NCBI RefSeq assembly: GCF_018866305.1
Contig: NZ_CP076456.1
Location: 2,418,001 to 2,482,000, forward strand
DNA length: 64,000 bases
Source of the DNA: Arthrobacter sunyaminii
GTDB lineage: Bacteria > Actinomycetota > Actinomycetes > Actinomycetales > Micrococcaceae
Direction of reading: 5' to 3'
Shown: positions 1 through 64,000 of the stretch, in pieces
Position numbering within the stretch: position 1 is the first letter of the stretch
Layout: every line of letters begins with the position of its first letter
Made by a program: the position numbers and the translations under genes
Notes under the pieces: model-generated
What the model saw: the letters and a program-made list of their open reading frames with translations, nothing else
Database searches by the model: none
What the model was told of the DNA's origin: nothing

Positions 1-82
1 TGGGCCGCAGGGCGGCCTCGATGGCCTTGTCATCCGGGTCGCCGGTGGGGGCAACCAGTCCGTCGCCGGGCAGGATGGACAC
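1..82 (-). CDS. ruvB: Holliday junction DNA helicase RuvB, N-terminal fragment
   Basis: Only the first 27 codons lie in the window; the gene continues beyond base 1. Reading from a GTG at 82, the protein begins VSILPGDGLVAP and reaches DDKAIEAALRP, which matches the conserved lead-in to the RuvB AAA+ domain. An in-frame TGA lies three codons upstream, so the GTG is the only plausible start. It follows the ruvA stop by one base, as in the usual ruvCAB order. RuvB is the hexameric ATPase motor that drives Holliday junction branch migration with RuvA. Confidence 0.85.
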   Translation of the reverse strand, partial: MSILPGDGLVAPTGDPDDKAIEAALRP

Positions 83-83
83 G

Positions 84-713
84 TCAGCTCACCTGCTGGC
101 GGGGAGCACGCGCCCGGGCGCCGTCGGTGCCCAGCCGGCGGAGCGTCAGTTTCAGGATTTCGCCCACGTTCCCGCCGGCGGCAACGTCCGGAGCTTCAGC
201 GACGGCGGCGTCGATGGCAGCGTTGGCATCCTTCTCCGACCAGCCCAACCCGGTCATGGCGGCCAGGACCTGATCCTGCCAGCGTGCTGCCGCCGGACTG
301 TCGGCCGTTCCCAGCGGCACAAGCTTGTCGGCGAGCTCCAGCACAATCCGGCGGGCACCCTTGGGCCCGATGCCGGAGACCTTGCTGAAGGCCTTGTCAT
401 CGCCGGTGGATGCGGCCACGCGGATGGCTTCGGGGGTGTGGACCGCCAGGACGGCGAGGGCGATGCGCGGGCCAACGCCGCTGACGCTGAGCAGCGTTTC
501 GAAGACTTCGCGCTGGTCCGCGTCGGTGAAACCGTAGAGGGTCATGGAGTCCTCGCGGACAATCATGGCGGTCTGCACCAGGGCTTCGCGCCCCACATGC
601 AGTGAGCTCAGCGTTTGCGGCGTGGCCTGGACCAGCATGCCCATGCCGTTGACGTCGATCACCGCCGAATGCAGGCCAACGTGCGTTACTGTCCCGCGCA
701 GGGATGCGATCAT
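84..713 (-). CDS. ruvA: Holliday junction branch migration protein RuvA
   Basis: A 209-aa RuvA of normal length. RuvA tetramers bind Holliday junctions and load RuvB. The N-terminal OB-fold starts MIASLRGTV. Two helix-hairpin-helix motifs are visible, LLSVSGVGPRIALAVL (about 73-88) and FSKVSGIGPKGARRIVLEL (about 108-126), followed by the small C-terminal domain III that contacts RuvB. It lies between ruvC and ruvB on the minus strand. The 84-bp gap from ruvC contains a LexA-like site, so independent SOS control is possible. Confidence 0.97.
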   Translation of the reverse strand: MIASLRGTVTHVGLHSAVIDVNGMGMLVQATPQTLSSLHVGREALVQTAMIVREDSMTLYGFTDADQREVFETLLSVSGVGPRIALAVLAVHTPEAIRVAASTGDDKAFSKVSGIGPKGARRIVLELADKLVPLGTADSPAAARWQDQVLAAMTGLGWSEKDANAAIDAAVAEAPDVAAGGNVGEILKLTLRRLGTDGARARAPRQQVS

Positions 714-734
714 GGCAAAACTCCAGGGGCTGTG

Positions 735-750
735 TAGAACATATCTACGA
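735..750. promoter_or_regulatory. Candidate degenerate LexA (SOS) box upstream of ruvA
   Basis: TAGAACATATCTACGA lies 22 bases upstream of the ruvA start. Compared with the actinobacterial consensus TCGAAC-N4-GTTCGA it matches 5 of 6 bases in the left half and 4 of 6 in the right. It would explain SOS induction of ruvAB, but the match is imperfect and there is no direct evidence. Confidence 0.4.
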
Positions 751-797
751 ATAGCCTACTGTGTGCCGGCGCGGATCCCGGTTCCGGCGCGCTGTGC

Positions 798-1403
798 TCA
801 GCGCCGGGCACGTGCCTCCGCCTCGGCCCAGAGCCGCTGGGCCGGTGTCAGCCCGCTGGTCGGCGGCCTCACAACGGCCCGCGCCCCGGACGCCGATCCC
901 GCCGTCGTCTGCCCCGGACCGGCCACCGAGCGCCGCCAGGCGTGGGTGATGGCCAGCGCCAGGGCATCGGCGGCGTCGGCGGGCTTGGGCGGGGCGTCCA
1001 GCCGCAGGATCTTGGTGACCATCTTCCCCACCGCGTCCTTGTTGGCCGAACCGGACCCCGTGACCGCTGCCTTAACCTCGGTGGGCGTGTGCAGGGCGAC
1101 AGGAATTCCGCGCCGGGCCGCCGCCGCAATAACGACGCCGGAGGCCTGGGCGGTGCCCATGACCGTGCTGACATTGAGCTGGCTAAAGACGCGTTCCACG
1201 GCCAGAACATCCGGTTTATGGGTGTCCAGCCACAGGTCAATGGCGTCGGAGATGACCAGCAGCCTGCCGTCCAGGGCGGTTCCCGCCTCCGTGCCGACCA
1301 CTCCGACGGCCACCAGGGTGGCGCGGCGGTTGCGTTCGACGTCGACCACGCCCAGCCCGCACCGGGTCAGGCCCGGGTCAACACCCAGGACGCGCAGGCT
1401 CAC
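798..1403 (-). CDS. ruvC: Holliday junction resolvase RuvC
   Basis: A 201-aa crossover-junction endonuclease that cuts Holliday junctions symmetrically. The catalytic acidic residues are in place: D9 in [11 protein letters not shown]70 in VERVFSQ, and D143/D146 in [12 protein letters not shown]. It starts at a GTG, seven bases after the yebC stop. Beyond the usual core of about 170 residues it has an Ala/Arg-rich tail ending AEARARR, as seen in many actinobacterial RuvC proteins. It is the first gene of the ruvC-ruvA-ruvB group and is probably co-transcribed with yebC and pdxT. Confidence 0.97.
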
Positions 1404-1410
1404 CTACGGC

Positions 1411-2166
1411 TCAGTCGTCTTCGAGCTGGGCAAAGACCTCGGCGGAGATATCCGCGTTGGAGTAGACATTCTGTACGTCGTCAAGATCCTCCACGGCGTC
1501 CACGAGCTTGAGGAACTTCCGCGCGTTGTCTGCGTCGAGCTCCACATGCATGGAGGGCAGGAACTCCGCCTCGTCCGTGTCGTACTCGATGCCGGCTTCT
1601 TCGAGCGCGGCAACAACGGCACGCAGGTCCGCGGCTTCGGAGATAATCTCGAAGTTCTCGCCGGATTCCTTGACCTCGTCAGCGCCGGCGTCCAGCACGG
1701 CCATCAGCAGATCGTCCTCGGTGAGGTCCTTCTTGGGCAGCGTGACAACGCCCTTGCGGGTGAACATGTAGGCCACCGATCCGGGGTCTCCCATGTTGCC
1801 GCCGTTGCGGGTCACGGCCAGGCGCACCTCGGAGGCCGCACGGTTCTTGTTGTCCGTGAGGCACTCGATCAGCAGGGCCGTGCCCTGCGGGCCGTAGCCC
1901 TCGTACATGATGGTCTGGTAATCGACGGCTTCACCGAGCAGGCCGGCACCGCGCTTGACGGCGCGGTTGATGTTGTCGATGGGCACAGAGGTCTTCTTGG
2001 CCTTGGACACCGCGAGTTCCAGGCCGGGGTTGCCGGCCATGTCGGCGCCGCCCGCGCGGGCCGCAACTTCGATGTTCTTGATCAGCTTGGCAAACGACTT
2101 TGCACGCTTGGCGTCAATGACGGCCTTCTTGTGCTTGGTGGTTGCCCATTTAGAGTGGCCCGACAT
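1411..2166 (-). CDS. yebC: YebC/PmpR family protein
   Basis: A 251-aa protein with the family signature [13 protein letters not shown] at the N-terminus. YebC/TACO1 proteins were first annotated as transcriptional regulators; more recent work links members to relief of ribosome stalling during translation. The length is normal. The start directly abuts the pdxT stop, so the two genes are almost certainly co-translated. The position between pdxT and ruvC is the standard actinobacterial order. Confidence 0.95.
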
Positions 2167-2850
2167 CTACGCTTCTCCTCTGATGATCTGGATAAAAAGT
2201 TCATGGATCCGGCTCTCCCCCGTTACCTCCGGATGGAACGAGGTGGCCAGCAGGTTTCCAGAACGCACTGCCACAATTCTAGCGACGAATTCCTCAGCGG
2301 ACGCATGACCATGCCTCTGCGGCGGAACCTGGGCCAGGACCTCGACGGAATTGCCGGTCTTTTCCACCCAGGGCGCACGGATAAAAACAGCGTGCACCGG
2401 AGGCACGGCAAGGGCTCCATTTGCAGACGGCAGGCGTTCCAGGCCCTTGAAATCCAGCAGGGTTTCGAAGGACTCCCGCTGGCGGCCAAACGCGTTGCGG
2501 CGCACGTCCATGTCCAGCCCGCCCAGAGTCTGCTGCGGTTCGCCGGTTCCGCTGCGGGCCGGATCCGATATGCGGTCTGCGAGCAGGATCATTCCCGCGC
2601 AGGAGCCGTAGACCGGAAACCCGTTACGGATCCGTTCCTGCAGCGGGCCGTAAACACCGAAGGTCCGCATCAGTTTGTCGATGGTGGTGGACTCGCCGCC
2701 GGGCAGCACCAACCCGTGGAGCCCGTCCAGTTCCCCGGGACGACGAACCGGAACCGCAGTGGCTCCCGCAGCTGCCAGTGCAGCCGCATGCTCGCGGACC
2801 CCGCCCTGCAGCGCCAGCACACCCACCCGCAGGGAACCTTCGCTTGTCAT
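2167..2850 (-). CDS. pdxT: Pyridoxal 5'-phosphate synthase glutaminase subunit PdxT
   Basis: A 227-aa class I glutamine amidotransferase that supplies ammonia to PdxS for PLP synthesis. The nucleophile is C84 in [10 protein letters not shown], and H206/E208 in SFHPEVTGE complete the triad. The oxyanion-strand motif [10 protein letters not shown] is present. It heads the minus-strand run pdxT-yebC-ruvC-ruvA-ruvB and is divergent from murT. Its synthase partner pdxS lies about 10.5 kb away on the same strand, separated by genes of other function. Confidence 0.96.
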
Positions 2851-2919
2851 CGGGCCAGTCTACGGTTCAAATGCCCCGGCGGAGGGCAACGGGAAGAAGG
2901 TCCGCGGAGCTCCTTGCGA

Positions 2920-2925
2920 TATATT
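2920..2925 (+). promoter_or_regulatory. Possible -10 element for a leaderless murT transcript
   Basis: TATATT lies eight bases before the murT ATG. No Shine-Dalgarno sequence precedes that ATG. This fits a leaderless mRNA, which is common in actinobacteria, but no convincing -35 element was found. Confidence 0.3.
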
Positions 2926-2933
2926 CATAAACC

Positions 2934-4205
2934 ATGAGTTCTTTCTCCGTCCTGACAGGCAAGCTGGTCCGCAGTGCCTCCAAACTGCGCGGCGGCGGCT
3001 CCGCACTGCCCGGCCTGGTGGTGGAGAAAATCGACCCCGATTTCATCCGCCGCACGCTGGCTGACCTTCCGCTCGGTGTTGCGGTGGTGTCCGGCACCAA
3101 CGGCAAAACCACCACCACCAAAATGGTGGTGGAGCTGCTCGAAAGCCAGGGCCTGAAGGTCTTTACCAACCGCACGGGCAGCAACTTCACCCGCGGTGTC
3201 GCCGCGGCCCTGCTCGGCGAGGTGGACTGGCGCGGACGCCTGGATGCCGACGTCGCCGTCCTGGAACTTGATGAAGCGCATGCCGTGCACTTCGTGAAGC
3301 TGATCCAGCCGCGTTATTCACTGCTGTTGAACGTCCTGCGGGACCAGCTGGACCGTTTCGGTGAGATCGACAAGACCACCCGTCTGCTGGAGGCCATTGC
3401 CAAGGCCACCACCGGCACCGTGGTCCTGAACCGCGAAGACCCGCGCGTGGCCGGCATCGCTGGCTCCCTGGACAAGCAGGAGGTCCGCTACTTCGGCCTC
3501 CACGAGTCCCTGCGCAGCACCTTCCCGAACGACGACGAGATGCGCGGCTCCTCGGCCGAAGCCGCGGCCGCTGTGCTGCCCGCCGACGTCGTGCTGGAGC
3601 GCGTGGCCGAAACCGACGCGGACTTCCGCGTGGACAACACGGTGGTGACCACCGGACTGAAGCTGCGCGGGGTCTACAACATCTTCAACGCCGCCGCCGC
3701 GCTGGCGCTGGCCCGCGTGATCGCCGGCCCGCAGGCCAATTCGGAGGCGCTGTTCACCGCCCTGTCCAACGTGGAACCTGCGTTTGGCCGCGGCGAGTCG
3801 CTGGTGGTCAACGGCCAGCCGCTGGAACTGGTGCTCGTGAAGAATCCCAGCGGTTTCCGGCTGGGCTTGAAGTCCTTTGCCGCCCACGGCTACTCGACCA
3901 TGATCGCCATCAACGACAATTACGCTGACGGCCGGGACATGTCCTGGCTGTGGGACGTGGATTTCGAGACCCTTGCCGAGAACGGCGTGGACATGGTCAC
4001 CGGCGTGCGCGCCTATGACATGGCGCTGCGGCTGAAGTACGACGACGTGCCGGTGGCCGCCATTGATCCGGACATCACCGATGCACTGAAGAAGTTCATC
4101 GCGTCCTCCGGGTCCTCGCCCATGCGCATCTTCTGCACGTATACGGCCATGTTGGCCGTGCGGCGGGAACTTTCCAAGATCACGACAGTAGAGGTGGTCT
4201 CATGA
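2934..4205 (+). CDS. murT: Lipid II isoglutaminyl synthase, MurT subunit
   Basis: A 423-aa Mur-ligase-family protein. With GatD it amidates the alpha-carboxyl of D-Glu in lipid II, giving D-isoglutamine. The ATP-binding loop SGTNGKTTTT is at about 53-62, and the C-terminal DUF1727 region has NDNYADGRDMSWLWD. Staphylococcal MurT carries a four-cysteine zinc ribbon in the central domain; here the corresponding stretch (about 175-235) has no cysteine, and the only Cys is near the C-terminus. The gene overlaps gatD by four bases (ATGA). There is no clear ribosome-binding site, so translation may be leaderless. Confidence 0.93.
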   Translation: MSSFSVLTGKLVRSASKLRGGGSALPGLVVEKIDPDFIRRTLADLPLGVAVVSGTNGKTTTTKMVVELLESQGLKVFTNRTGSNFTRGVAAALLGEVDWRGRLDADVAVLELDEAHAVHFVKLIQPRYSLLLNVLRDQLDRFGEIDKTTRLLEAIAKATTGTVVLNREDPRVAGIAGSLDKQEVRYFGLHESLRSTFPNDDEMRGSSAEAAAAVLPADVVLERVAETDADFRVDNTVVTTGLKLRGVYNIFNAAAALALARVIAGPQANSEALFTALSNVEPAFGRGESLVVNGQPLELVLVKNPSGFRLGLKSFAAHGYSTMIAINDNYADGRDMSWLWDVDFETLAENGVDMVTGVRAYDMALRLKYDDVPVAAIDPDITDALKKFIASSGSSPMRIFCTYTAMLAVRRELSKITTVEVVS

Positions 4206-4972
4206 GCGAGGCGCACAATCCCACGGCCGGCGAAGACCGGACCATCAACATCCTGCAGCTGTACCCGCGGGAAATGAACATCTACGGGGACTGGGGCAAC
4301 GTCCTGGTCCTCAAGCAGCGCCTGAAGTGGCACGGCTACACCGCCAACGTCCTGGAGTACAACGTGGGCGACGACTTCCCGGCGGACGTGGACCTGCTGG
4401 TGGGCGGCGGCGGACAGGACAGCGGGCAGGTGGTCATCCAGGACGACCTGCAGGCAATTGCTCCGACCCTGCGCGCCATGGCCGAAGACGACCTGCCGAT
4501 GCTCGCCATCTGCGGGCTCTACCAGCTCTTCGGCAACTTCTTCAAGACCCACACCGGGACCGTGATTCCGGGCATCGGGCTGCTGGACCTGGAGACCCAC
4601 GGCGGCACCGAACGGCTGATCGGCAATGTGCTGTCGGTGAGCGAGGAATTCGGCGAAATCCACGGCTACGAGAACCACTCCGGCCAGACGTTCCTGGGTT
4701 CGGGCGTACGTCCGCTGGCCGAGGTCCGCAAGGGCGAGGGGAATAACTCCAAGGACAATTGGGAGGGTGCCCGCTACCGCAACGTGGTGGCCAGCTACCT
4801 GCACGGCTCCCTGCTGCCCAAGAACCCTGCCATTGCCGACTTCCTGCTTCAGCAGGCCGTGATCCGCAAGTTCGGTTCCTTTGAGCCGCGGCCGTCGTCA
4901 GCCAAGGATCTGGCGGAGCTGGCGAAGCTCTCGGAGCTGGCCCGGCAGCACGCCTCGCAGCGCCCCCGGTAG
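4202..4972 (+). CDS. gatD: Lipid II isoglutaminyl synthase, GatD glutaminase subunit
   Basis: A 256-aa class I glutamine amidotransferase of the cobyric-acid-synthase-like group. It releases ammonia from glutamine for MurT. The nucleophile is C104 in LAICGLYQLFG and the catalytic His is H201 in ASYLHGSLLPKNP. The motif LYPREMNIYGDWGN at the N-terminus is typical of GatD. It starts inside the murT stop, which suggests stoichiometric co-translation of the two subunits. Confidence 0.95.
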   Translation: MSEAHNPTAGEDRTINILQLYPREMNIYGDWGNVLVLKQRLKWHGYTANVLEYNVGDDFPADVDLLVGGGGQDSGQVVIQDDLQAIAPTLRAMAEDDLPMLAICGLYQLFGNFFKTHTGTVIPGIGLLDLETHGGTERLIGNVLSVSEEFGEIHGYENHSGQTFLGSGVRPLAEVRKGEGNNSKDNWEGARYRNVVASYLHGSLLPKNPAIADFLLQQAVIRKFGSFEPRPSSAKDLAELAKLSELARQHASQRPR

Positions 4973-5003
4973 AACCGAGTCTGGAACCAGCGCCGCACTT
5001 CCT

Positions 5004-5201
5004 CTACTCCGTGCCGGCGCGCCGGAGCCGCACGGCTGCGACCGCCAGACACACTGCACCTGCAGTCAGTGCCAGGACGGCCACGAGCCTAGCGGTCCCG
5101 AAATCCTCGAACAGTCCCGGCGTCAGGATTACGGCCAGCACGCCGAGCAACGCTGCACCAATAATGAAGAAGGCCGGGCGGTACTCACGGGTTGTGTTCA
5201 T
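5004..5201 (-). CDS. Small two-TM membrane protein, unknown function
   Basis: A 65-aa protein with two hydrophobic segments (about 10-28 and 37-57), separated by the short loop PGLFEDFGTAR and ending in a basic tail RLRRAGTE. No family is recognised. It converges with gatD. Its upstream region holds a perfect hairpin and the repeat cluster at 5314-5500. It is probably a real gene because of its clean membrane topology, but nothing indicates its role. Confidence 0.55.
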   Translation of the reverse strand: MNTTREYRPAFFIIGAALLGVLAVILTPGLFEDFGTARLVAVLALTAGAVCLAVAAVRLRRAGTE

Positions 5202-5245
5202 GCCACGGAGCCTACCTGCCGTCGGAGTGCCCGGCGAATCTGCCT

Positions 5246-5267
5246 CCGGCAGGTGCGTACCTGCCGG
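5246..5267. promoter_or_regulatory. Perfect 9-bp hairpin upstream of the 65-aa gene
   Basis: CCGGCAGGT and ACCTGCCGG are perfect inverted repeats separated by GCGT. The site is 45 bases upstream of the small membrane protein gene. It could be an operator or a terminator for minus-strand transcription from capA; there is no T-tract on either side. Confidence 0.45.
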
Positions 5268-5313
5268 CAGCCCTCCCCAATCTTGCCAACCCTAGCCCGA
5301 TCTGCTGCTCGCA

Positions 5314-5500
5314 TTCTTCGTGCAGATAACGGGGCTTGCCTCAATCCTCCGTGCAGATAACGGGCTCAAACCAGCGGATTCCGCCCCTTTGGGCCCGTCA
5401 ACTGCACGAAGGAGTCTGGAGGCGCGCTCTTGGGCGCATTATCTGCACGAAGAAATCCAGAGATAGGGTTTTGGGCCCGTCAACTGCACGAAGAATTCGG
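5314..5500. repeat. Cluster of five GTGCAG-type intergenic repeats
   Basis: Five copies of an imperfect 20-22-bp element fill most of the 334-base gap between the 65-aa gene and capA. Two copies (5314-5335 and 5346-5367) read CGTGCAGATAACGGG. Three copies in the opposite orientation (from 5391, 5432 and 5473) read GCCCGTCAACTGCACGAAG or GCGCATTATCTGCACGAAG at a 41-base period. Facing copies can pair into hairpins. The capA transcript would run into them directly. A related cluster is at 31610-31702. Confidence 0.85.
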
Positions 5501-5535
5501 AAAGGGATCTTCGGGTTGCTGCCCTCCAGGAGGAG

Positions 5536-6861
5536 TCAGCGCACCGGATCCGTGGATACCAGCCATTCATGGGCGCCGGCGTCGGCAGCACCCATGGACT
5601 CAACCACGCCAATGGTCCGTGCCCTCACCGCGGCCTGGTGTTCGGGTGTTGCGCAGGCCCCCTGGGGCAGGTCGGCGGCGACGGAGCACCAGCGGTAGGG
5701 GTCCCGGACGATCACGGACGGAGCCCACGCCAGGTCAGTGACGGACCAGGCGCCGTCGTCGTCCTGTCCGAACTGGGCGCGCAGGATCAAACCCTCATTG
5801 TTGACGTCATACCAGGGCGACAGCTCGGTGACGGAGTTGCCCAGGCCGTAGGCGATCCAGGTTCCGTTGTAGTTTTCGATCGGCAGCACGGAGTGGCTGT
5901 GATGGCCGTAAATGAAATCGAACTCTCCGCTGTCAGCCAGGGCATGGGCCACCTCCACCTGCTGCGCATTGGGAACGGAGGCGTATTCGTCCCCGGCGTG
6001 CACCGCTCCCACCACGACGTCGGCACCGGCGGCCCGGGCGGCCTTGGCTTTGGCGATCATCACCGCAGGATCCAGCAGGTCCACCTGCCAGTCAAAGTCC
6101 GCGGTCATCCCGTTCAATCCGTAGGTGGCCTCCACAACGGAAACCTTGGCGGCGGGAGTTTGCAGGATGAAGGGCTTCGCAGCGTCCGCCTCCGAGGCAT
6201 ACGAGCCGGTGTGCGGCAGGCCCAGCGAGTCCAGTACGCCGAGGGTCCGGTTGAGTCCGGCGGTTCCGGCGTCCACGGTGTGGTTGCTGGCGGTGGTGCA
6301 GGCGTCATAGCCCACGTCCCTGGCCGCAGTCAGGATCTGCGGCGGAACATTGAACAGCGGATACCCGGTGTAGGGACCGTCCGCTTCCGCGACGGGTGTT
6401 TCCATGTGGCAGATACCCAGATCCGCCGAGTCCAGGTAGGCCCGCTTGCCTTCGAGCAGCGGTGTAAAGTCAAGCGGCACCTTCCCGGAGGCCGCGGCGT
6501 CGGCGCCGGCCTGGGTCCAGAGCTGCGGATGCACCAGCAAATCTCCGGCCACCATCATCGAGAAGCACCGCACCGCCGCGCACTCCTCCCCCAGTCCGGG
6601 GGTGGGAGTAGGAACGGCGCCGGCAGCTGTTCCGGATGAACCGGGATCGGAGGCAGTTGCCGAGGCCGAGGCGGCAGACGGGTCCGGTGCGGAACTCGAC
6701 GCGGAATTGGATGCCGGTGCGTCAGTGTCCGGAGACGGTGCCGCCGGTGCACAGCCGGCTGCAGCGGCAAGCAGGAGCAGTGCAGCAGCGGCTTTGCCCC
6801 TGGCAGCTGCTCGGCCCTTTGCCCCGGCGGCCAGCCCAAATCCAATGCTGCGCATACCCAT
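5536..6861 (-). CDS. CapA-family (poly-gamma-glutamate synthesis-like) lipoprotein
   Basis: A 441-aa protein of the PGA_cap/CapA metallophosphoesterase-like family. The start ATG at 6861 follows GGGGAG with six bases between; a longer frame would run into the divergent M3 peptidase gene. A signal peptide ends in the lipobox LAAAAGC, followed by a Ser/Pro/Asp-rich linker. Family motifs seen in order are MVAGDLLVHPQLW, GICHMETPVAE, TASNHTVDAGTAGL, VGAVHAGDEY and FIYGHHSHSVLP. No capsule genes are nearby, so a general envelope role is more likely than capsule synthesis. Confidence 0.88.
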   Translation of the reverse strand: MGMRSIGFGLAAGAKGRAAARGKAAAALLLLAAAAGCAPAAPSPDTDAPASNSASSSAPDPSAASASATASDPGSSGTAAGAVPTPTPGLGEECAAVRCFSMMVAGDLLVHPQLWTQAGADAAASGKVPLDFTPLLEGKRAYLDSADLGICHMETPVAEADGPYTGYPLFNVPPQILTAARDVGYDACTTASNHTVDAGTAGLNRTLGVLDSLGLPHTGSYASEADAAKPFILQTPAAKVSVVEATYGLNGMTADFDWQVDLLDPAVMIAKAKAARAAGADVVVGAVHAGDEYASVPNAQQVEVAHALADSGEFDFIYGHHSHSVLPIENYNGTWIAYGLGNSVTELSPWYDVNNEGLILRAQFGQDDDGAWSVTDLAWAPSVIVRDPYRWCSVAADLPQGACATPEHQAAVRARTIGVVESMGAADAGAHEWLVSTDPVR

Positions 6862-6975
6862 AAAGTGCTCCCCGTGTGACACATTCAGCCCAAAGACCGC
6901 CCCGCGCAGTCCCGCCAAGCGTACGACGGCGTTTCTGTTGTTCGCGTCACTGAGCGTGTGCGAGTCTTGACGCTT

Positions 6976-9009
6976 ATGAGTAACCCTTTCCTGCACACCA
7001 GCACCCTGCCCTACCAGCTCCCGCCGTTTGAGCAGATCACTCCCGATGATTTCCTCCCCGCCTTCAAGGCAGGCTTCGACGAAAACCTCATGGAAATCGA
7101 CGCCATAGCGGCAAACAGCGACACCCCGGATTTTGAGAACACCATCGCGGCAATGGAGCGCGCCGGTCAGACGCTGGCCCGCACTGCCTACGTCTTCTTC
7201 ACGTTCGCGGCGGCGGATGCAACCGAGCAAATCCAGGCGATCCAGCAGGAGGTCGGGCCGCAGCTGGCTGAGCACGAGGACAGCATCTATCTCAACAAGG
7301 CCCTCTTCGAACGGATCAGCGCCGTCTCCACCGACGGATTGGACGAGGAATCCGCCCGTTTGGTGTCCGAGTACCGCCGCAGCTTCATCCGCGCCGGAGC
7401 CCAGCTCGACGACGAAGGACAGGCGCGCATGCGAAAGCTGAATGCCCGGCTGTCAGTGCTGGGCACCGAATATGCGCAGAAACTGCTGAAGGACACCAAC
7501 GAATCGGCGCTGCTGGTGACTGACGCTGCTGAACTGGACGGCTTGTCCGACGACGATATCGCCTCAGCGGCAGCGGCCGCCGCTGAGGCAGGCTGGGCCG
7601 GGGCAAGCAAGGAAAAGTACCTGCTATCCCTGGTTCTGCCGACCTCGCAACCGGCGCTGGCTTCCCTCACCAACCGGGACACCCGCCGGCGCCTCCTCGA
7701 GGCTTCCCTGAACCGCGGTTTCCGGAACAACAGCGAGAATACGCTGGGGATTGCCGCCGAAATGGCGGCGCTGCGTGCCGAGCGGGCTGAGCTCCTGGGA
7801 TTCGCAAACCACGCCGAGTTCGCCACCGACAACCAGACGGCTCCGTCCCTGGAGGCCATCCACGCAATGCTCGGGAAGCTGGCCCCGCCCGCGGTCCGCA
7901 ATGCACAGGCCGAGGCGGAACTGCTGCGCGAGGCTGCGGCCCGGGACGGCGTCGAGGACCTGCAGGCCTGGGACTGGTCCTACTACTCCGAGCAGGTGCG
8001 GCGCGAAAAGTTCAGTGTGGACCGCGCGGCGCTGCGCCCCTACTTCGAGCTGGAACGGGTCCTGAAGGACGGCGTTTTCTACGCTGCCAACCGTCTGTAC
8101 GGCGTGACCTTCACCGAACGCCCGGACCTGGCCGGCTACCACCCGGACGTCCGGGTCTGGGAAGTCAAAAACGAGGACGGTTCAGGGCTGGGATTGTTCC
8201 TGGGTGACTATTACACCCGTGACACCAAGGCCGGCGGTGCGTGGATGAACTCGCTCGTGCACCAGTCCTCGCTGCTGGGAACCGCCTCCGTGGTCATCAA
8301 CAACCTCAACATCGCCAAGCCGGCCGCCGGAGAGCCAACCCTGCTCTCCTTCGACGAAGTGGTGACAGCTTTCCACGAATTTGGCCACGCCCTGCACGGC
8401 CTCTTCTCGGATGTCACCTACCCGCAGTTCTCCGGCACCGCCGTTCCCCGTGACTTCGTGGAGTATCCCTCCCAGGTAAACGAGATGTGGATGCTGTGGC
8501 CCGAGGTCGTGGCGAACTTTGCCAAGCATTACGCCACCGGTGAGCCGCTCCCCCAGGACGCCATCGACCGGATCGAGGCAGCCTCCACCTGGGGTGAAGG
8601 CTTCGGCACCACGGAGTACCTGGGCGCCACGCTGCTTGATCTTGCCTGGCACGAGCTGGCGCCGGGAGAAACAGTGCAGGACCCCGAAGCGTTCGAGGCT
8701 GAGGCCTTGGAACGTGCCGGCGTCGCCCTGGATTTGGTGCCCCCGCGTTACCGGTCCGGCTACTTCAAACACATTTTCGCCGGCGGCTACGCGGCCTCCT
8801 ACTACGCGTACATCTGGAGCGAAGTGCTGGACGCTGACACCGTGGAGTGGTTCAAGGAAAACGGCGGACTGACACGGGAGAACGGGGACCGGTTCCGCCG
8901 CGAACTGCTCGCCCGGGGCAACAGCATTGATCCGCTGCAGTCCTTCCGGAACTTCAGGGGCCGGGAAGCAGCCATTGAGCCGCTGCTGCACCGCCGCGGC
9001 CTGGCCTGA
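6976..9009 (+). CDS. M3 family metallopeptidase (oligopeptidase A/Dcp type)
   Basis: A 677-aa zinc oligopeptidase expected to hydrolyse short peptides in the cytoplasm. The active-site motif HEFGH is at 467-471, with family motifs DFVEYPSQVNEMW just downstream and YYAYIWSEVLDAD near the C-terminus. No signal peptide is seen. The first ATG consistent with the family N-terminus is at 6976; an upstream GTG at 6958 would only add MRVLTL. It is divergent from capA and seven bases upstream of a GNAT gene, probably its operon partner. Confidence 0.94.
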   Translation: MSNPFLHTSTLPYQLPPFEQITPDDFLPAFKAGFDENLMEIDAIAANSDTPDFENTIAAMERAGQTLARTAYVFFTFAAADATEQIQAIQQEVGPQLAEHEDSIYLNKALFERISAVSTDGLDEESARLVSEYRRSFIRAGAQLDDEGQARMRKLNARLSVLGTEYAQKLLKDTNESALLVTDAAELDGLSDDDIASAAAAAAEAGWAGASKEKYLLSLVLPTSQPALASLTNRDTRRRLLEASLNRGFRNNSENTLGIAAEMAALRAERAELLGFANHAEFATDNQTAPSLEAIHAMLGKLAPPAVRNAQAEAELLREAAARDGVEDLQAWDWSYYSEQVRREKFSVDRAALRPYFELERVLKDGVFYAANRLYGVTFTERPDLAGYHPDVRVWEVKNEDGSGLGLFLGDYYTRDTKAGGAWMNSLVHQSSLLGTASVVINNLNIAKPAAGEPTLLSFDEVVTAFHEFGHALHGLFSDVTYPQFSGTAVPRDFVEYPSQVNEMWMLWPEVVANFAKHYATGEPLPQDAIDRIEAASTWGEGFGTTEYLGATLLDLAWHELAPGETVQDPEAFEAEALERAGVALDLVPPRYRSGYFKHIFAGGYAASYYAYIWSEVLDADTVEWFKENGGLTRENGDRFRRELLARGNSIDPLQSFRNFRGREAAIEPLLHRRGLA

Positions 9010-9015
9010 TCCGCC

Positions 9016-9798
9016 ATGGTCACCATTGCCGCCTGCCAGGAGCTGCATCAGGACTGGCTGAGGAACCTCGCCGGCGTCACCCGCGGCCGTACCTTCTCCA
9101 CCCATGAGTCGGACTGGGCGTGGCTGCCGGCGAGGCGGCAGCTGGTGCTGCTGTACCCGCAGCGGATTTCACCGGCCGGCATTCGTCCCGGCCTGGCCGA
9201 GGGCATGCGGCTCGGTGCCCAAAGCGTTTCCGTATGGATGAACAACGCGGCAAGCTACGCTCCTTTGGAGGCGTTCGGTTTCCGCAGGGGTCCGCAGCCG
9301 CTGTGGATGAGCGCCCCGGTGTCTGCGCCGCAGCAGTACAGCGCGGCCGCGGCGGCCCTGGACCCGGATCCTCCTGAGGTCACCGGGCCCGACGCCGACG
9401 AGCTTGCTGCCGGCCGTACCCACCCGCGCACCGCCTGGCACCTGACCACACGGGGTGACGGGAAGCTGACGGGCCGTGCCTGGGTGTACGATCCAACCGC
9501 CGCCGACCAGCCGTCCAACACACCGGATCCAATCACCGGCAGGCCCGGCATTCCCGCGGCACCGGCACGGAAACCCCGTAAAGGATCCCTGGCCGGAATT
9601 TTCGGTTTGTCCGTTGGACCTTCCAGCCGGCGCAGCGGCTACGGTACGGCCCTGCTGAGCCGCGCGGCTGCAGTGGCGGCCGCTGCCGGCGCCGACCGGC
9701 TGGCCATTAACGCTGCACCGGGAGGCGCCGAACTGTGCGCGGCCCGGGGATTCGAACTGATCGGCCGCGGACAATACCTGTTCCTGGACCTGCGCTAA
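9016..9798 (+). CDS. GNAT-family N-acetyltransferase
   Basis: A 260-aa protein with a recognisable GNAT core in its C-terminal half: LAGIFGLSVGPSSRRSGYG, where R/Q-x-x-G-x-G/A is represented by RRSGYGTALL, then a helix and the terminal strand. The N-terminal half (VWMNNAASYAPLEAFGFRRG) resembles a second, degenerate GNAT unit, so it may be a tandem-domain enzyme. The substrate is unknown. The gene follows the M3 peptidase by six bases. Confidence 0.75.
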   Translation: MVTIAACQELHQDWLRNLAGVTRGRTFSTHESDWAWLPARRQLVLLYPQRISPAGIRPGLAEGMRLGAQSVSVWMNNAASYAPLEAFGFRRGPQPLWMSAPVSAPQQYSAAAAALDPDPPEVTGPDADELAAGRTHPRTAWHLTTRGDGKLTGRAWVYDPTAADQPSNTPDPITGRPGIPAAPARKPRKGSLAGIFGLSVGPSSRRSGYGTALLSRAAAVAAAAGADRLAINAAPGGAELCAARGFELIGRGQYLFLDLR

Positions 9799-9837
9799 GC
9801 GGGCTACCAGCCGGGAGCACCCGGCCGGAGCCCGCTT
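9797..9837. terminator. Bidirectional terminator-like hairpin
   Basis: AAGCGGGCT and AGCCCGCTT form a perfect 9-bp stem, with an inner GCCGG/CCGGC stem. It overlaps the GNAT stop codon and lies 20 bases from the stop of the convergent nuclease-STAND gene, as expected for a shared terminator. Confidence 0.75.
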
Positions 9838-9857
9838 CCACCTTCAGATGGTCTTCC

Positions 9858-12800
9858 TCAGCCAAAGATTGCGATCTCGATTATGGGTCCGTCCGGGTCG
9901 ATGATGTGTTGATCTGATCCCTCGTATGCGGAACCCACTAGCACGTTCCTTCGGTCAGCTGCGAACCCTGGCGAGACGATCACCTCCCGAAGACGCACTG
10001 TTGCAGGAACGCTGTTGGCGTCCTCCCACTCCATCCACCAGGTTTCCCTCATTGGTGACCAGGCAAGCACCGGGGATTCCCCGCCAATGAGGAGCCCCGC
10101 TCCATTCTCATCACACACCCACCGACCTGCTAAGCCAGAGGGGGGCATGTGTTCGACATGGGAGCTGTCCATCGCTGCAAAGACTCTTCGCTGCGGCCCT
10201 TGGGCAGTCCAAACACCACCAAGACCCCACGCACGGAGCGGAACAATGGGAGCTCCGGAGGCTGACTGCCGGAGACGAACGATCCGCTGGCACGCGGCGA
10301 TAGCCAAAAGCGAACCTTCGGGATGAGGAGCCAGGTGGGTGGGCGCTATCGCCTGCCCAGCCAGGGCTTCAACCCGGGCAGAACTCTCTTCGAGGTCATG
10401 ATCCAGCACACGGGTCACAACCCCGCACAACTCCAGCGTCACGGAATCGTCCGTCTGGTGGGGCCGCAAAGCATCAACGAGCGAATCCATCTGTCGGCAG
10501 AACTCAAGCGCTTCCATATCGAACATCTCTAGAACCCGGAAGGCGGCCGTCCGCCATGCGTTGAGAACCTCAACCCACCCAGCACTCAATCCGATGGCAC
10601 GTGCATCCGCCTGTACGAGCGCCTCACGGAACGCGTCGATTGATTCTTCGTAACGCTCCAGCGAGGCGAGGGCATCACCACGGAGGAAGAGCAGTTGGAG
10701 ATGGACCGCGGGGCTGGTCTCCACCCGCAACCGTTCCTCGATGCCACCCAGCGTTGCCGAGTCGTTGTTGCCGAGGGACCTCAATTGATCGTGAAACTCC
10801 CGGAAAGCCGAGCCGGCCTTGACATCGGGGAACGAGTCAACCAGGAACGAGATCCACCGGTCCGTGACCTCGACACTGAGCCAGCTATCGGAACCTGCGA
10901 GTAACTGGACGTTCTCGTAGACCTGAGTGGCGGCTTGTGCCACCGAATGGTGGGTGCCCAGGTCGATGGCGCACCTGCCCAGATAGTAAATGGCGGAATC
11001 AATGGTTTGGCGGATTTCACCGATGGGAGCGTTGTTTTGGATCTGGATTGACGAGATGTTGGAATGAATGATGGCCCGGAGCACGGGGGCATCTAGGTCC
11101 AATCGATCCATGGTCCCTAGCTCCTGACGATAGAGGGACTGCGCCGATTCCGGGTCACCTCGGTGTGCGAACATGTTTGCCATGTTCCCAATCAAGGTAA
11201 TGCCCTCGGGCGTGTATGCCCTGAAGAGTTCGGAGAAATCGATTGTCGTCAATGCCGAGGTGGCAAGCCGCTCAGCATTGTTGAATTTATAGGTGTCGAC
11301 TGCGGACCTGATTTGATCGCTCAGGACCAGCTGGAGCAGTCCGAGGACCCGTAATCGCGCTGTGTTGCTGTGGTGTCCCCGAACGACATCGAGGACGATG
11401 TCATTGGTACGTACCAGGTCGCCCCCTGCGGTTTCGGGGGCTTGGACGCGATGGACCAACGACGCCATCGACAACTGTCGGACCGCGATCTCCACGTGTT
11501 GCTCAGTTTCAGATCCCGGTTCTGCGTCCTCTTCGTCAGCGAGCTGATATCTACCAGCCATTGATTCTGCCGCAACGGTTACTCCGCCAGCGAGCTGAAG
11601 CGGGGCCGAGCGAGGCGGGAGGTAAGCGAGGGTCTCTATAAGGGCCATGGCGCGCAAAGGGAGGCGGTCATCCCGCGATGTGACCGTGTCCAGCGCTATA
11701 GAGATTGCCTGAAGCAGCGAAGGGTGCGAGCGATAATCTGGCGGGACGAGAGTTTCGTCGTCGATGATGTGTTCCTTGAGCCGGTCCAGGTAGGCGTCAG
11801 TCATTTCAAGGCCGCGCCCGCTGTCTGCAAGGAACCCGCACGCAAGCTCGATGGCCAGCGGCCAATTCCCCAAAGCGCCGCAGAGCCTCAGCGCGTCCCT
11901 CTCAGCGTCGGCATCGAGGCTGGCAAGTTCGAGGCGTTCGCACAAGAGGGCGATCGCCTGCGGGTCTGTCATGGGGTGGAGCCGGTTACGGTGCCACTGC
12001 CCCCAGCCTGCCGAGTTGGTCGAGGTCGCGAGCAGGTCGATCGCTCCGACAACGGGGAGCCACGGAGCAACCGTCCGGTCGTCAGGTGCGTTGTCGAAAA
12101 CGAGCAGCCACGTCGCAGGTACTCTCGAGATCGTGAACTTGAATTGTTCAGCAACGATATCCGTCGAGGCATCCCTGGCGTCGATTCCGACGCAAGCCGA
12201 GACCGCCTCACGGATCGCCTCCGTACTATGTGCATCAATCCACAGGATCCGGTCGTAGTAGTGGCGCGCAGTATCCAAATACAGCCTCGCTACTGTCGAT
12301 TTGCCGATGCCTGACAGCCCCGTAAGGGCGACCCTTCGCACGGCTCCAACGGGCGGGCCACTGAACGTCTTGGTGATGCCCGCAAGTGCCTCGGTTCTGC
12401 CAATTGTCCGCGTTACGGGGACCGGGCCAAGGGGAACTCCCCAATCGATCTCTCCTGCGGCACCCGCTAGGACGAGGTTCGGCACGCCCAACAACCGCTC
12501 TAACCCGGCGCGGTCGAGACGGCGACCCTTCCGGCGGCTGGACAGGTGCAGGATTTGCGAAGTCAGGTATCCCACCAACACCTCCGCTGTGTGGCGACCC
12601 GTGCCATCACCGCGAAGTCTGCGCTGGTGTTGTGCCTTTCCCTCGATCTGGGAACGGAGAACGTCGAGATCAACGGGTTCACACAGAACAACGCACCGTG
12701 CAAGGCGGGAAACGTTTATGCCCGCGTCGATGGCTTCTGTGAGCCACCCCGGGGAGAGATGCGGACCGATGATCTCGATTACGCCGGGTGACGTCGCTGT

Positions 12801-13178
12801 CGACGGATCGAGCGACACAAGAGCGGAACGTAATGCCTCGCCTGCTGTCGTGAGACGCCTGTTCGTTCGGATGAGATAACGCTGTGAATCGTGTTCGATC
12901 AGTTGCAGAAGGATTCCGGCAATCTCGGGTACACCCATACGTTTTCCTTGTGGGCCGTCCACAGAAGACTTTGCTTGGACGGAGAGCAGCCTGATGCCGT
13001 CTGGATCAGTGATTGAGTAGTCAACAACGTCGGAAACGTGGTCTTCACTCTCCAAAACGAAATCCTCGGCAGGATGTTTCGCCATGTGGTCAAGGACATC
13101 CTCGACGGCGACCAGGTACTGATAGCCCAGTCCCGCAGCCGTGCCAACTCCACCTGAGGCATTTGAGATCTGAGACAT
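9858..13178 (-). CDS. Putative anti-phage NLR-like protein: Cap4-like nuclease + STAND/NB-ARC ATPase + helical repeats
   Basis: A 1,106-aa multidomain protein. Residues 1-125 resemble the Cap4/DUF4297 nuclease family: GLGYQYLVAVEDVL, then acidic ESEDHVSD (43-50) and QAK (68-70), the E/D...Q-x-K pattern of restriction-like nucleases. A P-loop ATPase follows, with Walker A GLSGIGKST (287-295, K293), Walker B LLVFDN (358-363), sensor-like ATSTNSAGW (384-392) and the NB-ARC GLPL-like GNWPLAIELA (437-446). About 600 helical residues consistent with TPR-like repeats come next, then a beta-rich C-terminus with several Trp. This is the effector-ATPase-sensor layout of Avs/STAND defence proteins. It is a single gene between hairpin terminators, interrupts the pdxT-pdxS region, and has somewhat lower GC than its neighbours. 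The activity and trigger are inferred, not shown. The start has no Shine-Dalgarno sequence. Confidence 0.75.
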   Translation of the reverse strand: MSQISNASGGVGTAAGLGYQYLVAVEDVLDHMAKHPAEDFVLESEDHVSDVVDYSITDPDGIRLLSVQAKSSVDGPQGKRMGVPEIAGILLQLIEHDSQRYLIRTNRRLTTAGEALRSALVSLDPSTATSPGVIEIIGPHLSPGWLTEAIDAGINVSRLARCVVLCEPVDLDVLRSQIEGKAQHQRRLRGDGTGRHTAEVLVGYLTSQILHLSSRRKGRRLDRAGLERLLGVPNLVLAGAAGEIDWGVPLGPVPVTRTIGRTEALAGITKTFSGPPVGAVRRVALTGLSGIGKSTVARLYLDTARHYYDRILWIDAHSTEAIREAVSACVGIDARDASTDIVAEQFKFTISRVPATWLLVFDNAPDDRTVAPWLPVVGAIDLLATSTNSAGWGQWHRNRLHPMTDPQAIALLCERLELASLDADAERDALRLCGALGNWPLAIELACGFLADSGRGLEMTDAYLDRLKEHIIDDETLVPPDYRSHPSLLQAISIALDTVTSRDDRLPLRAMALIETLAYLPPRSAPLQLAGGVTVAAESMAGRYQLADEEDAEPGSETEQHVEIAVRQLSMASLVHRVQAPETAGGDLVRTNDIVLDVVRGHHSNTARLRVLGLLQLVLSDQIRSAVDTYKFNNAERLATSALTTIDFSELFRAYTPEGITLIGNMANMFAHRGDPESAQSLYRQELGTMDRLDLDAPVLRAIIHSNISSIQIQNNAPIGEIRQTIDSAIYYLGRCAIDLGTHHSVAQAATQVYENVQLLAGSDSWLSVEVTDRWISFLVDSFPDVKAGSAFREFHDQLRSLGNNDSATLGGIEERLRVETSPAVHLQLLFLRGDALASLERYEESIDAFREALVQADARAIGLSAGWVEVLNAWRTAAFRVLEMFDMEALEFCRQMDSLVDALRPHQTDDSVTLELCGVVTRVLDHDLEESSARVEALAGQAIAPTHLAPHPEGSLLAIAACQRIVRLRQSASGAPIVPLRAWGLGGVWTAQGPQRRVFAAMDSSHVEHMPPSGLAGRWVCDENGAGLLIGGESPVLAWSPMRETWWMEWEDANSVPATVRLREVIVSPGFAADRRNVLVGSAYEGSDQHIIDPDGPIIEIAIFG

Positions 13179-13203
13179 TTAGACATTTAACCGACACTGC
13201 CAG

Positions 13204-13240
13204 GGGACGGCAATAGACCGGCTTCCTGGAATGCCGTCCC
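13204..13240. terminator. Hairpin between pdxS and the nuclease-STAND gene
   Basis: GGGACGGCA and TGCCGTCCC form a perfect 9-bp stem around a 19-base loop, 25 bases upstream of the STAND gene start. On the plus strand it is followed by AGTTTT. It probably isolates the STAND gene from pdxS transcription. Confidence 0.55.
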
Positions 13241-13254
13241 AGTTTTGCCGGAGA

Positions 13255-13297
13255 AGATCAGGCTGGGTCAAGGGCCGCCCCGTTCCCAGCCTGATCT
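13255..13297 (-). terminator. pdxS terminator hairpin
   Basis: AGATCAGGCTGGG and CCCAGCCTGATCT form a perfect 13-bp stem with a 17-base loop, 24 bases after the pdxS stop codon. On the minus strand it is followed by TCTCC, with no long U-tract. Confidence 0.7.
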
Positions 13298-13321
13298 CTG
13301 CGGAAGAACCAGTCCCTGAAG

Positions 13322-14263
13322 CTACCAGCCGCGTTCAGCCAGGCGGTGCGGCTGCGGGATCTCGTCCACGTTGATGCCCACCATGGCCTCACCGAGTCCG
13401 CGCGAGGCCTTGGCGACCTCATCGGCGTCGTCGAAGAAGGTGGTGGCCTTGACGATGGCTGCCGCACGCTGTGCGGGGTTGCCGGACTTGAAGATGCCCG
13501 AACCCACAAACACGCCGTCCGCGCCCAGCTGCATCATCATGGCGGCATCAGCGGGAGTGGCTATGCCGCCGGCAGTAAACAGCACCACCGGAAGCTTCCC
13601 GGCCGCGGCCACCTCTTTGACGAGCTCATAGGGGGCCTGCAGTTCCTTGGCCGCGACGTACAGTTCGTCCTCGGGCAGCGAGGACAGCCGGGCAATCTCG
13701 GAACGGATGGTGCGCATGTGCATGGTGGCGTTGGAAACGTCCCCCGTGCCGGCCTCGCCCTTGGAGCGGATCATGGCCGCGCCCTCGTTGATCCGCCGCA
13801 GGGCTTCGCCCAGGTTCGTGGCGCCGCAAACAAAGGGAACCGTGAATTTCCATTTGTCGATGTGGTTGGCGTAATCGGCCGGGGTCAGGACCTCGGATTC
13901 GTCGATGTAGTCGACACCGAGGGACTGCAGGACCTGGGCTTCCACAAAGTGCCCGATGCGGGCCTTGGCCATGACGGGAATGGAGACGGTGTCGATGATG
14001 CTGTCGATCATGTCCGGATCGCTCATCCGGGAGACACCGCCCTGCGCGCGGATATCGGCAGGCACGCGCTCCAGCGCCATGACGGCCACGGCGCCCGCGT
14101 CTTCGGCAATGCGTGCCTGTTCGGCGGTGACCACATCCATGATCACACCGCCTTTGAGCATTTCGGCGATGCCGCGCTTGACCCGGCTGCTGCCGGTGAC
14201 CGGAGACAGGGAACCGGACGCGGAAACAGGCACGGGCATGCCCTGGGGCTCTGGAATGTTCAT
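13322..14263 (-). CDS. pdxS: Pyridoxal 5'-phosphate synthase lyase subunit PdxS
   Basis: A 313-aa TIM-barrel protein that makes PLP from ribose 5-phosphate, glyceraldehyde 3-phosphate and ammonia supplied by PdxT. The Schiff-base lysine is K100 in [10 protein letters not shown], the catalytic Asp is in GGVIMDV, and the phosphate loop [15 protein letters not shown] is intact. The ATG at 14263 follows AAGGTGAG at good spacing; a longer frame adds only unrelated residues. The sequence is highly conserved and of normal length. Confidence 0.97.
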
Positions 14264-14343
14264 GGAACTTCTCACCTTCGCGAAAAACCAATGCAGCGAT
14301 CGCTGCTGCCCCAAGCCTAGGCTTTCAACGTCCCGTTAAGCAG

Positions 14344-14380
14344 GCGGCCCGCCGCCGGATTGCTTCCGGTGACGGGCCGC
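14344..14380 (-). terminator. Terminator-like hairpin after pgsA
   Basis: GCGGCCCG and CGGGCCGC form an 8-bp stem with an inner CCGG/CCGG pairing, 36 bases downstream of the pgsA stop on the minus strand and upstream of pdxS. It suggests pdxS is transcribed separately. Confidence 0.6.
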
Positions 14381-14416
14381 TGGGAATTGCCTGTATTGCT
14401 GAGGACGATGCTGTGG

Positions 14417-15031
14417 CTATCCGGCCTTGGGCAGCGCCTGCCGCCGGACCGCCAGCATCCGCTGGGCAATGGTGACGCAGCTGGCTGCGCAGAGGAGCAC
14501 CAGGACCACCAGCAGCAGGATTTCTGGAACGCCCAGACCCACCAGGCCGGTGGCCACCAGCAGGGAGACTAGTCGTTCCGCGCGCTCGGCAATGCCCACG
14601 TTGGCGTTGAATCCCAGTGACTCCGCTTTGGCCCGGATGTAGGAAACCAGCATGCCCAGCACCAGGGCAATGATGGCGGCGATGCCGATGGCGTCGTTGC
14701 TGCCGCCGGTGAAGAACCAGATGCTTACCCCGGCAAACAGGGCGCCGTCGGCGAAGCGGTCCAGGGTTGAGTCCAGGAATCCGCCCCATTTTCCGGTCCG
14801 TGCCTGCTGGCGGGCCATGATGCCGTCAATGACGTCGGAAAAGATGAACGCGGTAATGAACAGGGTTCCCCAGAACAACTGTCCCAGCGGGTAGAACACC
14901 AGCCCGCCGATCATCACACCCAACGTTCCGGCGATGGTGACCATGTCCGGTGTGATCCCGCGGCGCAGCAGCCAGCTGGCCAGCGGGGTGAAAACGGCAG
15001 TGAAGAATCCCCGCGCGTATTTATTGAGCAC
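14417..15031 (-). CDS. pgsA: Phosphatidylinositol phosphate synthase (CDP-alcohol phosphatidyltransferase)
   Basis: A 204-aa membrane enzyme with the CDP-alcohol phosphotransferase signature D-G-x2-A-R-x8-G-x3-D-x3-D, seen as DGIMARQQARTG followed by GGFLDSTLDR (about 68-90), and six hydrophobic segments. Its place next to a HIT protein and thrS matches mycobacterial pgsA1, which makes phosphatidylinositol phosphate from CDP-diacylglycerol and inositol 1-phosphate. The mycobacterial neighbours patA and pimA are not present next to it. It starts three bases after the HIT stop, so the two are probably co-translated. Confidence 0.9.
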   Translation of the reverse strand: MLNKYARGFFTAVFTPLASWLLRRGITPDMVTIAGTLGVMIGGLVFYPLGQLFWGTLFITAFIFSDVIDGIMARQQARTGKWGGFLDSTLDRFADGALFAGVSIWFFTGGSNDAIGIAAIIALVLGMLVSYIRAKAESLGFNANVGIAERAERLVSLLVATGLVGLGVPEILLLVVLVLLCAASCVTIAQRMLAVRRQALPKAG

Positions 15032-15034
15032 GGG

Positions 15035-15646
15035 TCAGTCCTCGCTGTCCTGGCCGGAGCCGCTGGCCGGCCAGGCGTCGGCCACCTGCTGCCGGACGTC
15101 GCCCAGCGTCTGGGTGATGGCCTTAGTCTGCGCGATGATCGGCAGGAAGTTTCCGTCCCCGCCCCAGCGCGGCACAATGTGCTGGTGCAGGTGGGCGGCG
15201 ATACCCGCTCCCCCGGTGACGCCCTGGTTCATGCCCAGGTTGAAGCCGCTGGGGTTGGAGACTTTCCGCAGCACGCGCATGGCGGTCTGGGTCAGCGACG
15301 CAATCTCGGCCGTTTCCCGCTCATCAATGTCCGTGTAATCCGGCACGTGCCGGTACGGGCAGACGAGCAGGTGCCCGGCGTTGTACGGAAACAGGTTGAG
15401 GATCACAAAGGCGTACTTGCCGCGGTGGACAATCAGTGATTCCTCGTCGGAGCGGCCAGGCGCGGCACAGAACGGGCAGTTGTGCTCCGAGGAGACCTGT
15501 TCCTGCCCGCCCTTGATGTACGCCAGGCGGTGCGGCGTCCACAGGCGTGCAAATGAATCCGGCACGCCCGCAAGCTCGAATGAGTCGGTGACTGCGGCAT
15601 CCCCGGGATAGGGACTGCCGCCGTCGTCCTGGCTGCTGTTTTCCAT
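15035..15646 (-). CDS. HIT domain protein (Ap4A phosphorylase/hydrolase-like)
   Basis: A 203-aa histidine-triad protein, nucleotide-binding and probably acting on dinucleoside polyphosphates; the mycobacterial homolog at this position (between thrS and pgsA) is an Ap4A phosphorylase. The triad HLHQHIVPRW is present, along with the upstream Cys pair of HNCPFCAAPG, which may bind zinc. The ATG at 15646 follows AGGAG with normal spacing. It is 22 bases downstream of thrS. Threonyl-tRNA synthetase is a source of Ap4A, which fits the linkage. Confidence 0.9.
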   Translation of the reverse strand: MENSSQDDGGSPYPGDAAVTDSFELAGVPDSFARLWTPHRLAYIKGGQEQVSSEHNCPFCAAPGRSDEESLIVHRGKYAFVILNLFPYNAGHLLVCPYRHVPDYTDIDERETAEIASLTQTAMRVLRKVSNPSGFNLGMNQGVTGGAGIAAHLHQHIVPRWGGDGNFLPIIAQTKAITQTLGDVRQQVADAWPASGSGQDSED

Positions 15647-15668
15647 CTGCACTCCTGCCGCCGCCGTC

Positions 15669-17681
15669 CTACTTGTCCCGGTTCCGTACGGCTTCGACAA
15701 TCCGCTTGACGGCCTCTTCCACGGGCACGCCGTTGTCCTGGCTGCCGTCGCGGAAGCGGAAGGACACTGCTCCGGCATCGGCATCGTCGCCGCCGGCAAT
15801 CAGGACAAACGGAATCTTGTCCTTGGAGGCGGTGCGGATCTTCTTCGGGAAGCGGTCGGTTCCGGTGTCCACCTGGGCGCGGATGCCGGCGGCCTTGAGC
15901 TTGTCGACGACGTCGAACATGTAGTCGTTGAACGCCTCGGCCACGGGGATGCCAACCACCTGAACCGGTGCCAGCCAGGCCGGGAACGCGCCGGCGTAGT
16001 GCTCGGTCAGCACTGCCATGAAGCGTTCCACGGAACCGAACAGGGCGCGGTGGATCATGACCGGACGCTGGCGGGTGCCGTCGGCGGCCTGGTACTCGAG
16101 CTCGAAGCGTTCGGGCAGGTTGAAGTCCAGCTGGATGGTGGACATCTGCCAGGTGCGGCCAATGGCGTCGCGGGCCTGGACGGAGATCTTGGGGCCGTAG
16201 AACGCGGCTCCGCCCGGATCCGGGACCAGGTCCAGGCCGGATTCTTCGGCCACCTCGGCCAGGGTGCGGGTGGCTTCCTCCCACACGTCGTCGGAGCCGA
16301 CGTACTTCTCCGGATCCTTGGTGGACAGTTCCAGGTAGAAGTCATCCAGGCCGTAGTCCTTGAGCAGGTCCAGGACGAAGTTCAGCGTAGTGGTCAGCTC
16401 GTCCTTCATCTGCTCGCGGGTGCAGTAGATGTGGGCGTCGTCCTGGGTCATGCCGCGCACGCGCGTCAGGCCGTGGATCACGCCGGACTTTTCGTAGCGG
16501 TACACGGAACCGAATTCGAACAGCCGCAGCGGCAGCTCGCGGTAGGACCGTCCGCGGGAGCGGAAGATCAGGTTGTGCATGGGGCAGTTCATCGGCTTTA
16601 GGTAGTAGTCCTGGCCGGGCTTGGTGACCTCGCCGGTTTCCGGGTCGGTGACCTCGTCCACGTGCATGGGAGGGAACATGCCGTCGCGGTACCAGTCCAG
16701 GTGGCCGGAGACCTCGTACAGGTGGCCCTTGGTGATGTGCGGGGTGTAGACGAACTCGTAGCCGGCTTCGGTGTGCCGCTGGCGGGAGTAGTCCTCCATG
16801 GCCTTGCGGATGATGCCGCCCTTGGGGTGGAACACCGGCAGGCCGGAGCCCAGTTCATCCGGGAAGGAGAACAGGTCCAGTTCGGTGCCCAGCTTGCGGT
16901 GGTCGCGGCGCTCGGCCTCGGCCAGGCGTTCCTGGTACGCCTTCAGGGCGTCCTTGGTGGGCCAGGCGGTGCCGTAGATGCGCTGCAGCTGCTGGTTCTT
17001 CTGGTCGCCGAGCCAGTAGGCGGCGGAGGAACGGGTCAGCGCAAAGGCGTTGGAGATCAGCTTGGTGTTCGGCAGGTGCGGGCCGCGGCACAGGTCGCAC
17101 CAGATGACGTCGCCGGACTTGCGGTCCACGTTGTCGTAGATGGTGATTTCACCGGCGCCGACCTCGATGTTCGCGCCCTCGCCGGCTTCGTCTGCGCCGT
17201 CCTTTTTGCCCAGCAGTTCCAGCTTGTACGGCTCGTTGGCCATGGCTTCGCGGGCTTCTTCTTCACTCACCACGCGGCGGACAATTTTTTGGTTCGAGTT
17301 GATGATCTTCTGCATCATCTTCTCGAGGGTCTTCAGGTCCTCGGGGGTGAACGGCTCGGCAACGTCGAAGTCGAAGTAGAAACCGTCCTTGATGTACGGG
17401 CCAATGCCGAGCTTGGCGTCCGGACGCAGCTGCTGCACGGCCTGGGCCATGACATGGGCGGTGGAGTGGCGCAGCACGTTCAGTCCGTCTTCGGAGTCGA
17501 TGGTCACGGCTTCAACGGCGGAGCCCGGGACAAGCTCCGTGTCCAGATCCTTCAGGACACCGTCCACGCGCATGACGACGACGTCGCGGCGGTCGAAGAA
17601 CAGCTGTGCACCTGTGGTGCCAGTATCCACCGTGGTCTCCTCGTCGTTGACGATGAGGGTGAACTTCTCTGGCACTGACAC
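15669..17681 (-). CDS. thrS: Threonine--tRNA ligase
   Basis: A 670-aa class II aminoacyl-tRNA synthetase. It has an N-terminal TGS domain (about 1-65), the editing/SAD domain with [12 protein letters not shown] and CRGPHLPNT, the catalytic core with motif 2 and the zinc ligand Cys in [10 protein letters not shown], and a C-terminal anticodon-binding domain ending near AVRNRDK. The length is normal. It leads the thrS-HIT-pgsA run on the minus strand. No T-box leader was recognised upstream. Confidence 0.97.
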
Positions 17682-17760
17682 GGTTGTCTCCTAGATTTCG
17701 TTGTATGGCGTCTGCGGCACGGCCTGGACACGGCCGGCTCTTTTCTGCGCCCCTTTGATG

Positions 17761-20700
17761 TTATCCGCTGGAGTTGGGCCCTACCAACCTGCCGCGCTGG
17801 GGACGGGGCAGCGGAAGCGAGGCAGTGTCCGCCAGGTTCCATGCTTCCAGGGCCTGCAGGCTCATGCCGCGCTCCCCTGTGCGGCGGGTCAGCCCCCGGA
17901 TCAGCATCAGCTCGGTGCCGAAAAGGAGCGGACCGGTTTTCTCCTGTGCCTCGGTGAAGAACGTGCAGTCAACGCACCCGGTGCCGTCGTCGAGGCTGAT
18001 GAACACCACCCGGCGGCCGCCGCGCATGGGCGGCGTTTGGGTGGCCACCCGGATGCCGGCCACGAGCACCTCGGAGCCGTTCCGCAGACCGATCAGGTCG
18101 CGGGCCTTGGTGACGCCCAGTTCGGCCAGCAGCGGACCGTAACTGTCGATGAGGTGGGCGCTGACGTCCACGGACAGCAGATCAAGTTCCGTGCGCACCT
18201 TCTCGCGCAGCGTCGGTTCGGGCAGTTCCGGCCGCAGGTTCTCTAGTTCGGTGTCGCCCAGCGGCAGCGCCAGCTGTCCGGGAATGGGATCGTATTTCCG
18301 CGGGGCCGGCCGCGGCGGCGCGGTGTCCAGATGGTGCAGCAGATCAGCGCGGGAGGCGCCGGTTCCGGTCTCCCGGGCCAGCGAATCGAAAGCTCCCAGG
18401 GAGGCCAGGCGCATCAGCGTAGCCCGCCCCACTCTGGCGCGTGCGCGCAGGTCGGCCAGGGAATCGTAGGGCTGGCCGGCGGTGATGCGCCGCAGCTCTG
18501 CCGCCGACAATCCGTAGATCCCGGCCAGGCTCAGCCGGATGCCCAGCTTCGAAGGCCGGGCCGGATGCCCGGGTGTTGCCGGAACCGCCGGCACCCGTTC
18601 CACCCGGTACTGCGCGCCGCTGCGGTTGATGTCCAGCGGCAGGATGGGGATCCCCATCCGCCGGGCCTCCGCCACCAGCAGGCGGCGCGGATACATGCCC
18701 GGATCGTGTTCGAAGATCCCCGCCAGGAAGGCTTCGGGGTGGTGGGTCTTCAGCCACGCGGACTGGTAGGTGGGCACCGCGAAGGCTGCCCCGTGCGCCT
18801 TGCAGAAGCCGAAGCTGCCGAAGGCCTTCAGCGTGCCCCAGACCTTGTCGATGACTTCGGCGCCGTAGCCCCGCTTGGCTGCTTCGGTGCGGAAGAAGTC
18901 TTCCACTGACTTTTCGGCATCCTCGTTGCCCAGCAGCCGGCGCAGTTCGTCGGCCTTGGCCAATCCGCAGCCGGTGAACACGTCAAAGGTGCGCAGCACC
19001 TGTTCATGGAACACCGTCACCCCGTGTGTTTCCGCCAGGACCGGCCGCAGGGCTTCGTGCGGATACACCTCCGGGGACCAGCCGTGCCGGTGTTCCAGGA
19101 ACGGGCGCACCATGTCGGATTTCATGGGTCCGGGCCGGAACAGAGAAATGTCGATGATCAGGTCGTTGAACTCCCGCGGGGCGAGCTTGCCGATCAATTC
19201 CCGCTGTCCCGGGGATTCGATCTGGAAGCATCCCAGCGTGTAGGTGCTGCAGATCAGGTCATACGTGGCCGGGTCGTCCAGGGGGACGGCGTCGAGGTCA
19301 ATGGAGCCGTCCGCCAGCACATAGTCGGGGCCGTTCCCCGCAGGCCCGGCGGGGTGCACCCCGGCGCGGACGGTGTCTTCCTTGGTGGGATGCAGCCTGC
19401 GCACTTCCTGCAGTGCATAGGCCATGGCGCTTTGCATCCGCACCCCCAGCACGTCGAGTTTGAGCATGCCCATGGGATCCATGTCGTGTTTGTCGAACTG
19501 GGACATGGGCAGGCCCAGGCCGGAGGGCTGCACCGGCGTGCGGTCCAGCAGGGAGGTGTCCCCCAGGATCACGCCGCACGGGTGCATGGAAATGTGCCGC
19601 GGCAGCCGGTCCAGGCGTTCGGTCAGGTCCACCAGCAAATCCAGCTGCCGGTTGCCCTGGACCCTTTCGGCGATATCCCGCAGCTCCGGCTTTTCCGCGA
19701 GCGCTTCCCGGAACTTTCGTGCCGAGAAGCGCCACAGCTGTTTGGCCACGGCGCCAATGTCCTCTTCGGCCAGGCCCAGGGCCATGCCGGCGTCGCGCAC
19801 CGCTCCGCGCGCCCGGTAACCGTTCTGCATGCTCATCAGGGTGACCCGTTCGGCGCCGAAGCGTTCAAAGATGCGGTGATAGACGTTGTGCCGCTGGGCA
19901 CTTTCAACGTCTATGTCGATGTCCGGAAGGGTGGAACGGTCCCGGGAGAGGAACCGTTCAAAAATCAGGTCATGGGCCAGCGGGTTCACGTGGCTGATGC
20001 CCAGCAGATAGTTCACCAGTGAGGAGGCTCCCGAGCCCCGGGCTGCGGCACGCACGCCCATGCCGGTGATCATGGCGGAAACCTCGGCGACAGTCAGGAA
20101 GTAGGAGGCGAACCCGAGCCGTTCAATGATGCCCAGTTCATGGGCCAGCCGGTTGCGCAGCCGGGCTTCGGAGGCCGGATCCTGGGCGGGGAACCGGCGG
20201 CCGATGCCGGCTTCGCAGCGGCTTACCAGCTCGGCCATGGGTTCGTTGTTGATGCCGATCACCGAGGCCTCCGGAACCACCGGCTGCTTCCACCCCATGT
20301 CCAGCACCGGATCCATCCGGCAGGCATCGGCGAGCGCCTCGGTGTCCCGGAGCATCCGGGCGGCCCCGGCGGTTCCGTAGCCCGCCTCGTTGCTGATCTC
20401 GCGGGCAAGGGACTTCATCTGCGCGGCGCTCTTCAGCCAGCCCTGTCCGTTGGGCTGCAAATCCGGAAGCCGCCCCATGGAGGTCAGCGCCCGGGCTGCG
20501 TCCAGGACGTCGGCGGTGGCGGCGCCGTCGGCATCCACGTAGCGCACAGCGTTGGTGAGGATGGCCGGCAGCTGCATTTCATCCGCCAGGCGGAGCATGC
20601 GCACGGCGTGGGCCAGGCTGAGGTTGGTCCCCGGGGCGCTGAGGTGGGCCACCACCTCCACGGCCAGTGATGCGCGCGGCAGCGTCTCCTGCCAGCGGCG

Positions 20701-21261
20701 AAAGAGTGTGCGGGCGACGGCGTAGCTGCGGCTGCGCATGGCGGTGCCGACGTCGGAATGCGGTCCCACCAGGACGGTCAGGAGCGGCTCGTGATTAGTG
20801 TCACCGCCGGCTCCGGGGCCGCGGGCACCGGAGCCCCCACCGCCGTCGTCGCCCGCTGCCCGTGACGCCAGCTGCGCCATGGTCACCCCCACCGGTTTGC
20901 TGCCCTTGCGTGCCGCGGACGCTGAGGTGCCGGCGTGTGCATCGGAAATCAGCCGGCACAGCGCGCGGTAGCCGGCTCCCTGCCGACGGCCGCGGGCCAG
21001 GACCACAACTCTTCCGGTGACCGGCCGGGCACCGGAAGCATCCGGCTCCCCCAGCACCGCCAGATCCACCCCCACGATCGGATCAATGCCGGCGTCCATG
21101 CAGGCGCGCAGGTGCTTGACCGTTCCGTACAGTCCGTCACGGTCGGTGCAGGCGAGCGCGTCTGCACCGTCGGCCGCAGCGGCCTGCGCCATTTCCTCCG
21201 GCCAGGACACTCCGTAGTGGGCGCTGAAGGCGGTGGCGGCATGCAGATGGGTGAAGCTCAT
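17761..21261 (-). CDS. dnaE2: Error-prone DNA polymerase III alpha subunit DnaE2
   Basis: A 1,166-aa C-family polymerase of the DnaE2/ImuC type, used in SOS-induced translesion synthesis. Domains in order are PHP (starting FTHLHAATAFSAHYGVSW), palm with the catalytic acidic motif PDIDIDVES, thumb/fingers (FGSFGFCKAHGAAFAV), helix-hairpin-helix and a C-terminal OB-fold (LVAGIRVATQTPPMRGGRRV). It lacks the C-terminal tau-binding extension expected of DnaE1. A DUF6504 gene lies 12 bases upstream, and a near-perfect LexA box precedes both. No imuA/imuB genes are adjacent. Confidence 0.95.
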   Translation of the reverse strand: MSFTHLHAATAFSAHYGVSWPEEMAQAAAADGADALACTDRDGLYGTVKHLRACMDAGIDPIVGVDLAVLGEPDASGARPVTGRVVVLARGRRQGAGYRALCRLISDAHAGTSASAARKGSKPVGVTMAQLASRAAGDDGGGGSGARGPGAGGDTNHEPLLTVLVGPHSDVGTAMRSRSYAVARTLFRRWQETLPRASLAVEVVAHLSAPGTNLSLAHAVRMLRLADEMQLPAILTNAVRYVDADGAATADVLDAARALTSMGRLPDLQPNGQGWLKSAAQMKSLAREISNEAGYGTAGAARMLRDTEALADACRMDPVLDMGWKQPVVPEASVIGINNEPMAELVSRCEAGIGRRFPAQDPASEARLRNRLAHELGIIERLGFASYFLTVAEVSAMITGMGVRAAARGSGASSLVNYLLGISHVNPLAHDLIFERFLSRDRSTLPDIDIDVESAQRHNVYHRIFERFGAERVTLMSMQNGYRARGAVRDAGMALGLAEEDIGAVAKQLWRFSARKFREALAEKPELRDIAERVQGNRQLDLLVDLTERLDRLPRHISMHPCGVILGDTSLLDRTPVQPSGLGLPMSQFDKHDMDPMGMLKLDVLGVRMQSAMAYALQEVRRLHPTKEDTVRAGVHPAGPAGNGPDYVLADGSIDLDAVPLDDPATYDLICSTYTLGCFQIESPGQRELIGKLAPREFNDLIIDISLFRPGPMKSDMVRPFLEHRHGWSPEVYPHEALRPVLAETHGVTVFHEQVLRTFDVFTGCGLAKADELRRLLGNEDAEKSVEDFFRTEAAKRGYGAEVIDKVWGTLKAFGSFGFCKAHGAAFAVPTYQSAWLKTHHPEAFLAGIFEHDPGMYPRRLLVAEARRMGIPILPLDINRSGAQYRVERVPAVPATPGHPARPSKLGIRLSLAGIYGLSAAELRRITAGQPYDSLADLRARARVGRATLMRLASLGAFDSLARETGTGASRADLLHHLDTAPPRPAPRKYDPIPGQLALPLGDTELENLRPELPEPTLREKVRTELDLLSVDVSAHLIDSYGPLLAELGVTKARDLIGLRNGSEVLVAGIRVATQTPPMRGGRRVVFISLDDGTGCVDCTFFTEAQEKTGPLLFGTELMLIRGLTRRTGERGMSLQALEAWNLADTASLPLPRPQRGRLVGPNSSG

Positions 21262-21273
21262 ATCCGGCAGTTC

Positions 21274-21585
21274 CTAGGCGCTTTCCCGCAGGGCGTCATG
21301 GATACGGATCAGGCGCCAGCGGCCGGAGCTGATGTCATGCGAGAGATCCAGGGTGCGCAGCGGCGAACGCGGGGTCAGCCGGGCCTGTACCCGCCAGATC
21401 TCCGAATCCACCAGCCCCGGACCGCGTCCGCGTTCCGCCCGGGCTTCCTCATCCCACCAGTTCCGGCGCTCATACCAGCGCACGGGATCCGCTGCCACCT
21501 TGTAGGTGCGGCCGCTCCAGACAAGCCGAAGCGGCTGGCCGGCGGGTGAGCACACCACCTCTACCGCCTCACTGAAGACACCCAT
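21274..21585 (-). CDS. DUF6504 family protein, DnaE2-associated
   Basis: A 103-aa protein matching the DUF6504 pattern: EAVEVVCSPAGQPLRLVW, then RTYKVAADPVRWYERRNWWDEE and a C-terminal strand region WRLIRIHD. Members are commonly found with ImuB and DnaE2 in actinobacterial mutasome loci; their role is not established. The ATG at 21585 follows GGGAGGAAG with good spacing. It is the first gene after the LexA box, with dnaE2 12 bases downstream. Confidence 0.85.
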   Translation of the reverse strand: MGVFSEAVEVVCSPAGQPLRLVWSGRTYKVAADPVRWYERRNWWDEEARAERGRGPGLVDSEIWRVQARLTPRSPLRTLDLSHDISSGRWRLIRIHDALRESA

Positions 21586-21665
21586 TCCAGCTTCCTCCCA
21601 GCCGCAGGCGTGCCCGCACCCAAGCCGTCGCGGCGGCCAAAATTGGTTTGTGGACAGCAACTAAT

Positions 21666-21681
21666 TCGAACATATGTTCTA
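21666..21681. promoter_or_regulatory. LexA (SOS) box controlling DUF6504-dnaE2
   Basis: TCGAACATATGTTCTA differs by one base from the palindromic actinobacterial SOS box TCGAACATATGTTCGA. It lies 80 bases upstream of the DUF6504 start, in the right position to repress the DUF6504-dnaE2 unit until DNA damage inactivates LexA. Confidence 0.9.
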
Positions 21682-21749
21682 ACAGTTTCCAGTGTACGGC
21701 CATCATCTGACAATCGGCACTCCCGCCGCCGGATTCCTCCGCGGACGCC

Positions 21750-23399
21750 CTAAACTTCCTCCCCCGCTTCCGTCCGGACCGCGGTGGACAGCGGGGTCTC
21801 CCGGATAAACAGGCACAGCACCAGGGCTACTGCGACAATGGGCACACTGAGCAGGAAGATCGGCGGCAGCGCGTGCCCAAAGGCCGCGCCGATGAAATCC
21901 TGCACCGGCGCCGGCAGACCCCGCAGCGTCGTCGGGCTCAGGGAATTGATGTCCCCGCCCACCGCTGCCCCCGCCCCCTGCGGCGCCGCGGCAATCTCAT
22001 TGCCCAGGCGGTGGATGAAGATGGAGCCGAACAGCGCAATACCAAAAGAGGCACCGATCTGCCGGAAATAGTTCGCCGCGGAAATTGCAGCCCCCATGTC
22101 CCTGCCGGGGACGCTGTTCTGCACAATCAGCACCAGGTTCTGCATCAGCATTCCAATGCCCAGGCCCATCACCAGCATCCCGAGCGCCGTGAAGCTGTAC
22201 GGCGTGGTGTCGGAAATCCGGGACAGCAGCACCAGGCCCGCAATGATCACCGCGCAGCCCAGGATCGGATAGATCTTGTACTTTCCCGTGCGGGAAATCA
22301 GCTGGCCGGTGCCGATGGAGGTGAGCAGCAGCCCGCCCATCATCGGCAGCATCATCAGTCCGGATTCGGTGGCAGTGGCCCGGTTGACCATCTGCAGGAA
22401 GGTGGGCAGGTAGGAAATGGTGGAGAACATGGCGATGCCCACGGAGATGCCCACCAGCACGGGCAGCAGGAAGTTACGGTTGCGGAACAGGCCCAGCGGC
22501 ATGATCGGCTCCCGGGACTTCAGCTCCACCCGCACAAATGCCGCACCCGCAGCCAGGGTCAATGCGGCCAGAGCCAGGATCTGCGGACTTGACCAGGCAT
22601 AGGTGGTGCCCGCCCACGTGGTGAGCATGATCAGGGCGGCGCTCGCAACGGCCAGCAAGGCAGCGCCGGCGTAGTCCAGCCGCGGGCGGGCTCCCTGGGG
22701 TTTGGCCAGCTGCAGGGAGGTGATGACGACGGCGAGCGCCACCGCTCCGATGGGCAGGTTGATGTAGAAGACCCACCGCCAGGACCAGGCATCGGTGATC
22801 CAGCCGCCCAGCAGCGGTCCGCACACGGAGGCAAGTCCGAAGGCTGCTCCGATCAGTCCCATGTACTTGCCGCGCTCGCGCGGAGAGACGAGGTCTCCCA
22901 GGATGGCCTGCGCGCCGATCATCAGTCCGCCGCCGCCGAGGCCCTGCAGTGCACGGAAGCCGATCAGCTGACCCATGTCCTGCGCCAGCCCGGACAGCAT
23001 GGAGCCGACCAGGAACACCACAATGGCGAAAATGAAGATGCTCTTGCGGCCAAACAGATCGCCGAGTTTTCCGTAGATCGGCAGGCCGATGGTTGCTGCC
23101 AGGATGTAGGCAGTGACCACCCAGGACAGGTGCTCGAGCCCGTTGAGGTCCCCCACGATGGTGGGCAGCGCGGTCGCCACGATGGTCTGGTCCAGGGCTG
23201 CCAGCAGCACGGACAGCACCAGCCCGGTGAAGACCAGGGGCAGGTTCCGTTTGGGCATCGCCGCCGGCGCGGCCTCCTCCCGGTGCCGCCCGTGCTTTCG
23301 CGTACCCTGCAGCTGCCTACCCGGCGCAGGCCCCGGATTGCCGGGAACCAATGCTGCCGGGCTCGCGGCGATCCGTGGTGAAAGTGCTTTGTGGGACAT
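21750..23399 (-). CDS. DHA2-family MFS drug efflux transporter (copy 1)
   Basis: A 549-aa, 14-TM major facilitator of the EmrB/QacA (DHA2) family, a proton-driven multidrug exporter. Seen are the motif LDQTIVATALPTIVGDL in TM1, motif A GKLGDLFGRK in the TM2-3 loop, and a motif C-like GPLLGGWITD. About 45 mostly polar N-terminal residues precede TM1. It is very similar along its whole length to the neighbouring upstream gene, indicating tandem duplication. No linked TetR/MarR regulator is visible. Confidence 0.92.
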   Translation of the reverse strand: MSHKALSPRIAASPAALVPGNPGPAPGRQLQGTRKHGRHREEAAPAAMPKRNLPLVFTGLVLSVLLAALDQTIVATALPTIVGDLNGLEHLSWVVTAYILAATIGLPIYGKLGDLFGRKSIFIFAIVVFLVGSMLSGLAQDMGQLIGFRALQGLGGGGLMIGAQAILGDLVSPRERGKYMGLIGAAFGLASVCGPLLGGWITDAWSWRWVFYINLPIGAVALAVVITSLQLAKPQGARPRLDYAGAALLAVASAALIMLTTWAGTTYAWSSPQILALAALTLAAGAAFVRVELKSREPIMPLGLFRNRNFLLPVLVGISVGIAMFSTISYLPTFLQMVNRATATESGLMMLPMMGGLLLTSIGTGQLISRTGKYKIYPILGCAVIIAGLVLLSRISDTTPYSFTALGMLVMGLGIGMLMQNLVLIVQNSVPGRDMGAAISAANYFRQIGASFGIALFGSIFIHRLGNEIAAAPQGAGAAVGGDINSLSPTTLRGLPAPVQDFIGAAFGHALPPIFLLSVPIVAVALVLCLFIRETPLSTAVRTEAGEEV

Positions 23400-23443
23400 G
23401 TGGTGCGGTCTCCTAGCCGGTGGTGCCTGATGCCGGTTAACGC

Positions 23444-25165
23444 TTACCTGGCGGTTGGTTCCTGCTCCGCATCTCCGAGGTGCACCCGCGCGGTCTCGGA
23501 CAGCGGAATCTGTTTGATGAACAGGGTCATGATCAGGCCGGCGCCCAACGCCGGAATGCCGAGCAGGAAAATTGGCGGCAGGGCATCCCCGAAGGCCTGG
23601 GCAATAAAGTCCCGCACCGGCGCGGGCAGCATTTTCAGTTCGGACGGACTGATCGAATTCACTCCGTTGCGGAGCACACCCGCAGCCTGGGCGGGGGCGT
23701 CCCCCACCTGGTCATTCAGCCGCTTGATAAAGAAGGAGCCGAACACCGCGATCCCCAGCGAACCTCCCATCTGCCGGAAATAGTTGGCGGAGGATACGCC
23801 GGTGCCCATGTTCTGCGCGGGGACGCTGTTCTGCACGATCAGCACCAGGTTCTGCATCAGTGCTCCGATGCCCAGGCCCAGCACAAACATGCCCAGCGCC
23901 GTGAACCAGTAGGGCGTGGTGTTGGAAATCCGGGAGAGCAGCAGCAGCCCTATGATCATCACGGCCGCGCCGAGGATGGGATAGATCTTGTACTTTCCGG
24001 TACGGGAAATCAGCTGCCCGGTGCCGATCGAGGTAATCAGCACGCCGGCGGTCATGGGCAGCATCATCAGTCCGGACATGGTGGCTGAGGCGCCGTTGAC
24101 CATCTGCAGGAAGGTGGGCAGGTAGGAAATGCTGCCGAACATGGCCAGCCCCACGGACAGGCCCACCAGGGTGCAGACGAGGAAATTCCGGTTCCGGAAG
24201 AGCTGCAGCGGCAGAATCGGCTCAGCGGTACGCAGTTCCACGGGGATGAAGACTGCAATGCCGGCGACGGCGGCTGCTCCCAGCCAGAGGATGGTCGGGG
24301 ACGTCCAGGCATAGGTGGTTCCGCCCCAGCTGGTCAGCATCACCAGCGCGGCGCTGATGACGGCCAGAAGGACGGCGCCCACGTAGTCCAGTGGAGGGCG
24401 GGGTCCGGACCTGGTCGGCAGGTGCAGGGAGGTGATGATCACGGCCAGTGCGATCAGGCCCAGCGGAAGGTTGATGTAGAAAATCCACCGCCAGGACCAG
24501 TACTCGGTTAAATAGCCTCCCAGCAGCGGGCCGCTCACCGATGCCAGCCCGAAGGCGGCGCCGATCAGCCCCATGTACCGGCCGCGGTCGCGGGCGGAGA
24601 CAATGTCACCGATGATGGCCTGTGCGCCGATGATCAGCCCGCCGCCGCCCACCCCCTGGATGGCCCGGTAGGTGATCAGCTCGGTCATGCTGTGCGCCTG
24701 CCCGGACAGGGCGGAGCCGGCCAGGAACACCGCAATGGCAAAGACGAAGATGTTCTTGCGTCCCAGCAGGTCGCCGAGTTTGCCGTAGATCGGCAGTCCG
24801 ATGGTGGAGGTGAGCAGATAGGCCGTAATCACCCAGGACAGGTGGTCCAGGCCCTGGAGGTCTCCCACAATGGTGGGCAGCGCCGTGGACACAATGGTCT
24901 GGTCCAGGGCCGAAATCAGCACGGCCAGGATCAACCCGGCGAAGACCAGCCCTGTTTGCCGCCGCGCGTGCGGTGCCGGAGCACCGTCGCCGGGGCCGGC
25001 GGGCGGTCCGCCGCGCCGGCCCCGGGGAGTTGCGCTGGCGGGTGCGTTTGGCGCAGCGGGTGGGGAGGCCAGCAGATGGGACGATGCCGGTGAACCCAGA
25101 TCGGTGGCCGCGCGCGATACGGGGTGGGTGGCTTCTGCGCCGTGGGCGGTAAATTTGGCGGCCAT
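23444..25165 (-). CDS. DHA2-family MFS drug efflux transporter (copy 2)
   Basis: A 573-aa, 14-TM DHA2 transporter and paralog of the gene 44 bases downstream. Both share LDQTIV(A/S)TALPTIVGDL, GLPIYGKLGDL, GRYMGLIGAAFGLAS-type loops and GQLISRTGKYKIYPILG. The ATG at 25165 follows AAGGAG at five bases; the longer frame is unlikely. The N-terminal extension is about 80 residues, rich in Ala/Pro/Gly and different from copy 1. The substrate is unknown; related pumps export dyes, antiseptics and antibiotics. Confidence 0.92.
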   Translation of the reverse strand: MAAKFTAHGAEATHPVSRAATDLGSPASSHLLASPPAAPNAPASATPRGRRGGPPAGPGDGAPAPHARRQTGLVFAGLILAVLISALDQTIVSTALPTIVGDLQGLDHLSWVITAYLLTSTIGLPIYGKLGDLLGRKNIFVFAIAVFLAGSALSGQAHSMTELITYRAIQGVGGGGLIIGAQAIIGDIVSARDRGRYMGLIGAAFGLASVSGPLLGGYLTEYWSWRWIFYINLPLGLIALAVIITSLHLPTRSGPRPPLDYVGAVLLAVISAALVMLTSWGGTTYAWTSPTILWLGAAAVAGIAVFIPVELRTAEPILPLQLFRNRNFLVCTLVGLSVGLAMFGSISYLPTFLQMVNGASATMSGLMMLPMTAGVLITSIGTGQLISRTGKYKIYPILGAAVMIIGLLLLSRISNTTPYWFTALGMFVLGLGIGALMQNLVLIVQNSVPAQNMGTGVSSANYFRQMGGSLGIAVFGSFFIKRLNDQVGDAPAQAAGVLRNGVNSISPSELKMLPAPVRDFIAQAFGDALPPIFLLGIPALGAGLIMTLFIKQIPLSETARVHLGDAEQEPTAR

Positions 25166-25400
25166 TGACGCTCCTTGGGAGTTCGTCCTGAATAGTGCCG
25201 GACCAGACAGCACTTTCCATTCGACGCCCGGCATCCTGCCAAGTCAACGGTCCGTGCGGCGGGCGGCACGTTGCACGGCCAGTGGCGCTCCTTGGGCCTT
25301 CCGGCGTTGTTCCGCCCGTGCCGCAGGCGCAAACTGGCACTACCGCCGACCGGCTATGAACGAAACCGCACGGGATCCGCCAATTCTCTCGGGGCAGGCC

Positions 25401-26441
25401 ATGAACCACACCATCAGCATCATTTTTCGCGCCATACCGCTTCTGATGGGCGCTGTTTGCCTGTCCTACGGCCTCTACATCCTGGCCGGGCGGGACGATG
25501 CCGATCACTTTGTCGCAGGACACGTCAACGTGGGGCTGACCGCCATCTGTTATGCACTGTTCACGACGGCGGCCACTATCATCAGACAGCTCATCGACCG
25601 CTACGGACGCGTCTGGGGAATCGTCCTGCCGCTCTCCGGCTATGTGGTTGCCGCCGCCGCCGTCATTTGGGGCATCGTTCTGGCCACCCGGGACAACACC
25701 GCGCAGAACCTCACGGCGGGCTTCGTTGTGATTGGCGTTGGCCTGGTCGCCGCGTGCGTCAGCACCGTTGCCGCCGCATCCACAAAGTTCACGCTGATTC
25801 AGTCAGCACAGTTGCTCAATCCTCTGGACGGCCCGCCGGAGGGCGCCCACTCCCGCACCGTCGGCGCCGTCATGATCACGGTTCCGGCGGCGGCCGCCGT
25901 CGTCGGCTTCTGTCTTGCGACCGGACTGTTGGTACGCGGAGACACTCCCGGGTTCGTTGCCGGCCACGTTCTGATCGGTCTTTCAGCGATCTGCACGGCG
26001 CTGATCGCCCTTGTCGCGAGCATCGTGCGCCAGGTGCGCAACGCCTTCAGCGACGGCGAGCGTTTCGCCTGGGCCTGGCTGGTCGGGGCCGCGGGCACGG
26101 TCAACGCAGTGCTCGGACTATTCGTGCTGTTCAGCTCCAGCGAGCCCTATCGGCTGGCTCCGGGGTGTGTGCTGATCGGCCTCGGACTGATCTGCTTCAG
26201 CATCCTGTCGAAAGTGCTGCTGCTGGCCCTCGTTTGGCGCCGCACGTTTGCCCTGGCCAACCGCATCCCGCTCATGCCCATCGGAACAGCCCTGACCTGT
26301 CTGTTCTTCGCCGCGTTCCTCTTTGAAGCCGCAGACACCCAGCCGGCGTTCTTTGTCGGCGCGCACGTGCTGGTTGGACTCGGAGCCATCTGCTTTACGC
26401 TCTTCTCCATCGTGTCGATCCTTGAAGAGGGAACCTCGTAG
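25401..26441 (+). CDS. DUF2776 (YhiM-type) inner membrane protein
   Basis: A 346-aa polytopic membrane protein resembling E. coli YhiM, linked to acid resistance: IPLLMGAVCLSYG, FVAGHV, LVWRRTFALANRIPLMP and the ending CFTLFSIVSILEEG are all YhiM-like. About ten TM segments are arranged as five repeats. Each repeat carries a GHV-x2-GL-x-AIC-type motif, at residues 37-50, 105-120, 185-198, 253-266 and 317-331. Upstream in-frame codons run into the divergent transporter gene, so ATG 25401 is chosen. It converges with the DUF2087 gene. Confidence 0.85.
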   Translation: MNHTISIIFRAIPLLMGAVCLSYGLYILAGRDDADHFVAGHVNVGLTAICYALFTTAATIIRQLIDRYGRVWGIVLPLSGYVVAAAAVIWGIVLATRDNTAQNLTAGFVVIGVGLVAACVSTVAAASTKFTLIQSAQLLNPLDGPPEGAHSRTVGAVMITVPAAAAVVGFCLATGLLVRGDTPGFVAGHVLIGLSAICTALIALVASIVRQVRNAFSDGERFAWAWLVGAAGTVNAVLGLFVLFSSSEPYRLAPGCVLIGLGLICFSILSKVLLLALVWRRTFALANRIPLMPIGTALTCLFFAAFLFEAADTQPAFFVGAHVLVGLGAICFTLFSIVSILEEGTS

Positions 26442-26453
26442 CAGCAAGTTGCA

Positions 26454-27017
26454 CTAAGCAAATTCCATGCCGTCCGCCGGGCGCGGACTTGCCAGCCAGT
26501 AACGCGATCCCTCCGGATTGCGCAGGACGATCCCCTCATCCACCAGGTAGCGGCGAACGGCGGCGGGATCGGTGGAATAACCGCCCAGACGGCCGGTGAT
26601 TTCCCGTTCAGTCAGGACGGGAACCTCTCCCGGGGGTGCCGGAACGGTTTCGAAGACGTGGCCGGCAACGTAGTGGAGCAACTCCAGCCGGTCGGCCTGC
26701 CGCCGGGGATACGAAGAGATTTTTCCGTTCACGAGGAACCTGCGCACCGAGGTATCCGGTGCTTCCTTGCCGCTGGCCAGCAACCGGGCAAACACACCGC
26801 CTGCGGGATGGACATCGCACGCGCCGGAGGTAACCAGGCCGGCCTTTTGCAGTACGGCCAGCGATTTGCGTTCCTTGGGGTCCAGGTCCTGGCCGTCAAG
26901 GGGTGCACCCCGCTCGGCAGCCGTGACTATTCGTGCATAGAGCCGCAGCCGGCGCTCATCCGCGAGCGCAGCAGCGATGGTCCGCCATTGTTCCGGTGCG
27001 GTCTGTTCCTGGTCCAT
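26454..27017 (-). CDS. DUF2087 domain protein, probable regulator
   Basis: A 187-aa protein. The N-terminal region (about 5-75: EQWRTIAAALADERRLRLYARIV) resembles a winged-helix ArsR-like fold. The C-terminal DUF2087 domain is clear: FLVNGKISSYPRRQADR, then LTEREITGRLGGYSTDPAAVRRYLVDEGIVLR and a final RYWLA. Proteins with this pairing are thought to be transcriptional regulators. The ATG at 27017 is preceded by GGGGGAG. No operator or partner gene is evident. Confidence 0.8.
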   Translation of the reverse strand: MDQEQTAPEQWRTIAAALADERRLRLYARIVTAAERGAPLDGQDLDPKERKSLAVLQKAGLVTSGACDVHPAGGVFARLLASGKEAPDTSVRRFLVNGKISSYPRRQADRLELLHYVAGHVFETVPAPPGEVPVLTEREITGRLGGYSTDPAAVRRYLVDEGIVLRNPEGSRYWLASPRPADGMEFA

Positions 27018-27112
27018 ATCTGCTTCTCCCCCTGGCTGCTGTCCCGGTGCGGGGCACCTATGACGTGTGAGTACCGTACCCCACACCTGCAATCCGGCAT
27101 CCCGCCCGTCAG

Positions 27113-27454
27113 CTAGCTGCGGGAGAAGGCATCCAGTTTGGCCCGGGTCTGCGCTTCATGCCGCACTTTGAGCTCGTAGTCGATGAAGGCATCAATCATG
27201 GCCCGGTACGTGGCCTCCACCACTGTGGGGTCACCGTCCTGGGCTTGTGCTGTGGTTCGGACATGCTCGAGGACCTCCTCGACGCGCGCGGGAGCTTTGA
27301 CTTCGGCGTCGTTGTCCTTGAGGGAACCGGCGAGGCGCACCAGCCGCTCCCGGCGCCAGATCAGCGCCACGATTTCCTCGTCGATTTCATCGATGGCGGT
27401 GCGGACATCGTCCAGCTGGGAGGTCATGGATCGTTGGTGATCAAGGCTTTCCAT
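27113..27454 (-). CDS. Chorismate mutase, AroQ type
   Basis: A 113-aa all-helical protein of the AroQ fold, expected to convert chorismate to prephenate for Phe/Tyr synthesis. The pattern LDDVRTAIDEIDEEIVALIWRRERLVR (start split around residue 15) matches helix 1 with its catalytic Arg, and KAPARVEEVLEHV matches the second active-site segment (Lys and Arg). An isochorismate pyruvate lyase is an alternative within the fold. The internal ATG at MTSQLDD could be the true start. It is nine bases upstream of the MMPL gene stop. Confidence 0.82.
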   Translation of the reverse strand: MESLDHQRSMTSQLDDVRTAIDEIDEEIVALIWRRERLVRLAGSLKDNDAEVKAPARVEEVLEHVRTTAQAQDGDPTVVEATYRAMIDAFIDYELKVRHEAQTRAKLDAFSRS

Positions 27455-27463
27455 GACAATAGA

Positions 27464-29767
27464 TTAGCTGGCTGGGGCTCCCGGGTTCTCCGGAGGCCAC
27501 TGTCCGGCGGACCCGGCATGACCGGGAACTGCCTTCCTGTGATGTCCCGGTGCCACCCGGGAGAGTTTGGAAGGCCACCAGATTCTGCGCCCGATGTCGT
27601 AGGACAGGGCGGGTACCAGCAGCGAACGCACCACCAGGGTGTCCAGCAGGACCCCGAAGGCGACAATAAAGGCCAGCTGTGCCAGGAAGAGCACCGGGAT
27701 CACGCCCAGGGCGGCGAAGGTCGCCGCCAGGACAATGCCGGCACTGGTAATGACGCTGCCGGTAATCAGCAGCCCGCGGACCACTCCTTCCCTGGTGCCG
27801 TGAATGATGCTCTCTTCCCGAACGCGGGTCATCAGGAAGATGTTGTAGTCCACGCCCAGAGCCACGAGGAAGATAAAGCCGAACAGCGGAACGGCCGGAT
27901 CTGCCCCCGGGAAGCGGAAGACGTGGTTGAACACCAGGGCGGAGACGCCCATGGTCGCTCCGAAGGACAGCAGGACCGTCAGGATCAGCAGGAACGGGGC
28001 CAGCAGCGCCCGCAGCAGGAGCATCAGCAGGAACAGGATCACCACCAGGACCACCGGAATGATCAGGTTCCGGTCATGGGCGGCCGCCGCGTTGGTGTCG
28101 ATGGTCGTGGCCGTCACCCCGCCCACCAGGACATCGCCGATCCCGGCCACTTTGTCCCTCATGGCGGTTACTGCCTGTTCGGCGGCATCGGACTCCGCGG
28201 CATCCTTCAGCGTGGCCTCCAGCAGAACTTTCCCGTCCACCACCTTGGGCGCACCTGAGGTTCCCGGGACGGGCGAGGCCTGTACGCCGTCGGCCGTCAC
28301 CGGAAGCGTTCCGGCCGGGGTGCCCGTAGCATCCACGGCCAGGGCATCCACGCCCTGAACCTCCAGGACTGCACGGGCCACGGTGTCCAGTTCCCCTTCC
28401 GGAGCCACAATCAGTGCCGGACTGCCCGAGCCGGAGGGAAAGTGCTCGCCCAGGACCTGCTGGCCTTCCTTGGTGGCGGTTTGCCCCAGCACAAAATCGC
28501 TCTGCGGCACCCCGGAAGCCCGCAGCTGCAGCAGGCCTGACGCCGCAATCAGGAGCACCAGCGTGGGAATCACCCACGTACGGCGCGGATGAGCCTTGAC
28601 GGTCCGGGCCACGCGTGGCCAGAACCCTTTGGGAGAGTTCCCGTCCCGGTCCGGATGCTCGGACCCGAAGGCGGGCCGGCGGGGCCAGAAGGCCGCCCTC
28701 CCGGTCAGCATCAGCAGTGCCGGCAGCAGCGTCATGGCTGCCAGGAACGCAAAGCCGATGCCGATGGCAGCCACCGGGCCCAACGCCTTATTGGAGTTCA
28801 GGTCGCTTAGCAGCAGACAGAGCAGGCCGGCCGTTACCGTAGCCGCAGACGCCAGCACCGGCTCGAAGGTTCCCTTCAGTGCCGCCTTGGTAGCGTCCCA
28901 CCGGCCCTCATGGTCCCGCAGGGATTCCCGGTACCGGGAGACATAGAGCAGGGAATAATCCGTGGCGGCGCCGATGCCCAGGATGAACAGGATTCCCTGC
29001 ACCTGGCCGTTCAGGGTGAGCGTTCCGGCTTTGGCCAGATAGAAGACCACCAGGATGGCAGCTGACAGGGCAAGGATGGAGGTGAGCAGGACCAGGAACG
29101 GCAGCAGCGGTGAACGGTAGACCACTACGAGGATCACCAGCACCGCCAGCGCCGCCACCAGCACCAGCGACGTGTCAATGCCGCCGAAGGCCTCGGTGAT
29201 GTCCGCCAGCTGTCCGGCCGGTCCGGTGACGTAGCTGTCCAGGCCCGGCGGGATGCCCTCGTGCACCACGCTGCTCAGGTCCTCAACGGTGGCCGAGGCG
29301 CTGTCATTGTCCTGCACCGGAACAAAGATTTCCGCTGCCTTGCCGTCGGTGGAGAACTGCGGCGGGGAGACTCCGCCGGCCACGCCGCTCACCTTTGAAA
29401 GCTCCGACGCCCGATCGGTAATGAAAGTCCGGTCCGCGTCGGTCAGGCCGCCGTCGTTCACATAGACGACGACGGCGGGAATCGCATCGCTGTCCGTGAA
29501 CTTCTTCTGCAGCTCAGCCACCTGGGTGGATGCCGAACTGGCGGGCAGATACGACGTTTGGTTGTTGTCGGCCACTTCGCTGATCTTGCCGAAGTAGGGG
29601 CCGCCAATGCCTCCGACCCCGAACCAGACCACAATCAGCACCACCGGAATCAGGAAGCGGGCCCACCCGGTGCGTTTCCGCGTCCGGTTCGCCGATGCCT
29701 TATCGTCTGCGCCATCCGGCTCGTGACTTCCGGCCGGGCGACGTGGTGGTGGAGAATTCCGTGCCAT
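27464..29767 (-). CDS. MMPL/RND family exporter
   Basis: A 767-aa transporter of the MMPL family, proton-driven exporters often moving lipids or hydrophobic drugs. TM1 (VVLIVVWFGVGGIGG) is followed by a periplasmic domain with YVNDGGLTDADR, a five- to six-helix bundle with GAATDYSLLYVSRYRE (the RND proton-relay Asp-Tyr motif), a second periplasmic domain, and a second bundle with the counterpart GVDYNIFLMTRVREES. The ATG at 29767 is taken because upstream codons show no family character. It is divergent from a glyoxalase-like gene. Confidence 0.9.
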   Translation of the reverse strand: MARNSPPPRRPAGSHEPDGADDKASANRTRKRTGWARFLIPVVLIVVWFGVGGIGGPYFGKISEVADNNQTSYLPASSASTQVAELQKKFTDSDAIPAVVVYVNDGGLTDADRTFITDRASELSKVSGVAGGVSPPQFSTDGKAAEIFVPVQDNDSASATVEDLSSVVHEGIPPGLDSYVTGPAGQLADITEAFGGIDTSLVLVAALAVLVILVVVYRSPLLPFLVLLTSILALSAAILVVFYLAKAGTLTLNGQVQGILFILGIGAATDYSLLYVSRYRESLRDHEGRWDATKAALKGTFEPVLASAATVTAGLLCLLLSDLNSNKALGPVAAIGIGFAFLAAMTLLPALLMLTGRAAFWPRRPAFGSEHPDRDGNSPKGFWPRVARTVKAHPRRTWVIPTLVLLIAASGLLQLRASGVPQSDFVLGQTATKEGQQVLGEHFPSGSGSPALIVAPEGELDTVARAVLEVQGVDALAVDATGTPAGTLPVTADGVQASPVPGTSGAPKVVDGKVLLEATLKDAAESDAAEQAVTAMRDKVAGIGDVLVGGVTATTIDTNAAAAHDRNLIIPVVLVVILFLLMLLLRALLAPFLLILTVLLSFGATMGVSALVFNHVFRFPGADPAVPLFGFIFLVALGVDYNIFLMTRVREESIIHGTREGVVRGLLITGSVITSAGIVLAATFAALGVIPVLFLAQLAFIVAFGVLLDTLVVRSLLVPALSYDIGRRIWWPSKLSRVAPGHHRKAVPGHAGSAGQWPPENPGAPAS

Positions 29768-29902
29768 AAACCCATGACAGCCCCGCACCCCGGACGGGTC
29801 AACGCTTCCAGGTGCCCTGAGCCCTTCCGGCCGGCAGATCGCCCGGAAAGTCACACACGTAAGACACAAACTTTTCGGGCAGGCAGTGGCAAGATCAGGA
29901 GG

Positions 29903-30385
29903 GTGAAACCTTCTTTGTCCGTGATCACCGCAGGCGTGCGGGATCTCGAGGTAACCTACGCGTTTTATTCTTCCCGGCTTGGCTGGGAGGCGGTCCAGCA
30001 CGTCCCTGAAGAGGTCATCTTTTATCAGGTGGGCCCGGGGCTGCTGCTGGCGTTCTTCCGGCGGGACCATCTGGCAGCCGAAGCCGGTCCCATGGGTGAG
30101 GCGGCCGCCGCTCCCGTCACCTTGGGCCACAACGTGGGTTCAGCGGCGGAAGTGGACGCAGTCCTGGCCGAAGCTGCTGCAGCCGGAGGGTCGGTCACGG
30201 CACCGGGAACGCAGATGAGCTGGGGCGGCTACTCCGGTTACTTCACCGATCCAGACGGCTACCGCTGGGAAGTGTGCCACAACCCGGGCCTGCGCATCGA
30301 GGCGGACGGCCACGTCACTCTCGAGGTCATCGACCCCATTGACACCGATCCGGCGCAGGTTGCCCTCTCCGATCTGACCGGCTAG
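29903..30385 (+). CDS. VOC (glyoxalase/bleomycin-resistance) superfamily protein
   Basis: A protein of about 160 aa with the paired beta-alpha-beta-beta-beta modules of the vicinal-oxygen-chelate fold: SVITAGVRDLEVTYAFY, VIFYQVGPGLLLAFF, and the typical end GYFTDPDGYRWEVCHNP. The substrate is unknown. The start is uncertain. GTG 29903 abuts AGGAGG with no spacing, so TTG 29915, 12 bases further on, may be the true start. The stop codon falls in an 18-bp tandem duplication shared with the end of the convergent SRAP gene. Confidence 0.85.
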   Translation: MKPSLSVITAGVRDLEVTYAFYSSRLGWEAVQHVPEEVIFYQVGPGLLLAFFRRDHLAAEAGPMGEAAAAPVTLGHNVGSAAEVDAVLAEAAAAGGSVTAPGTQMSWGGYSGYFTDPDGYRWEVCHNPGLRIEADGHVTLEVIDPIDTDPAQVALSDLTG

Positions 30386-30407
30386 AACAATCTGACCGGC
30401 TAGAACA
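30372..30407. repeat. 18-bp perfect tandem duplication at convergent gene ends
   Basis: ATCTGACCGGCTAGAACA occurs twice back to back (30372-30389 and 30390-30407). It spans the VOC stop codon and the last codons of the SRAP gene. Each copy contains a TAG readable on both strands (CTAG), so the duplication leaves a spare stop. Confidence 0.9.
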
Positions 30408-31197
30408 GGGCCGGCTCAGTCGCTTCAGGGGCGGGGGCAGCGAGCAGCTCCGGTCCGTCGTTGCGGATGCTTCCCACCGCCGGCCCCACTTCCCGCAGTG
30501 TCCAGCGTGCGGCCTCACCGTGCGCCTGTGCAACAACCCGGTGAACCAGTGCCGCCGCGTCCGGCGCAGCCGGATCCAGCCATGCGGGCATGGACTGCCG
30601 GGAAAGCGGAACCGGCATACGGTCGTGCAGCTCCCCCAGTTCCGCGAGCACGTCCGGTTGCCCGGCGCTGCGGATCTCTGCCGGATGCGGAGCGGCAGCA
30701 GTGAGGATGGACGTCGAGAGCAGCCAGCTGCCCGGCTCGCCGGGTGCTTTCGCCGGGTCGCGCCACCATTCGTAGAGTCCGGCAAAAAAGGTCAGCGCCC
30801 CGTCCGCACGCTGCACATAATAGGGTCGCTTGGTTTTTCCGGGCCCGGTTTTCCACTCGTAATAGCCCTGCACCGGCACCGCGCAGCGGCGCGAGACAAC
30901 GGCATCGCGGAAGGTCGGCTTCTCCAGCACCGTTTCGCTGCGCGCGTTGAAGGCGCGCACCCCGGCCGAAGCGTCCTTCGCCCAGCCCGGCACCAGTCCC
31001 CACCGCGCCACATGCACCTGGCGCACCCGGCGGCGCTCCTGCTGCCGCTCGCCGACAAACCGTTCCAGCACCACCGGCACGTCCGACGTCGGCGCGACGT
31101 TCCAGGACGAGCGCAGCTCCAGGAACGCATCGGCCTCGGCCTCGGCCTCAGCGACCAGGTCCGCCGTCGTCTTTGCCATTACGTAACGTCCGCACAT
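30400..31197 (-). CDS. SRAP family protein (abasic-site DNA-protein crosslink, YedK/HMCES-like)
   Basis: A 265-aa SOS-response-associated peptidase domain protein. It covalently traps abasic sites in single-stranded DNA through Cys2 after Met removal, and MCGRY is exactly at the start chosen (ATG 31197). Other family motifs are SSWNVAPTSDVPVV (conserved Asn), FNARSETVLEKPTF and RCAVPVQGYYEW. It has an additional C-terminal stretch (about 215-265). No LexA box was seen upstream, so SOS control is not supported here. Confidence 0.92.
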   Translation of the reverse strand: MCGRYVMAKTTADLVAEAEAEADAFLELRSSWNVAPTSDVPVVLERFVGERQQERRRVRQVHVARWGLVPGWAKDASAGVRAFNARSETVLEKPTFRDAVVSRRCAVPVQGYYEWKTGPGKTKRPYYVQRADGALTFFAGLYEWWRDPAKAPGEPGSWLLSTSILTAAAPHPAEIRSAGQPDVLAELGELHDRMPVPLSRQSMPAWLDPAAPDAAALVHRVVAQAHGEAARWTLREVGPAVGSIRNDGPELLAAPAPEATEPALF

Positions 31198-31302
31198 GTT
31201 TCCAGTCTGCCAGTCCGTCCGGCCGCCCGCGGGAATTGAACAAGCGCCCCCGAGGTTGTACGGTGCAGTCCCCTGTTCCCGCGCACACAAAAGGAGCCTT
31301 TC

Positions 31303-31575
31303 ATGGCCGCCACAGCAGAAGCATTCACCCCCGACGCCGGTTCCATCACTATGTTCTCCACCTCCTGGTGCGGTTACTGCCGCCGCCTGAAGTCCCAGCT
31401 GGACGCAGCGGGCATCGGCTACAACGAGGTGAACATTGAGAACGTGGACGGCACCGCCGAACTCGTGGCAGAAATCAACGGCGGCAACCAGACCGTGCCC
31501 ACCGTGATCTTCCCGGACGGCTCATCGGCCACCAACCCGTCCGCCGCAGAGGTCAAGGCCCGCCTGGGCGTCTAG
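31303..31575 (+). CDS. mrx1: Mycoredoxin (glutaredoxin-like)
   Basis: A 90-aa thioredoxin-fold protein that reduces mycothiol mixed disulfides in actinobacteria. The active site CGYC is at 23-26 (FSTSWCGYCRRLK), and the cis-Pro loop is TVPTVIF. AAAGGAG precedes the ATG by six bases. The length matches mycobacterial Mrx1. A mycothiol-dependent formaldehyde dehydrogenase lies downstream after a repeat-bearing spacer, a functional grouping in thiol biology. Confidence 0.92.
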   Translation: MAATAEAFTPDAGSITMFSTSWCGYCRRLKSQLDAAGIGYNEVNIENVDGTAELVAEINGGNQTVPTVIFPDGSSATNPSAAEVKARLGV

Positions 31576-31609
31576 TCCTCCCGGGGCCAAAACGTCGCCC
31601 AGCCGGCCC

Positions 31610-31702
31610 GTAGTACAGGTAATGGGGCCAAAAGCGGCATTTATGCCCGTTACCTGTACAACGGAGTGCGGCAAACCCCGTTACCTGTACAACGAATTCC
31701 GG
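31610..31702. repeat. Cluster of three GTACAGG-type intergenic repeats
   Basis: Just 3' of mrx1, GTACAGGTAATGGGGC (31613-31628) faces GCCCGTTACCTGTAC (31645-31659), so the pair can form a hairpin. A further copy, CCCCGTTACCTGTACAACG, starts near 31676. The core resembles the cluster at 5314-5500 (GCCCGTCAACTGCACGAAG) base for base at most positions. The rest of the 354-base gap (31703-31929) before the next gene holds no gene or clear motif and probably contains its promoter. Confidence 0.85.
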
Positions 31703-31929
31703 CAAACCCCGCGGCGCCACTAGTTCTCAATACGCAGGCCCGGCGGCCGCTTTCGCGGTAAGGTCACCGGTTATGTGAATCAAGTGCCGGGACCCGCCCG
31801 CAAGGTCTGCCCTTCTTCACTGATTCATTCACTCACGTCAACTTCGCGCACATCCGTCCCGCTTCATAGGATGGATGCGGAGCGCCGGACATCGGCGTCC
31901 CGCCCGGACACCCCCGAGAGGCAGCACTC

Positions 31930-33015
31930 ATGGTTCATAAGGTTCAGGCCGTAGTCGTCAAGGAAAAGAACGCCCCCGTTTCACTGGAGACCATTCTGGT
32001 TCCGGATCCCGGCCCCGGAGAAGCCCTGGTGGACATCCTCACCTGCGGCGTCTGCCATACCGACCTGCACTACAAGCAGGGCGCCATCAACGACGATTAC
32101 CCGTTCCTGCTCGGCCACGAAGCCACCGGCGTGGTTTCCGCCGTCGGCCCCGACGTCACCGAGGTTGCCCCCGGTGACCGCGTGGTCCTGAACTGGCGTG
32201 CCGTCTGCGGTGAGTGCCGGGCCTGCCGCAAGGGCGAGCCGCAGTACTGCTTCAACACCCATAACGCCACCCAGAAGATGACCCTGGAGGACGGCACCGA
32301 GCTCACCGCTGCCCTGGGCATCGGCGCCTTCGCGGAGAAGACCCTCGTGGCCGCCGGCCAGTGCACCAAGGTGGACGACGACGTCGACGCCGCCGCGGTG
32401 GGCCTGCTCGGCTGCGGCATCATGGCCGGCATTGGCGCCGCCATCAACACCGGAGAGGTCAAGCGCGGCGAGTCCGTAGCCGTGATCGGCTGCGGCGGCG
32501 TGGGCATTGCCGCTGTTGCCGGGGCACAGCTGGCCGGAGCCACCACCATCATCGCGGTGGACATTGACTCCAAGAAGCTGGAACTGGCCAAGGCACAGGG
32601 CGCCACACACGTCATCAACTCCAAGGAAGAAGACCCGGTCGAGGCCATCCGCGCCCTCACCGGAGGCAACGGCGCAGACGTGGTGATTGACGCCGTCGGC
32701 CGCCCCGAAACCTACAAGCAGGCGTTCTACGCACGCGACCTCGCCGGACGCGTTGTCCTGGTGGGCGTGCCCAACCCGGAAATGAAAATCGAACTGCCGC
32801 TGGCAGACGTCTTTGGCCGCGGCGGATCACTGAAGTCCTCCTGGTACGGCGACTGCCTGCCCTCGCGCGACTTCCCGATGCTGGTGGAGCAGTACAAGCT
32901 GGGCCGCCTGGACCTGGACGCCTTTGTGTCCGAGCGCATCGGCCTGAAAGACATCGAGGAAGCCTTCACCAAGATGCACGACGGTAAGGTCCTGCGTTCG
33001 GTGGTGGTCCTCTAG
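31930..33015 (+). CDS. mscR: S-(hydroxymethyl)mycothiol dehydrogenase
   Basis: A 361-aa zinc-dependent, NAD-dependent alcohol dehydrogenase. It oxidises the formaldehyde-mycothiol adduct to S-formylmycothiol. Catalytic zinc ligands are in CGVCHTD and GHEATG, the structural zinc cysteines are in [15 protein letters not shown], and the Rossmann loop is [13 protein letters not shown]. The sequence fits the mycothiol-specific class III-like subgroup rather than generic ADH. The downstream MBL hydrolase starts immediately after the stop, mirroring the linkage in mycobacteria. Confidence 0.93.
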
Positions 33016-33663
33016 ATGGGCGCGAACATCGACAAGGTTGTCACCTCCGGCACCTTCTCGCTGGACGGCGGCACCTGGGACGTGGACAACAACGTGTGGA
33101 TCGTCGGTGACGACGCGCAGGTGATCATCATTGACCCGGCCCACGACGTCGACGCCGTGGCTGCCGCCGTCGGCGACCGCGAGGTCCAGGGGATCCTGCT
33201 CACGCACGGACACGATGACCACATCCGCGCCGTGGGCGAGGCACGGGACCGCTTCAGCGCTCCCGTGTTCCTGCACGCTGCGGACCGGATGCTCTGGGAC
33301 GCCGTGTTCCCGGATGAGGGACCCGACGACGACATCGAGGACGGCGACATCTTCGAGGTGGCCGGCATTACCCTGCAGGCCATCCACACGCCGGGGCACT
33401 CCCCCGGCTCCGTGTGCTTCCTGCTGGCTGCCGATGCACCCGGCGACGGTTCACCGGTGGTGTTCAGCGGTGACACGCTGTTCAGCGGCGGCCCCGGAGC
33501 CACGGGGCGCTCCTACAGCGACTTCCCCACCATCATCAAGTCCATCCGCGAACGCCTCCTGACCCTGCCGTCGGAGACCCGGGTGCTGACCGGTCACGGC
33601 GACTCCACCACCATCGGTGCGGAGGCACCGCACCTGGAGGAATGGATCGCCCGCGGGCACTAA
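33016..33663 (+). CDS. MBL-fold hydrolase, probable S-formylmycothiol hydrolase
   Basis: A 215-aa metallo-beta-lactamase-fold enzyme. Metal ligands are in LTHGHDDHIRAVG (HxHxDH), HTPGHSPGSVCF and FSGDTLFSGG. It directly abuts mscR, so it likely completes formaldehyde detoxification by hydrolysing S-formylmycothiol to formate and mycothiol. This role is inferred from linkage and from the equivalent mycobacterial gene pair. No signal peptide is present. Confidence 0.85.
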   Translation: MGANIDKVVTSGTFSLDGGTWDVDNNVWIVGDDAQVIIIDPAHDVDAVAAAVGDREVQGILLTHGHDDHIRAVGEARDRFSAPVFLHAADRMLWDAVFPDEGPDDDIEDGDIFEVAGITLQAIHTPGHSPGSVCFLLAADAPGDGSPVVFSGDTLFSGGPGATGRSYSDFPTIIKSIRERLLTLPSETRVLTGHGDSTTIGAEAPHLEEWIARGH

Positions 33664-33776
33664 CCTGCTGTTCGGCGGGGCTGGTGTTTCCTTCCGAGGA
33701 GCATCAGCCCCGGCGCGCGGAAGCAGCGGTCCCGCGCCTGGCCCGTATCGCCCGCTGCACCGTTTAGGCTCATCAA

Positions 33777-34397
33777 GTGAACAGCTCCAAAGGTGCCGCG
33801 AGTCCGGGCGGATCCGGCCCCGGCACCAGAAACCCCGCGACAGTACAGCACACGGAAGGCTTCCTGATCAGGAAGTTACGCCGGCTGCCAAGCTTGGGCC
33901 TCTTCCTCCTCATCGCAGTTCTCTACACGGTTGTCCTGCTCGGCATGGACTACTTCACAGGGGAGATCCTGGGGCCGGGGCGCATCGCCTTCACCGCTAT
34001 CACGGGCATAGCCCTCAGCTCCTTCATCCTCTGGTTTGTGAAATGGCAGCGGGCACGAGAGCGCCGGAAGCCTGCGGGCTGGCCCACCGCCACCAACTTC
34101 CGGACAGCCCTGTCCTCCGGCGAACTTCCGGAAGGTGCAAGGGCGGAGCAATGGCTTCCGGAACTGACAAAGGCAATTCGGCACGAGCGACTTATGGCCT
34201 GGCTCGGAATGCTCGTGTTCATTGGTTTCGCCGGGTTAGGTGTTTTTCTCATTATCGACAACCCTGACCATCCGTGGTTCTGGGTGGCTGCCACGGTGTT
34301 CTTCACCGTGGCGGCAGCCTGGTACCCGATATGGACTCCCCGCCGCCGGAAGAAAATGCAGAACCTCATCGCGCAGCTCCCTGATCAGGAGGCGTAG
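33777..34397 (+). CDS. Four-TM membrane protein, unknown function
   Basis: A 206-aa protein. After a polar Gly/Pro/Ser-rich start (1-30) come two hydrophobic helices (LGLFLLIAVLYTVVLLG and IAFTAITGIALSSFILWFV), a soluble loop of about 60 residues, and a second pair (LMAWLGMLVFIGFAGLGVF and WFWVAATVFFTVAAAW), then a basic C-terminus RRRKKMQ. No family is recognised. The start is a GTG with a weak ribosome-binding site. It is separate from the formaldehyde operon. Confidence 0.6.
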   Translation: MNSSKGAASPGGSGPGTRNPATVQHTEGFLIRKLRRLPSLGLFLLIAVLYTVVLLGMDYFTGEILGPGRIAFTAITGIALSSFILWFVKWQRARERRKPAGWPTATNFRTALSSGELPEGARAEQWLPELTKAIRHERLMAWLGMLVFIGFAGLGVFLIIDNPDHPWFWVAATVFFTVAAAWYPIWTPRRRKKMQNLIAQLPDQEA

Positions 34398-34412
34398 TGT
34401 CAGGACGCAGAA

Positions 34413-34484
34413 CTATCCACTCGTGCGGATGACACGGGCAGGGTTGCCGACGGCGACGACGTTGGATCGGAGGGGATACTGCGC
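34413..34484 (-). pseudogene. C-terminal remnant of a hexapeptide-repeat acetyltransferase
   Basis: Read on the minus strand, this stretch encodes AQYPLRSNVVAVGNPARVIR and three more residues before a TAG. This is the characteristic last segment of maltose/galactoside O-acetyltransferases (NVVAVGNPARVIR). Upstream on the same strand the similarity is lost within a few codons, so only the 3' end of the gene survives. Confidence 0.55.
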
Positions 34485-34664
34485 GCCTCCGGGTCGCCTG
34501 CAACGTCCGCTCGGTAGTAGGCATCAGCAAGCTCCGGCGCGGACGAACAACACAAGGGTGAGAACGGCTTGAATTAGTCCGCCCCCCTACCAGCGCTAAC
34601 TACCCACATTCTGAATTTCGGCCAAGTAGTTGCCTTCGGGCGGCAAGCGGACTCCAATAGTCCA

Positions 34665-36005
34665 ATGACGAAAGATACCGGCACAGCCACCTCCAAAGCA
34701 CCAACCGGGCTGAAGCGGGCAATTGGTGCGCCGCTGCTGTTCGCGTTTATTGTGGGCGACACCCTCGGCGCCGGCATTTACACCCTGGTGGGTACCATGG
34801 CCGCCGATGTCGGCGGCGCAATCTGGATACCCCTGCTGATTGCGCTGGTCGTTGCTCTGCTCACCGCCGCGACGTACGCGGAGCTGATCACCAAATATCC
34901 CCACGCCGGCGGTGCCGCGCGTTACGCCGACCGGGCTTTCGGCATCCCCTATGTGTCATTCCTCGTCGGCTTCCTGATGATGGCCTCAGGAATCACCACA
35001 GCCGCTGCCCTTGCTAACGCTTTCGCGGGCGATTATTTGACAGCGATCATCGATGTTCCGGCCGCCCCTGCAGCAATCGTGTTCATCATCCTGCTGACCC
35101 TGATCAATCTTCGCGGCGTCCGGGAGTCCCTCGGGGCGAACCTCGTGGCCTCAATCATCGAGGTAACCGGTCTCGTCATTGTCATCGTTGTCGCCGCCAT
35201 CGTCTTCACCTCCGGCAACGGAGACCCCTCCCGCCTCCTTGAGTTCGCACCGGACGTACCGCCCCTCCAAGGCGCCTTCGCCGCATCGATTGTCGCCTTC
35301 TTCTCTTTCCTCGGTTTCGAGGCCGCAGCCAACATGGCCGAGGAAGTACGCAACCCGTCCAAGGCCTACCCCCGCGCCTTGTTCGGCGCCATCAGCACCG
35401 CCGGGGTCGTCTATCTCCTCATCGCCATCGGGGCGGTCATCGTCCTGCCGCCGGCTGATCTGGCCGAATCCACCGGACCTCTGCTAGATGTTGTCGCCGC
35501 GAGCGGCGTCGGAATCCCGCCGGGAGTCTTCAGCATCATCGCCCTGATCGCCATTTCCAACGGTGCACTGCTGTTCATGGTGATGGCCAGCCGTGTCGGC
35601 TACGGATTAGCCGAAGCCGAGCTGCTCCCCCGTGCCTTCAGCCGCGTGCTGCCCGGCCGCCGCACTCCCTGGGTCTCCATCGTGGTCATTGCCGGTTTGA
35701 CGATCGTCCTTACCCTCACCGGAAATGTCGCCACATTGGCGGAAACCACGGTGCTGCTCCTGCTCCTGGTGTTCCTTTCTGCCAACGTCAGCGTCCTCGT
35801 CCTCAAAAAGGACAAAGTCGACCACGACCACTTCACCGCCCCCCGCATCCTGCCGGTCCTCGCGATCATCGCGAGCATCGCACTCCTCACCCAGCAGTCC
35901 GCGACCATCTGGCTCAGCGCCGCCGTGTATGTAGTGATCGGTTCCCTGTTGTTCCTCGCGGCCCGGGCCGGACGTAAACACCAGGAGCGAGTGGACGCCC
36001 GCTAA
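34665..36005 (+). CDS. APC-family amino acid permease
   Basis: A 446-aa transporter with about 12 TM helices, of the amino acid-polyamine-organocation superfamily. The TM1 unwound motif GDTLGAGIYTLVG and the TM6-region motif FFSFLGFEAAANMAEEVRNPSKAYPRAL are clear. It probably imports an amino acid; the substrate cannot be named. Codon use is typical of the surroundings. A strong terminator follows 33 bases after the stop. Confidence 0.9.
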   Translation: MTKDTGTATSKAPTGLKRAIGAPLLFAFIVGDTLGAGIYTLVGTMAADVGGAIWIPLLIALVVALLTAATYAELITKYPHAGGAARYADRAFGIPYVSFLVGFLMMASGITTAAALANAFAGDYLTAIIDVPAAPAAIVFIILLTLINLRGVRESLGANLVASIIEVTGLVIVIVVAAIVFTSGNGDPSRLLEFAPDVPPLQGAFAASIVAFFSFLGFEAAANMAEEVRNPSKAYPRALFGAISTAGVVYLLIAIGAVIVLPPADLAESTGPLLDVVAASGVGIPPGVFSIIALIAISNGALLFMVMASRVGYGLAEAELLPRAFSRVLPGRRTPWVSIVVIAGLTIVLTLTGNVATLAETTVLLLLLVFLSANVSVLVLKKDKVDHDHFTAPRILPVLAIIASIALLTQQSATIWLSAAVYVVIGSLLFLAARAGRKHQERVDAR

Positions 36006-36038
36006 GCTGCGGCGTCATAGCCTTGTAACCCCACGGCA

Positions 36039-36080
36039 AAGGCCCCGTCTCTCTGCTAATTGGCAGAGAGACGGGGCCTT
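36039..36080. terminator. Strong bidirectional terminator
   Basis: GGCCCCGTCTCTCTGC and GCAGAGAGACGGGGCC form a perfect 16-bp stem with a 6-base loop, flanked by AAA on the left and TT on the right. It lies between the convergent APC permease and MHS transporter genes. Confidence 0.92.
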
Positions 36081-36112
36081 CCGGGGATTGGAAGTGAACC
36101 AATCGTTGAGGC

Positions 36113-37387
36113 TTAGGGCCGGCCGTAACGAGTTCTCACGAAGTACAAGCCAACGAGGGAAATCACCGCGATGGCCATGTAGTACAACCCCGGTGCGCTC
36201 AACGACCCGGTGACACTCAACAGCCAGGTCAGCACCAGCGGTGCAATACCCCCCAGCAACGTCACACCAACGTTATACGTGACTGCCAGCCCGGTTCCCC
36301 GAATCGCTGCCGGGAACATCGAGGAGAGCAAGGCAGGAAGCGGTCCAAAGTAGAACGCCATGATCACGCCGAGTATGCCGATAACCATGACAAGTGTTGG
36401 CACCGTTGGATTGGTGACCAAGAGCTGGAAAAGCGGCCAAGCCAGGAGCAGCGCACCGATTGCCGCATAAGTCATCACCTTTGCGGGTCCCACCCGGTCC
36501 GCGAGGTGACCAACAAACGGCACGCCCACGAGGGTAACAATGCCGGCAACCACGCCGCCGAGGTATGCCGCAGTTGCCGGGATTTCCAGGTTTGTCACGG
36601 CAAATGTGGGCATGTAGAGAATCATGTAAACGGAGATTGTCGCCACACCAATGACAGCTGAACCGGCAAGCAGGCGCCCATAATGGTTCACGATCAAGGT
36701 CTTGACCGGAGAAGATTCCTTTTCACTGTGAATGAAATCCTCGGTCTCCGAAAGCCTGGCGCGGATGTAGAGTCCCACCGGACCAATAAGCAGGCCGACG
36801 AAAAACGGCACACGCCAGCCCCAGCTGTTCAGCGCCTCTTCGGAGAGTCCTTCAGTCAGCGCGAAGCCAAAGGCTGAGGCCAGCAGCATTGAGGCGCCCT
36901 GGCTTGCCACCTGCCAAGACGAATAAAACGCTTTCTTGTGCGGTGCCGTCTCGATCAGAAATGCAGTTGCAGTGCCAAATTCGCCGCCTGCGGAGAAACC
37001 CTGGATGAGGCGTGAGAGCAGGATAATTACCCCGCCCCACATGCCAACCTGGGCGTAGGTGGGCGCCACTGCCATGATCAACGTGCCGACCATCATCAGC
37101 AGCAGGGTCAGTGAGAGTGCACTCTTGCGCCCCTTGCGGTCCGCGTAACTACCGAGCACCAGGCCGCCCAGCGGGCGGATCAGGTAGGAAATCGCAAAAG
37201 TGGCAAAGGTGAGAATCAGTGCGAACACCGGGTCCGAATCCGGGAAGAAGTTCTTGGCAATGACGGTTGCAAAGGTTGCGTAGACGATGATGTCGAACCA
37301 TTCAAGGGCGGCACCAATCGAGCTGCTGATCACCGCCTTCTTAGCATCTTTGAATTGCTTCGGAGTTATCGTTGACGCTGCGCTCAT
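36113..37387 (-). CDS. MFS transporter, metabolite:H+ symporter (MHS) family
   Basis: A 424-aa, 12-TM major facilitator. SSSIGAALEWFDIIVYATFA in TM1, RPLGGLVLGSYADRKGRKSAL as motif A and RLIQGFSAGGEFGTA in TM4-5 are hallmarks of the MHS group (citrate, proline/betaine and related importers). The ATG at 37387 overlaps the stop of the upstream M20 deacetylase by ATGA, so both are one operon. It probably imports the substrate or product of that enzyme. Confidence 0.9.
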   Translation of the reverse strand: MSAASTITPKQFKDAKKAVISSSIGAALEWFDIIVYATFATVIAKNFFPDSDPVFALILTFATFAISYLIRPLGGLVLGSYADRKGRKSALSLTLLLMMVGTLIMAVAPTYAQVGMWGGVIILLSRLIQGFSAGGEFGTATAFLIETAPHKKAFYSSWQVASQGASMLLASAFGFALTEGLSEEALNSWGWRVPFFVGLLIGPVGLYIRARLSETEDFIHSEKESSPVKTLIVNHYGRLLAGSAVIGVATISVYMILYMPTFAVTNLEIPATAAYLGGVVAGIVTLVGVPFVGHLADRVGPAKVMTYAAIGALLLAWPLFQLLVTNPTVPTLVMVIGILGVIMAFYFGPLPALLSSMFPAAIRGTGLAVTYNVGVTLLGGIAPLVLTWLLSVTGSLSAPGLYYMAIAVISLVGLYFVRTRYGRP

Positions 37388-38598
37388 GAGAGGCTCCCGG
37401 TGGGCGTGGGCTGAGGATTGGCAGACTGTGCGGTGAGTGCTTCCACAAGGTTGTCGATGAATGATTCGCACGCGGCAATCTGCTCCAGTGCGATGAATTC
37501 GTCAGGTGCATGAGCCTGGGCAATGTCGCCGGGTCCGCAAACTACCGTGGGAATGCCCGCATTCGAGAACAGTCCCGCCTCGGTACCGTAGGTCACCTTA
37601 TCCGGGCTTGGCGTTCCACCCAGTTCGGATGCCAGGGAGACTATGGAGTCCTCCTCGGGAGTATCAAGCCCCGGTGTCTGGGCCAGCACCGTGAAATCAA
37701 CGCGGGCTTTTGGGTTCCGCTCCTTCATGAGCGCCTCAATGCGCAGCGCTTCAGCACGGAATTCTTCAATGAGTTCCACCGGGTCATCATCCGCAATGGA
37801 ACGGAATTCAAAGTGAAGCGTGCATGCTGCCGGTATGGTGTTTACCGCGATGCCGCCCTGAATTTGGTTCACCGTAGCAGTGGTGTAGGGGACAATGAAG
37901 GCTTCATCAGACGCACCGGCACCGGCGAACTTCTCAGCCTTGGCATCAACAAAGGCCGCAAAGTCGGCGGCGGCAGCAATCGCATTGACTCCCTGCGGGG
38001 TCAGTGAGGAATGTGCTGCAATACCGTGAAAATCCACCTTGATGACATTGACCGATTTGTGCCCCCGCACCACGCGCATCGAGGTTGGCTCCCCCACAAT
38101 GGCACCGCGCGGCTTCAGACCCTCGGCCGTGATGGCCTCTACCAGGCCAACCGCACCGATGCAGCCAACTTCCTCATCGTAGGAGAAGGCCAGATGGATG
38201 GGTTCGCTGAGTTCGGCAGCAACGATGGAGTCGAGTTTGGCCATCACCACGCCAACAAAGGATTTCATGTCACAGGCGCCGCGGGCATAAAGCTTGCCAT
38301 CACGTATTTCAGGGGTGAAAGGGTCAGAGCCCCAGTCCTGTCCGTCGACGGGCACAACATCGGTGTGTCCGGAAAGCACAATGCCACCGGTCCGTGTGCC
38401 GTCGCCCGCAGGAATGGTGGCGAGCAAATTTGCCTTCTGACCGGTTGCATCGTGAACCAGCTTGGATTCGATGCCCAGGGCTTTGAGGCGCTCACCCACA
38501 TACTCGATCAGCGGAAGGTTGCTGTCCCGGCTGACTGTCTCAAAATTGATCAGCCTGGTAATTTCCTCAAGCGTTGCATCGCTCGGTGTTGGTGACAT
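37384..38598 (-). CDS. M20 family deacetylase, ArgE/acetylornithine deacetylase-like
   Basis: A 404-aa di-zinc hydrolase. Motifs are LSGHTDVVPVDGQDW, ARGACDMKSFV (bridging Asp), YDEEVGCIGA (catalytic Glu and ligand), IVGEPTSMRVVRGHKS and the dimerisation His in HGIAAHSS. It resembles ArgE, but linkage to an MHS importer instead of arginine genes suggests a catabolic deacylase for an N-acyl amino acid. An inverted repeat upstream may be an operator. Confidence 0.88.
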   Translation of the reverse strand: MSPTPSDATLEEITRLINFETVSRDSNLPLIEYVGERLKALGIESKLVHDATGQKANLLATIPAGDGTRTGGIVLSGHTDVVPVDGQDWGSDPFTPEIRDGKLYARGACDMKSFVGVVMAKLDSIVAAELSEPIHLAFSYDEEVGCIGAVGLVEAITAEGLKPRGAIVGEPTSMRVVRGHKSVNVIKVDFHGIAAHSSLTPQGVNAIAAAADFAAFVDAKAEKFAGAGASDEAFIVPYTTATVNQIQGGIAVNTIPAACTLHFEFRSIADDDPVELIEEFRAEALRIEALMKERNPKARVDFTVLAQTPGLDTPEEDSIVSLASELGGTPSPDKVTYGTEAGLFSNAGIPTVVCGPGDIAQAHAPDEFIALEQIAACESFIDNLVEALTAQSANPQPTPTGSLS

Positions 38599-38652
38599 GT
38601 TTTACTCCCGGTCTTCATCGAGACAACTGCTGAGGTCCCGCATTATCAGCGG

Positions 38653-38676
38653 ACTGACAGTCGAGAGTCTGTCACT
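38653..38676. promoter_or_regulatory. Candidate operator upstream of the M20-MHS operon
   Basis: ACTGACAG and CTGTCACT form an 8-bp inverted repeat with one mismatch and an 8-base spacer, 55 bases upstream of the deacetylase start. Size and position fit a GntR- or TetR-like site; no regulator gene is adjacent. Confidence 0.3.
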
Positions 38677-38779
38677 GTGAGCCATCCTTGTCACACTAAT
38701 TCGGGCTCGGCCGTCATATTCTCATTGCGCGGCACGCGACTTCACTTATTCTGTCTAACAGTTCATGTGAGGAAGGTTG

Positions 38780-38956
38780 GTGACCAGGCACGTAGTTTTG
38801 GTCGGTCTGCCTTGGATTCCTATCTTTCTCGGGGTTGTCACCTTGGTTATCGGAATCACTGGACTCGTGGTCACCACGATGCAGCCGGCGTCCGAGGTAA
38901 GGATCGTTAGCAGAATCAGCCGGCGTTTGAAGAAGCGTGATAGGTCCGAATCTTAG
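38780..38956 (+). pseudogene. 58-aa truncated paralog of the 849-aa membrane protein
   Basis: A GTG three bases after AGGAAGG opens a 58-codon frame. Residues 10-43 contain LPWIPIFLG, IGITGLVVTT and QPASEVRIV, matching residues of the N-terminal TM segment of the protein at 43726-46275 at about 26 of 34 positions. After this it diverges to a basic tail (RRLKKRDRSES) and stops. It is either a decayed 5' fragment of a second copy or a new small one-TM protein, and the ribosome-binding site is intact. Confidence 0.7.
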
Positions 38957-38984
38957 TAACCATCGCAGTAGTCAACGCAACAGC

Positions 38985-39167
38985 CTAAAGAATCGCAGGT
39001 AGACCTCGGCATGCCGTTCTTCCGAGAACGTCCCACTCCGCGTCGGGAGAGAGCAACGATTGGAGATCTGTTGCGTCGATGCTTGTGAGGGCAACAGCGA
39101 AGCGGCGGGTGATCTCGTGGCGAGGTGCGTTGCCGCAGTTGGGTTCGCTGTGTACTCGGATTGTCAT
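38985..39167 (-). pseudogene. N-terminal stub of an NTF2/SnoaL-like protein
   Basis: A 60-aa frame whose middle, EITRRFAVALTSIDATDLQ followed by SLLSPDAEWDVLGR, resembles the first helix and strand of SnoaL-like NTF2-fold proteins. These are normally 110-150 aa, and here the frame stops at once after LPAIL. It is probably truncated. The similarity is short, so the assignment is tentative. Confidence 0.35.
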
Positions 39168-39220
39168 GGGACGAATCTTGGTTTTCCGGGTGGGCGGGTG
39201 TCAACCAGCTGCCCACCCCT

Positions 39221-39961
39221 TCAAAGGCCCTGTTCGCCGGCCTGTTCCAGGAGCCACGTCTCGACATCTGGCCATGCAACCTGCAACTCACCGTTGAGGC
39301 CCTCGTGGTCGTACCCTGGATACTGCTTCCACGGGACACCCCGCCGACTCAAACCGTCGGCCAACTCTTCATGAGGCAGGACCATCCCAACAGCATCATG
39401 ATCCTGGTCGCCCCAGAAGCAATAGAGCGGACTGGGAGCACTATCAACCAGGGAATTCGGGGCTAGGCTGGCGAGCTCACGGTAGAAAATGGCACCCGCC
39501 ACAGGATCGAACCTGTGATCAATCTGCGCCCAGAGGGACTCGTCCTGCTCCATTTCCGCCATCTGCACATCAACGTCGCGGGAAGTGATCCCGTAGTCTC
39601 CAAGCAGGGGGAAACCACCCGCGGCAACGGCCACTACAGACCCATGCTCGGCTAACCGCTGTGCCAGCCAAGGGCCGAATGCACCAGTGAACGAATAACC
39701 GAAAAACAGGAAGCGTGGAAACCCCAGGTTTAGAGCCACTTGGCGCAAGTCGCTGGCCCAGCGGTCAGGATTGTATGGTCCACGAGTTCGCGTGCTGGCT
39801 CCGAAATCGCGGGGCGAGGCAATGATGACGGTGAATCGACGCGCCATCAGTTCCACCAACTCGGGAAACCACGTGTAGTTACATTCCGGTGCAAGCAAGG
39901 CAGGACCGGAACCCGTGACCCTGAACGCTATCTTTGCCCCGTCAATATCCATGAAATCCAT
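39221..39961 (-). CDS. Alpha/beta-fold hydrolase
   Basis: A 246-aa serine hydrolase fold. The cap strand begins MDFMDIDGAKIAFRVTG, the nucleophile elbow is GYSFTG, and a late Asp (FWGDQDHDAVG) and His (GYDHEGLNG) could complete the triad. The substrate is unknown. The start ATG 39961 fits the fold; a GTG at 40132 would add 57 residues without similarity. No neighbour suggests a pathway. The 284 bases up to 40245 hold no other gene I can support. Confidence 0.72.
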   Translation of the reverse strand: MDFMDIDGAKIAFRVTGSGPALLAPECNYTWFPELVELMARRFTVIIASPRDFGASTRTRGPYNPDRWASDLRQVALNLGFPRFLFFGYSFTGAFGPWLAQRLAEHGSVVAVAAGGFPLLGDYGITSRDVDVQMAEMEQDESLWAQIDHRFDPVAGAIFYRELASLAPNSLVDSAPSPLYCFWGDQDHDAVGMVLPHEELADGLSRRGVPWKQYPGYDHEGLNGELQVAWPDVETWLLEQAGEQGL

Positions 39962-40245
39962 GTGAGTGACTGTAGACAACCAGGAGGCAGAAATCTTCGG
40001 GGCACGCATGTTGAGCTTGGCATCGCGATTGATCAAGGCAGAAGAATAATCCTGCATTCCCCGGCCGGAGTCATAGATGACCCCGGGACCACCAGCACGT
40101 TCCACCACCTCCCTGAATTGGAGAAGTGCCACGGAACTCTGGACGACCTCATAACAATGATCCTCGGCCGAGAAGTGACCGTAGCCGCTGATTAACCCAA
40201 TTCATCCGACGTAAATCCACTGTGCATGCGGCCCGGATTAATCCT

Positions 40246-40791
40246 TCAGCGTCCGCTTTCCTTGATGTTGGTTCGATGGCTGGTGATTCTGAAGCGGGTG
40301 ATGCGCTGGATCATGACGGGATACAAGTGCAGGATCACCCCGATCAACAGAATCTGTGCAGCACCTCGAGGGTGTGATGCCGCCACGGCCATGATGGCCA
40401 GTACTGCGGTAGCGGAGAAGCCGAGAAGGTGACCGGTTTCGGACTGCTCGGTCCCTCGAAGGAAGCGGGCTTTTCCTGACGCTCCTTGCTCTGTCCGACG
40501 CATCTGCATAATGATCCTGTTCCAGCCGACGACGCCGAGCAAGCGCCGGAATGCCTCCGTTCCCAGCAGGGTGTAAATCCGTGGCTCGAATGGTTTGACC
40601 CGGTAGCGCTGGCGTGCAACGTCCACCAGTACCGGACCAATCAGGAGCGCCATGAAGAGAAAGGCGCCCTGGACAACAAACGCGTAGACGAGGTGATCGG
40701 GTCCGATGGCGAACCAGCCGGCGACTGCAAGTCCGAGACCCGCCACCAGACCCATCGTGGACGAGCCCAGTTGTCCATGAGGCAGTGCCAT
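40246..40791 (-). CDS. Membrane protein, unknown function
   Basis: A 181-aa protein with four hydrophobic stretches: GLVAGLGLAVAGWFAIG, VYAFVVQGAFLFMALLIGP, a pair near 125-160 (LLGFSATAVLAIMAVA and AQILLIGVILHLYPVM). The soluble centre contains FRRLLGVVGWNRIIMQMRR. The overall layout is reminiscent of small CrtO-type acyltransferase-like membrane proteins, but that is not secure. It starts GTG-ATG with a weak ribosome-binding site. Confidence 0.6.
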   Translation of the reverse strand: MALPHGQLGSSTMGLVAGLGLAVAGWFAIGPDHLVYAFVVQGAFLFMALLIGPVLVDVARQRYRVKPFEPRIYTLLGTEAFRRLLGVVGWNRIIMQMRRTEQGASGKARFLRGTEQSETGHLLGFSATAVLAIMAVAASHPRGAAQILLIGVILHLYPVMIQRITRFRITSHRTNIKESGR

Positions 40792-40950
40792 CACGTCACC
40801 CGGATTCCGTGTGTGGCACCGGCTAGCGGCTGCAGTAGAACGGAAGCTGTCATGGCCCCGAGTCTAGCCAGAGCGGAGACTTTCTCCTGGTTGTCCCCCG
40901 ATCGCCGGAGAATGGCAAGACCAGAAGAATGCTGCGGTTAGGCTGTGCAT

Positions 40951-41145
40951 ATGACTGCTTGGAGCCGCCGCCTGTTCGGTGCCTCGATCGTTTTCGGTGT
41001 GGGCGCGGTGCTGCTGGCTGAACAGCTGCCGGAATGGTGGGGGCCGGCGTCGCTCCTTTGCATGGTCCTGGCTGCAGCTGGGTTCCTAACCTGCTCCGTT
41101 CTTGAGTACCGCCGCGGCCGCTCGGCAGCAGGCAGTTTGGGGTAG
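40951..41145 (+). CDS. Small two-TM membrane protein (intact copy)
   Basis: A 64-aa protein starting MTAWSRRLFG with two TM segments: SIVFGVGAVLLAEQLPEWW and ASLLCMVLAAAGFLTCSVL, and a basic tail EYRRGRSAAG. No family is recognised. A decayed copy is present at 61269-61477. Its existence supports this as a real gene. The function is unknown. Confidence 0.65.
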   Translation: MTAWSRRLFGASIVFGVGAVLLAEQLPEWWGPASLLCMVLAAAGFLTCSVLEYRRGRSAAGSLG

Positions 41146-41276
41146 CGGCTTCACTCCAGGGTGCGGCGCCATCACTGGGTCCCTGCTCGACGACCGGGCG
41201 TGCGTACACTCGTTACGTATCAGCTTCAATCCGCCTCTGGACGCATCCGTTCAGGCCTGACAAGGAGGTCTTCAAC

Positions 41277-41294
41277 GTGCGGGACAAGCGATGA
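41277..41294 (+). other. Five-codon leader ORF overlapping the mmcQ-like start
   Basis: The best Shine-Dalgarno in the region, AAGGAGG (41262-41268), is eight bases before a GTG that opens GTG-CGG-GAC-AAG-CGA-TGA. Its stop overlaps the ATG of the next gene (ATGA). The downstream gene itself has no such site, so it may be translated by coupling to this mini-ORF. Confidence 0.45.
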
Positions 41295-41647
41295 CGCTCT
41301 CCGGAGCGCGGCTGCAGCAGATTGCCCGCGACACAGCGGCATCGCTTAACGATGTGAGCCGCGGGCGTCCGTTCACCCCGCATCTGGACGTGTGGAAAGT
41401 GCGCGGCAAAGTCTTTCTCATCGTCACCGAGGACGACCCTGATCTGCAGATCATCACTGTGAAGATCGACCCGCCTTACGGTGACGCACTCCGCCGCGAC
41501 CACGCGACGATCGTCCCCGGGCATTACCTCGACAAGCAGCACTGGATCTCTATTGGCCCCGGGGCCGGGATCACGCCGGAGCTGATCGAGGACCTCATCT
41601 ACACCTCCTACGACCTCGCAGGTGGCCTGAAACCGGAGCGCTCGTGA
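41291..41647 (+). CDS. MmcQ/YjbR family protein
   Basis: A 118-aa protein of the MmcQ/YjbR fold: a double-wing DNA-binding-like domain with FTPHLDVWKVRGKVFLIV, VKIDPPYGDALRRDH and PGHYLDKQHWISI. The function of the family is not settled. It ends in a four-base overlap (GTGA) with rarA, so the two are co-translated, suggesting a link to replication-fork repair. No own ribosome-binding site is seen. Confidence 0.83.
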   Translation: MTLSGARLQQIARDTAASLNDVSRGRPFTPHLDVWKVRGKVFLIVTEDDPDLQIITVKIDPPYGDALRRDHATIVPGHYLDKQHWISIGPGAGITPELIEDLIYTSYDLAGGLKPERS

Positions 41648-42987
41648 ACGACACACCATCCCTGTTCGAGGCCGACGACGCCTCCCGGCCTCTGGCCGAC
41701 CGGCTCCGCCCCCGCACCCTGCGCGACGTCGTCGGGCAGGACCACCTGCTCGCACCTGATGCTCCGATCGGCCGGATGGTGGATGCGCACCGGCTCGTGT
41801 CCATGGTGTTGTGGGGTCCGCCGGGGTGCGGGAAGACCACGATCGCCAGGCTCCTCGCCGAGCAGACGGATCTGGCGTTCGAACCGCTCTCCGCCACCTT
41901 CTCCGGCGTCGCTGACCTCCGAAAGGTGTTCTCGGCGGCGCAGCGCCGGCGTGAGGTCGGCCAGGGCACGATGCTGTTCGTCGATGAGATTCACCGGTTC
42001 AACCGTGCCCAGCAGGACTCGTTCCTGCCTTATGTCGAAGACGGCACCATCGTCCTCGTCGGTGCGACGACGGAAAACCCGAGCTTTGAGCTCAACGGGG
42101 CGCTCCTTTCCCGAACCCAGGTCTTCGTGTTGAAACGCCTCGACGACGCCGCGCTGGAGACCCTCATCGCCCGGGCAGAGGATCTCCTCGGCGCGCCCCT
42201 GCCGCTGACAGATGATGCCCGGCAGGCGCTGGTTGCGATGGCGGACGGTGACGGCCGCTATCTGCTGAACATGATCGAACAGATCCATGACCTTCCTGCA
42301 CCCGTGGACACGGCGGCGCTTGCTGCGGCGGTGCAGAAACGGGCACCGCTATATGACAAGGCGCAGGAAGGTCATTACAACCTGATCTCCGCCCTGCACA
42401 AGGCCATGCGGGGTTCGGACCCGGACGCAGCACTGTACTGGGTGGCGCGGATGCTCGACGGCGGTGAGGACCCCCTGTTCATTGCCCGCCGCATCACCCG
42501 GTTCGCGAACGAAGATGTGGGCATGGCTGACCCGCAGGCCGTGCAACAGGCCCTCGCAGCCTGGGACGTGTATGAACGCCTCGGCTCGCCCGAAGGCGAA
42601 CTCGCCATCGCGCAGGCCGTCGTCTACCTCGCCACCGCACCGAAGTCCATCGGCGTGTACCGCGGGTTCCGCAAGGCGCGTGCTGCGGCGAAACGAACCG
42701 GGTCATTGACGCCGCCGGCGCACATCCTGAATGCCCCGACCCGGCTGATGAAAGACCTCGGCTACGGCGACGGCTACCAGTACGACCCCGACACCGAGAC
42801 CGGATTCTCCGGTGCGAACTATTTCCCCGACGGCATGCCAAGGGAAACCTTCTACCAACCCACCGCGCGCGGGTACGAGCGGGCCATTGCCGAACGGCTG
42901 GCCCACTGGGCGAAGCTCCGAGCAGCGGCACCCGGATCCTCTGAAGCAGATCCACCCGGGACCGCGTCGAACGGGCCAGTCACCTGA
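41644..42987 (+). CDS. rarA: Replication-associated recombination protein RarA (MgsA)
   Basis: A 447-aa AAA+ ATPase acting at stalled replication forks, related to clamp loaders. It has an N-terminal LADRLRPRTLRDVVGQDHLL, Walker A GPPGCGKTTIAR, Walker B MLFVDEIHRFN, sensor 1 VGATTENPSF, and a C-terminal tetramerisation domain with DPDAALYWVARMLDGGEDP. The start is GTG overlapping the mmcQ-like stop. The length is normal. Confidence 0.96.
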   Translation: MNDTPSLFEADDASRPLADRLRPRTLRDVVGQDHLLAPDAPIGRMVDAHRLVSMVLWGPPGCGKTTIARLLAEQTDLAFEPLSATFSGVADLRKVFSAAQRRREVGQGTMLFVDEIHRFNRAQQDSFLPYVEDGTIVLVGATTENPSFELNGALLSRTQVFVLKRLDDAALETLIARAEDLLGAPLPLTDDARQALVAMADGDGRYLLNMIEQIHDLPAPVDTAALAAAVQKRAPLYDKAQEGHYNLISALHKAMRGSDPDAALYWVARMLDGGEDPLFIARRITRFANEDVGMADPQAVQQALAAWDVYERLGSPEGELAIAQAVVYLATAPKSIGVYRGFRKARAAAKRTGSLTPPAHILNAPTRLMKDLGYGDGYQYDPDTETGFSGANYFPDGMPRETFYQPTARGYERAIAERLAHWAKLRAAAPGSSEADPPGTASNGPVT

Positions 42988-43118
42988 CTACCTATGGCCA
43001 TGACCCCAGCCTGGATTCTTGATCGACTCAGGAAGTCGTCATCCGAGTCCTCAGTTGATCGCTGAACTAAGCCCTGTGCGGTTCAGCCTCGCCCGGTCAG
43101 GGACACCATCCGGCGGGT

Positions 43119-43631
43119 CTACTGGCGGGCGCCCCCGGAATCCTTAGAATCCGCCACCTGGTCCAGGACCAGGGAGCTCGCGGCAGTGACGACCGCCATC
43201 ACCAGGCGCGGCCGTGCCACCCCGCGCCGGACCAACCACGTTTCGATTCGCTTGTCCAGCACCAGGCTCAATGCCAGGAACCCGCTCACGGCGACGCCCA
43301 CCGTCGCCGCCAGTGAGGTCAAGGTCCACGCCGGAACCCGCGCCGCGCCTACATCTGCGCGCACATAGGAAGGGACAGGTGCGGTGCTGCCGGCGTCGTC
43401 GTCGTTGGAGCCGGCAACGGCCGGGGTGACGAGGTCGACTTTCCCGGCGGCAGCCAGCTTCCGCCCTTTCTTGACGCCCCTCCGCAGGGCAGTGGCTGCG
43501 ATGATGCCAAGGGCGGCGCCGGGGGCGAGGACGTAGGCGCGGCGCATCCCCGGGGAGAAGTCAGCCGGGCTTTTCAGGGTGAGCGCACCCGAGAAAGCGG
43601 CAAGTGCGAGCGACAGCGGTAGATTCTTCAT
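43119..43631 (-). CDS. Membrane protein, unknown function
   Basis: A 170-aa protein with hydrophobic segments near the N-terminus (LPLSLALAAFSGALTL), at 36-50 (APGAALGIIAATAL) and at about 105-127 (LTSLAATVGVAVSGFLALSLVL), an intervening acidic loop (SNDDDAGST), and a C-terminal region LVMAVVTAASSLVLDQVAD. No family is recognised. It is downstream of the 849-aa protein on the same strand but 94 bases away. Confidence 0.6.
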   Translation of the reverse strand: MKNLPLSLALAAFSGALTLKSPADFSPGMRRAYVLAPGAALGIIAATALRRGVKKGRKLAAAGKVDLVTPAVAGSNDDDAGSTAPVPSYVRADVGAARVPAWTLTSLAATVGVAVSGFLALSLVLDKRIETWLVRRGVARPRLVMAVVTAASSLVLDQVADSKDSGGARQ

Positions 43632-43725
43632 GGCCTACACGCTACAGGCCGCCCGCAAACCTTGGTTTCGGGCCGGGATATCAACTGTGCTCGTCCGGAC
43701 GCAGAGGATCGGGCTTAGTTCCGTT

Positions 43726-46275
43726 CTAGGCCTCGCGTTCGGCGTCGAGCAGGGCTTGGGCGCGCCAGGCAACATCGGTATCGCGCACCGAGAGCACCGA
43801 GACCAGGTATTCGAACCTGCGGATCTGATCCGTGTAATCCGGGCCGAGGCGCTGGGCCAACGGGCGGGACGCGAGTTCCTCGGCCATCCGCCAAGCCACG
43901 GCCAACGCACTTTCGAAAAGCCGTTGGTCACTATCGGCCGCCAGCGGTGCCGAACCGCGATCGAACATTAACACCGCGTTGAGCCGCGAATCGTCCAGCC
44001 CCATGGTCAATGCCTCCAGATCCTTACGGACGGTGCGCAACCTGGCAGCGTCCTTGCCGAAGCGGCCCAGACGCATGGACATGCTGCCGCCGTAGCGCAG
44101 CACCTGGTAACCGATGAACAGGACAATCCCCATGATCGGGAACAGGAGCAGCAACAGGGGGTCCGAGTCACGAATCTGCCACGTGTAGCCGTTCCACTGT
44201 TGGGCTTTGGAGATCTGCTCCAGAGATTCGGACACCGCTTCCTCGGGCTTACTAATGAAGAATTCGCTGGTATCCCAGTTGAATCGGCCCATCCGGCGGG
44301 CATCTGCGTAATAGACCTCCGAAGTCAACCACGCTGGCACCGTCGTGTACCCGTTATCGAAGAAATATACGGGCAGCACCGCTTGCCCGGGGAGCAGTTC
44401 TCCGGTGCTCTCGTCAACCAAGTGGGGGTATTGGGCCTTGAGCTTCCACATGGTTTCCAGCAGATGGTTGGCGTCGACGCGCGAGCTCGCCATGGGATCA
44501 TCCGGGTCGTACTTCCGGGCATTCACCGCATAATCCATACTGAGCAGCAGGTCGTCCTCCGCGTCTCCGGCAACCACCATCACTTCCAGGTCTTCCATGA
44601 AATTGTCTTCTACGTCGCGGCGGATCTTTTCCACATCAAACCCGCCGGCGTCCGGCTCAAAGCGCAACGCCTCCAAAGGCCTGGATCCGGTCGGCAAGGT
44701 TCCGGAAGCATCATCGATACTGAACATGGCCGTCAAACTCAGGAGGAGCGCAACGAACCCCGCAACGAGCCCGGCCAGCACCTTGACACCCAGGCCGATG
44801 CCCTTGCGGAGCTTGGGATTCGCCGGGAGCCTGCGCCGTGTCTGTGCCTCTTCCTGAGCATCATCGAATTCAGGTAGCCTGCCGAAAACTTCGCGGGCCA
44901 TGGCGTTTGCTGCATCCAGCGCATCCAGGGAACGGCGGGACCCCTGGGGGGCCAGGCCGAGGCTCGTGCGCAACACGCTCAGGTCTTCGGTGGGCCGCGG
45001 GACCACGACGGGACGCGCCGGCATGCGGCGCAGCCTGCGCCGGGGCAGCATATGGCGCAACATTCGGGAGAGGGTCTGCGCTTGGCGTTTGAGTCCGCGC
45101 TCCGCCCGTTCCCAGGTATGCACAGCCGGCTCGGTGCCGCCCGCCGTGCCGGCACCGGCCTCAAGCAGTGAATCCAGCGCAGATTCGAGGCTGGTGATCA
45201 TTTGGGGCTCGACGGCGCCGGCCGGGGCGGCGCGCAGGCGCGTCAACAGTTCCCTGGCGGCGAATGCCAGCGGTGCGCCCAGCCGCTGAAAAGTAGTTTC
45301 ACCACTGCCGAAATCTCCAATGACGGTGCCGGCCTCCATCACAGCGTCGGCTGCTGCCACCAAGTCCGAGACCTGGGTTTCGAACTTTTCCACCTTTTTG
45401 GCGGTCCGCGCTGTCATGCCGCTGCTGCGCCCGCGCACAGCCGCAACAACTTCTTTCTCGGTGCGGGCCAAGTCTAAAGACGCATCGCGCACCTTGGTCC
45501 ACGCTTCGGTGAACCCCGGCGGGCGTTGTTCCGGATCGACGGCACGGTAGGTGACTTCCAGAGCTTCAAGATCCAGGACCACCCCGGCTAGACGACGTTG
45601 AGCGGCGGTAAGCCGACGGAAGCGGGCTTCCCACAGGGAGCGGCGCTTCAGAGCCTTTGACATGGCGAACGCCGTCAGCAGCAGACCCAGAACGGTACCC
45701 AGGAGCCATGGCCAGAATGATTGGTCAGACCGGTCGGAGAGTTCCAGGGAGGCTTCCTGCGCCGCGGCCACCACGGCCAGCGGCCCGTGGCCCAGCCCTA
45801 CGTTGGTCTGGTAGGCATCGTGGATGTCCTGGCCTGCGACAAGGTTTTGGTCCGGGTCATCGAAGACCGGACGGATTCCCACCTTGCCGACGGCCTGTAT
45901 CTGCCTGACCGTGTCGTAGGGGGCACGTTCCTTGTTGGGTTCCGGGAGCCGGGTGCTCAGCAGGATATCGGTGCCCGGTTCAAGGTTCCCCTGCTGTTCC
46001 TCAAGGCTCAATGTCCGGTCGGTGACCACGAGGGTGAGCGGCCGCCAGGAAGCAACCGGTTCATCAAGCGCCGCTTCGACCGTTTCCTGAGAGATATTCC
46101 AGGGTTGCTGGCCTTCAACAATGATCTTGACCTCGGAGGCCGGTTGCAGCGTGGTCACCACGAGTCCGGTGATTCCAATAAGGAGGGAGGTAATTCCGAG
46201 AAAAACAGGGATCCAAGGCAAGCCGAAGTCCGGCCTGTTACGGGGTCGGACCAGCTGATTGCTTTTGCGGCTCAT
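43726..46275 (-). CDS. Large four-TM protein with two extracytoplasmic domains (possibly DUF5129-like)
   Basis: An 849-aa protein. TM1 (LPWIPVFLGITSLLIGITG) is followed by an external domain (about 45-170: LTLVVTDRTLSLEEQQ), then TM2 (FWPWLLGTVLGLLLTAFA), a long cytoplasmic part rich in charged helix (about 200-485), TM3 (VLAGLVAGFVALLLSLTA), a second external domain (DLEVMVVAGDAEDDLL; EVYYADARRMGRFNW) and TM4 (LLLLLFPIMGIVLFIGYQV), ending in a cytoplasmic helical tail. The layout TM-outside-TM-inside is used twice. A TPM-like or DUF5129 assignment is possible but not proven. ATG 46275 is chosen by TM placement. A 5' fragment of a paralog is at 38780. Confidence 0.7.
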   Translation of the reverse strand: MSRKSNQLVRPRNRPDFGLPWIPVFLGITSLLIGITGLVVTTLQPASEVKIIVEGQQPWNISQETVEAALDEPVASWRPLTLVVTDRTLSLEEQQGNLEPGTDILLSTRLPEPNKERAPYDTVRQIQAVGKVGIRPVFDDPDQNLVAGQDIHDAYQTNVGLGHGPLAVVAAAQEASLELSDRSDQSFWPWLLGTVLGLLLTAFAMSKALKRRSLWEARFRRLTAAQRRLAGVVLDLEALEVTYRAVDPEQRPPGFTEAWTKVRDASLDLARTEKEVVAAVRGRSSGMTARTAKKVEKFETQVSDLVAAADAVMEAGTVIGDFGSGETTFQRLGAPLAFAARELLTRLRAAPAGAVEPQMITSLESALDSLLEAGAGTAGGTEPAVHTWERAERGLKRQAQTLSRMLRHMLPRRRLRRMPARPVVVPRPTEDLSVLRTSLGLAPQGSRRSLDALDAANAMAREVFGRLPEFDDAQEEAQTRRRLPANPKLRKGIGLGVKVLAGLVAGFVALLLSLTAMFSIDDASGTLPTGSRPLEALRFEPDAGGFDVEKIRRDVEDNFMEDLEVMVVAGDAEDDLLLSMDYAVNARKYDPDDPMASSRVDANHLLETMWKLKAQYPHLVDESTGELLPGQAVLPVYFFDNGYTTVPAWLTSEVYYADARRMGRFNWDTSEFFISKPEEAVSESLEQISKAQQWNGYTWQIRDSDPLLLLLFPIMGIVLFIGYQVLRYGGSMSMRLGRFGKDAARLRTVRKDLEALTMGLDDSRLNAVLMFDRGSAPLAADSDQRLFESALAVAWRMAEELASRPLAQRLGPDYTDQIRRFEYLVSVLSVRDTDVAWRAQALLDAEREA

Positions 46276-46573
46276 TGACTCAATCCGGGTACTTGGGAGC
46301 GAACCTGCCAATCCTAACGACAATTCTGTATTTGCCCGGACCGGGATTACCATGCCAGCTCTTTTTGGAAATCTCAGTACCGGTGCCACATCTTCTTTTC
46401 AATGCTCGACCGCTCCGGTGAGGGGAAGCTGCAGAAACACAATTGTGTTCAGTGCCGGTTTTGAAGGGCAGCTGAAGAATTGCATTTCAACGGATTGAAT
46501 GCCCGGGTGCCGCTCGGAAGCTACGATGCTACAACTGCCGTCGGGAACTATCTGAGGCGGACGACCCGGACTC
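46276..46573. other. 298-base spacer without a supported gene
   Basis: The spacer lies upstream of the 849-aa protein gene and downstream of the methyltransferase gene. It is less GC-rich than its flanks, with runs such as CAATTGTGTTCAGTG, and probably holds the promoter of the membrane protein. No hairpin, repeat or short ORF with a ribosome-binding site was found. Confidence 0.4.
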
Positions 46574-47347
46574 CTACCCCCTTAGGCAGAAATACGCCAT
46601 CCCGAGTACGCCTCGGTAGCCCTCTTCATATGCAGCGCGTTGTTCCTCATATTGCCGCCGGACCTGCCCAGCGGCGGGATGGTGGGCATCATGTGCTTCC
46701 AGCCAACGGGTGAACCTGTCGCGATATCCGGCCTCGAAGACGTCCCACTCCTGAACGCTGGCATGGTCGGCATCCACCACCTCGAAACCAGCGCCGCTGA
46801 TCTGCTCGCATAACGCATCAGATGTCAGGTACTCGTCATCACGTCCAGCCAGAGGGGCCGTAGCAGCCGGATGAGGTGGGGCTGACCAGATCGCCTCGCC
46901 GTAGACGAGTCGGCCGCCGGGGAGCACCAGAGCTCGAAGGGCGCGCAGGGCTGCGGCGTAGTCGAGCGGCTGCGCGTCCTCTACCGGCGGCCCCCAGATC
47001 TGGCTCGCGCCGACGCAGATGACAGCGTCTGCGGGGCGATCCTGAGCTTCTACCCCGGGCATCAAATCAAACGTCACCCTGTTGAGCAGCCCACGAGTCA
47101 ATGCCTGTTGCCTCGCCCGTTCGATGGATGCCGAAGCACTGTCCACTCCTCGTCCCCGTGCCTGCGGGGCGGACGTCAAAACCCGAAGCAGCAGTTCACC
47201 CCATCCGCACCCCATGTCCAGAACCTCAGCCGGCGCCGGGTCGGACAAGAACGCTACAAGGTGTGCGGCACGTTCCTCGGAAAGCGGGGTGAGCCAGGTC
47301 AGGGACTCATACAGGGGCGGCAGTTGGAGCGTAGTGTCGTCGATCAC
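46574..47347 (-). CDS. Class I SAM-dependent methyltransferase
   Basis: A 257-aa Rossmann-fold methyltransferase. SAM-binding motif I is VLDMGCGWGELLLR, the acidic end of strand 2 is GRGVDSASASIERAR, and motif III-like RALVLPGGRLVYGEAIW follows a DAVICVGASQIWG active-site strand. It resembles small-molecule methyltransferases of the UbiE/CmoA-like group. The substrate is unknown and there are no pathway neighbours. Confidence 0.85.
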   Translation of the reverse strand: MIDDTTLQLPPLYESLTWLTPLSEERAAHLVAFLSDPAPAEVLDMGCGWGELLLRVLTSAPQARGRGVDSASASIERARQQALTRGLLNRVTFDLMPGVEAQDRPADAVICVGASQIWGPPVEDAQPLDYAAALRALRALVLPGGRLVYGEAIWSAPPHPAATAPLAGRDDEYLTSDALCEQISGAGFEVVDADHASVQEWDVFEAGYRDRFTRWLEAHDAHHPAAGQVRRQYEEQRAAYEEGYRGVLGMAYFCLRG

Positions 47348-47469
47348 TCAGTGATGTTCTCACGATTCATAGAAGCGACCGCTTGGGATATCCGATTGTC
47401 CGGCATGGATCCCTTACCGGACGCGTCACCGGCTCGTCCCGGCACTCCCCCACTTTCTGTGGCCCGCCT

Positions 47470-47700
47470 TCACGCTCGCCGATCTTCGCTCCACCATACG
47501 CAGAGAAGCCCCACCGCCAGGCCCCAAAGGACTACCGCCACGATGATGGTGGACAGCGACGGCCCAAGGCTGCATTCACCCGCCACGGCAACAAAGTCCG
47601 TACAGGTTCCCGACTGCCAGAACATCGCCACACCGCCTGCAATCGACGCCGCAATGGCAGCAAGTAGCCAGTTGAAACGACGTTTCTCCCGCTTGATCAC
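47470..47700 (-). CDS. Small two-TM membrane protein, unknown function
   Basis: A 76-aa protein starting at a GTG that follows GGAGGA by four bases. It has a basic N-terminus (VIKREKRRFNW), TM1 (LLAAIAASIAGGVAMFW), an external loop with two Cys (SGTCTDFVAVAGECS), TM2 (IIVAVVLWGLAVGLLCVWW) and a charged end. An upstream ATG (MCGQQGQSG) is possible but has no better ribosome-binding site. No family is recognised. Confidence 0.6.
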   Translation of the reverse strand: MIKREKRRFNWLLAAIAASIAGGVAMFWQSGTCTDFVAVAGECSLGPSLSTIIVAVVLWGLAVGLLCVWWSEDRRA

Positions 47701-47877
47701 GCTTTCCTCCCGACGAGGCCTGCCGCTCTGACCTTGCTGTCCGCACATTACGTTGTGTCCGCCGCAGGGTCCACGCAGCCGACCTTGCATGCTTCCGCGA
47801 TCACTCGAAAGTAGTCGTTCTAGATAAACACCGAGGGATCGGCTAACGGGCCAACTTTCCTCTGGAAGACTCTGAGG

Positions 47878-48441
47878 ATGACTGAACTGCTTCAAATGTC
47901 GTGGCTGACGACTCCGGCGATGGTCGGGCCCAGCATCCGGAATCAGCTTCTAAAATGCTGGCGGGACGTGTCCAACACCGGGGGTGCGGTGGGCTTTCCC
48001 TTCCCGCCAGTTGCGGATGAGCAAGTCTTACAGTCGATTGACGCTCTGGTTCGGTCGTTGGACGTGGCAGCAAACCGCATCCTGATCGCTACGCTGGATG
48101 GCGAGCTGGCGGGTTGGCTGCTCCTGGCTGGCAATTCGAGTGAACTCACCGCCCATTGGGCACGGGTTCTTCGGGTCCAGACAGCCCTGGATTTCCGAAA
48201 CTGCGGCGTCGGGCGCGCGCTCATGACGGAGGTGGCTCGGTCAGCGGCCGAGGATCTCGCTTTGGAACACCTGCGCCTCGAAGTGCGGGCGGGTATGGGC
48301 CTTGAGGGCTTCTACCAGTCGTGCGGGTGGCGCGAAATCGGACGGTGGCCAGAAGCGCTTCGGTTACCCGGAGGAGATAGAGACGAAGTGCTTATGGCGC
48401 TGGCCTTGAAGCGCAACGCTGGACCTGCCGGTGCCTGGTAG
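47878..48441 (+). CDS. GNAT-family N-acetyltransferase
   Basis: A 187-aa acetyltransferase. The central strand ILIATLDGELAGWLLL, the acetyl-CoA loop FRNCGVGRALMTEV (R/Q-x-x-G-x-G/A type) and the late beta-bulge FYQSCGWREIGRWPEALRL are clear. The ending with DEVLMALAL resembles aminoglycoside- or small-amine-type GNATs. The substrate is unknown. The start is ATG 47878. It converges with a NUDIX gene. Confidence 0.83.
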   Translation: MTELLQMSWLTTPAMVGPSIRNQLLKCWRDVSNTGGAVGFPFPPVADEQVLQSIDALVRSLDVAANRILIATLDGELAGWLLLAGNSSELTAHWARVLRVQTALDFRNCGVGRALMTEVARSAAEDLALEHLRLEVRAGMGLEGFYQSCGWREIGRWPEALRLPGGDRDEVLMALALKRNAGPAGAW

Positions 48442-48450
48442 GGGGTCCCC

Positions 48451-48981
48451 TCACCAGGACCTTGGAACGCTCAGCGCGCGCTTGATCGAAGGCCAAAGCG
48501 TGTCCAGCCTGGCAATCCACGGATCTGCCATTAGGCCGGCAGCCAGCCGTCGTTCGACCACCTCCGGTATCACCCACTCGGCGGCTGTGACTTCGCTACG
48601 CTGCAGAGCCAGTCGTGCATTCGACCTTACACGCGCGACGTAAAAGTCGAGGAGAGCTGATGTCTCGGCGAACCGGCCAATTGGTGTCAGCGCGGATGGC
48701 TCCACATTTAGACCCGATTCCTCCCGCAGTTCCCGGCTCGCTGCATCCGCACTCGATTCACCAGCCAGAGCACTCCCGCCCGGGAACTCCCAACTAAATG
48801 GAAACTCCTTATTAGCTGCACGCTGGGTTAGCAGAACTGCCCCATCCTCACGCTGCACACCGACCGCGACAACCAGATGAAAGGACCCGGACGGCAACGC
48901 CTCAGCACCCCTGCGAAACATCTCTCCGGTTCGCGTTCCCCCGGAGTCCAAGATGTCCCACCACTCGTCGTCGCCGCTCAT
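48451..48981 (-). CDS. NUDIX hydrolase (copy 1)
   Basis: A 176-aa NUDIX protein. The NUDIX box is GGSALAGES followed by REESG, giving G-x5-E-x7-RE-x2-EE-x-G. The lead DEWWDILDSGGTRTGEMFRRG resembles the isopentenyl-diphosphate isomerase-like NUDIX group, but the catalytic Cys of that enzyme is not seen, so a nucleotide or diphosphate hydrolase is likely. A clear paralog is at 60026-60616. ATG 48981 is chosen because similarity to the paralog begins there. Confidence 0.85.
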   Translation of the reverse strand: MSGDDEWWDILDSGGTRTGEMFRRGAEALPSGSFHLVVAVGVQREDGAVLLTQRAANKEFPFSWEFPGGSALAGESSADAASRELREESGLNVEPSALTPIGRFAETSALLDFYVARVRSNARLALQRSEVTAAEWVIPEVVERRLAAGLMADPWIARLDTLWPSIKRALSVPRSW

Positions 48982-49060
48982 CGCGTCATTGTGCCATTCT
49001 CGGCTAACCCTCACCAAGTGACTGCGCTCCAGGGAACCGGTCACGGAGAAGAATGTGGAC

Positions 49061-49505
49061 ATGAATAGTGAAATCCGTAAAGCCGCCCTGCTACGTGGAC
49101 GACGAGCACCTCCTAGTATTCACTCACGAGGGCGTTCCGATATCCGGGGTTCGAGTGCAGGCTGGCTCAATCAGGACCAGTGAATCTCCTGAAGAAGCCG
49201 CAATCCGCGAGCTCTTTTGAAGAGACCGGCCGACACGGCTACCTAGTACGCGGTGTCGGTATTCAGCACTGCGACTTGAGGCCGGCCCGAACGAGATAGC
49301 CATGCGGCACGACGTCCAACTGATTATGCCGCCGCGGATGTGGCGGAGCGATGGCCAGCAGGAAAACAAACTCATCACATGGCGAGGAGAGCATCAGTTG
49401 GATCTGCTGATGGATACAGCTCACAAATGCACAGGTTCTAGCAGCTGGATTCGGGGGCTCACTTGGCGTCATGCTCTCGCAAGAAACGGTTTACCAGCCG
49501 GTCTC
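49061..49505 (+). pseudogene. Frameshifted NUDIX hydrolase gene
   Basis: ATG 49061 opens MNSEIRKAAL. Then the frame must shift near 49090 to continue CYVDDEHLLVFTHEG, GVRVQAGS and ESPEEAAIREL. A TTTT run at about 49216-49219 adds a base; removing it restores FEETGRHGYLVRG. The NUDIX box is therefore recognisable (G-x5-E-x7-REL-x-EETG) but is broken by two frameshifts. Residues like RHDVQLIMPPRMW and WRGEHQLDLLMD downstream fit the rest of such a protein. Confidence 0.7.
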
Positions 49506-49638
49506 TGATTGCAGCGACTATGGCCCGCTGCCCGCCTCCCGTCTGGAAGGATACTGAACATGAACCCAACAGAATCCCCTGCAGGCACACATCCCGAGAG
49601 CGAACTCCGCGCTTCGGAACACCAACCGGGAAAATGAA

Positions 49639-50100
49639 TTGAACAATTCACCGTCAGCCGGGCACGCGGGTCGGCATCATCCAACGGGCAAGCCTCCGGT
49701 GCTGGGACGGGGGAAGGTCTGGTTTCTCCGGACGGTGATCCTCGGTGTCGTTTTTCTGGGCCTGCTGCTCGTTGCTGGTCCCCTCACGATCGCCGCCTGG
49801 GACAGCAGTGACAGTCATCGGGCATTGATTGCATGCACCGTCACCGAGGCGGATGGAAGATATGAACATGGAAGTTCAAAGACGCCGTCATTTTGGGGAG
49901 TGAACATCAAAACCTCAGACTGTAGCCAGCTGCTGTTGATCAGAGGCGTTGATGAGTCCAACAACGAAGCCTTGGAATCAGAGCTGACACCGGGTTCACG
50001 GTTTAATTTCGAAATCGGAGAGGGCGCCCAAAGCCTGCGCTGGCTCACGGTTCGCATTGGCATGACCACTGAAGTCTTCTCTTTCGAGGAAATAGACTGA
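49639..50100 (+). CDS. Membrane-anchored extracytoplasmic protein, unknown function
   Basis: A 153-aa protein with a polar N-terminus, one TM helix (VILGVVFLGLLLVAGPLTIAAW, about 33-54) and a C-terminal domain of about 95 residues predicted outside, containing two Cys (LIACTVTEADGRY and TSDCSQLLLIRG). It could form a small beta-rich domain. No family is recognised. The first start in frame is TTG at 49639; internal starts are possible. Confidence 0.55.
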   Translation: MNNSPSAGHAGRHHPTGKPPVLGRGKVWFLRTVILGVVFLGLLLVAGPLTIAAWDSSDSHRALIACTVTEADGRYEHGSSKTPSFWGVNIKTSDCSQLLLIRGVDESNNEALESELTPGSRFNFEIGEGAQSLRWLTVRIGMTTEVFSFEEID

Positions 50101-50111
50101 CCTCAGTCTCT

Positions 50112-50132
50112 GCGGGCCTATTCAAGGCCCGC
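50112..50132. terminator. Hairpin at convergent gene ends
   Basis: GCGGGCC and GGCCCGC form a perfect 7-bp stem with a 7-base loop. It overlaps the last codons of the CPT-like gene and lies 12 bases after the stop of the gene at 49639-50100. Confidence 0.5.
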
Positions 50133-50681
50133 TGATAGCGCGAGCCAGCCTGCGACGTCGCGCGCGCAGTCTTCAGTCGAGCGATTTGTGGTGCTGACCT
50201 CAAAGTCGTAGATCACTCCGTTGTGCACGCTCAGAGCCTGTGCCCGTCCCATTCCTTCCGCCCGATCGGGCCGTTGTGCTTCTCGGGACGCGGCAACCTC
50301 AGGAGCACAGCGCACTCCCACCCACACCATGCTCACGCCGGCAAACGTCGACTGTATACGCTCCTGTCCGGTTCCGCCGGAGAGCATTACCTCATCAAGA
50401 ATCAAGTGCGCCCCCGCCCTGGCCATACTGCTCAGCCCCGTGTACCAACTGAGCTCCAGAGCACGGTGCGCAGCACTAAAGGTGATCGTGCCGTCCTGTA
50501 CGTAAGTAATTCCCGCCCGTGGACTATCACCACGGTTGGGAAGTGCCTCAATAAACGTGTCAACACCGAATGTCAGCCACAGGCCTGGAAGCATTTCCTG
50601 AAGAGCTCGACTGATTGACGACTTTCCAGAGCTCGAGCCTCCGTTCAGCACGATTACCTGCGGATTCAGTTCGGAGTACAT
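50118..50681 (-). CDS. Chloramphenicol phosphotransferase-like (CPT) P-loop kinase
   Basis: A 187-aa P-loop kinase. VIVLNGGSSSGKSSISRAL is the Walker A, FGVDTFIEALP holds the catalytic Asp expected in CPT, and AHLILDEVMLSG is the Walker B-like strand, with R residues in the lid (EAQRPDRAEGMGR). Streptomyces CPT phosphorylates chloramphenicol; in this setting the substrate is unknown and resistance is only a possibility. The start is ATG 50681 or GTG 50711. Confidence 0.8.
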   Translation of the reverse strand: MYSELNPQVIVLNGGSSSGKSSISRALQEMLPGLWLTFGVDTFIEALPNRGDSPRAGITYVQDGTITFSAAHRALELSWYTGLSSMARAGAHLILDEVMLSGGTGQERIQSTFAGVSMVWVGVRCAPEVAASREAQRPDRAEGMGRAQALSVHNGVIYDFEVSTTNRSTEDCARDVAGWLALSAGLE

Positions 50682-50758
50682 TCCTTGAGCGTAACCGAGA
50701 ATAAGAGGCACGGTTTTTATCCGTAAGCGGATCCGTCGAGGGAACTCCGTCTCGGGAC

Positions 50759-50986
50759 TTACTGCGGGTCCACCCTTGTTACATCATCAGACTTGCCGGG
50801 CGGAGGTGGTGGATTGCGGACCATGTTCGCACCAAGATTCGCCATGTAACTGACAAAAATAGCTCCAGGAATGCCAAGAACCAGTAGTGAGTACTCGGTT
50901 GGTACGAGGAAGCGCAGCACGAAAAATACAGCGAGGCAGATTCCGAATAAGAGAAGGATCCTGGTCGGCGCTTTCCAGTTCTTCAT
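50759..50986 (-). CDS. Small two-TM membrane protein, unknown function
   Basis: A 75-aa protein with two hydrophobic helices (ILLLFGICLAVFFVLRFLV and YSLLVLGIPGAIFVSYM) and a hydrophilic C-terminus with a proline run NPPPPPGKSDD. No family is recognised. It is one of several small membrane protein genes between 49.6 and 52 kb. Confidence 0.5.
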   Translation of the reverse strand: MKNWKAPTRILLLFGICLAVFFVLRFLVPTEYSLLVLGIPGAIFVSYMANLGANMVRNPPPPPGKSDDVTRVDPQ

Positions 50987-51178
50987 ACGCGGAGTTCCGT
51001 TCGTAAAGTAACTAGCTTTTGCTTTCAGTGTGCCTGCCTACCGTCGGCAAGCCCAAGCTGGCGTACCCGGGATGATGGGATCGGCCATGCGCATTGAGGG
51101 TCCCCCACCGCCACATCGTGTTCGGTTGGACAGCCAAAGACGGAGCTGCACTGACCTCATCGATGGCGCAACAAAGTA

Positions 51179-51358
51179 CTAGCGGGGACGTGTGTTTGGA
51201 CTCTCGTCAGGTTTATCTCGAATTATTCGAATCCAGGGCTCGCCCGCCTTCCGCTCTGTTCTTCTGTTCCGGTTGCTCCAAAGTACGAACGCAATTATCA
51301 GAAGAACTAAGACAAGCGGAATCAAGATGGCGAGGAAATCAACTGCATCATTATTCAT
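51179..51358 (-). CDS. Small one-TM membrane protein, unknown function
   Basis: A 59-aa protein. A short acidic N-terminus (MNNDAVDF) is followed by one TM helix (LAILIPLVLVLLIIAFVLW) and a strongly basic cytoplasmic tail (SNRNRRTERKAGEPWIRI). No family is recognised. ATG 51358 is preferred because the TM helix follows it directly. Confidence 0.5.
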   Translation of the reverse strand: MNNDAVDFLAILIPLVLVLLIIAFVLWSNRNRRTERKAGEPWIRIIRDKPDESPNTRPR

Positions 51359-51499
51359 GTCGGCGCCTTCGCAGGACAACGCAAGCATTCATACCTGAGA
51401 TCGTACTCCGCCCGCTGAGGATTCCTGGTAAAGGATCCTTCATCGCTCGATGCTGAAAGCAATTGAGTCTGCGTTTACTAAGACTAAGCTCGAGATCGA

Positions 51500-51519
51500 A
51501 AGCCTCAACTGTGAGGCTT
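51500..51519. promoter_or_regulatory. Hairpin just upstream of a small membrane protein gene
   Basis: AAGCCTCA and TGAGGCTT form a perfect 8-bp stem with a 4-base loop. It ends 20 bases before the ATG at 51540 and just before the ribosome-binding site, so it could affect initiation or end an upstream transcript. Confidence 0.4.
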
Positions 51520-51539
51520 CACCATAAGTTGGAGATGAC

Positions 51540-51788
51540 ATGAATGAACGAGCCCATCCGACGGTACGTCGTGGCACTATTTGGTGGACGCTGCAAGCCA
51601 TGGCTTACAGCGGGCTCACTGTCGCCTTGGTGTTTCTCGCCTTCTGGAAACCCTCGAATCAAGCAACTGTCGTAGCCGTTGTAGCAATTATTCTCGGGCC
51701 CCTTCTGGCCTTTATGGCGATCCGACAGATCAGAAGCCTTCGCTATGAGTATCGCTACTCCAACGACGATGCGGAGCAAGTTGAGTAA
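51540..51788 (+). CDS. Small two-TM membrane protein, unknown function
   Basis: An 82-aa protein with a good ribosome-binding site (TTGGAG). Its helices are IWWTLQAMAYSGLTVALVFLAFW (in part) and VVAVVAIILGPLLAFMAI. The tail is RQIRSLRYEYRYSNDDAEQVE. No family is recognised. Confidence 0.6.
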   Translation: MNERAHPTVRRGTIWWTLQAMAYSGLTVALVFLAFWKPSNQATVVAVVAIILGPLLAFMAIRQIRSLRYEYRYSNDDAEQVE

Positions 51789-51850
51789 GCAACGCTTTCC
51801 CTAGAGCGATACGACTGCTGACACCCGTCGTCGTCCCAGTCAGGCAGCGT

Positions 51851-52384
51851 TCAGCGGGCAGTCGGGATGGGTTCCGTTTCTGGCCGTGGGTCGGTCTGGA
51901 GTCGGGCGTGGGTCTCGACGTCGAATCGCTCAGTTCCGTACTGCAGCTTCTGTCGCTCAAGTCCTTCGATGATGAACCCGGCCCGGGTAGCTACTGTGCA
52001 AGATGCCCGATTATTGACGCGATGTCCTAGCTCAAGACGGAAGAGACCGTCCTCAAAGGCTTTGTCTGCGACGGTCGCAAGTGCGCGGGAGGCATACCCG
52101 TTTCCTCGAGCTGCGGAGGCAAGCCAGTAGAACACCCAGGCAGTCCTATGGCATCGGTCGATCGCTGAGAGGCCGACGTTGCCTACCGCAACGCCGTCAA
52201 CGCTGATCGCCCAATTGCAGAATGATTCACTGAAGGGAAGCTGCTCACTGATGTGATGACGCGCGAGTTCGAGCGTGGAGAGGTTTGCACCCCCGAACTG
52301 CACGTGGAGATCTGTATCTTCCTGGTACACGGTGCAAAGGGTGGGAGCATCTCCGAGTATCCAGGGCCGTAATTCAATAGTCAC
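51851..52384 (-). CDS. GNAT-family N-acetyltransferase, RimJ/RimL-like
   Basis: A 177-aa acetyltransferase: MTIELRPWILGDAPTL start, WAISVDGVAVGNVGLSAID strand pair, FYWLASAARGNGYASRAL acetyl-CoA loop, and the typical RimL-like end NRASCTVATRAGFIIEG. Substrates of such proteins include N-termini and small amines. It stands alone. The AT-rich region upstream (52385-52537) probably carries its promoter and that of the gene on the other strand. Confidence 0.83.
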   Translation of the reverse strand: MTIELRPWILGDAPTLCTVYQEDTDLHVQFGGANLSTLELARHHISEQLPFSESFCNWAISVDGVAVGNVGLSAIDRCHRTAWVFYWLASAARGNGYASRALATVADKAFEDGLFRLELGHRVNNRASCTVATRAGFIIEGLERQKLQYGTERFDVETHARLQTDPRPETEPIPTAR

Positions 52385-52537
52385 TTTATAAATACCAATA
52401 CGTCTGATATTTTGCCGCGAAATAGAAAAGTAAAAAAATCCTTAATCGGGTTGGCCTTCCTGCCGATCCTCCCCTAGGTTGGAATAATTCCGAAATAAAC
52501 GGAAGGTTCTACTAGTAGGAATTCAGATGGAGTTGAT

Positions 52538-53057
52538 GTGCCGAAACGGCCGGTCGGGAAAAAGTTAGTCGCAGAAGCGGACAGTACCTCACTGTTGATG
52601 GGCTTGCGCCAACATCGACGAGGCTGACGATGCACCAACTCCCGCTATCGCTCAGTCAGCAGCAGACTCTGAATCCAACCCTTCTGAGTCAAACATTCTT
52701 ATTACTGACCCCGTTGAATATTACGAGGAATACCCCGACAGAACACCGGCCGTCGTTCGGGCCTCTGAACTTGTCGGTCAGTATTCAGGAATAGGTACAC
52801 AAGATTTCGCTGAGTTAGCTACATCCGTGTACAGCAACATAACCATATTTGTGACGTGCGCAAATGACGCACCTTACGAAGTTCGAGCAGGAACAGAAAC
52901 CGATGCTGAGCAGTACTCGTACGGTAGCGATACCTGCGGCCCGGGCTTTTTCAATCATGGAACCATTCCGTTCAACAACGGCCCAATCGTGAGCTTACGC
53001 GTTGAAGTCCCTGAAGATACCGAATACACCCTCACTGTTTACGGCGAGCTTGCCTAG
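52538..53057 (+). pseudogene. Frameshifted secreted-protein gene
   Basis: GTG 52538 follows GGAG at five bases and opens MPKRPVGKKLVAEADSTS then LLMGLRQHRRG before a stop, like the start of a signal peptide. One base out of register, from about 52600, an open frame runs ANIDEADDAPTPAIAQS, NILITDPVEYYEEY, VTCANDAPYEVRAG and CGPGFF to the stop at 53057. Joining the two gives a secreted protein of about 170 aa with two Cys. The sequence is less GC-rich than the surroundings. It is either a pseudogene or, less likely, a programmed frameshift. Confidence 0.5.
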
Positions 53058-53094
53058 ACTCCACGCCACTTCCAGGCCATACGAGGGCTCTGAA

Positions 53095-53454
53095 ATGTCG
53101 CAAGTATTCCGTACAGTCCTCACCTCGTCGCTAGCTGCCGGCGCACTGCTCATCGCACCCGGGGCGCCGGCTTTGGCCGCCCCCACCAAGCCGTGAGATG
53201 CCGCCAACGCTTCGCGTCAGACCACCGCCAGCGTGGATGCAGGTGTCGTCTTCGCAAAGGTGGGAGGATCAGTCGCTGCGACGGTTGGTGCTTCCACCTC
53301 AGTTTCTACCGCCCCGGGTGGGTCGTGGACAGTTCCAGCCGGGAGCAGCGGGGTTGGCTGGAGATTGGTAGCTCTGCCTTCCCCGGTTGGGCTCATGGGA
53401 CCACGACCACGAGCGATGTCTCGGTCGGGAGTTCTAATTCGAGGTCAGAGATGA
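53095..53454 (+). pseudogene. Secreted-protein gene with a TGA right after the signal peptide
   Basis: ATG 53095 encodes MSQVFRTVLTSSLAAGALL followed by IAPGAPALAAPTKP, a textbook signal peptide with an ALA-type cleavage site. A TGA at 53194 then follows, and the same frame continues for about 85 codons (DAANASRQTTASVDAGVVFA; GWTVP-type Ser/Gly-rich strands) to 53454. A further frameshift near 53350 may also be present. A single nonsense change explains the split. The mature protein family is not recognised. Confidence 0.5.
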
Positions 53455-54089
53455 ACGGTTTCGCCGACGAGGAGGCGTCTGATATCAAGTCCGGCACGTC
53501 GGGCTTCGATATCGAGGACGGAGTCCAATACTTGCAGCCCCCAATGGTTGAGCAACCCGTCATGAATTGCATACACATGATCCCGTTGCCGTGTACGGAT
53601 GTACTCGACCAGGGCAGGAACTGTCAGCCAGGGAGCTTGCCCGGGAGCCAGAAGGACGGGTGCGGGAACATCCGTCAGCGCGTCACCGGGGTGCAGAACT
53701 GTGTCATTGATGAGGAACCCGATGTTGTTCACAGGGCTAGCGTCAGGGTGGCTGTAAGCATGCAATGATCCAACGGCTGCTATCTCAAAGTCACCAATGG
53801 AGACCGTTTGGCCGTCCTCCATCACTTCCACATGCTCTCGAACGCGCTTGGATGCCTCTAGCTTCTGGGCAACGCCTGCACATGTAACAATCCGCAAATC
53901 TGGCCTGGCCGCTACAGCGGCTTCAAGGATGCCTTGATCGAGGTGGTCGAAATGCTCATGAGTAATTAGTACTGCCTCGGCGCCATGGCAGGCTTCGGGC
54001 TCCGGGGTCAAAGCACCAGGATCGATCACGATCGTAGTTGCGCCCTCTGTGAGCTGAACACAAGCATGACCGTACTTCGTTAGATCCAT
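53445..54089 (-). CDS. MBL-fold metallo-hydrolase (UlaG-like)
   Basis: A 214-aa metallo-beta-lactamase-fold protein. MDLTKYGHACVQL is the typical first strand, THEHFDHLD the HxHxDH motif, and later ligands are in HAYSHPD, HPGD and IHDG. It resembles the UlaG-like 'predicted Zn-dependent hydrolase' group; the substrate is unknown. GGAAGGGG precedes ATG 54089. It is downstream of the ABC permease on the same strand, after a 177-base gap. Confidence 0.85.
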   Translation of the reverse strand: MDLTKYGHACVQLTEGATTIVIDPGALTPEPEACHGAEAVLITHEHFDHLDQGILEAAVAARPDLRIVTCAGVAQKLEASKRVREHVEVMEDGQTVSIGDFEIAAVGSLHAYSHPDASPVNNIGFLINDTVLHPGDALTDVPAPVLLAPGQAPWLTVPALVEYIRTRQRDHVYAIHDGLLNHWGLQVLDSVLDIEARRAGLDIRRLLVGETVHL

Positions 54090-54266
54090 ACCAGAACCCC
54101 TTCCAGTTGCGGTGTCTTCGAGTAATTCACCCATTCGCTCTGACAATAGATCACCCCTGGGCCTGGGCTCCCTGCACCCTGCACCCTGGTGGATCCTTCA
54201 CCGCGATACCTCCCGCAGGGAGGAGTGCAGTGCCGACCAACGTCCCAGGTCTTGGACGTTCCGGCG

Positions 54267-55496
54267 TTACCGGTTCAGAGCCTGGGCGGGCGGAATGCGT
54301 GTTGCAGTGAGAGCAGGCCAGAACCCTGCCAAGGCCCCCGCTAAAGCCCCGGCTGCTACGGCAGCCACAGCCAGTCGCAGATCCAGGATCGGCTGCCACC
54401 GGTTGGACAAACTCACAGCAACGGTGACGAGGATGCCGACCCCAGCCCCGGCAGCCCCGCCCAGCAGGCCAAGAGCGGTTGTCTCACCAAGGAGTTGAGC
54501 GAATATGTCCCTGCGCCGTGCGCCGAGTGCCTGCCGGAGCCCAATCTCCCCAGTCCGCTGGGCAATGCCAGCCATTGCCGCATTTCCAATGGACACCGCT
54601 CCGACCACCAAAGCAATGACGCTCACCAGCAGGCTCAGCTGGGTGACCCCGCCCTCAACCTCCTGGCGCAGGGTTTTTGGATCCGGCGGTGCTACAACCG
54701 CCAATGTTTCCGGTGCATTTGGCTGTAGAGCCAAAGCAATCTGCGCCCCCACCTGGGCGGCCGCTCCCGGAAGGGTCGCGACCACTGCCTGAGGCAGCTG
54801 CGCTCCCTCAACCGCGAGTTCAGGGGCCAAAGACAGAGGGACCAGAGCTGCCGCCAAAGCGTCGGGGCCGCGAGCCACGTCATCATAAATCCCCGTCACG
54901 GTGTACGCTCGTCCGCCCACGTATACAGCAACGCCGGTGCGGGCTACCCGAAGCCTCTCGGCTGTGCCGGCCGCCAGCATAATGACGTGGTCACCGCGCT
55001 GCTGATGGCCTGCATCGAAACTGCGTCCCAGGACGACGCGCGGATCCATGGCCGCCAGTGCGCCGTCATCCAGGGCGATAAGCGGAACGGGCTCAGCAGT
55101 GTCGAAAGTGTTGGGTCCCCGGGCAATGGTGTGTCCGTCAATGCCAAGGCGCACACCGGCCGCGGTAACGCCGCTGAGCATTCTGGCATGGTCCAGCCGT
55201 TGTGGTTCGGCCCATTCCGGCAGGAAGGAGTCAGTCTCGACGCCAGCGCGCTGGCCGTTGCCGGCTTCCACCGTCACGGTGGTGGCTCGGCGGAGGTCAA
55301 AAGTGGCCGACACCTGCTGGTTGATAGTTCCGGAGATGCCCAGCGTCGCGACGAACGCCGCCGCGCTGAGCAGGGTTCCCACTGCGGTGAGCATGGACCG
55401 CCAAGGCGTTCGTGCAATGGACCGCCAGGCTTCAGTGAGCAGGTCGGCGGTGCGAAGCCGGGTTGCCGGCAAGGCCTTGTTTCTGGATCCGGTCAT
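54267..55496 (-). CDS. ABC transporter permease, MacB/FtsX type
   Basis: A 409-aa permease with the MacB topology: TM1 (MLTAVGTLLSAAAFVATLG, about 35-53), a large extracytoplasmic MacB_PCD domain (about 60-270), then three C-terminal TM helices (LLVSVIALVVGAVSIGNAA; LLGGAAGAGVGILVTVAV; VAAVAAGALAGALAGFWPA) with RQALGARRRDIFAQLLGE in the coupling loop. Its start overlaps the ATPase stop by ATGA. MacB-type systems extrude substrates from the outer face of the membrane and do not import. Confidence 0.92.
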   Translation of the reverse strand: MTGSRNKALPATRLRTADLLTEAWRSIARTPWRSMLTAVGTLLSAAAFVATLGISGTINQQVSATFDLRRATTVTVEAGNGQRAGVETDSFLPEWAEPQRLDHARMLSGVTAAGVRLGIDGHTIARGPNTFDTAEPVPLIALDDGALAAMDPRVVLGRSFDAGHQQRGDHVIMLAAGTAERLRVARTGVAVYVGGRAYTVTGIYDDVARGPDALAAALVPLSLAPELAVEGAQLPQAVVATLPGAAAQVGAQIALALQPNAPETLAVVAPPDPKTLRQEVEGGVTQLSLLVSVIALVVGAVSIGNAAMAGIAQRTGEIGLRQALGARRRDIFAQLLGETTALGLLGGAAGAGVGILVTVAVSLSNRWQPILDLRLAVAAVAAGALAGALAGFWPALTATRIPPAQALNR

Positions 55497-56194
55497 TGGT
55501 CCAGCTCGCTGACAACACCGTCATGCACGTCCAGCCTCCGTGGGGCCTGCCTAGCCAGAAAATCGTCATGGGTGACCGTCAGGATGGTCAGACCGGAGGC
55601 GTTAAGTTCCTCAAGCAGATCGCAGATCACCCCGGTGTTACGACTGTCCAGGTTGCCGGTCGGTTCGTCACAAAACAGCACGCTGGGCTGCTTGGCGACG
55701 GCACGGGCGATGGCCACCCGTTGGCGTTCCCCGCCGGAGAGTTCCCGGGGATCTGCATGCATGCGCCGGTCAAGTCCGAAGCGGTGCAGTGCCTGCGCCG
55801 CGAGGTCCCGCCGCTCGGCCCGGCTGTGCCCGGTGAAGAACATGCCCAGCTCCACATTCTCCAAGGCGCTACGGCCGTCGAGCAGATGGAAGGATTGGAA
55901 GACGAAACCGAACTTGTGCCCGCGCAGGGAAAGAATGTCGGGGTTGGCCGCCGTCGTGGTTTCGATCCCTTCCACCCGGTAGGAACCGGTACTGGGGGAA
56001 TCCAGCAACCCCAGCAGATTCAGCAACGTGGACTTTCCCGAGCCGGACGGTCCCACGAGGGCCAGATAGTCGCCGCGGTAGACAGTGAAGCTGGCGGCAC
56101 GGAGGGCGGTGACCGCGGCGGGGCCGTTCCCAAAGGTCTTTGAGGCGTCCCGGACTTCCAGCACCGGTTGCTCAGCAACCAGGTCACTGCTCAT
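55493..56194 (-). CDS. ABC transporter ATP-binding protein, MacB/LolD type
   Basis: A 233-aa ATPase. It has Walker A GPSGSGKST, Q-loop FVFQSFHLLDGRSALENVEL, signature LSGGERQRVAIARAV, Walker B VLFCDEPTGNLD and H-loop VTHDD. The EPTGNLD sequence is characteristic of the MacB/LolD/FtsE class that partners FtsX-type permeases. It overlaps both neighbours (adaptor and permease), so the set is translated as one unit. Confidence 0.94.
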   Translation of the reverse strand: MSSDLVAEQPVLEVRDASKTFGNGPAAVTALRAASFTVYRGDYLALVGPSGSGKSTLLNLLGLLDSPSTGSYRVEGIETTTAANPDILSLRGHKFGFVFQSFHLLDGRSALENVELGMFFTGHSRAERRDLAAQALHRFGLDRRMHADPRELSGGERQRVAIARAVAKQPSVLFCDEPTGNLDSRNTGVICDLLEELNASGLTILTVTHDDFLARQAPRRLDVHDGVVSELDQ

Positions 56195-57458
56195 GGGTCA
56201 TACCCACCACGACGATGCTGCCCACAGGCAGGGATTCAGCGTTTTCGGCAGCAATTGCGACCCAGCCCCCGATATCGCGGCCGGGAGTCACTGTCACATC
56301 CAGGGAATCCGTACCGGCCTGCGGGTCTGCAGCGACGGTGACAAATGAGGTTCCGTCGCTGCGGGCATAAAGAGCGGTCACTGGTACTGCCACGACCGGT
56401 TCTGGATCCCCTGCCAGGGTCACGCGGATCAGCAGGGTGCTTCCCTCGGGAGTTGGGGCCGGGGCGGTGCCGCTGAAGCTGAAGACCACCTTGATCCCGT
56501 TGCCAACGCCTGGCACTTCCATCGGTTCAGTGCCGACCGAGGAAACTTCAAGGGGATGCTCGGTGTCGTCCCGTGAGTCTGTCAACACTGCCTCGTCGCC
56601 GGCGGCATAGGTCGCCGCAGTTCCGGCGTCCAAGACGGCGACGGCGATGTTCGCGCCGGCGTTCAGGCGCAACAGCGGCTGTGCGGGTTCGGCGAGATAT
56701 GACCCGACGCCGGGCAGTACCTGTGTCACGGTGTGCAGTCCGGACGGAATCAGGACAACGCTGGCAGCCGGAAGGGAAGCCCCTCCAGAGGATGGCGCCG
56801 AGGTCTCCGGATCCGCGACGACATCCGGCACTACGGTGCCCGATATCTTCGCTCCGGACCCGGACGCCGCGAGGGCGTTGTCGGTTCCGGCAACGGGCGC
56901 GGTGTAGCCGCGGTCGGTATAGAACATGCTCAGACCGCTCTGGGTGAGGGGATCCAGAACCCCGCTCAACGAGGTGGCGTAACCGAGATCGGCCAAGGTG
57001 TTCTGCAGCTGAACGACGTCCGGACCCCGGCTGCCGCCGGTAATGTTCCGGTAGGGAGCGAAATTCCAGTCCATGGCAAACACCGGTTCGCCGTTGGCCT
57101 CCAACACCGTTGTCCCCGGGCTGATGCTGCTGCCGGCGGTAACCGGGACAGCTGTGATTACCGGAGAAGTTGCCGCCAGCGCGGCGGAGGGCACGACAGG
57201 GGTGCTGTCGCCGGAGCTGATGATGCCTCGCAGCACCGTCTCCTCGGTCAGTACCCGCTGTTCCACTGACGCAGTGACCGGCCGTGCCGGCGGGGGCAGG
57301 GCATCGGCGGCCGCCTGTTCGGCCGTTTTGAGCTGTGGTGCGACCAGGAAGGTTCCGCCTGCCGCTCCCAGGATCAGTGTGGCCACACACAACGCGAGGG
57401 CTACGGTGCCTCGACGGTACTTTCGGTGGGGCCGGGCCGTTCCGGGTTCAGCGGCCAC
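56184..57458 (-). CDS. ABC export system adaptor with peptidoglycan-binding-like domain
   Basis: A 424-aa protein with an N-terminal anchor (TVALALCVATLILGAAGGTF, about 18-37) and an external part that has the barrel-and-hairpin features of periplasmic adaptor proteins (VTAGSSISPGTTVLEANGEP; LRLNAGANIAVAVLDAG; VAVPVTALYARSDG). Inserted at about 143-185 is a PG_binding_1-like helix bundle, GPDVVQLQNTLADLGY followed by GVLDPLTQSGLSMFYTDRGY. The start GTG 57458 overlaps the lipoprotein stop. It is expected to link the MacB pair to the cell wall. Confidence 0.82.
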   Translation of the reverse strand: MAAEPGTARPHRKYRRGTVALALCVATLILGAAGGTFLVAPQLKTAEQAAADALPPPARPVTASVEQRVLTEETVLRGIISSGDSTPVVPSAALAATSPVITAVPVTAGSSISPGTTVLEANGEPVFAMDWNFAPYRNITGGSRGPDVVQLQNTLADLGYATSLSGVLDPLTQSGLSMFYTDRGYTAPVAGTDNALAASGSGAKISGTVVPDVVADPETSAPSSGGASLPAASVVLIPSGLHTVTQVLPGVGSYLAEPAQPLLRLNAGANIAVAVLDAGTAATYAAGDEAVLTDSRDDTEHPLEVSSVGTEPMEVPGVGNGIKVVFSFSGTAPAPTPEGSTLLIRVTLAGDPEPVVAVPVTALYARSDGTSFVTVAADPQAGTDSLDVTVTPGRDIGGWVAIAAENAESLPVGSIVVVGMTHEQ

Positions 57459-58428
57459 TGAGATCAGCTGCCTTCCGCGCCAACTCCTGGATTTTCGGAT
57501 TGAGCTCGCCCAACTCAGCTTCGTGTTCGGCAACAATTTCTGTCTTTGCTTCGCTCAGCAGAGTCTCGAATTCCTCGCGGGCACCTGTCTGCCGGGAGCA
57601 CTCGTAGTACTTCACGGCCAGATCCGACTCAGCCGGTGTCGGAACGTAGGCCACCTCGACGTCGCCCGGAATGATCTCCACGCCCCGGGTCTGTTTGGGG
57701 CCGCTTCGTTCCGGGGACACCACCGGCTGTCCAAGTTCGATGTCCGGCCGAATACCGAAGAGCTGGTCCTGCGCGACGGTTACCGGTTCGCCGGCATCGA
57801 CGAGGCACTGGGCCACGGTGTTCTGCAACCGGACCAAGTCTTCCGAAAGGGCCGTGCCAAGTGCCCCGAATGCGTTGCCGAGCTGCCTGTACTCCAGATG
57901 GATTTGATGGGCATCCGGGCCGAGCGCATCCCACGCGGTGGCATCGCACGCCTCACTGATGGCGCCTAAGGAACTGTCATGACCGATGACCTTGGCGGGA
58001 GCCGGGCCGGCCGATTCCTCCCGCAGCCCCCGGGTCATGGCGTCCTGTTCGCTGGCGAAAAAGGCATTGTCCGTGGTGATCTGATCTGCGTCCTGACGGG
58101 CGCGCTCCGTCGGGCTTTTCGGAACGAATGCTTCGAACTCCCTGTACCCGTTGTCCACAAGGCAATGAAAACGCAGGACATCCTGCCCAAATTCGATGGT
58201 GTCCACCTCCTCCGCGAGGTAAATGTCATAGGCATCAGCACCAGCTTCGGCAGGGCCCACAGCCGTTTCCGCCGCGCAGCCGCCGAGCGCTGCCGCTGCA
58301 GTGAACAACGCAGCCGCGTAGAGTCCGCGGTGCCGTCGGTTGCCGGCACCGGGAACAGTTGCCATGGACCGTCCGGCATCTCGGATCACGGCTTGCAAAG
58401 ATGTGGGGAGCATAGAGTTCCGGTGCAT
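57448..58428 (-). CDS. Lipoprotein of a PadR-controlled ABC operon
   Basis: A 326-aa lipoprotein. AAAGGA precedes ATG 58428. The lipobox is LGGC with C51, preceded by a long N-region. The mature part contains paired Cys (FHCLVDNGYREFE; CLVDAGEPV; YYECSRQTGA) and ends in a charged helix LGELNPKIQELARKAADL. The repeated Cys-h-V-D/E-x-G pattern suggests two related modules. No named family. It overlaps the adaptor gene and is likely a surface partner of the exporter. Confidence 0.75.
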   Translation of the reverse strand: MHRNSMLPTSLQAVIRDAGRSMATVPGAGNRRHRGLYAAALFTAAAALGGCAAETAVGPAEAGADAYDIYLAEEVDTIEFGQDVLRFHCLVDNGYREFEAFVPKSPTERARQDADQITTDNAFFASEQDAMTRGLREESAGPAPAKVIGHDSSLGAISEACDATAWDALGPDAHQIHLEYRQLGNAFGALGTALSEDLVRLQNTVAQCLVDAGEPVTVAQDQLFGIRPDIELGQPVVSPERSGPKQTRGVEIIPGDVEVAYVPTPAESDLAVKYYECSRQTGAREEFETLLSEAKTEIVAEHEAELGELNPKIQELARKAADLSGR

Positions 58429-58534
58429 GAGGGTCCTTTGTGAGACTGGTTTTTGGGTGTCGTTCAGTGCCGGAGATGCCTGTCAGGCATGGCCGTGAAG
58501 TACTACAGGAGAAAAGAGAGCTGCTGCTGCAGGA

Positions 58535-59563
58535 TTAGGCTGGGCGGAGCGTCTTCTTCTTGAAGGGTCGCAGGATCAAAGCGGTAATCGCTCCCGCGCT
58601 CAAAGCGGAGATAAGCAGCGGCGTGTTCCACTGCCAGAGGCCGCTCTGGCCAGGGGGCAGCACCGGAGCATACCCAGCCAAGGGTCCGCTCCACAGGAAC
58701 GCTATCGCTGGAGCGAACATGACAACCACTATGGTGGTCCACGGCAGCTGTCTGGTGGTGCTCAGCAGCAGCACGACTACGACCAGCATTGATGCGGCGG
58801 CGGCCAGTGTCAGAGTGTGGGCATCCACCGGAGCGACGCTCAACGGGTTGTAGAAGAAGAGGGCTTGCTCTCCGGAGAGTCGAAAAACGGCCAAAGCTGT
58901 CCCTGCGGAGGTGAAACACACCGCGGCGGCAGCAAGCAGTACCCGGCCTGGGCGTGTGGCCGGCGGAGTACCGACCAACGCGACAATGGCCAGAAAGCTA
59001 AGGGTCAGCATCGTATGCAGCGGCGGCGCCAGAGTACCTGTCAGTTGACCTGCCAGACTGACCAGTGGAGCGCCAGCAGCCGCGCTTAAGAACAAGGACC
59101 GGCGCAGCGCTGTCCGCTGCAGCAAAGTGCATAAAAATGCCGCTATGAGTAGCAGATAAATCAGGGAAGCGCCGGTGGTGAACGGGCCGAGGGAAAGAGC
59201 CTGTTCCGTGAATCCCTGCCCGGTGGGCCGCCAGCGCAGCGTACCGGGACGAACCCAGGGGCCCCACTCTCCCAGCAGCATCATGGTGACAGCGAGATAG
59301 AAGGTCAGAACGGTGGCGGTGAAGGCCAGAACGCTCCGGCGCGTTCGGCTGACCCGGCCGAGCAGGTGCATGGCGCGGGCTATTAGACCGCTGCCAACAA
59401 TATTCAGCAGCTCGGAGGCGGTCGGAGCGCTTCGATGTTCGCTCCGAGCCACGTCAAGCAGCACCCCGATGAACTCGTCGCCCTGTTCCTCCCGCCAACG
59501 CCGGGGATAAGCGGACAGGGCCCGCTGATAGGTGGTCTCCAATTCGGAAGCGGAAGTGTTCAT
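58535..59563 (-). CDS. HAAS-like domain membrane protein, PadR partner
   Basis: A 342-aa protein. Residues 1-65 (YQRALSAYPRRWREEQGDEF, then a helix) match the HAAS/DUF1700-like signalling domain that often accompanies PadR regulators. About eight TM helices follow (SVLAFTATVLTFYLAVTMML onward), ending in a basic tail. It overlaps the padR stop by ATGA. The role is probably signal reception or sequestration of the regulator, or part of the transporter; this is inference. Confidence 0.75.
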   Translation of the reverse strand: MNTSASELETTYQRALSAYPRRWREEQGDEFIGVLLDVARSEHRSAPTASELLNIVGSGLIARAMHLLGRVSRTRRSVLAFTATVLTFYLAVTMMLLGEWGPWVRPGTLRWRPTGQGFTEQALSLGPFTTGASLIYLLLIAAFLCTLLQRTALRRSLFLSAAAGAPLVSLAGQLTGTLAPPLHTMLTLSFLAIVALVGTPPATRPGRVLLAAAAVCFTSAGTALAVFRLSGEQALFFYNPLSVAPVDAHTLTLAAAASMLVVVVLLLSTTRQLPWTTIVVVMFAPAIAFLWSGPLAGYAPVLPPGQSGLWQWNTPLLISALSAGAITALILRPFKKKTLRPA

Positions 59564-59898
59564 GCGCCGGCAACTGCCGCGCGGAGCCTGAGCTTTGACA
59601 TGGCCTGTCGTGCGTTGGCTGCCAGCCGGTCTGCTTCGCGTCCTAATGTCGTGGCCCCTTCGTCCGTGATCCGGTAGTAACGGCGGGCACGCCCGTCAAC
59701 AATCTCCTCTCCGGAGACTTCCACCAGGGCTTCATCGCGTAACCGGTCCAGAACACCGTAGAGCGTTCCGGGCTGAAGTTTTACCCTGCCGCCGGAGAGC
59801 TCCTTAGTTTCGGCGATGAGCGCGTAACCGTGCTTGGGGCCATCGGCCAGCGCTGAGAGGACCAGGAAGGTGGGCTCGCGCATTTCGTGCTTACTCAT
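59560..59898 (-). CDS. PadR-family transcriptional regulator
   Basis: A 112-aa winged-helix repressor of the short PadR class: FLVLSALADGPKHGYALI (helices 1-2), QPGTLYGVLDRLRDEALVEV (recognition helix and wing), and RARRYYRITDEGATTL. It heads the operon padR-HAAS protein-lipoprotein-adaptor-ATPase-permease and is expected to autoregulate it. The AT-rich region 59900-59950 upstream, with imperfect dyad CTATATA...AGATATA, is the likely operator/promoter. Confidence 0.92.
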   Translation of the reverse strand: MSKHEMREPTFLVLSALADGPKHGYALIAETKELSGGRVKLQPGTLYGVLDRLRDEALVEVSGEEIVDGRARRYYRITDEGATTLGREADRLAANARQAMSKLRLRAAVAGA

Positions 59899-60025
59899 GG
59901 AAGGAACGATACTCAGACAATCTATATATTCGTCACAAAGAGATATAACGGTTCGATTACTCCTCTTGGGCACTGCCACCTTCTGGCCGTGCAGATATGG
60001 AAGACCGTCGTCATTTGGGTATCCG

Positions 60026-60616
60026 TCACCGGACGATACGCAGTGCCTGCCTCGCAAGCGGCCAGAGCGCGTCGAGGCGGGCGGACCAGGGGTCAGCCAT
60101 GAGGCCCGCACACAGCCGGCGGCCGACTTCCTCAAGCGACACCCACTCGGCGGCCATGACTTCGCTCTGCTGCAATCTCAATTCGGTGTTCGCCGGCGCG
60201 TGGGCAGTATAGAAATCAAGAAGAGCTGCTGCTTCAGCAAATCGATCAATCGGCGTCAGCGCGGACGGCGGAATCTCTACCCCCGTCTCCTCCCCCAGTT
60301 CTCGAATCCCCGCCTGACGACTTGTCTCACCGCTGAGAGCGCTTCCACCGGGGAACTCCCATCCGAAGGGAGATTCCTTAGTTGCTGCACGTTGGGTAAG
60401 GAGGACAGCTCCATCCTCACGCTGGATACAAACTGCGACGATCAAATGAAAAAACCCGGACGGCCAGTTCGCTGCGCCCCTGCGATAGGTTCTACCCGTC
60501 GGAGACCCTTCGGCATCCACGACGTCCCACCACTCATCCCGGACACCAATAGGCTCACGGAGACTGGTCGGCCACAAACCGCTGCAAAAACCAGGCCACA
60601 AACCGCTGCAGCTCAC
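60026..60616 (-). CDS. NUDIX hydrolase (copy 2)
   Basis: A protein of up to 196 aa, closely similar to the NUDIX enzyme at 48451-48981: DEWWDVVDAEGSPTG, VAVCIQREDGAVLLTQRAA, the NUDIX box GGSALSGET with RELGEETG, and LCAGLMADPWSARLDALWP all align. In the box RELGEE replaces REUxEE with a Gly, which is within family limits. No in-frame ATG precedes DEWW. The start may be GTG 60616 or an internal TTG, and the first codons lie in a tandem 24-base repeat. Confidence 0.8.
   Translation of the reverse strand: MSCSGLWPGFCSGLWPTSLREPIGVRDEWWDVVDAEGSPTGRTYRRGAANWPSGFFHLIVAVCIQREDGAVLLTQRAATKESPFGWEFPGGSALSGETSRQAGIRELGEETGVEIPPSALTPIDRFAEAAALLDFYTAHAPANTELRLQQSEVMAAEWVSLEEVGRRLCAGLMADPWSARLDALWPLARQALRIVR
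60570..60610. repeat. Short tandem repeat in the 5' end of NUDIX copy 2
   Basis: GGCCACAAACCGCTGCA occurs at 60570-60586 and 60594-60610, a 24-base period. On the coding strand it repeats the codons for SGLWP at the start of the NUDIX frame. Confidence 0.8.
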
Positions 60617-60619
60617 AGA

Positions 60620-61144
60620 TCAGTGTTGAGGTGCAGGGCGAATCGTGAATGAACCCATAATTTCGCTTCCATCGACGGGGGTTGTGATGTTGAAGGAGAG
60701 GCTACGTAACACTCTCTGGGCTGCTGTATTACGCGCGGTGGTCTTTGCTTGCACTTCATGTGCTCCCAATAAGCGAGCTTTGCGCAGCACTTCGGCGATT
60801 GCCATCCTCCCGATGCCTTGACCGCGCGTCTTGCGGATGAGCCAAATTCCTGTTTCCAGCGCCCCTTCTACACCCGTTTTTTTCAGACGGACTGAACCAA
60901 CGATGTTCTGGTTGACGACTACAGCCCATGTGGCCTCGCCGGCAGCTCCAGTCAATCCGTCACGACAGCGTTGGTGGTAGGCCCGCAGCCAATCCACTCG
61001 TGCCACAGTCCACGACGGGCCAGGTGTCAGCGGAGGCGTCACTTCATCAGCCGTTGCATCAGTAACTGCCGCGCGGACCAACTGTCGGAGCACGACGTCG
61101 TCGACAGGAACCAAGCTAACTGAGGCTGTCTCGTCATTCACCAC
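60620..61144 (-). CDS. GNAT-family N-acetyltransferase
   Basis: A GNAT enzyme of about 174 aa: VSLVPVDDVVLRQLV start, TWAVVVNQNIVGSVRLKK strand pair, LIRKTRGQGIGRMAIAEVL acetyl-CoA loop (R-G-Q-G-I-G), and AKTTARNTAAQRVLRSLSF, typical of RimJ/L-like members. It overlaps neither neighbour. Starts at 61144 (GTG) or 61186 (ATG) are both possible. The substrate is unknown. Confidence 0.8.
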   Translation of the reverse strand: MVNDETASVSLVPVDDVVLRQLVRAAVTDATADEVTPPLTPGPSWTVARVDWLRAYHQRCRDGLTGAAGEATWAVVVNQNIVGSVRLKKTGVEGALETGIWLIRKTRGQGIGRMAIAEVLRKARLLGAHEVQAKTTARNTAAQRVLRSLSFNITTPVDGSEIMGSFTIRPAPQH

Positions 61145-61268
61145 AGCAGTTATCGTACCTGCGTGTATTGACCCAACAACCAGCATCGATGCTGCGCCGT
61201 TACACGGTCCCTCAGCGAACACCGAGCGCATCGACGCCGGGTTGCACTGCCTCGTCCGAAGAGAGAAG

Positions 61269-61477
61269 TTAGGGGCAAAGCTGCTGCTCCAAAGTGCCGC
61301 CTGCTGCGCTCCGACGTCGATACTCCAGAACGGAGCACGTTAGGAAAGCAGAAACAGCAAGGACCATGGCGAGGATCGACACCGGCCCGCACTACTCCGG
61401 CAGCTTCTCAGCGAGCATCATCGTGCCCACCCCGAACACAATCGAGACCCAAAACAGTGGCGGCTCCATGCAGTCAT
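61269..61477 (-). pseudogene. Decayed copy of the small membrane protein at 40951-41145
   Basis: ATG 61477 starts MTAWSR, as in the intact copy. After about ten codons a one-base loss shifts the frame, which then reads SIVFGVGTMMLAEKLPE, a TAG where the intact copy has Trp, and ILAMVLAVSAFLTCSVLEYR to a final TAA at 61269. So there is one frameshift and one nonsense mutation. It accounts for most of the 433-base gap before the next gene; the rest shows nothing. Confidence 0.8.
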
Positions 61478-61577
61478 GTCCGCAGCCTAACCGCTGTAGG
61501 GATCCTCGAGCGGGACGCTTACTCAGCGTTGAACGAGGTTACCGTCGGCGTGGGAGACAGTCTGGTTAGCTGACTAA

Positions 61578-62873
61578 ATGCAGATCAACGTTCGCCCTCC
61601 CTCTCGTGCCGAAATGTCCAACTACTACAAAGCACTTCCAAGCGGGAATGGGCTTCCTAGCTGGGAAGCAGCGCCAGCGGCATGGCACGGTGGCAGCGAA
61701 CCCTGGCCTCAGCCTCGTCAGCCCGCCACTGCTGAACAATTGGAAGCGTGGGCCGACAGTAGCGAGAAGAACCAGAACTTTCATCCGGTAGCTGCGTTTG
61801 CTGACGGGCGACTGGTCGGCGCCTCCGCGATGCTCTCGTTTGAGGTCACGGTACCTGGTTCACTTCAGCTACCCATGGCAGGAGTAACTGGTACAGGAGT
61901 CCTCGCTACACACCGCAGGCGGGGCCTGCTTCGAAAGATGATGCAGACCATGTTCGACGCTGCAATCGAACGGGGCGAACCAATCTCGATGCTCAGCGCC
62001 AGTGAAGGCAGCATCTATGGAAGATTCGGATTCTCCCCCGCGACGTACCGCACCCGGTGGGAGATTGAACGCTCACAAGCAGAACTTTTCCCTTTAGAGG
62101 ACACCATCGGTTCACTCGAACTCATCGGCGCATCAGAAGCGCGCGCGATATGGCCCGTGCTACATGAGCGTGTACGTCACTCTCGGGTGGGCGAGCTATC
62201 AGCTCAGCCAGGCAGATGGAACGGACTCTCTGACACGGCATCCGGAACCGATAGCCCTCTTCGCTATCTCGTGCACCGGGATAGCACCGGAACGGTGGAC
62301 GGTATTGCCAACTTCAAGTTGCCTTGGTCCCGCACGGTTGATGATGTTGGCACGCTAGTCGTTGAAGCCCTCGAAGCCACCAATCCCAGTGCTTATAGGG
62401 CGCTGTGGCATCTCCTTCTTGACTTCGACCTGACACGCAAAGTCGTTGCGCATTCACGTCCGCGCGATGAACCCCTTCGCCAGATGTTGAGAAACCCTCG
62501 TGCAATGCGTATCACTCGACAGTCAGACAACCTTTGGATGCGCATACTGGACGTTCCCGCCGCATTAGCAGCCCGCACTTATTCCACGCCCGATACCATA
62601 GCTTTTTCCGTCCAAACCGACGAGATGGTTCCTAATAATGTCGGCACTTGGCGTCTAGAAGCTGACGTTACCGGTGCCTTCTGCGTGCGTACCAACGATG
62701 CACCGGATCTCACGCTCGACATTCAAGCCCTCGGTGCCCTCTACTTAGGTGGAATGTCGGCTCAGCTGCTCGCCGCTGCGGGGCGGATTCGCTCCGATCA
62801 AACCTCGTCCATTGAGAAACTTTCCCGGATGTTCAGAACTGACCCAGAACCTCACAACTCATTCGGGTTTTGA
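61578..62873 (+). CDS. Eis-like N-acetyltransferase
   Basis: A 431-aa protein with the three-part Eis architecture: an N-terminal GNAT domain (VAAFADGRLVGASAMLSFEV; the acetyl-CoA loop ATHRRRGLLRKMMQTMF; SASEGSIYGRFGFSPAT), a second degenerate GNAT domain, and a C-terminal sterol-carrier-like domain (TLDIQALGALYLGGMSAQLL). Eis proteins acetylate multiple amines and can inactivate aminoglycosides; the cellular substrate here is unknown. The final Phe serves as the catalytic carboxyl group in this family; the chain ends NSFGF. Confidence 0.9.
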   Translation: MQINVRPPSRAEMSNYYKALPSGNGLPSWEAAPAAWHGGSEPWPQPRQPATAEQLEAWADSSEKNQNFHPVAAFADGRLVGASAMLSFEVTVPGSLQLPMAGVTGTGVLATHRRRGLLRKMMQTMFDAAIERGEPISMLSASEGSIYGRFGFSPATYRTRWEIERSQAELFPLEDTIGSLELIGASEARAIWPVLHERVRHSRVGELSAQPGRWNGLSDTASGTDSPLRYLVHRDSTGTVDGIANFKLPWSRTVDDVGTLVVEALEATNPSAYRALWHLLLDFDLTRKVVAHSRPRDEPLRQMLRNPRAMRITRQSDNLWMRILDVPAALAARTYSTPDTIAFSVQTDEMVPNNVGTWRLEADVTGAFCVRTNDAPDLTLDIQALGALYLGGMSAQLLAAAGRIRSDQTSSIEKLSRMFRTDPEPHNSFGF

Positions 62874-62879
62874 GCTGAT

Positions 62880-63115
62880 CTAGTTCAACCGGCCTTCTGA
62901 TGTCTCAGCTAAGCTCCGGTACAGCGTGGCGCGTCAGACGTTGAACGTCTGCGCAATCTGCTTGTTCGTGTGAGTGCTGGCCTCGATCATGTCGTGCCTG
63001 GATGATCCGTGTGCGGCTCATCCCCGGCTTCCTCCCGCTGGACCTGCCACGGCTGCGAGCAGTGTCCAATCCTTCCTTGGTGCGCTCAACGATCAATAAG
63101 CGGGACGGGGCCCTG
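62880..63115 (-). pseudogene. Remnant of a serine recombinase (resolvase/invertase)
   Basis: On the minus strand, LLIVERTKEGLDTARSRGR and SSGRKPGMSRTRIIQARHD match the linker and start of the C-terminal part of Tn3-type resolvases. After a one-base shift, MIEASTHTNKQIAQTFNV continues into a TGA in place of Ser, then RATLYRSL, the end of the HTH. The catalytic N-terminal domain is missing. It is the only mobile-element trace in the window. The remaining bases to 63287 hold nothing recognisable. Confidence 0.75.
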
Positions 63116-63287
63116 CGGTGTAGGTCGCCGCGCTGTCCGCGGAAAGGCTCAGCAGCACAGCATGAACCAGACACTACCGAGCCCCGGTCGAAACTGACAA
63201 TTGTCGGTCAGAGCCGTGTCAGTCGGTCAGAGCCGTCACAACAGCCCGTTCCTCAGTCGAGCGGAATGATCAATCGAACCTGGGTGA

Positions 63288-63812
63288 TCAGCTCGAGTGA
63301 TTCAGCTTGTTGAGATTATGCCAGTACCCGACCAGAGGAATGACGGTGTAGACGACGGGCAATATAAACACCGCCAACAGAACCAGTTCTGCCCATTCAT
63401 TCCACGATGCCGCACGGATTCCCAGACCGAAGAGCAGGAAGGCAATCAGGGTGATCGCACTGTAGCGAAGGTAGCGATCTCGATTTCGGGTAAGTTCGTC
63501 TCGCCGTGACTCGAAGCCCGTGTGAACCGGCGCCGTTCCCGGCACTGCCTTGAAAATGTGCGCGTCTCCCAGCGAGAGGACGGGTGCCCAGCCAGCCGCT
63601 TGGAAGATGTCGAAGTAGTCCGGCGACGGACTGCTTTCATAGGCTAGGTCGAAGACAGCCTCTTCGGGAGCTCCGTCGACGAAGCTCCATCCGTGACCCA
63701 GCTTCGCTACACCGTTCAGGTGTTTTCCCTGCAGTGCCATTTCCGCGAACATAGCCAGGTCCTTTTCGGGACTGAAGGCCAGGCCACTGCCCATCCTGCT
63801 GGTGGTGGTCAA
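63288..63812 (-). CDS. DUF2812 domain membrane protein
   Basis: A 174-aa protein. The DUF2812 core is visible: LAFSPEKDLAMFAEMALQGK, GHGWSFVDGAPEEAVFDLAY, YFDIFQAAGWAPVLSLGDAHIFKA. Two C-terminal TM helices follow (YSAITLIAFLLFGLGI and LVLLAVFILPVVYTVIPLVG). It starts at TTG 63812, four bases after GGAGG, and overlaps the PadR stop (TTGA). DUF2812 proteins are typically paired with PadR regulators as membrane partners. Confidence 0.85.
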   Translation of the reverse strand: MTTTSRMGSGLAFSPEKDLAMFAEMALQGKHLNGVAKLGHGWSFVDGAPEEAVFDLAYESSPSPDYFDIFQAAGWAPVLSLGDAHIFKAVPGTAPVHTGFESRRDELTRNRDRYLRYSAITLIAFLLFGLGIRAASWNEWAELVLLAVFILPVVYTVIPLVGYWHNLNKLNHSS

Positions 63813-64000
63813 GCTTCCTCCATGATGTGGTCGGCCATGGCCAGCAACTGGCGACGGCGTTGGATGTTGCGGACCAGGACCTCGTGGCCCTTCGCATTAA
63901 GGTGATAGACGCGCCGAGAATCATCGCCATCGAGTTCCTCGATGAGGCCAGCCCCGACGAGCTTTTTGAGCGTCGTGTAAAGCGAGGCGGGCCCGAGCGT
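63809..64000 (-). CDS. PadR-family transcriptional regulator, C-terminal part
   Basis: The gene enters from beyond the window edge. The visible 63 residues read TLGPASLYTTLKKLVGAGLI, EELDGDDSRRVYHLNAKG and QRRRQLLAMADHIMEEA, the recognition helix, wing and tail of a short PadR repressor. Its stop overlaps the TTG start of the DUF2812 gene, so the two are co-translated. Confidence 0.88.
   Translation of the reverse strand, partial: TLGPASLYTTLKKLVGAGLIEELDGDDSRRVYHLNAKGHEVLVRNIQRRRQLLAMADHIMEEA

Follow-up and report, generated by a model that had tools for sequence, protein, structure and literature searches.

What does a single long gene, standing alone among the housekeeping genes of Arthrobacter sunyaminii, encode, and how did it come to be there? 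The gene lies on the reverse strand at positions 9858..13178 of the window, by which we mean the whole 64,000-nucleotide stretch that was analysed. A preliminary description of this DNA had reported a single-gene protein of 1,106 residues, and this was borne out: the reading frame opens with an ATG and is uninterrupted for 1106 amino acids (0 internal stops). The ORF list, translation and domain search divided its product into a nuclease, an NB-ARC domain, TPR repeats and a C-terminal domain. The direct neighbours are pdxS and a GNAT gene. Besides pdxS (SOR_SNZ) and the GNAT gene, Pfam identified an M3 peptidase and a CDP-alcohol phosphatidyltransferase nearby, and thrS and a HIT gene were recognized by reading translations. 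Here, as had been described, the gene is alone amid core genes. Its position outside any defence island was counted against a role in immunity. The lower GC content ascribed to it was also found (0.599 versus 0.630 for the window, 0.647 for pdxS and 0.644 for the M3 peptidase), and its GC3 was 0.663 versus 0.822 for pdxS, 0.813 for the M3 peptidase and 0.885 for thrS. Hairpins lie on both sides, at ~9797-9837 (predicted −33.1 kcal/mol) and ~13255-13298, in agreement with the earlier reading; terminator scoring of window 9700-13500 yielded none that had a T-run.

Congener sites, comparison with the close relative G002 and repeats at the edges all delimit a segment, 9803..13331, that is missing from close congeners. 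When G002 was compared with window 1-23266, the sole unmatched stretch of more than 300 nt was 9800-13322. Sites in congeners were considered readable if they held a pdxS match and ~1.5 kb of DNA beyond the pdxS stop, which left out 13 of 28 congeners with no pdxS match (8) or one of 26-27 nt only (5). The preliminary description had raised possible absence from this site in close relatives; the gene was missing at 15 of 15 readable sites, where the flank 7615-9835 matched. The two closest (L035 and L036) have flanks separated by mere tens of bases. At one site (L045, congener G009) the gene is missing, yet there is ~1.3 kb of DNA ahead of pdxS and no bare junction; this DNA (L045 181-1500, with the M3 peptidase on one side and pdxS on the other) had no match in window 6901-16000 and may be a different cargo occupying this site.

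An exact 11-nt direct repeat, GCTACCAGCCG, marks the edges of the insertion at 9803-9813 and 13321-13331, its right copy overlapping the pdxS stop codon. None of 2000 random pairs of 50-mers from the window had 11 nt in common, although the left copy is part of a hairpin. Apart from the gene, the insert consists of no more than ~55 bases at one edge and ~143 at the other, and is therefore without an integrase or transposase of its own. Two hairpins at window 13179-13321, in DNA missing from close relatives, separate pdxS from the gene; they may terminate pdxS or belong to the insert. None of the 28 congener genomes had a match to the protein. Because the gene is absent from the congener sites and has a lower GC3, we infer a single-gene insertion gained horizontally. 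Elsewhere, blastn against the compared region of G002 left window 36006-39210, 43650-46567, 47852-50136 and 50693-61292 unmatched, and the right part of the window is thus likewise variable; 22005-23237 and 23717-24949 each had a second G002 match at ~77% and look like diverged tandem copies.

Structure, profile and family alignment assigned residues ~5-240 (12459..13166, reverse strand) to a predicted PD-(D/E)xK nuclease domain resembling LmuA and HamA. The preliminary description had proposed an N-terminal nuclease while allowing that domain searches might find no such fold; an LmuA/HamA-type fold was predicted by structure, and profile matches were weak. Taken by itself, the PADLOC match of the window's protein (P0001) to LmuA, over residues 11-94, is weak (E 0.0059). 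This and three further results were counted against an immune-receptor reading: the HamA profile match was below significance (E 0.12), the LmuA profile was unmatched by 3 of 9 N-terminal pieces of the family, and Pfam called a nuclease in only 1 of the 9 (Mrr_cat, 0.0011). Of the acidic and QAK motifs named earlier, QAK (68) is present; ESEDHVSD (residues 43-50) does not supply the conserved acid. Instead, the family-conserved acid is D53 (VVD53Y), directly after ESEDHVSD and accompanied by Q68 and K70. Both the predicted fold and the D-x(n)-QxK motif are those of a Cap4/LmuA-type PD-(D/E)xK nuclease; the Cap4 endonuclease domain is described as a component of CBASS and of many Lamassu systems (PMC10586767).

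The acids upstream of D53 vary within the family, as might be seen if the nuclease-like domain were catalytically dead and used for DNA binding or assembly, with a regulatory output. However, D53, Q68 and K70 are kept in relatives as far as ~20% overall identity, which argues that selection acts on catalysis, and we regard a dead domain as very improbable. An LmuA/HamA-type nuclease is the predicted identity of residues ~5-240, and it would be expected to cleave DNA.

The next part of the protein, residues ~255-610 (11349..12416, reverse strand), is an NB-ARC/AP-ATPase switch with Walker A K293, Walker B D362 and WPLA at 439-442. The switch motifs read earlier are present (GLSGIGKS at 287, LLVFDN at 358 and WPLA at 439), and the NB-ARC/STAND ATPase was found by both profile and structure. 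So was the helical-repeat region that had been proposed after it: residues ~611-930 (10389..11348, reverse strand) form a TPR-like helical solenoid, also seen with Pfam. The protein thus has the NB-ARC fold, the Walker A and B motifs and the following helical domains of STAND/NB-ARC (AP-ATPase) proteins, and it places effector, switch and repeat sensor within one chain, which is the STAND/NLR architecture. Pfam matches to the whole protein were all below cut-off (AAA_16, 2e-4; single TPRs; NB-ARC, E 0.26), the weak NB-ARC match also weighing against the immune-receptor reading, and the family as such is unrepresented in the Pfam, NCBIfam and PADLOC libraries.

The best NCBIfam match, likewise counted against an immune receptor, was FxSxx_TPR (NF040586, FxsT), with an E of 1.4e-35 over residues 259-685. 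Actinobacterial AP-ATPase/NB-ARC-TPR proteins, FxsT and its relatives, have the switch and TPR in common with this protein, and such proteins are described as coupled to FxSxx peptide systems (PMC7159879). The protein might then be a STAND regulator of this kind, a peptide-maturation partner or developmental switch with no role in immunity, and a lantibiotic dehydratase gene does lie ~4 kb from one relative (L062). Yet the match scored 123 bits, far under the 300-bit family cut-off, and the N-terminal effector is different. The genes alongside are pdxS, GNAT, M3 peptidase and CDP-alcohol phosphatidyltransferase, with no peptide-maturation gene among the identified neighbours. For plasmid genes annotated as fxsT, the match begins only at residue 204 or 259 and so leaves out the nuclease. 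We therefore give an FxsT-type function little credence.

Residues 935-1106 (9861..10376, reverse strand) are predicted to form an alpha/beta domain. Its tryptophan-rich character, pointed out previously, is evident in the count of 7 W in the last 176 residues versus 12 in 930, and a structure search with residues 935-1106 found no significant fold match. Between clades the effector and switch are retained and the C-terminal domain varies. Because this domain is the most divergent and exchangeable part of the protein, it is a plausible ligand sensor.

Of 7996 candidates scored from a database of 5.8 billion proteins, 15 matched at E<=1e-3, including the window's own; a profile search gave 43, namely the same 15 and 28 that covered only 6-22% of the query. 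Eight relatives (P0003-P0010) align across 92-100% of the length, P0004 beginning within the nuclease domain. In P0011-P0015 the C-terminal domain is different or absent, and the P0016 match spans 28%. Named hosts are Flexivirga, Plantactinospora, Streptomyces (two), Catenulispora, Streptosporangium and a Mycolicibacterium plasmid. Across 394 genomes of the class, near-full-length matches occurred in 4, the genome studied here (G000) among them, and those in the other three covered profile positions 1 to ~940 of 1096; at E<=1e-20, 112 of the 394 gave a match of some kind, among those listed nearly always to the switch/TPR part. Within the order, two of 396 genomes passed E<=1e-60, namely G000 and another with a partial match, and a phylum sample of 396 genomes yielded G000 as its 1 match. 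The family is rare in whole genomes. We noticed no paper on this architecture in the accessible portions of the open-licence literature.

Flanks were read at eight loci (L058-L064 and L069; L068, a partial relative, was left out), with PADLOC scans of 20 selected neighbouring proteins and Pfam scans of 10. The preliminary description had weighed an association of homologs with defence genes against their conservation at this locus in all relatives with no such association. The gene is absent in congeners, and 3 of the 8 relatives lie near defence genes, a count from selected neighbours only, with no random control. The L061 relative has a CBASS pair on one side, made up of a SAVED-HNH effector and a cyclase, and on the other Septu PtuAB, accompanied by type I RM genes. 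A CBASS E1-E2 (Cap2-like) gene (14741-15427) precedes the L062 relative by ~0.4 kb on the same strand, near a contig end, and L069 is ~1.8 kb from a Pycsar effector and cyclases, according to the record annotation. No known defence system was found among the selected genes scanned at the other 5 of 8 loci, which was counted against the immune-receptor reading: at L058 and L059, matches of the neighbours were confined to candidate classes of PADLOC (PDC-S03, PDC-S14), and the single neighbour scanned at L064 had no match. A pVip match (1.4e-10) of a radical-SAM protein at L058 was left out of the defence count. RAMA-domain proteins occur near two members, at L059 13686-15056 and L061 14981-16105, the latter being Septu PtuB. 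Unsystematic reading of the neighbour ORF lists revealed no recurrent partner gene.

The two remaining loci bear on the natural target of the proposed machine. At L060 the neighbours include a phage-type integrase (E 9.5e-23) and a RepSA replication gene of the pSAM2 type; at L063 there is an integrase match (E 7.1e-5) under the Pfam cut-off. Together with a nuclease structurally close to LmuA, these genes could indicate that the same switch and nuclease are directed at plasmids or conjugative elements instead of phages; Lamassu is described as acting against both plasmids and phages (PMC10586767). However, the Apaf-1/NLR-type switch and TPR arm resemble protein-sensing receptors, unlike SMC-based DNA sensing, and the structures of the protein sensors Avs3 and Avs4 are, according to their titles, complexes with phage terminase and portal. 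We consider a plasmid target unlikely.

How does this protein relate to known systems? The likeness to Avs/STAND systems that had been proposed stands for the order of effector, ATPase and sensor, but not for membership by sequence: PADLOC contains Avs models, and a scan at E<=1 returned only LmuA and VakA. Avs3 (8dgc_A) was among the structural matches, over 5..964. Unlike Avs, the switch here is closest to Apaf-1 and plant NB-ARC, and in contrast to the 2028-residue Avs3 chain, this protein has 1106 residues and an unmatched C-terminal alpha/beta domain. Apaf-1, CED-4 and the NRC resistosomes themselves carry WD40 or LRR where this protein has TPR; this protein is moreover bacterial and has a nuclease effector. 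HamA of Hachiman pairs with a helicase, and the match to this nuclease (HamA/AbpA) was, as given above, not significant. Avs, and Avs3 in particular, is among the nearest known systems. Avs proteins are described as single long chains with an N-terminal effector, a central STAND NTPase and C-terminal repeats (PMC12931631), and the Avs label is best taken here as an architectural analogy. LmuA of Lamassu is described as the partner of SMC-like LmuB (PMC10586767), whereas the nuclease here forms one chain with the NB-ARC and TPR parts, and an LmuB/SMC gene is absent from both adjacent positions.

The conserved nuclease motif and fold, the intact nucleotide-binding motif, the domain order, the horizontal gain and the defence setting of some relatives lead us to regard the gene, with good though not full confidence, as a candidate one-gene anti-phage (anti-mobile-element) STAND/NLR immune receptor. 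STAND proteins are described as tripartite and as switching on and off (PMC12931631), their C-terminal repeats binding a signal that leads to assembly (PMC7159879). By analogy, the NB-ARC switch would keep the protein closed in a resting cell. A phage protein, the presumed ligand, would attach to the TPR arm, the C-terminal domain or both, and nucleotide exchange and oligomerisation would follow. The LmuA-like nuclease domains would thereby be gathered and activated, and the resulting DNA cleavage would halt phage growth, probably at a cost to the infected cell in the form of arrest.

More tentatively, we speculate that the protein belongs to a rare NLR family of actinobacteria whose LmuA-type nuclease and Apaf-1-type switch are conserved and whose C-terminal sensors are exchangeable. 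The sensor here, with a fold unmatched in solved structures, would then serve as a direct receptor of a phage protein and as a bacterial counterpart of the integrated sensor domains of plant NLRs. The protein unites a nuclease type of Lamassu, Hachiman and CBASS (LmuA/HamA/Cap4) with an Apaf-1/NLR switch, which are usually described separately. Because effector and switch are kept and the C-terminal domain varies by clade, the family would offer a one-gene, tractable system for how a bacterial NLR acquires new specificity, and a lone defence candidate among housekeeping genes is of the kind that island-based scans may overlook.
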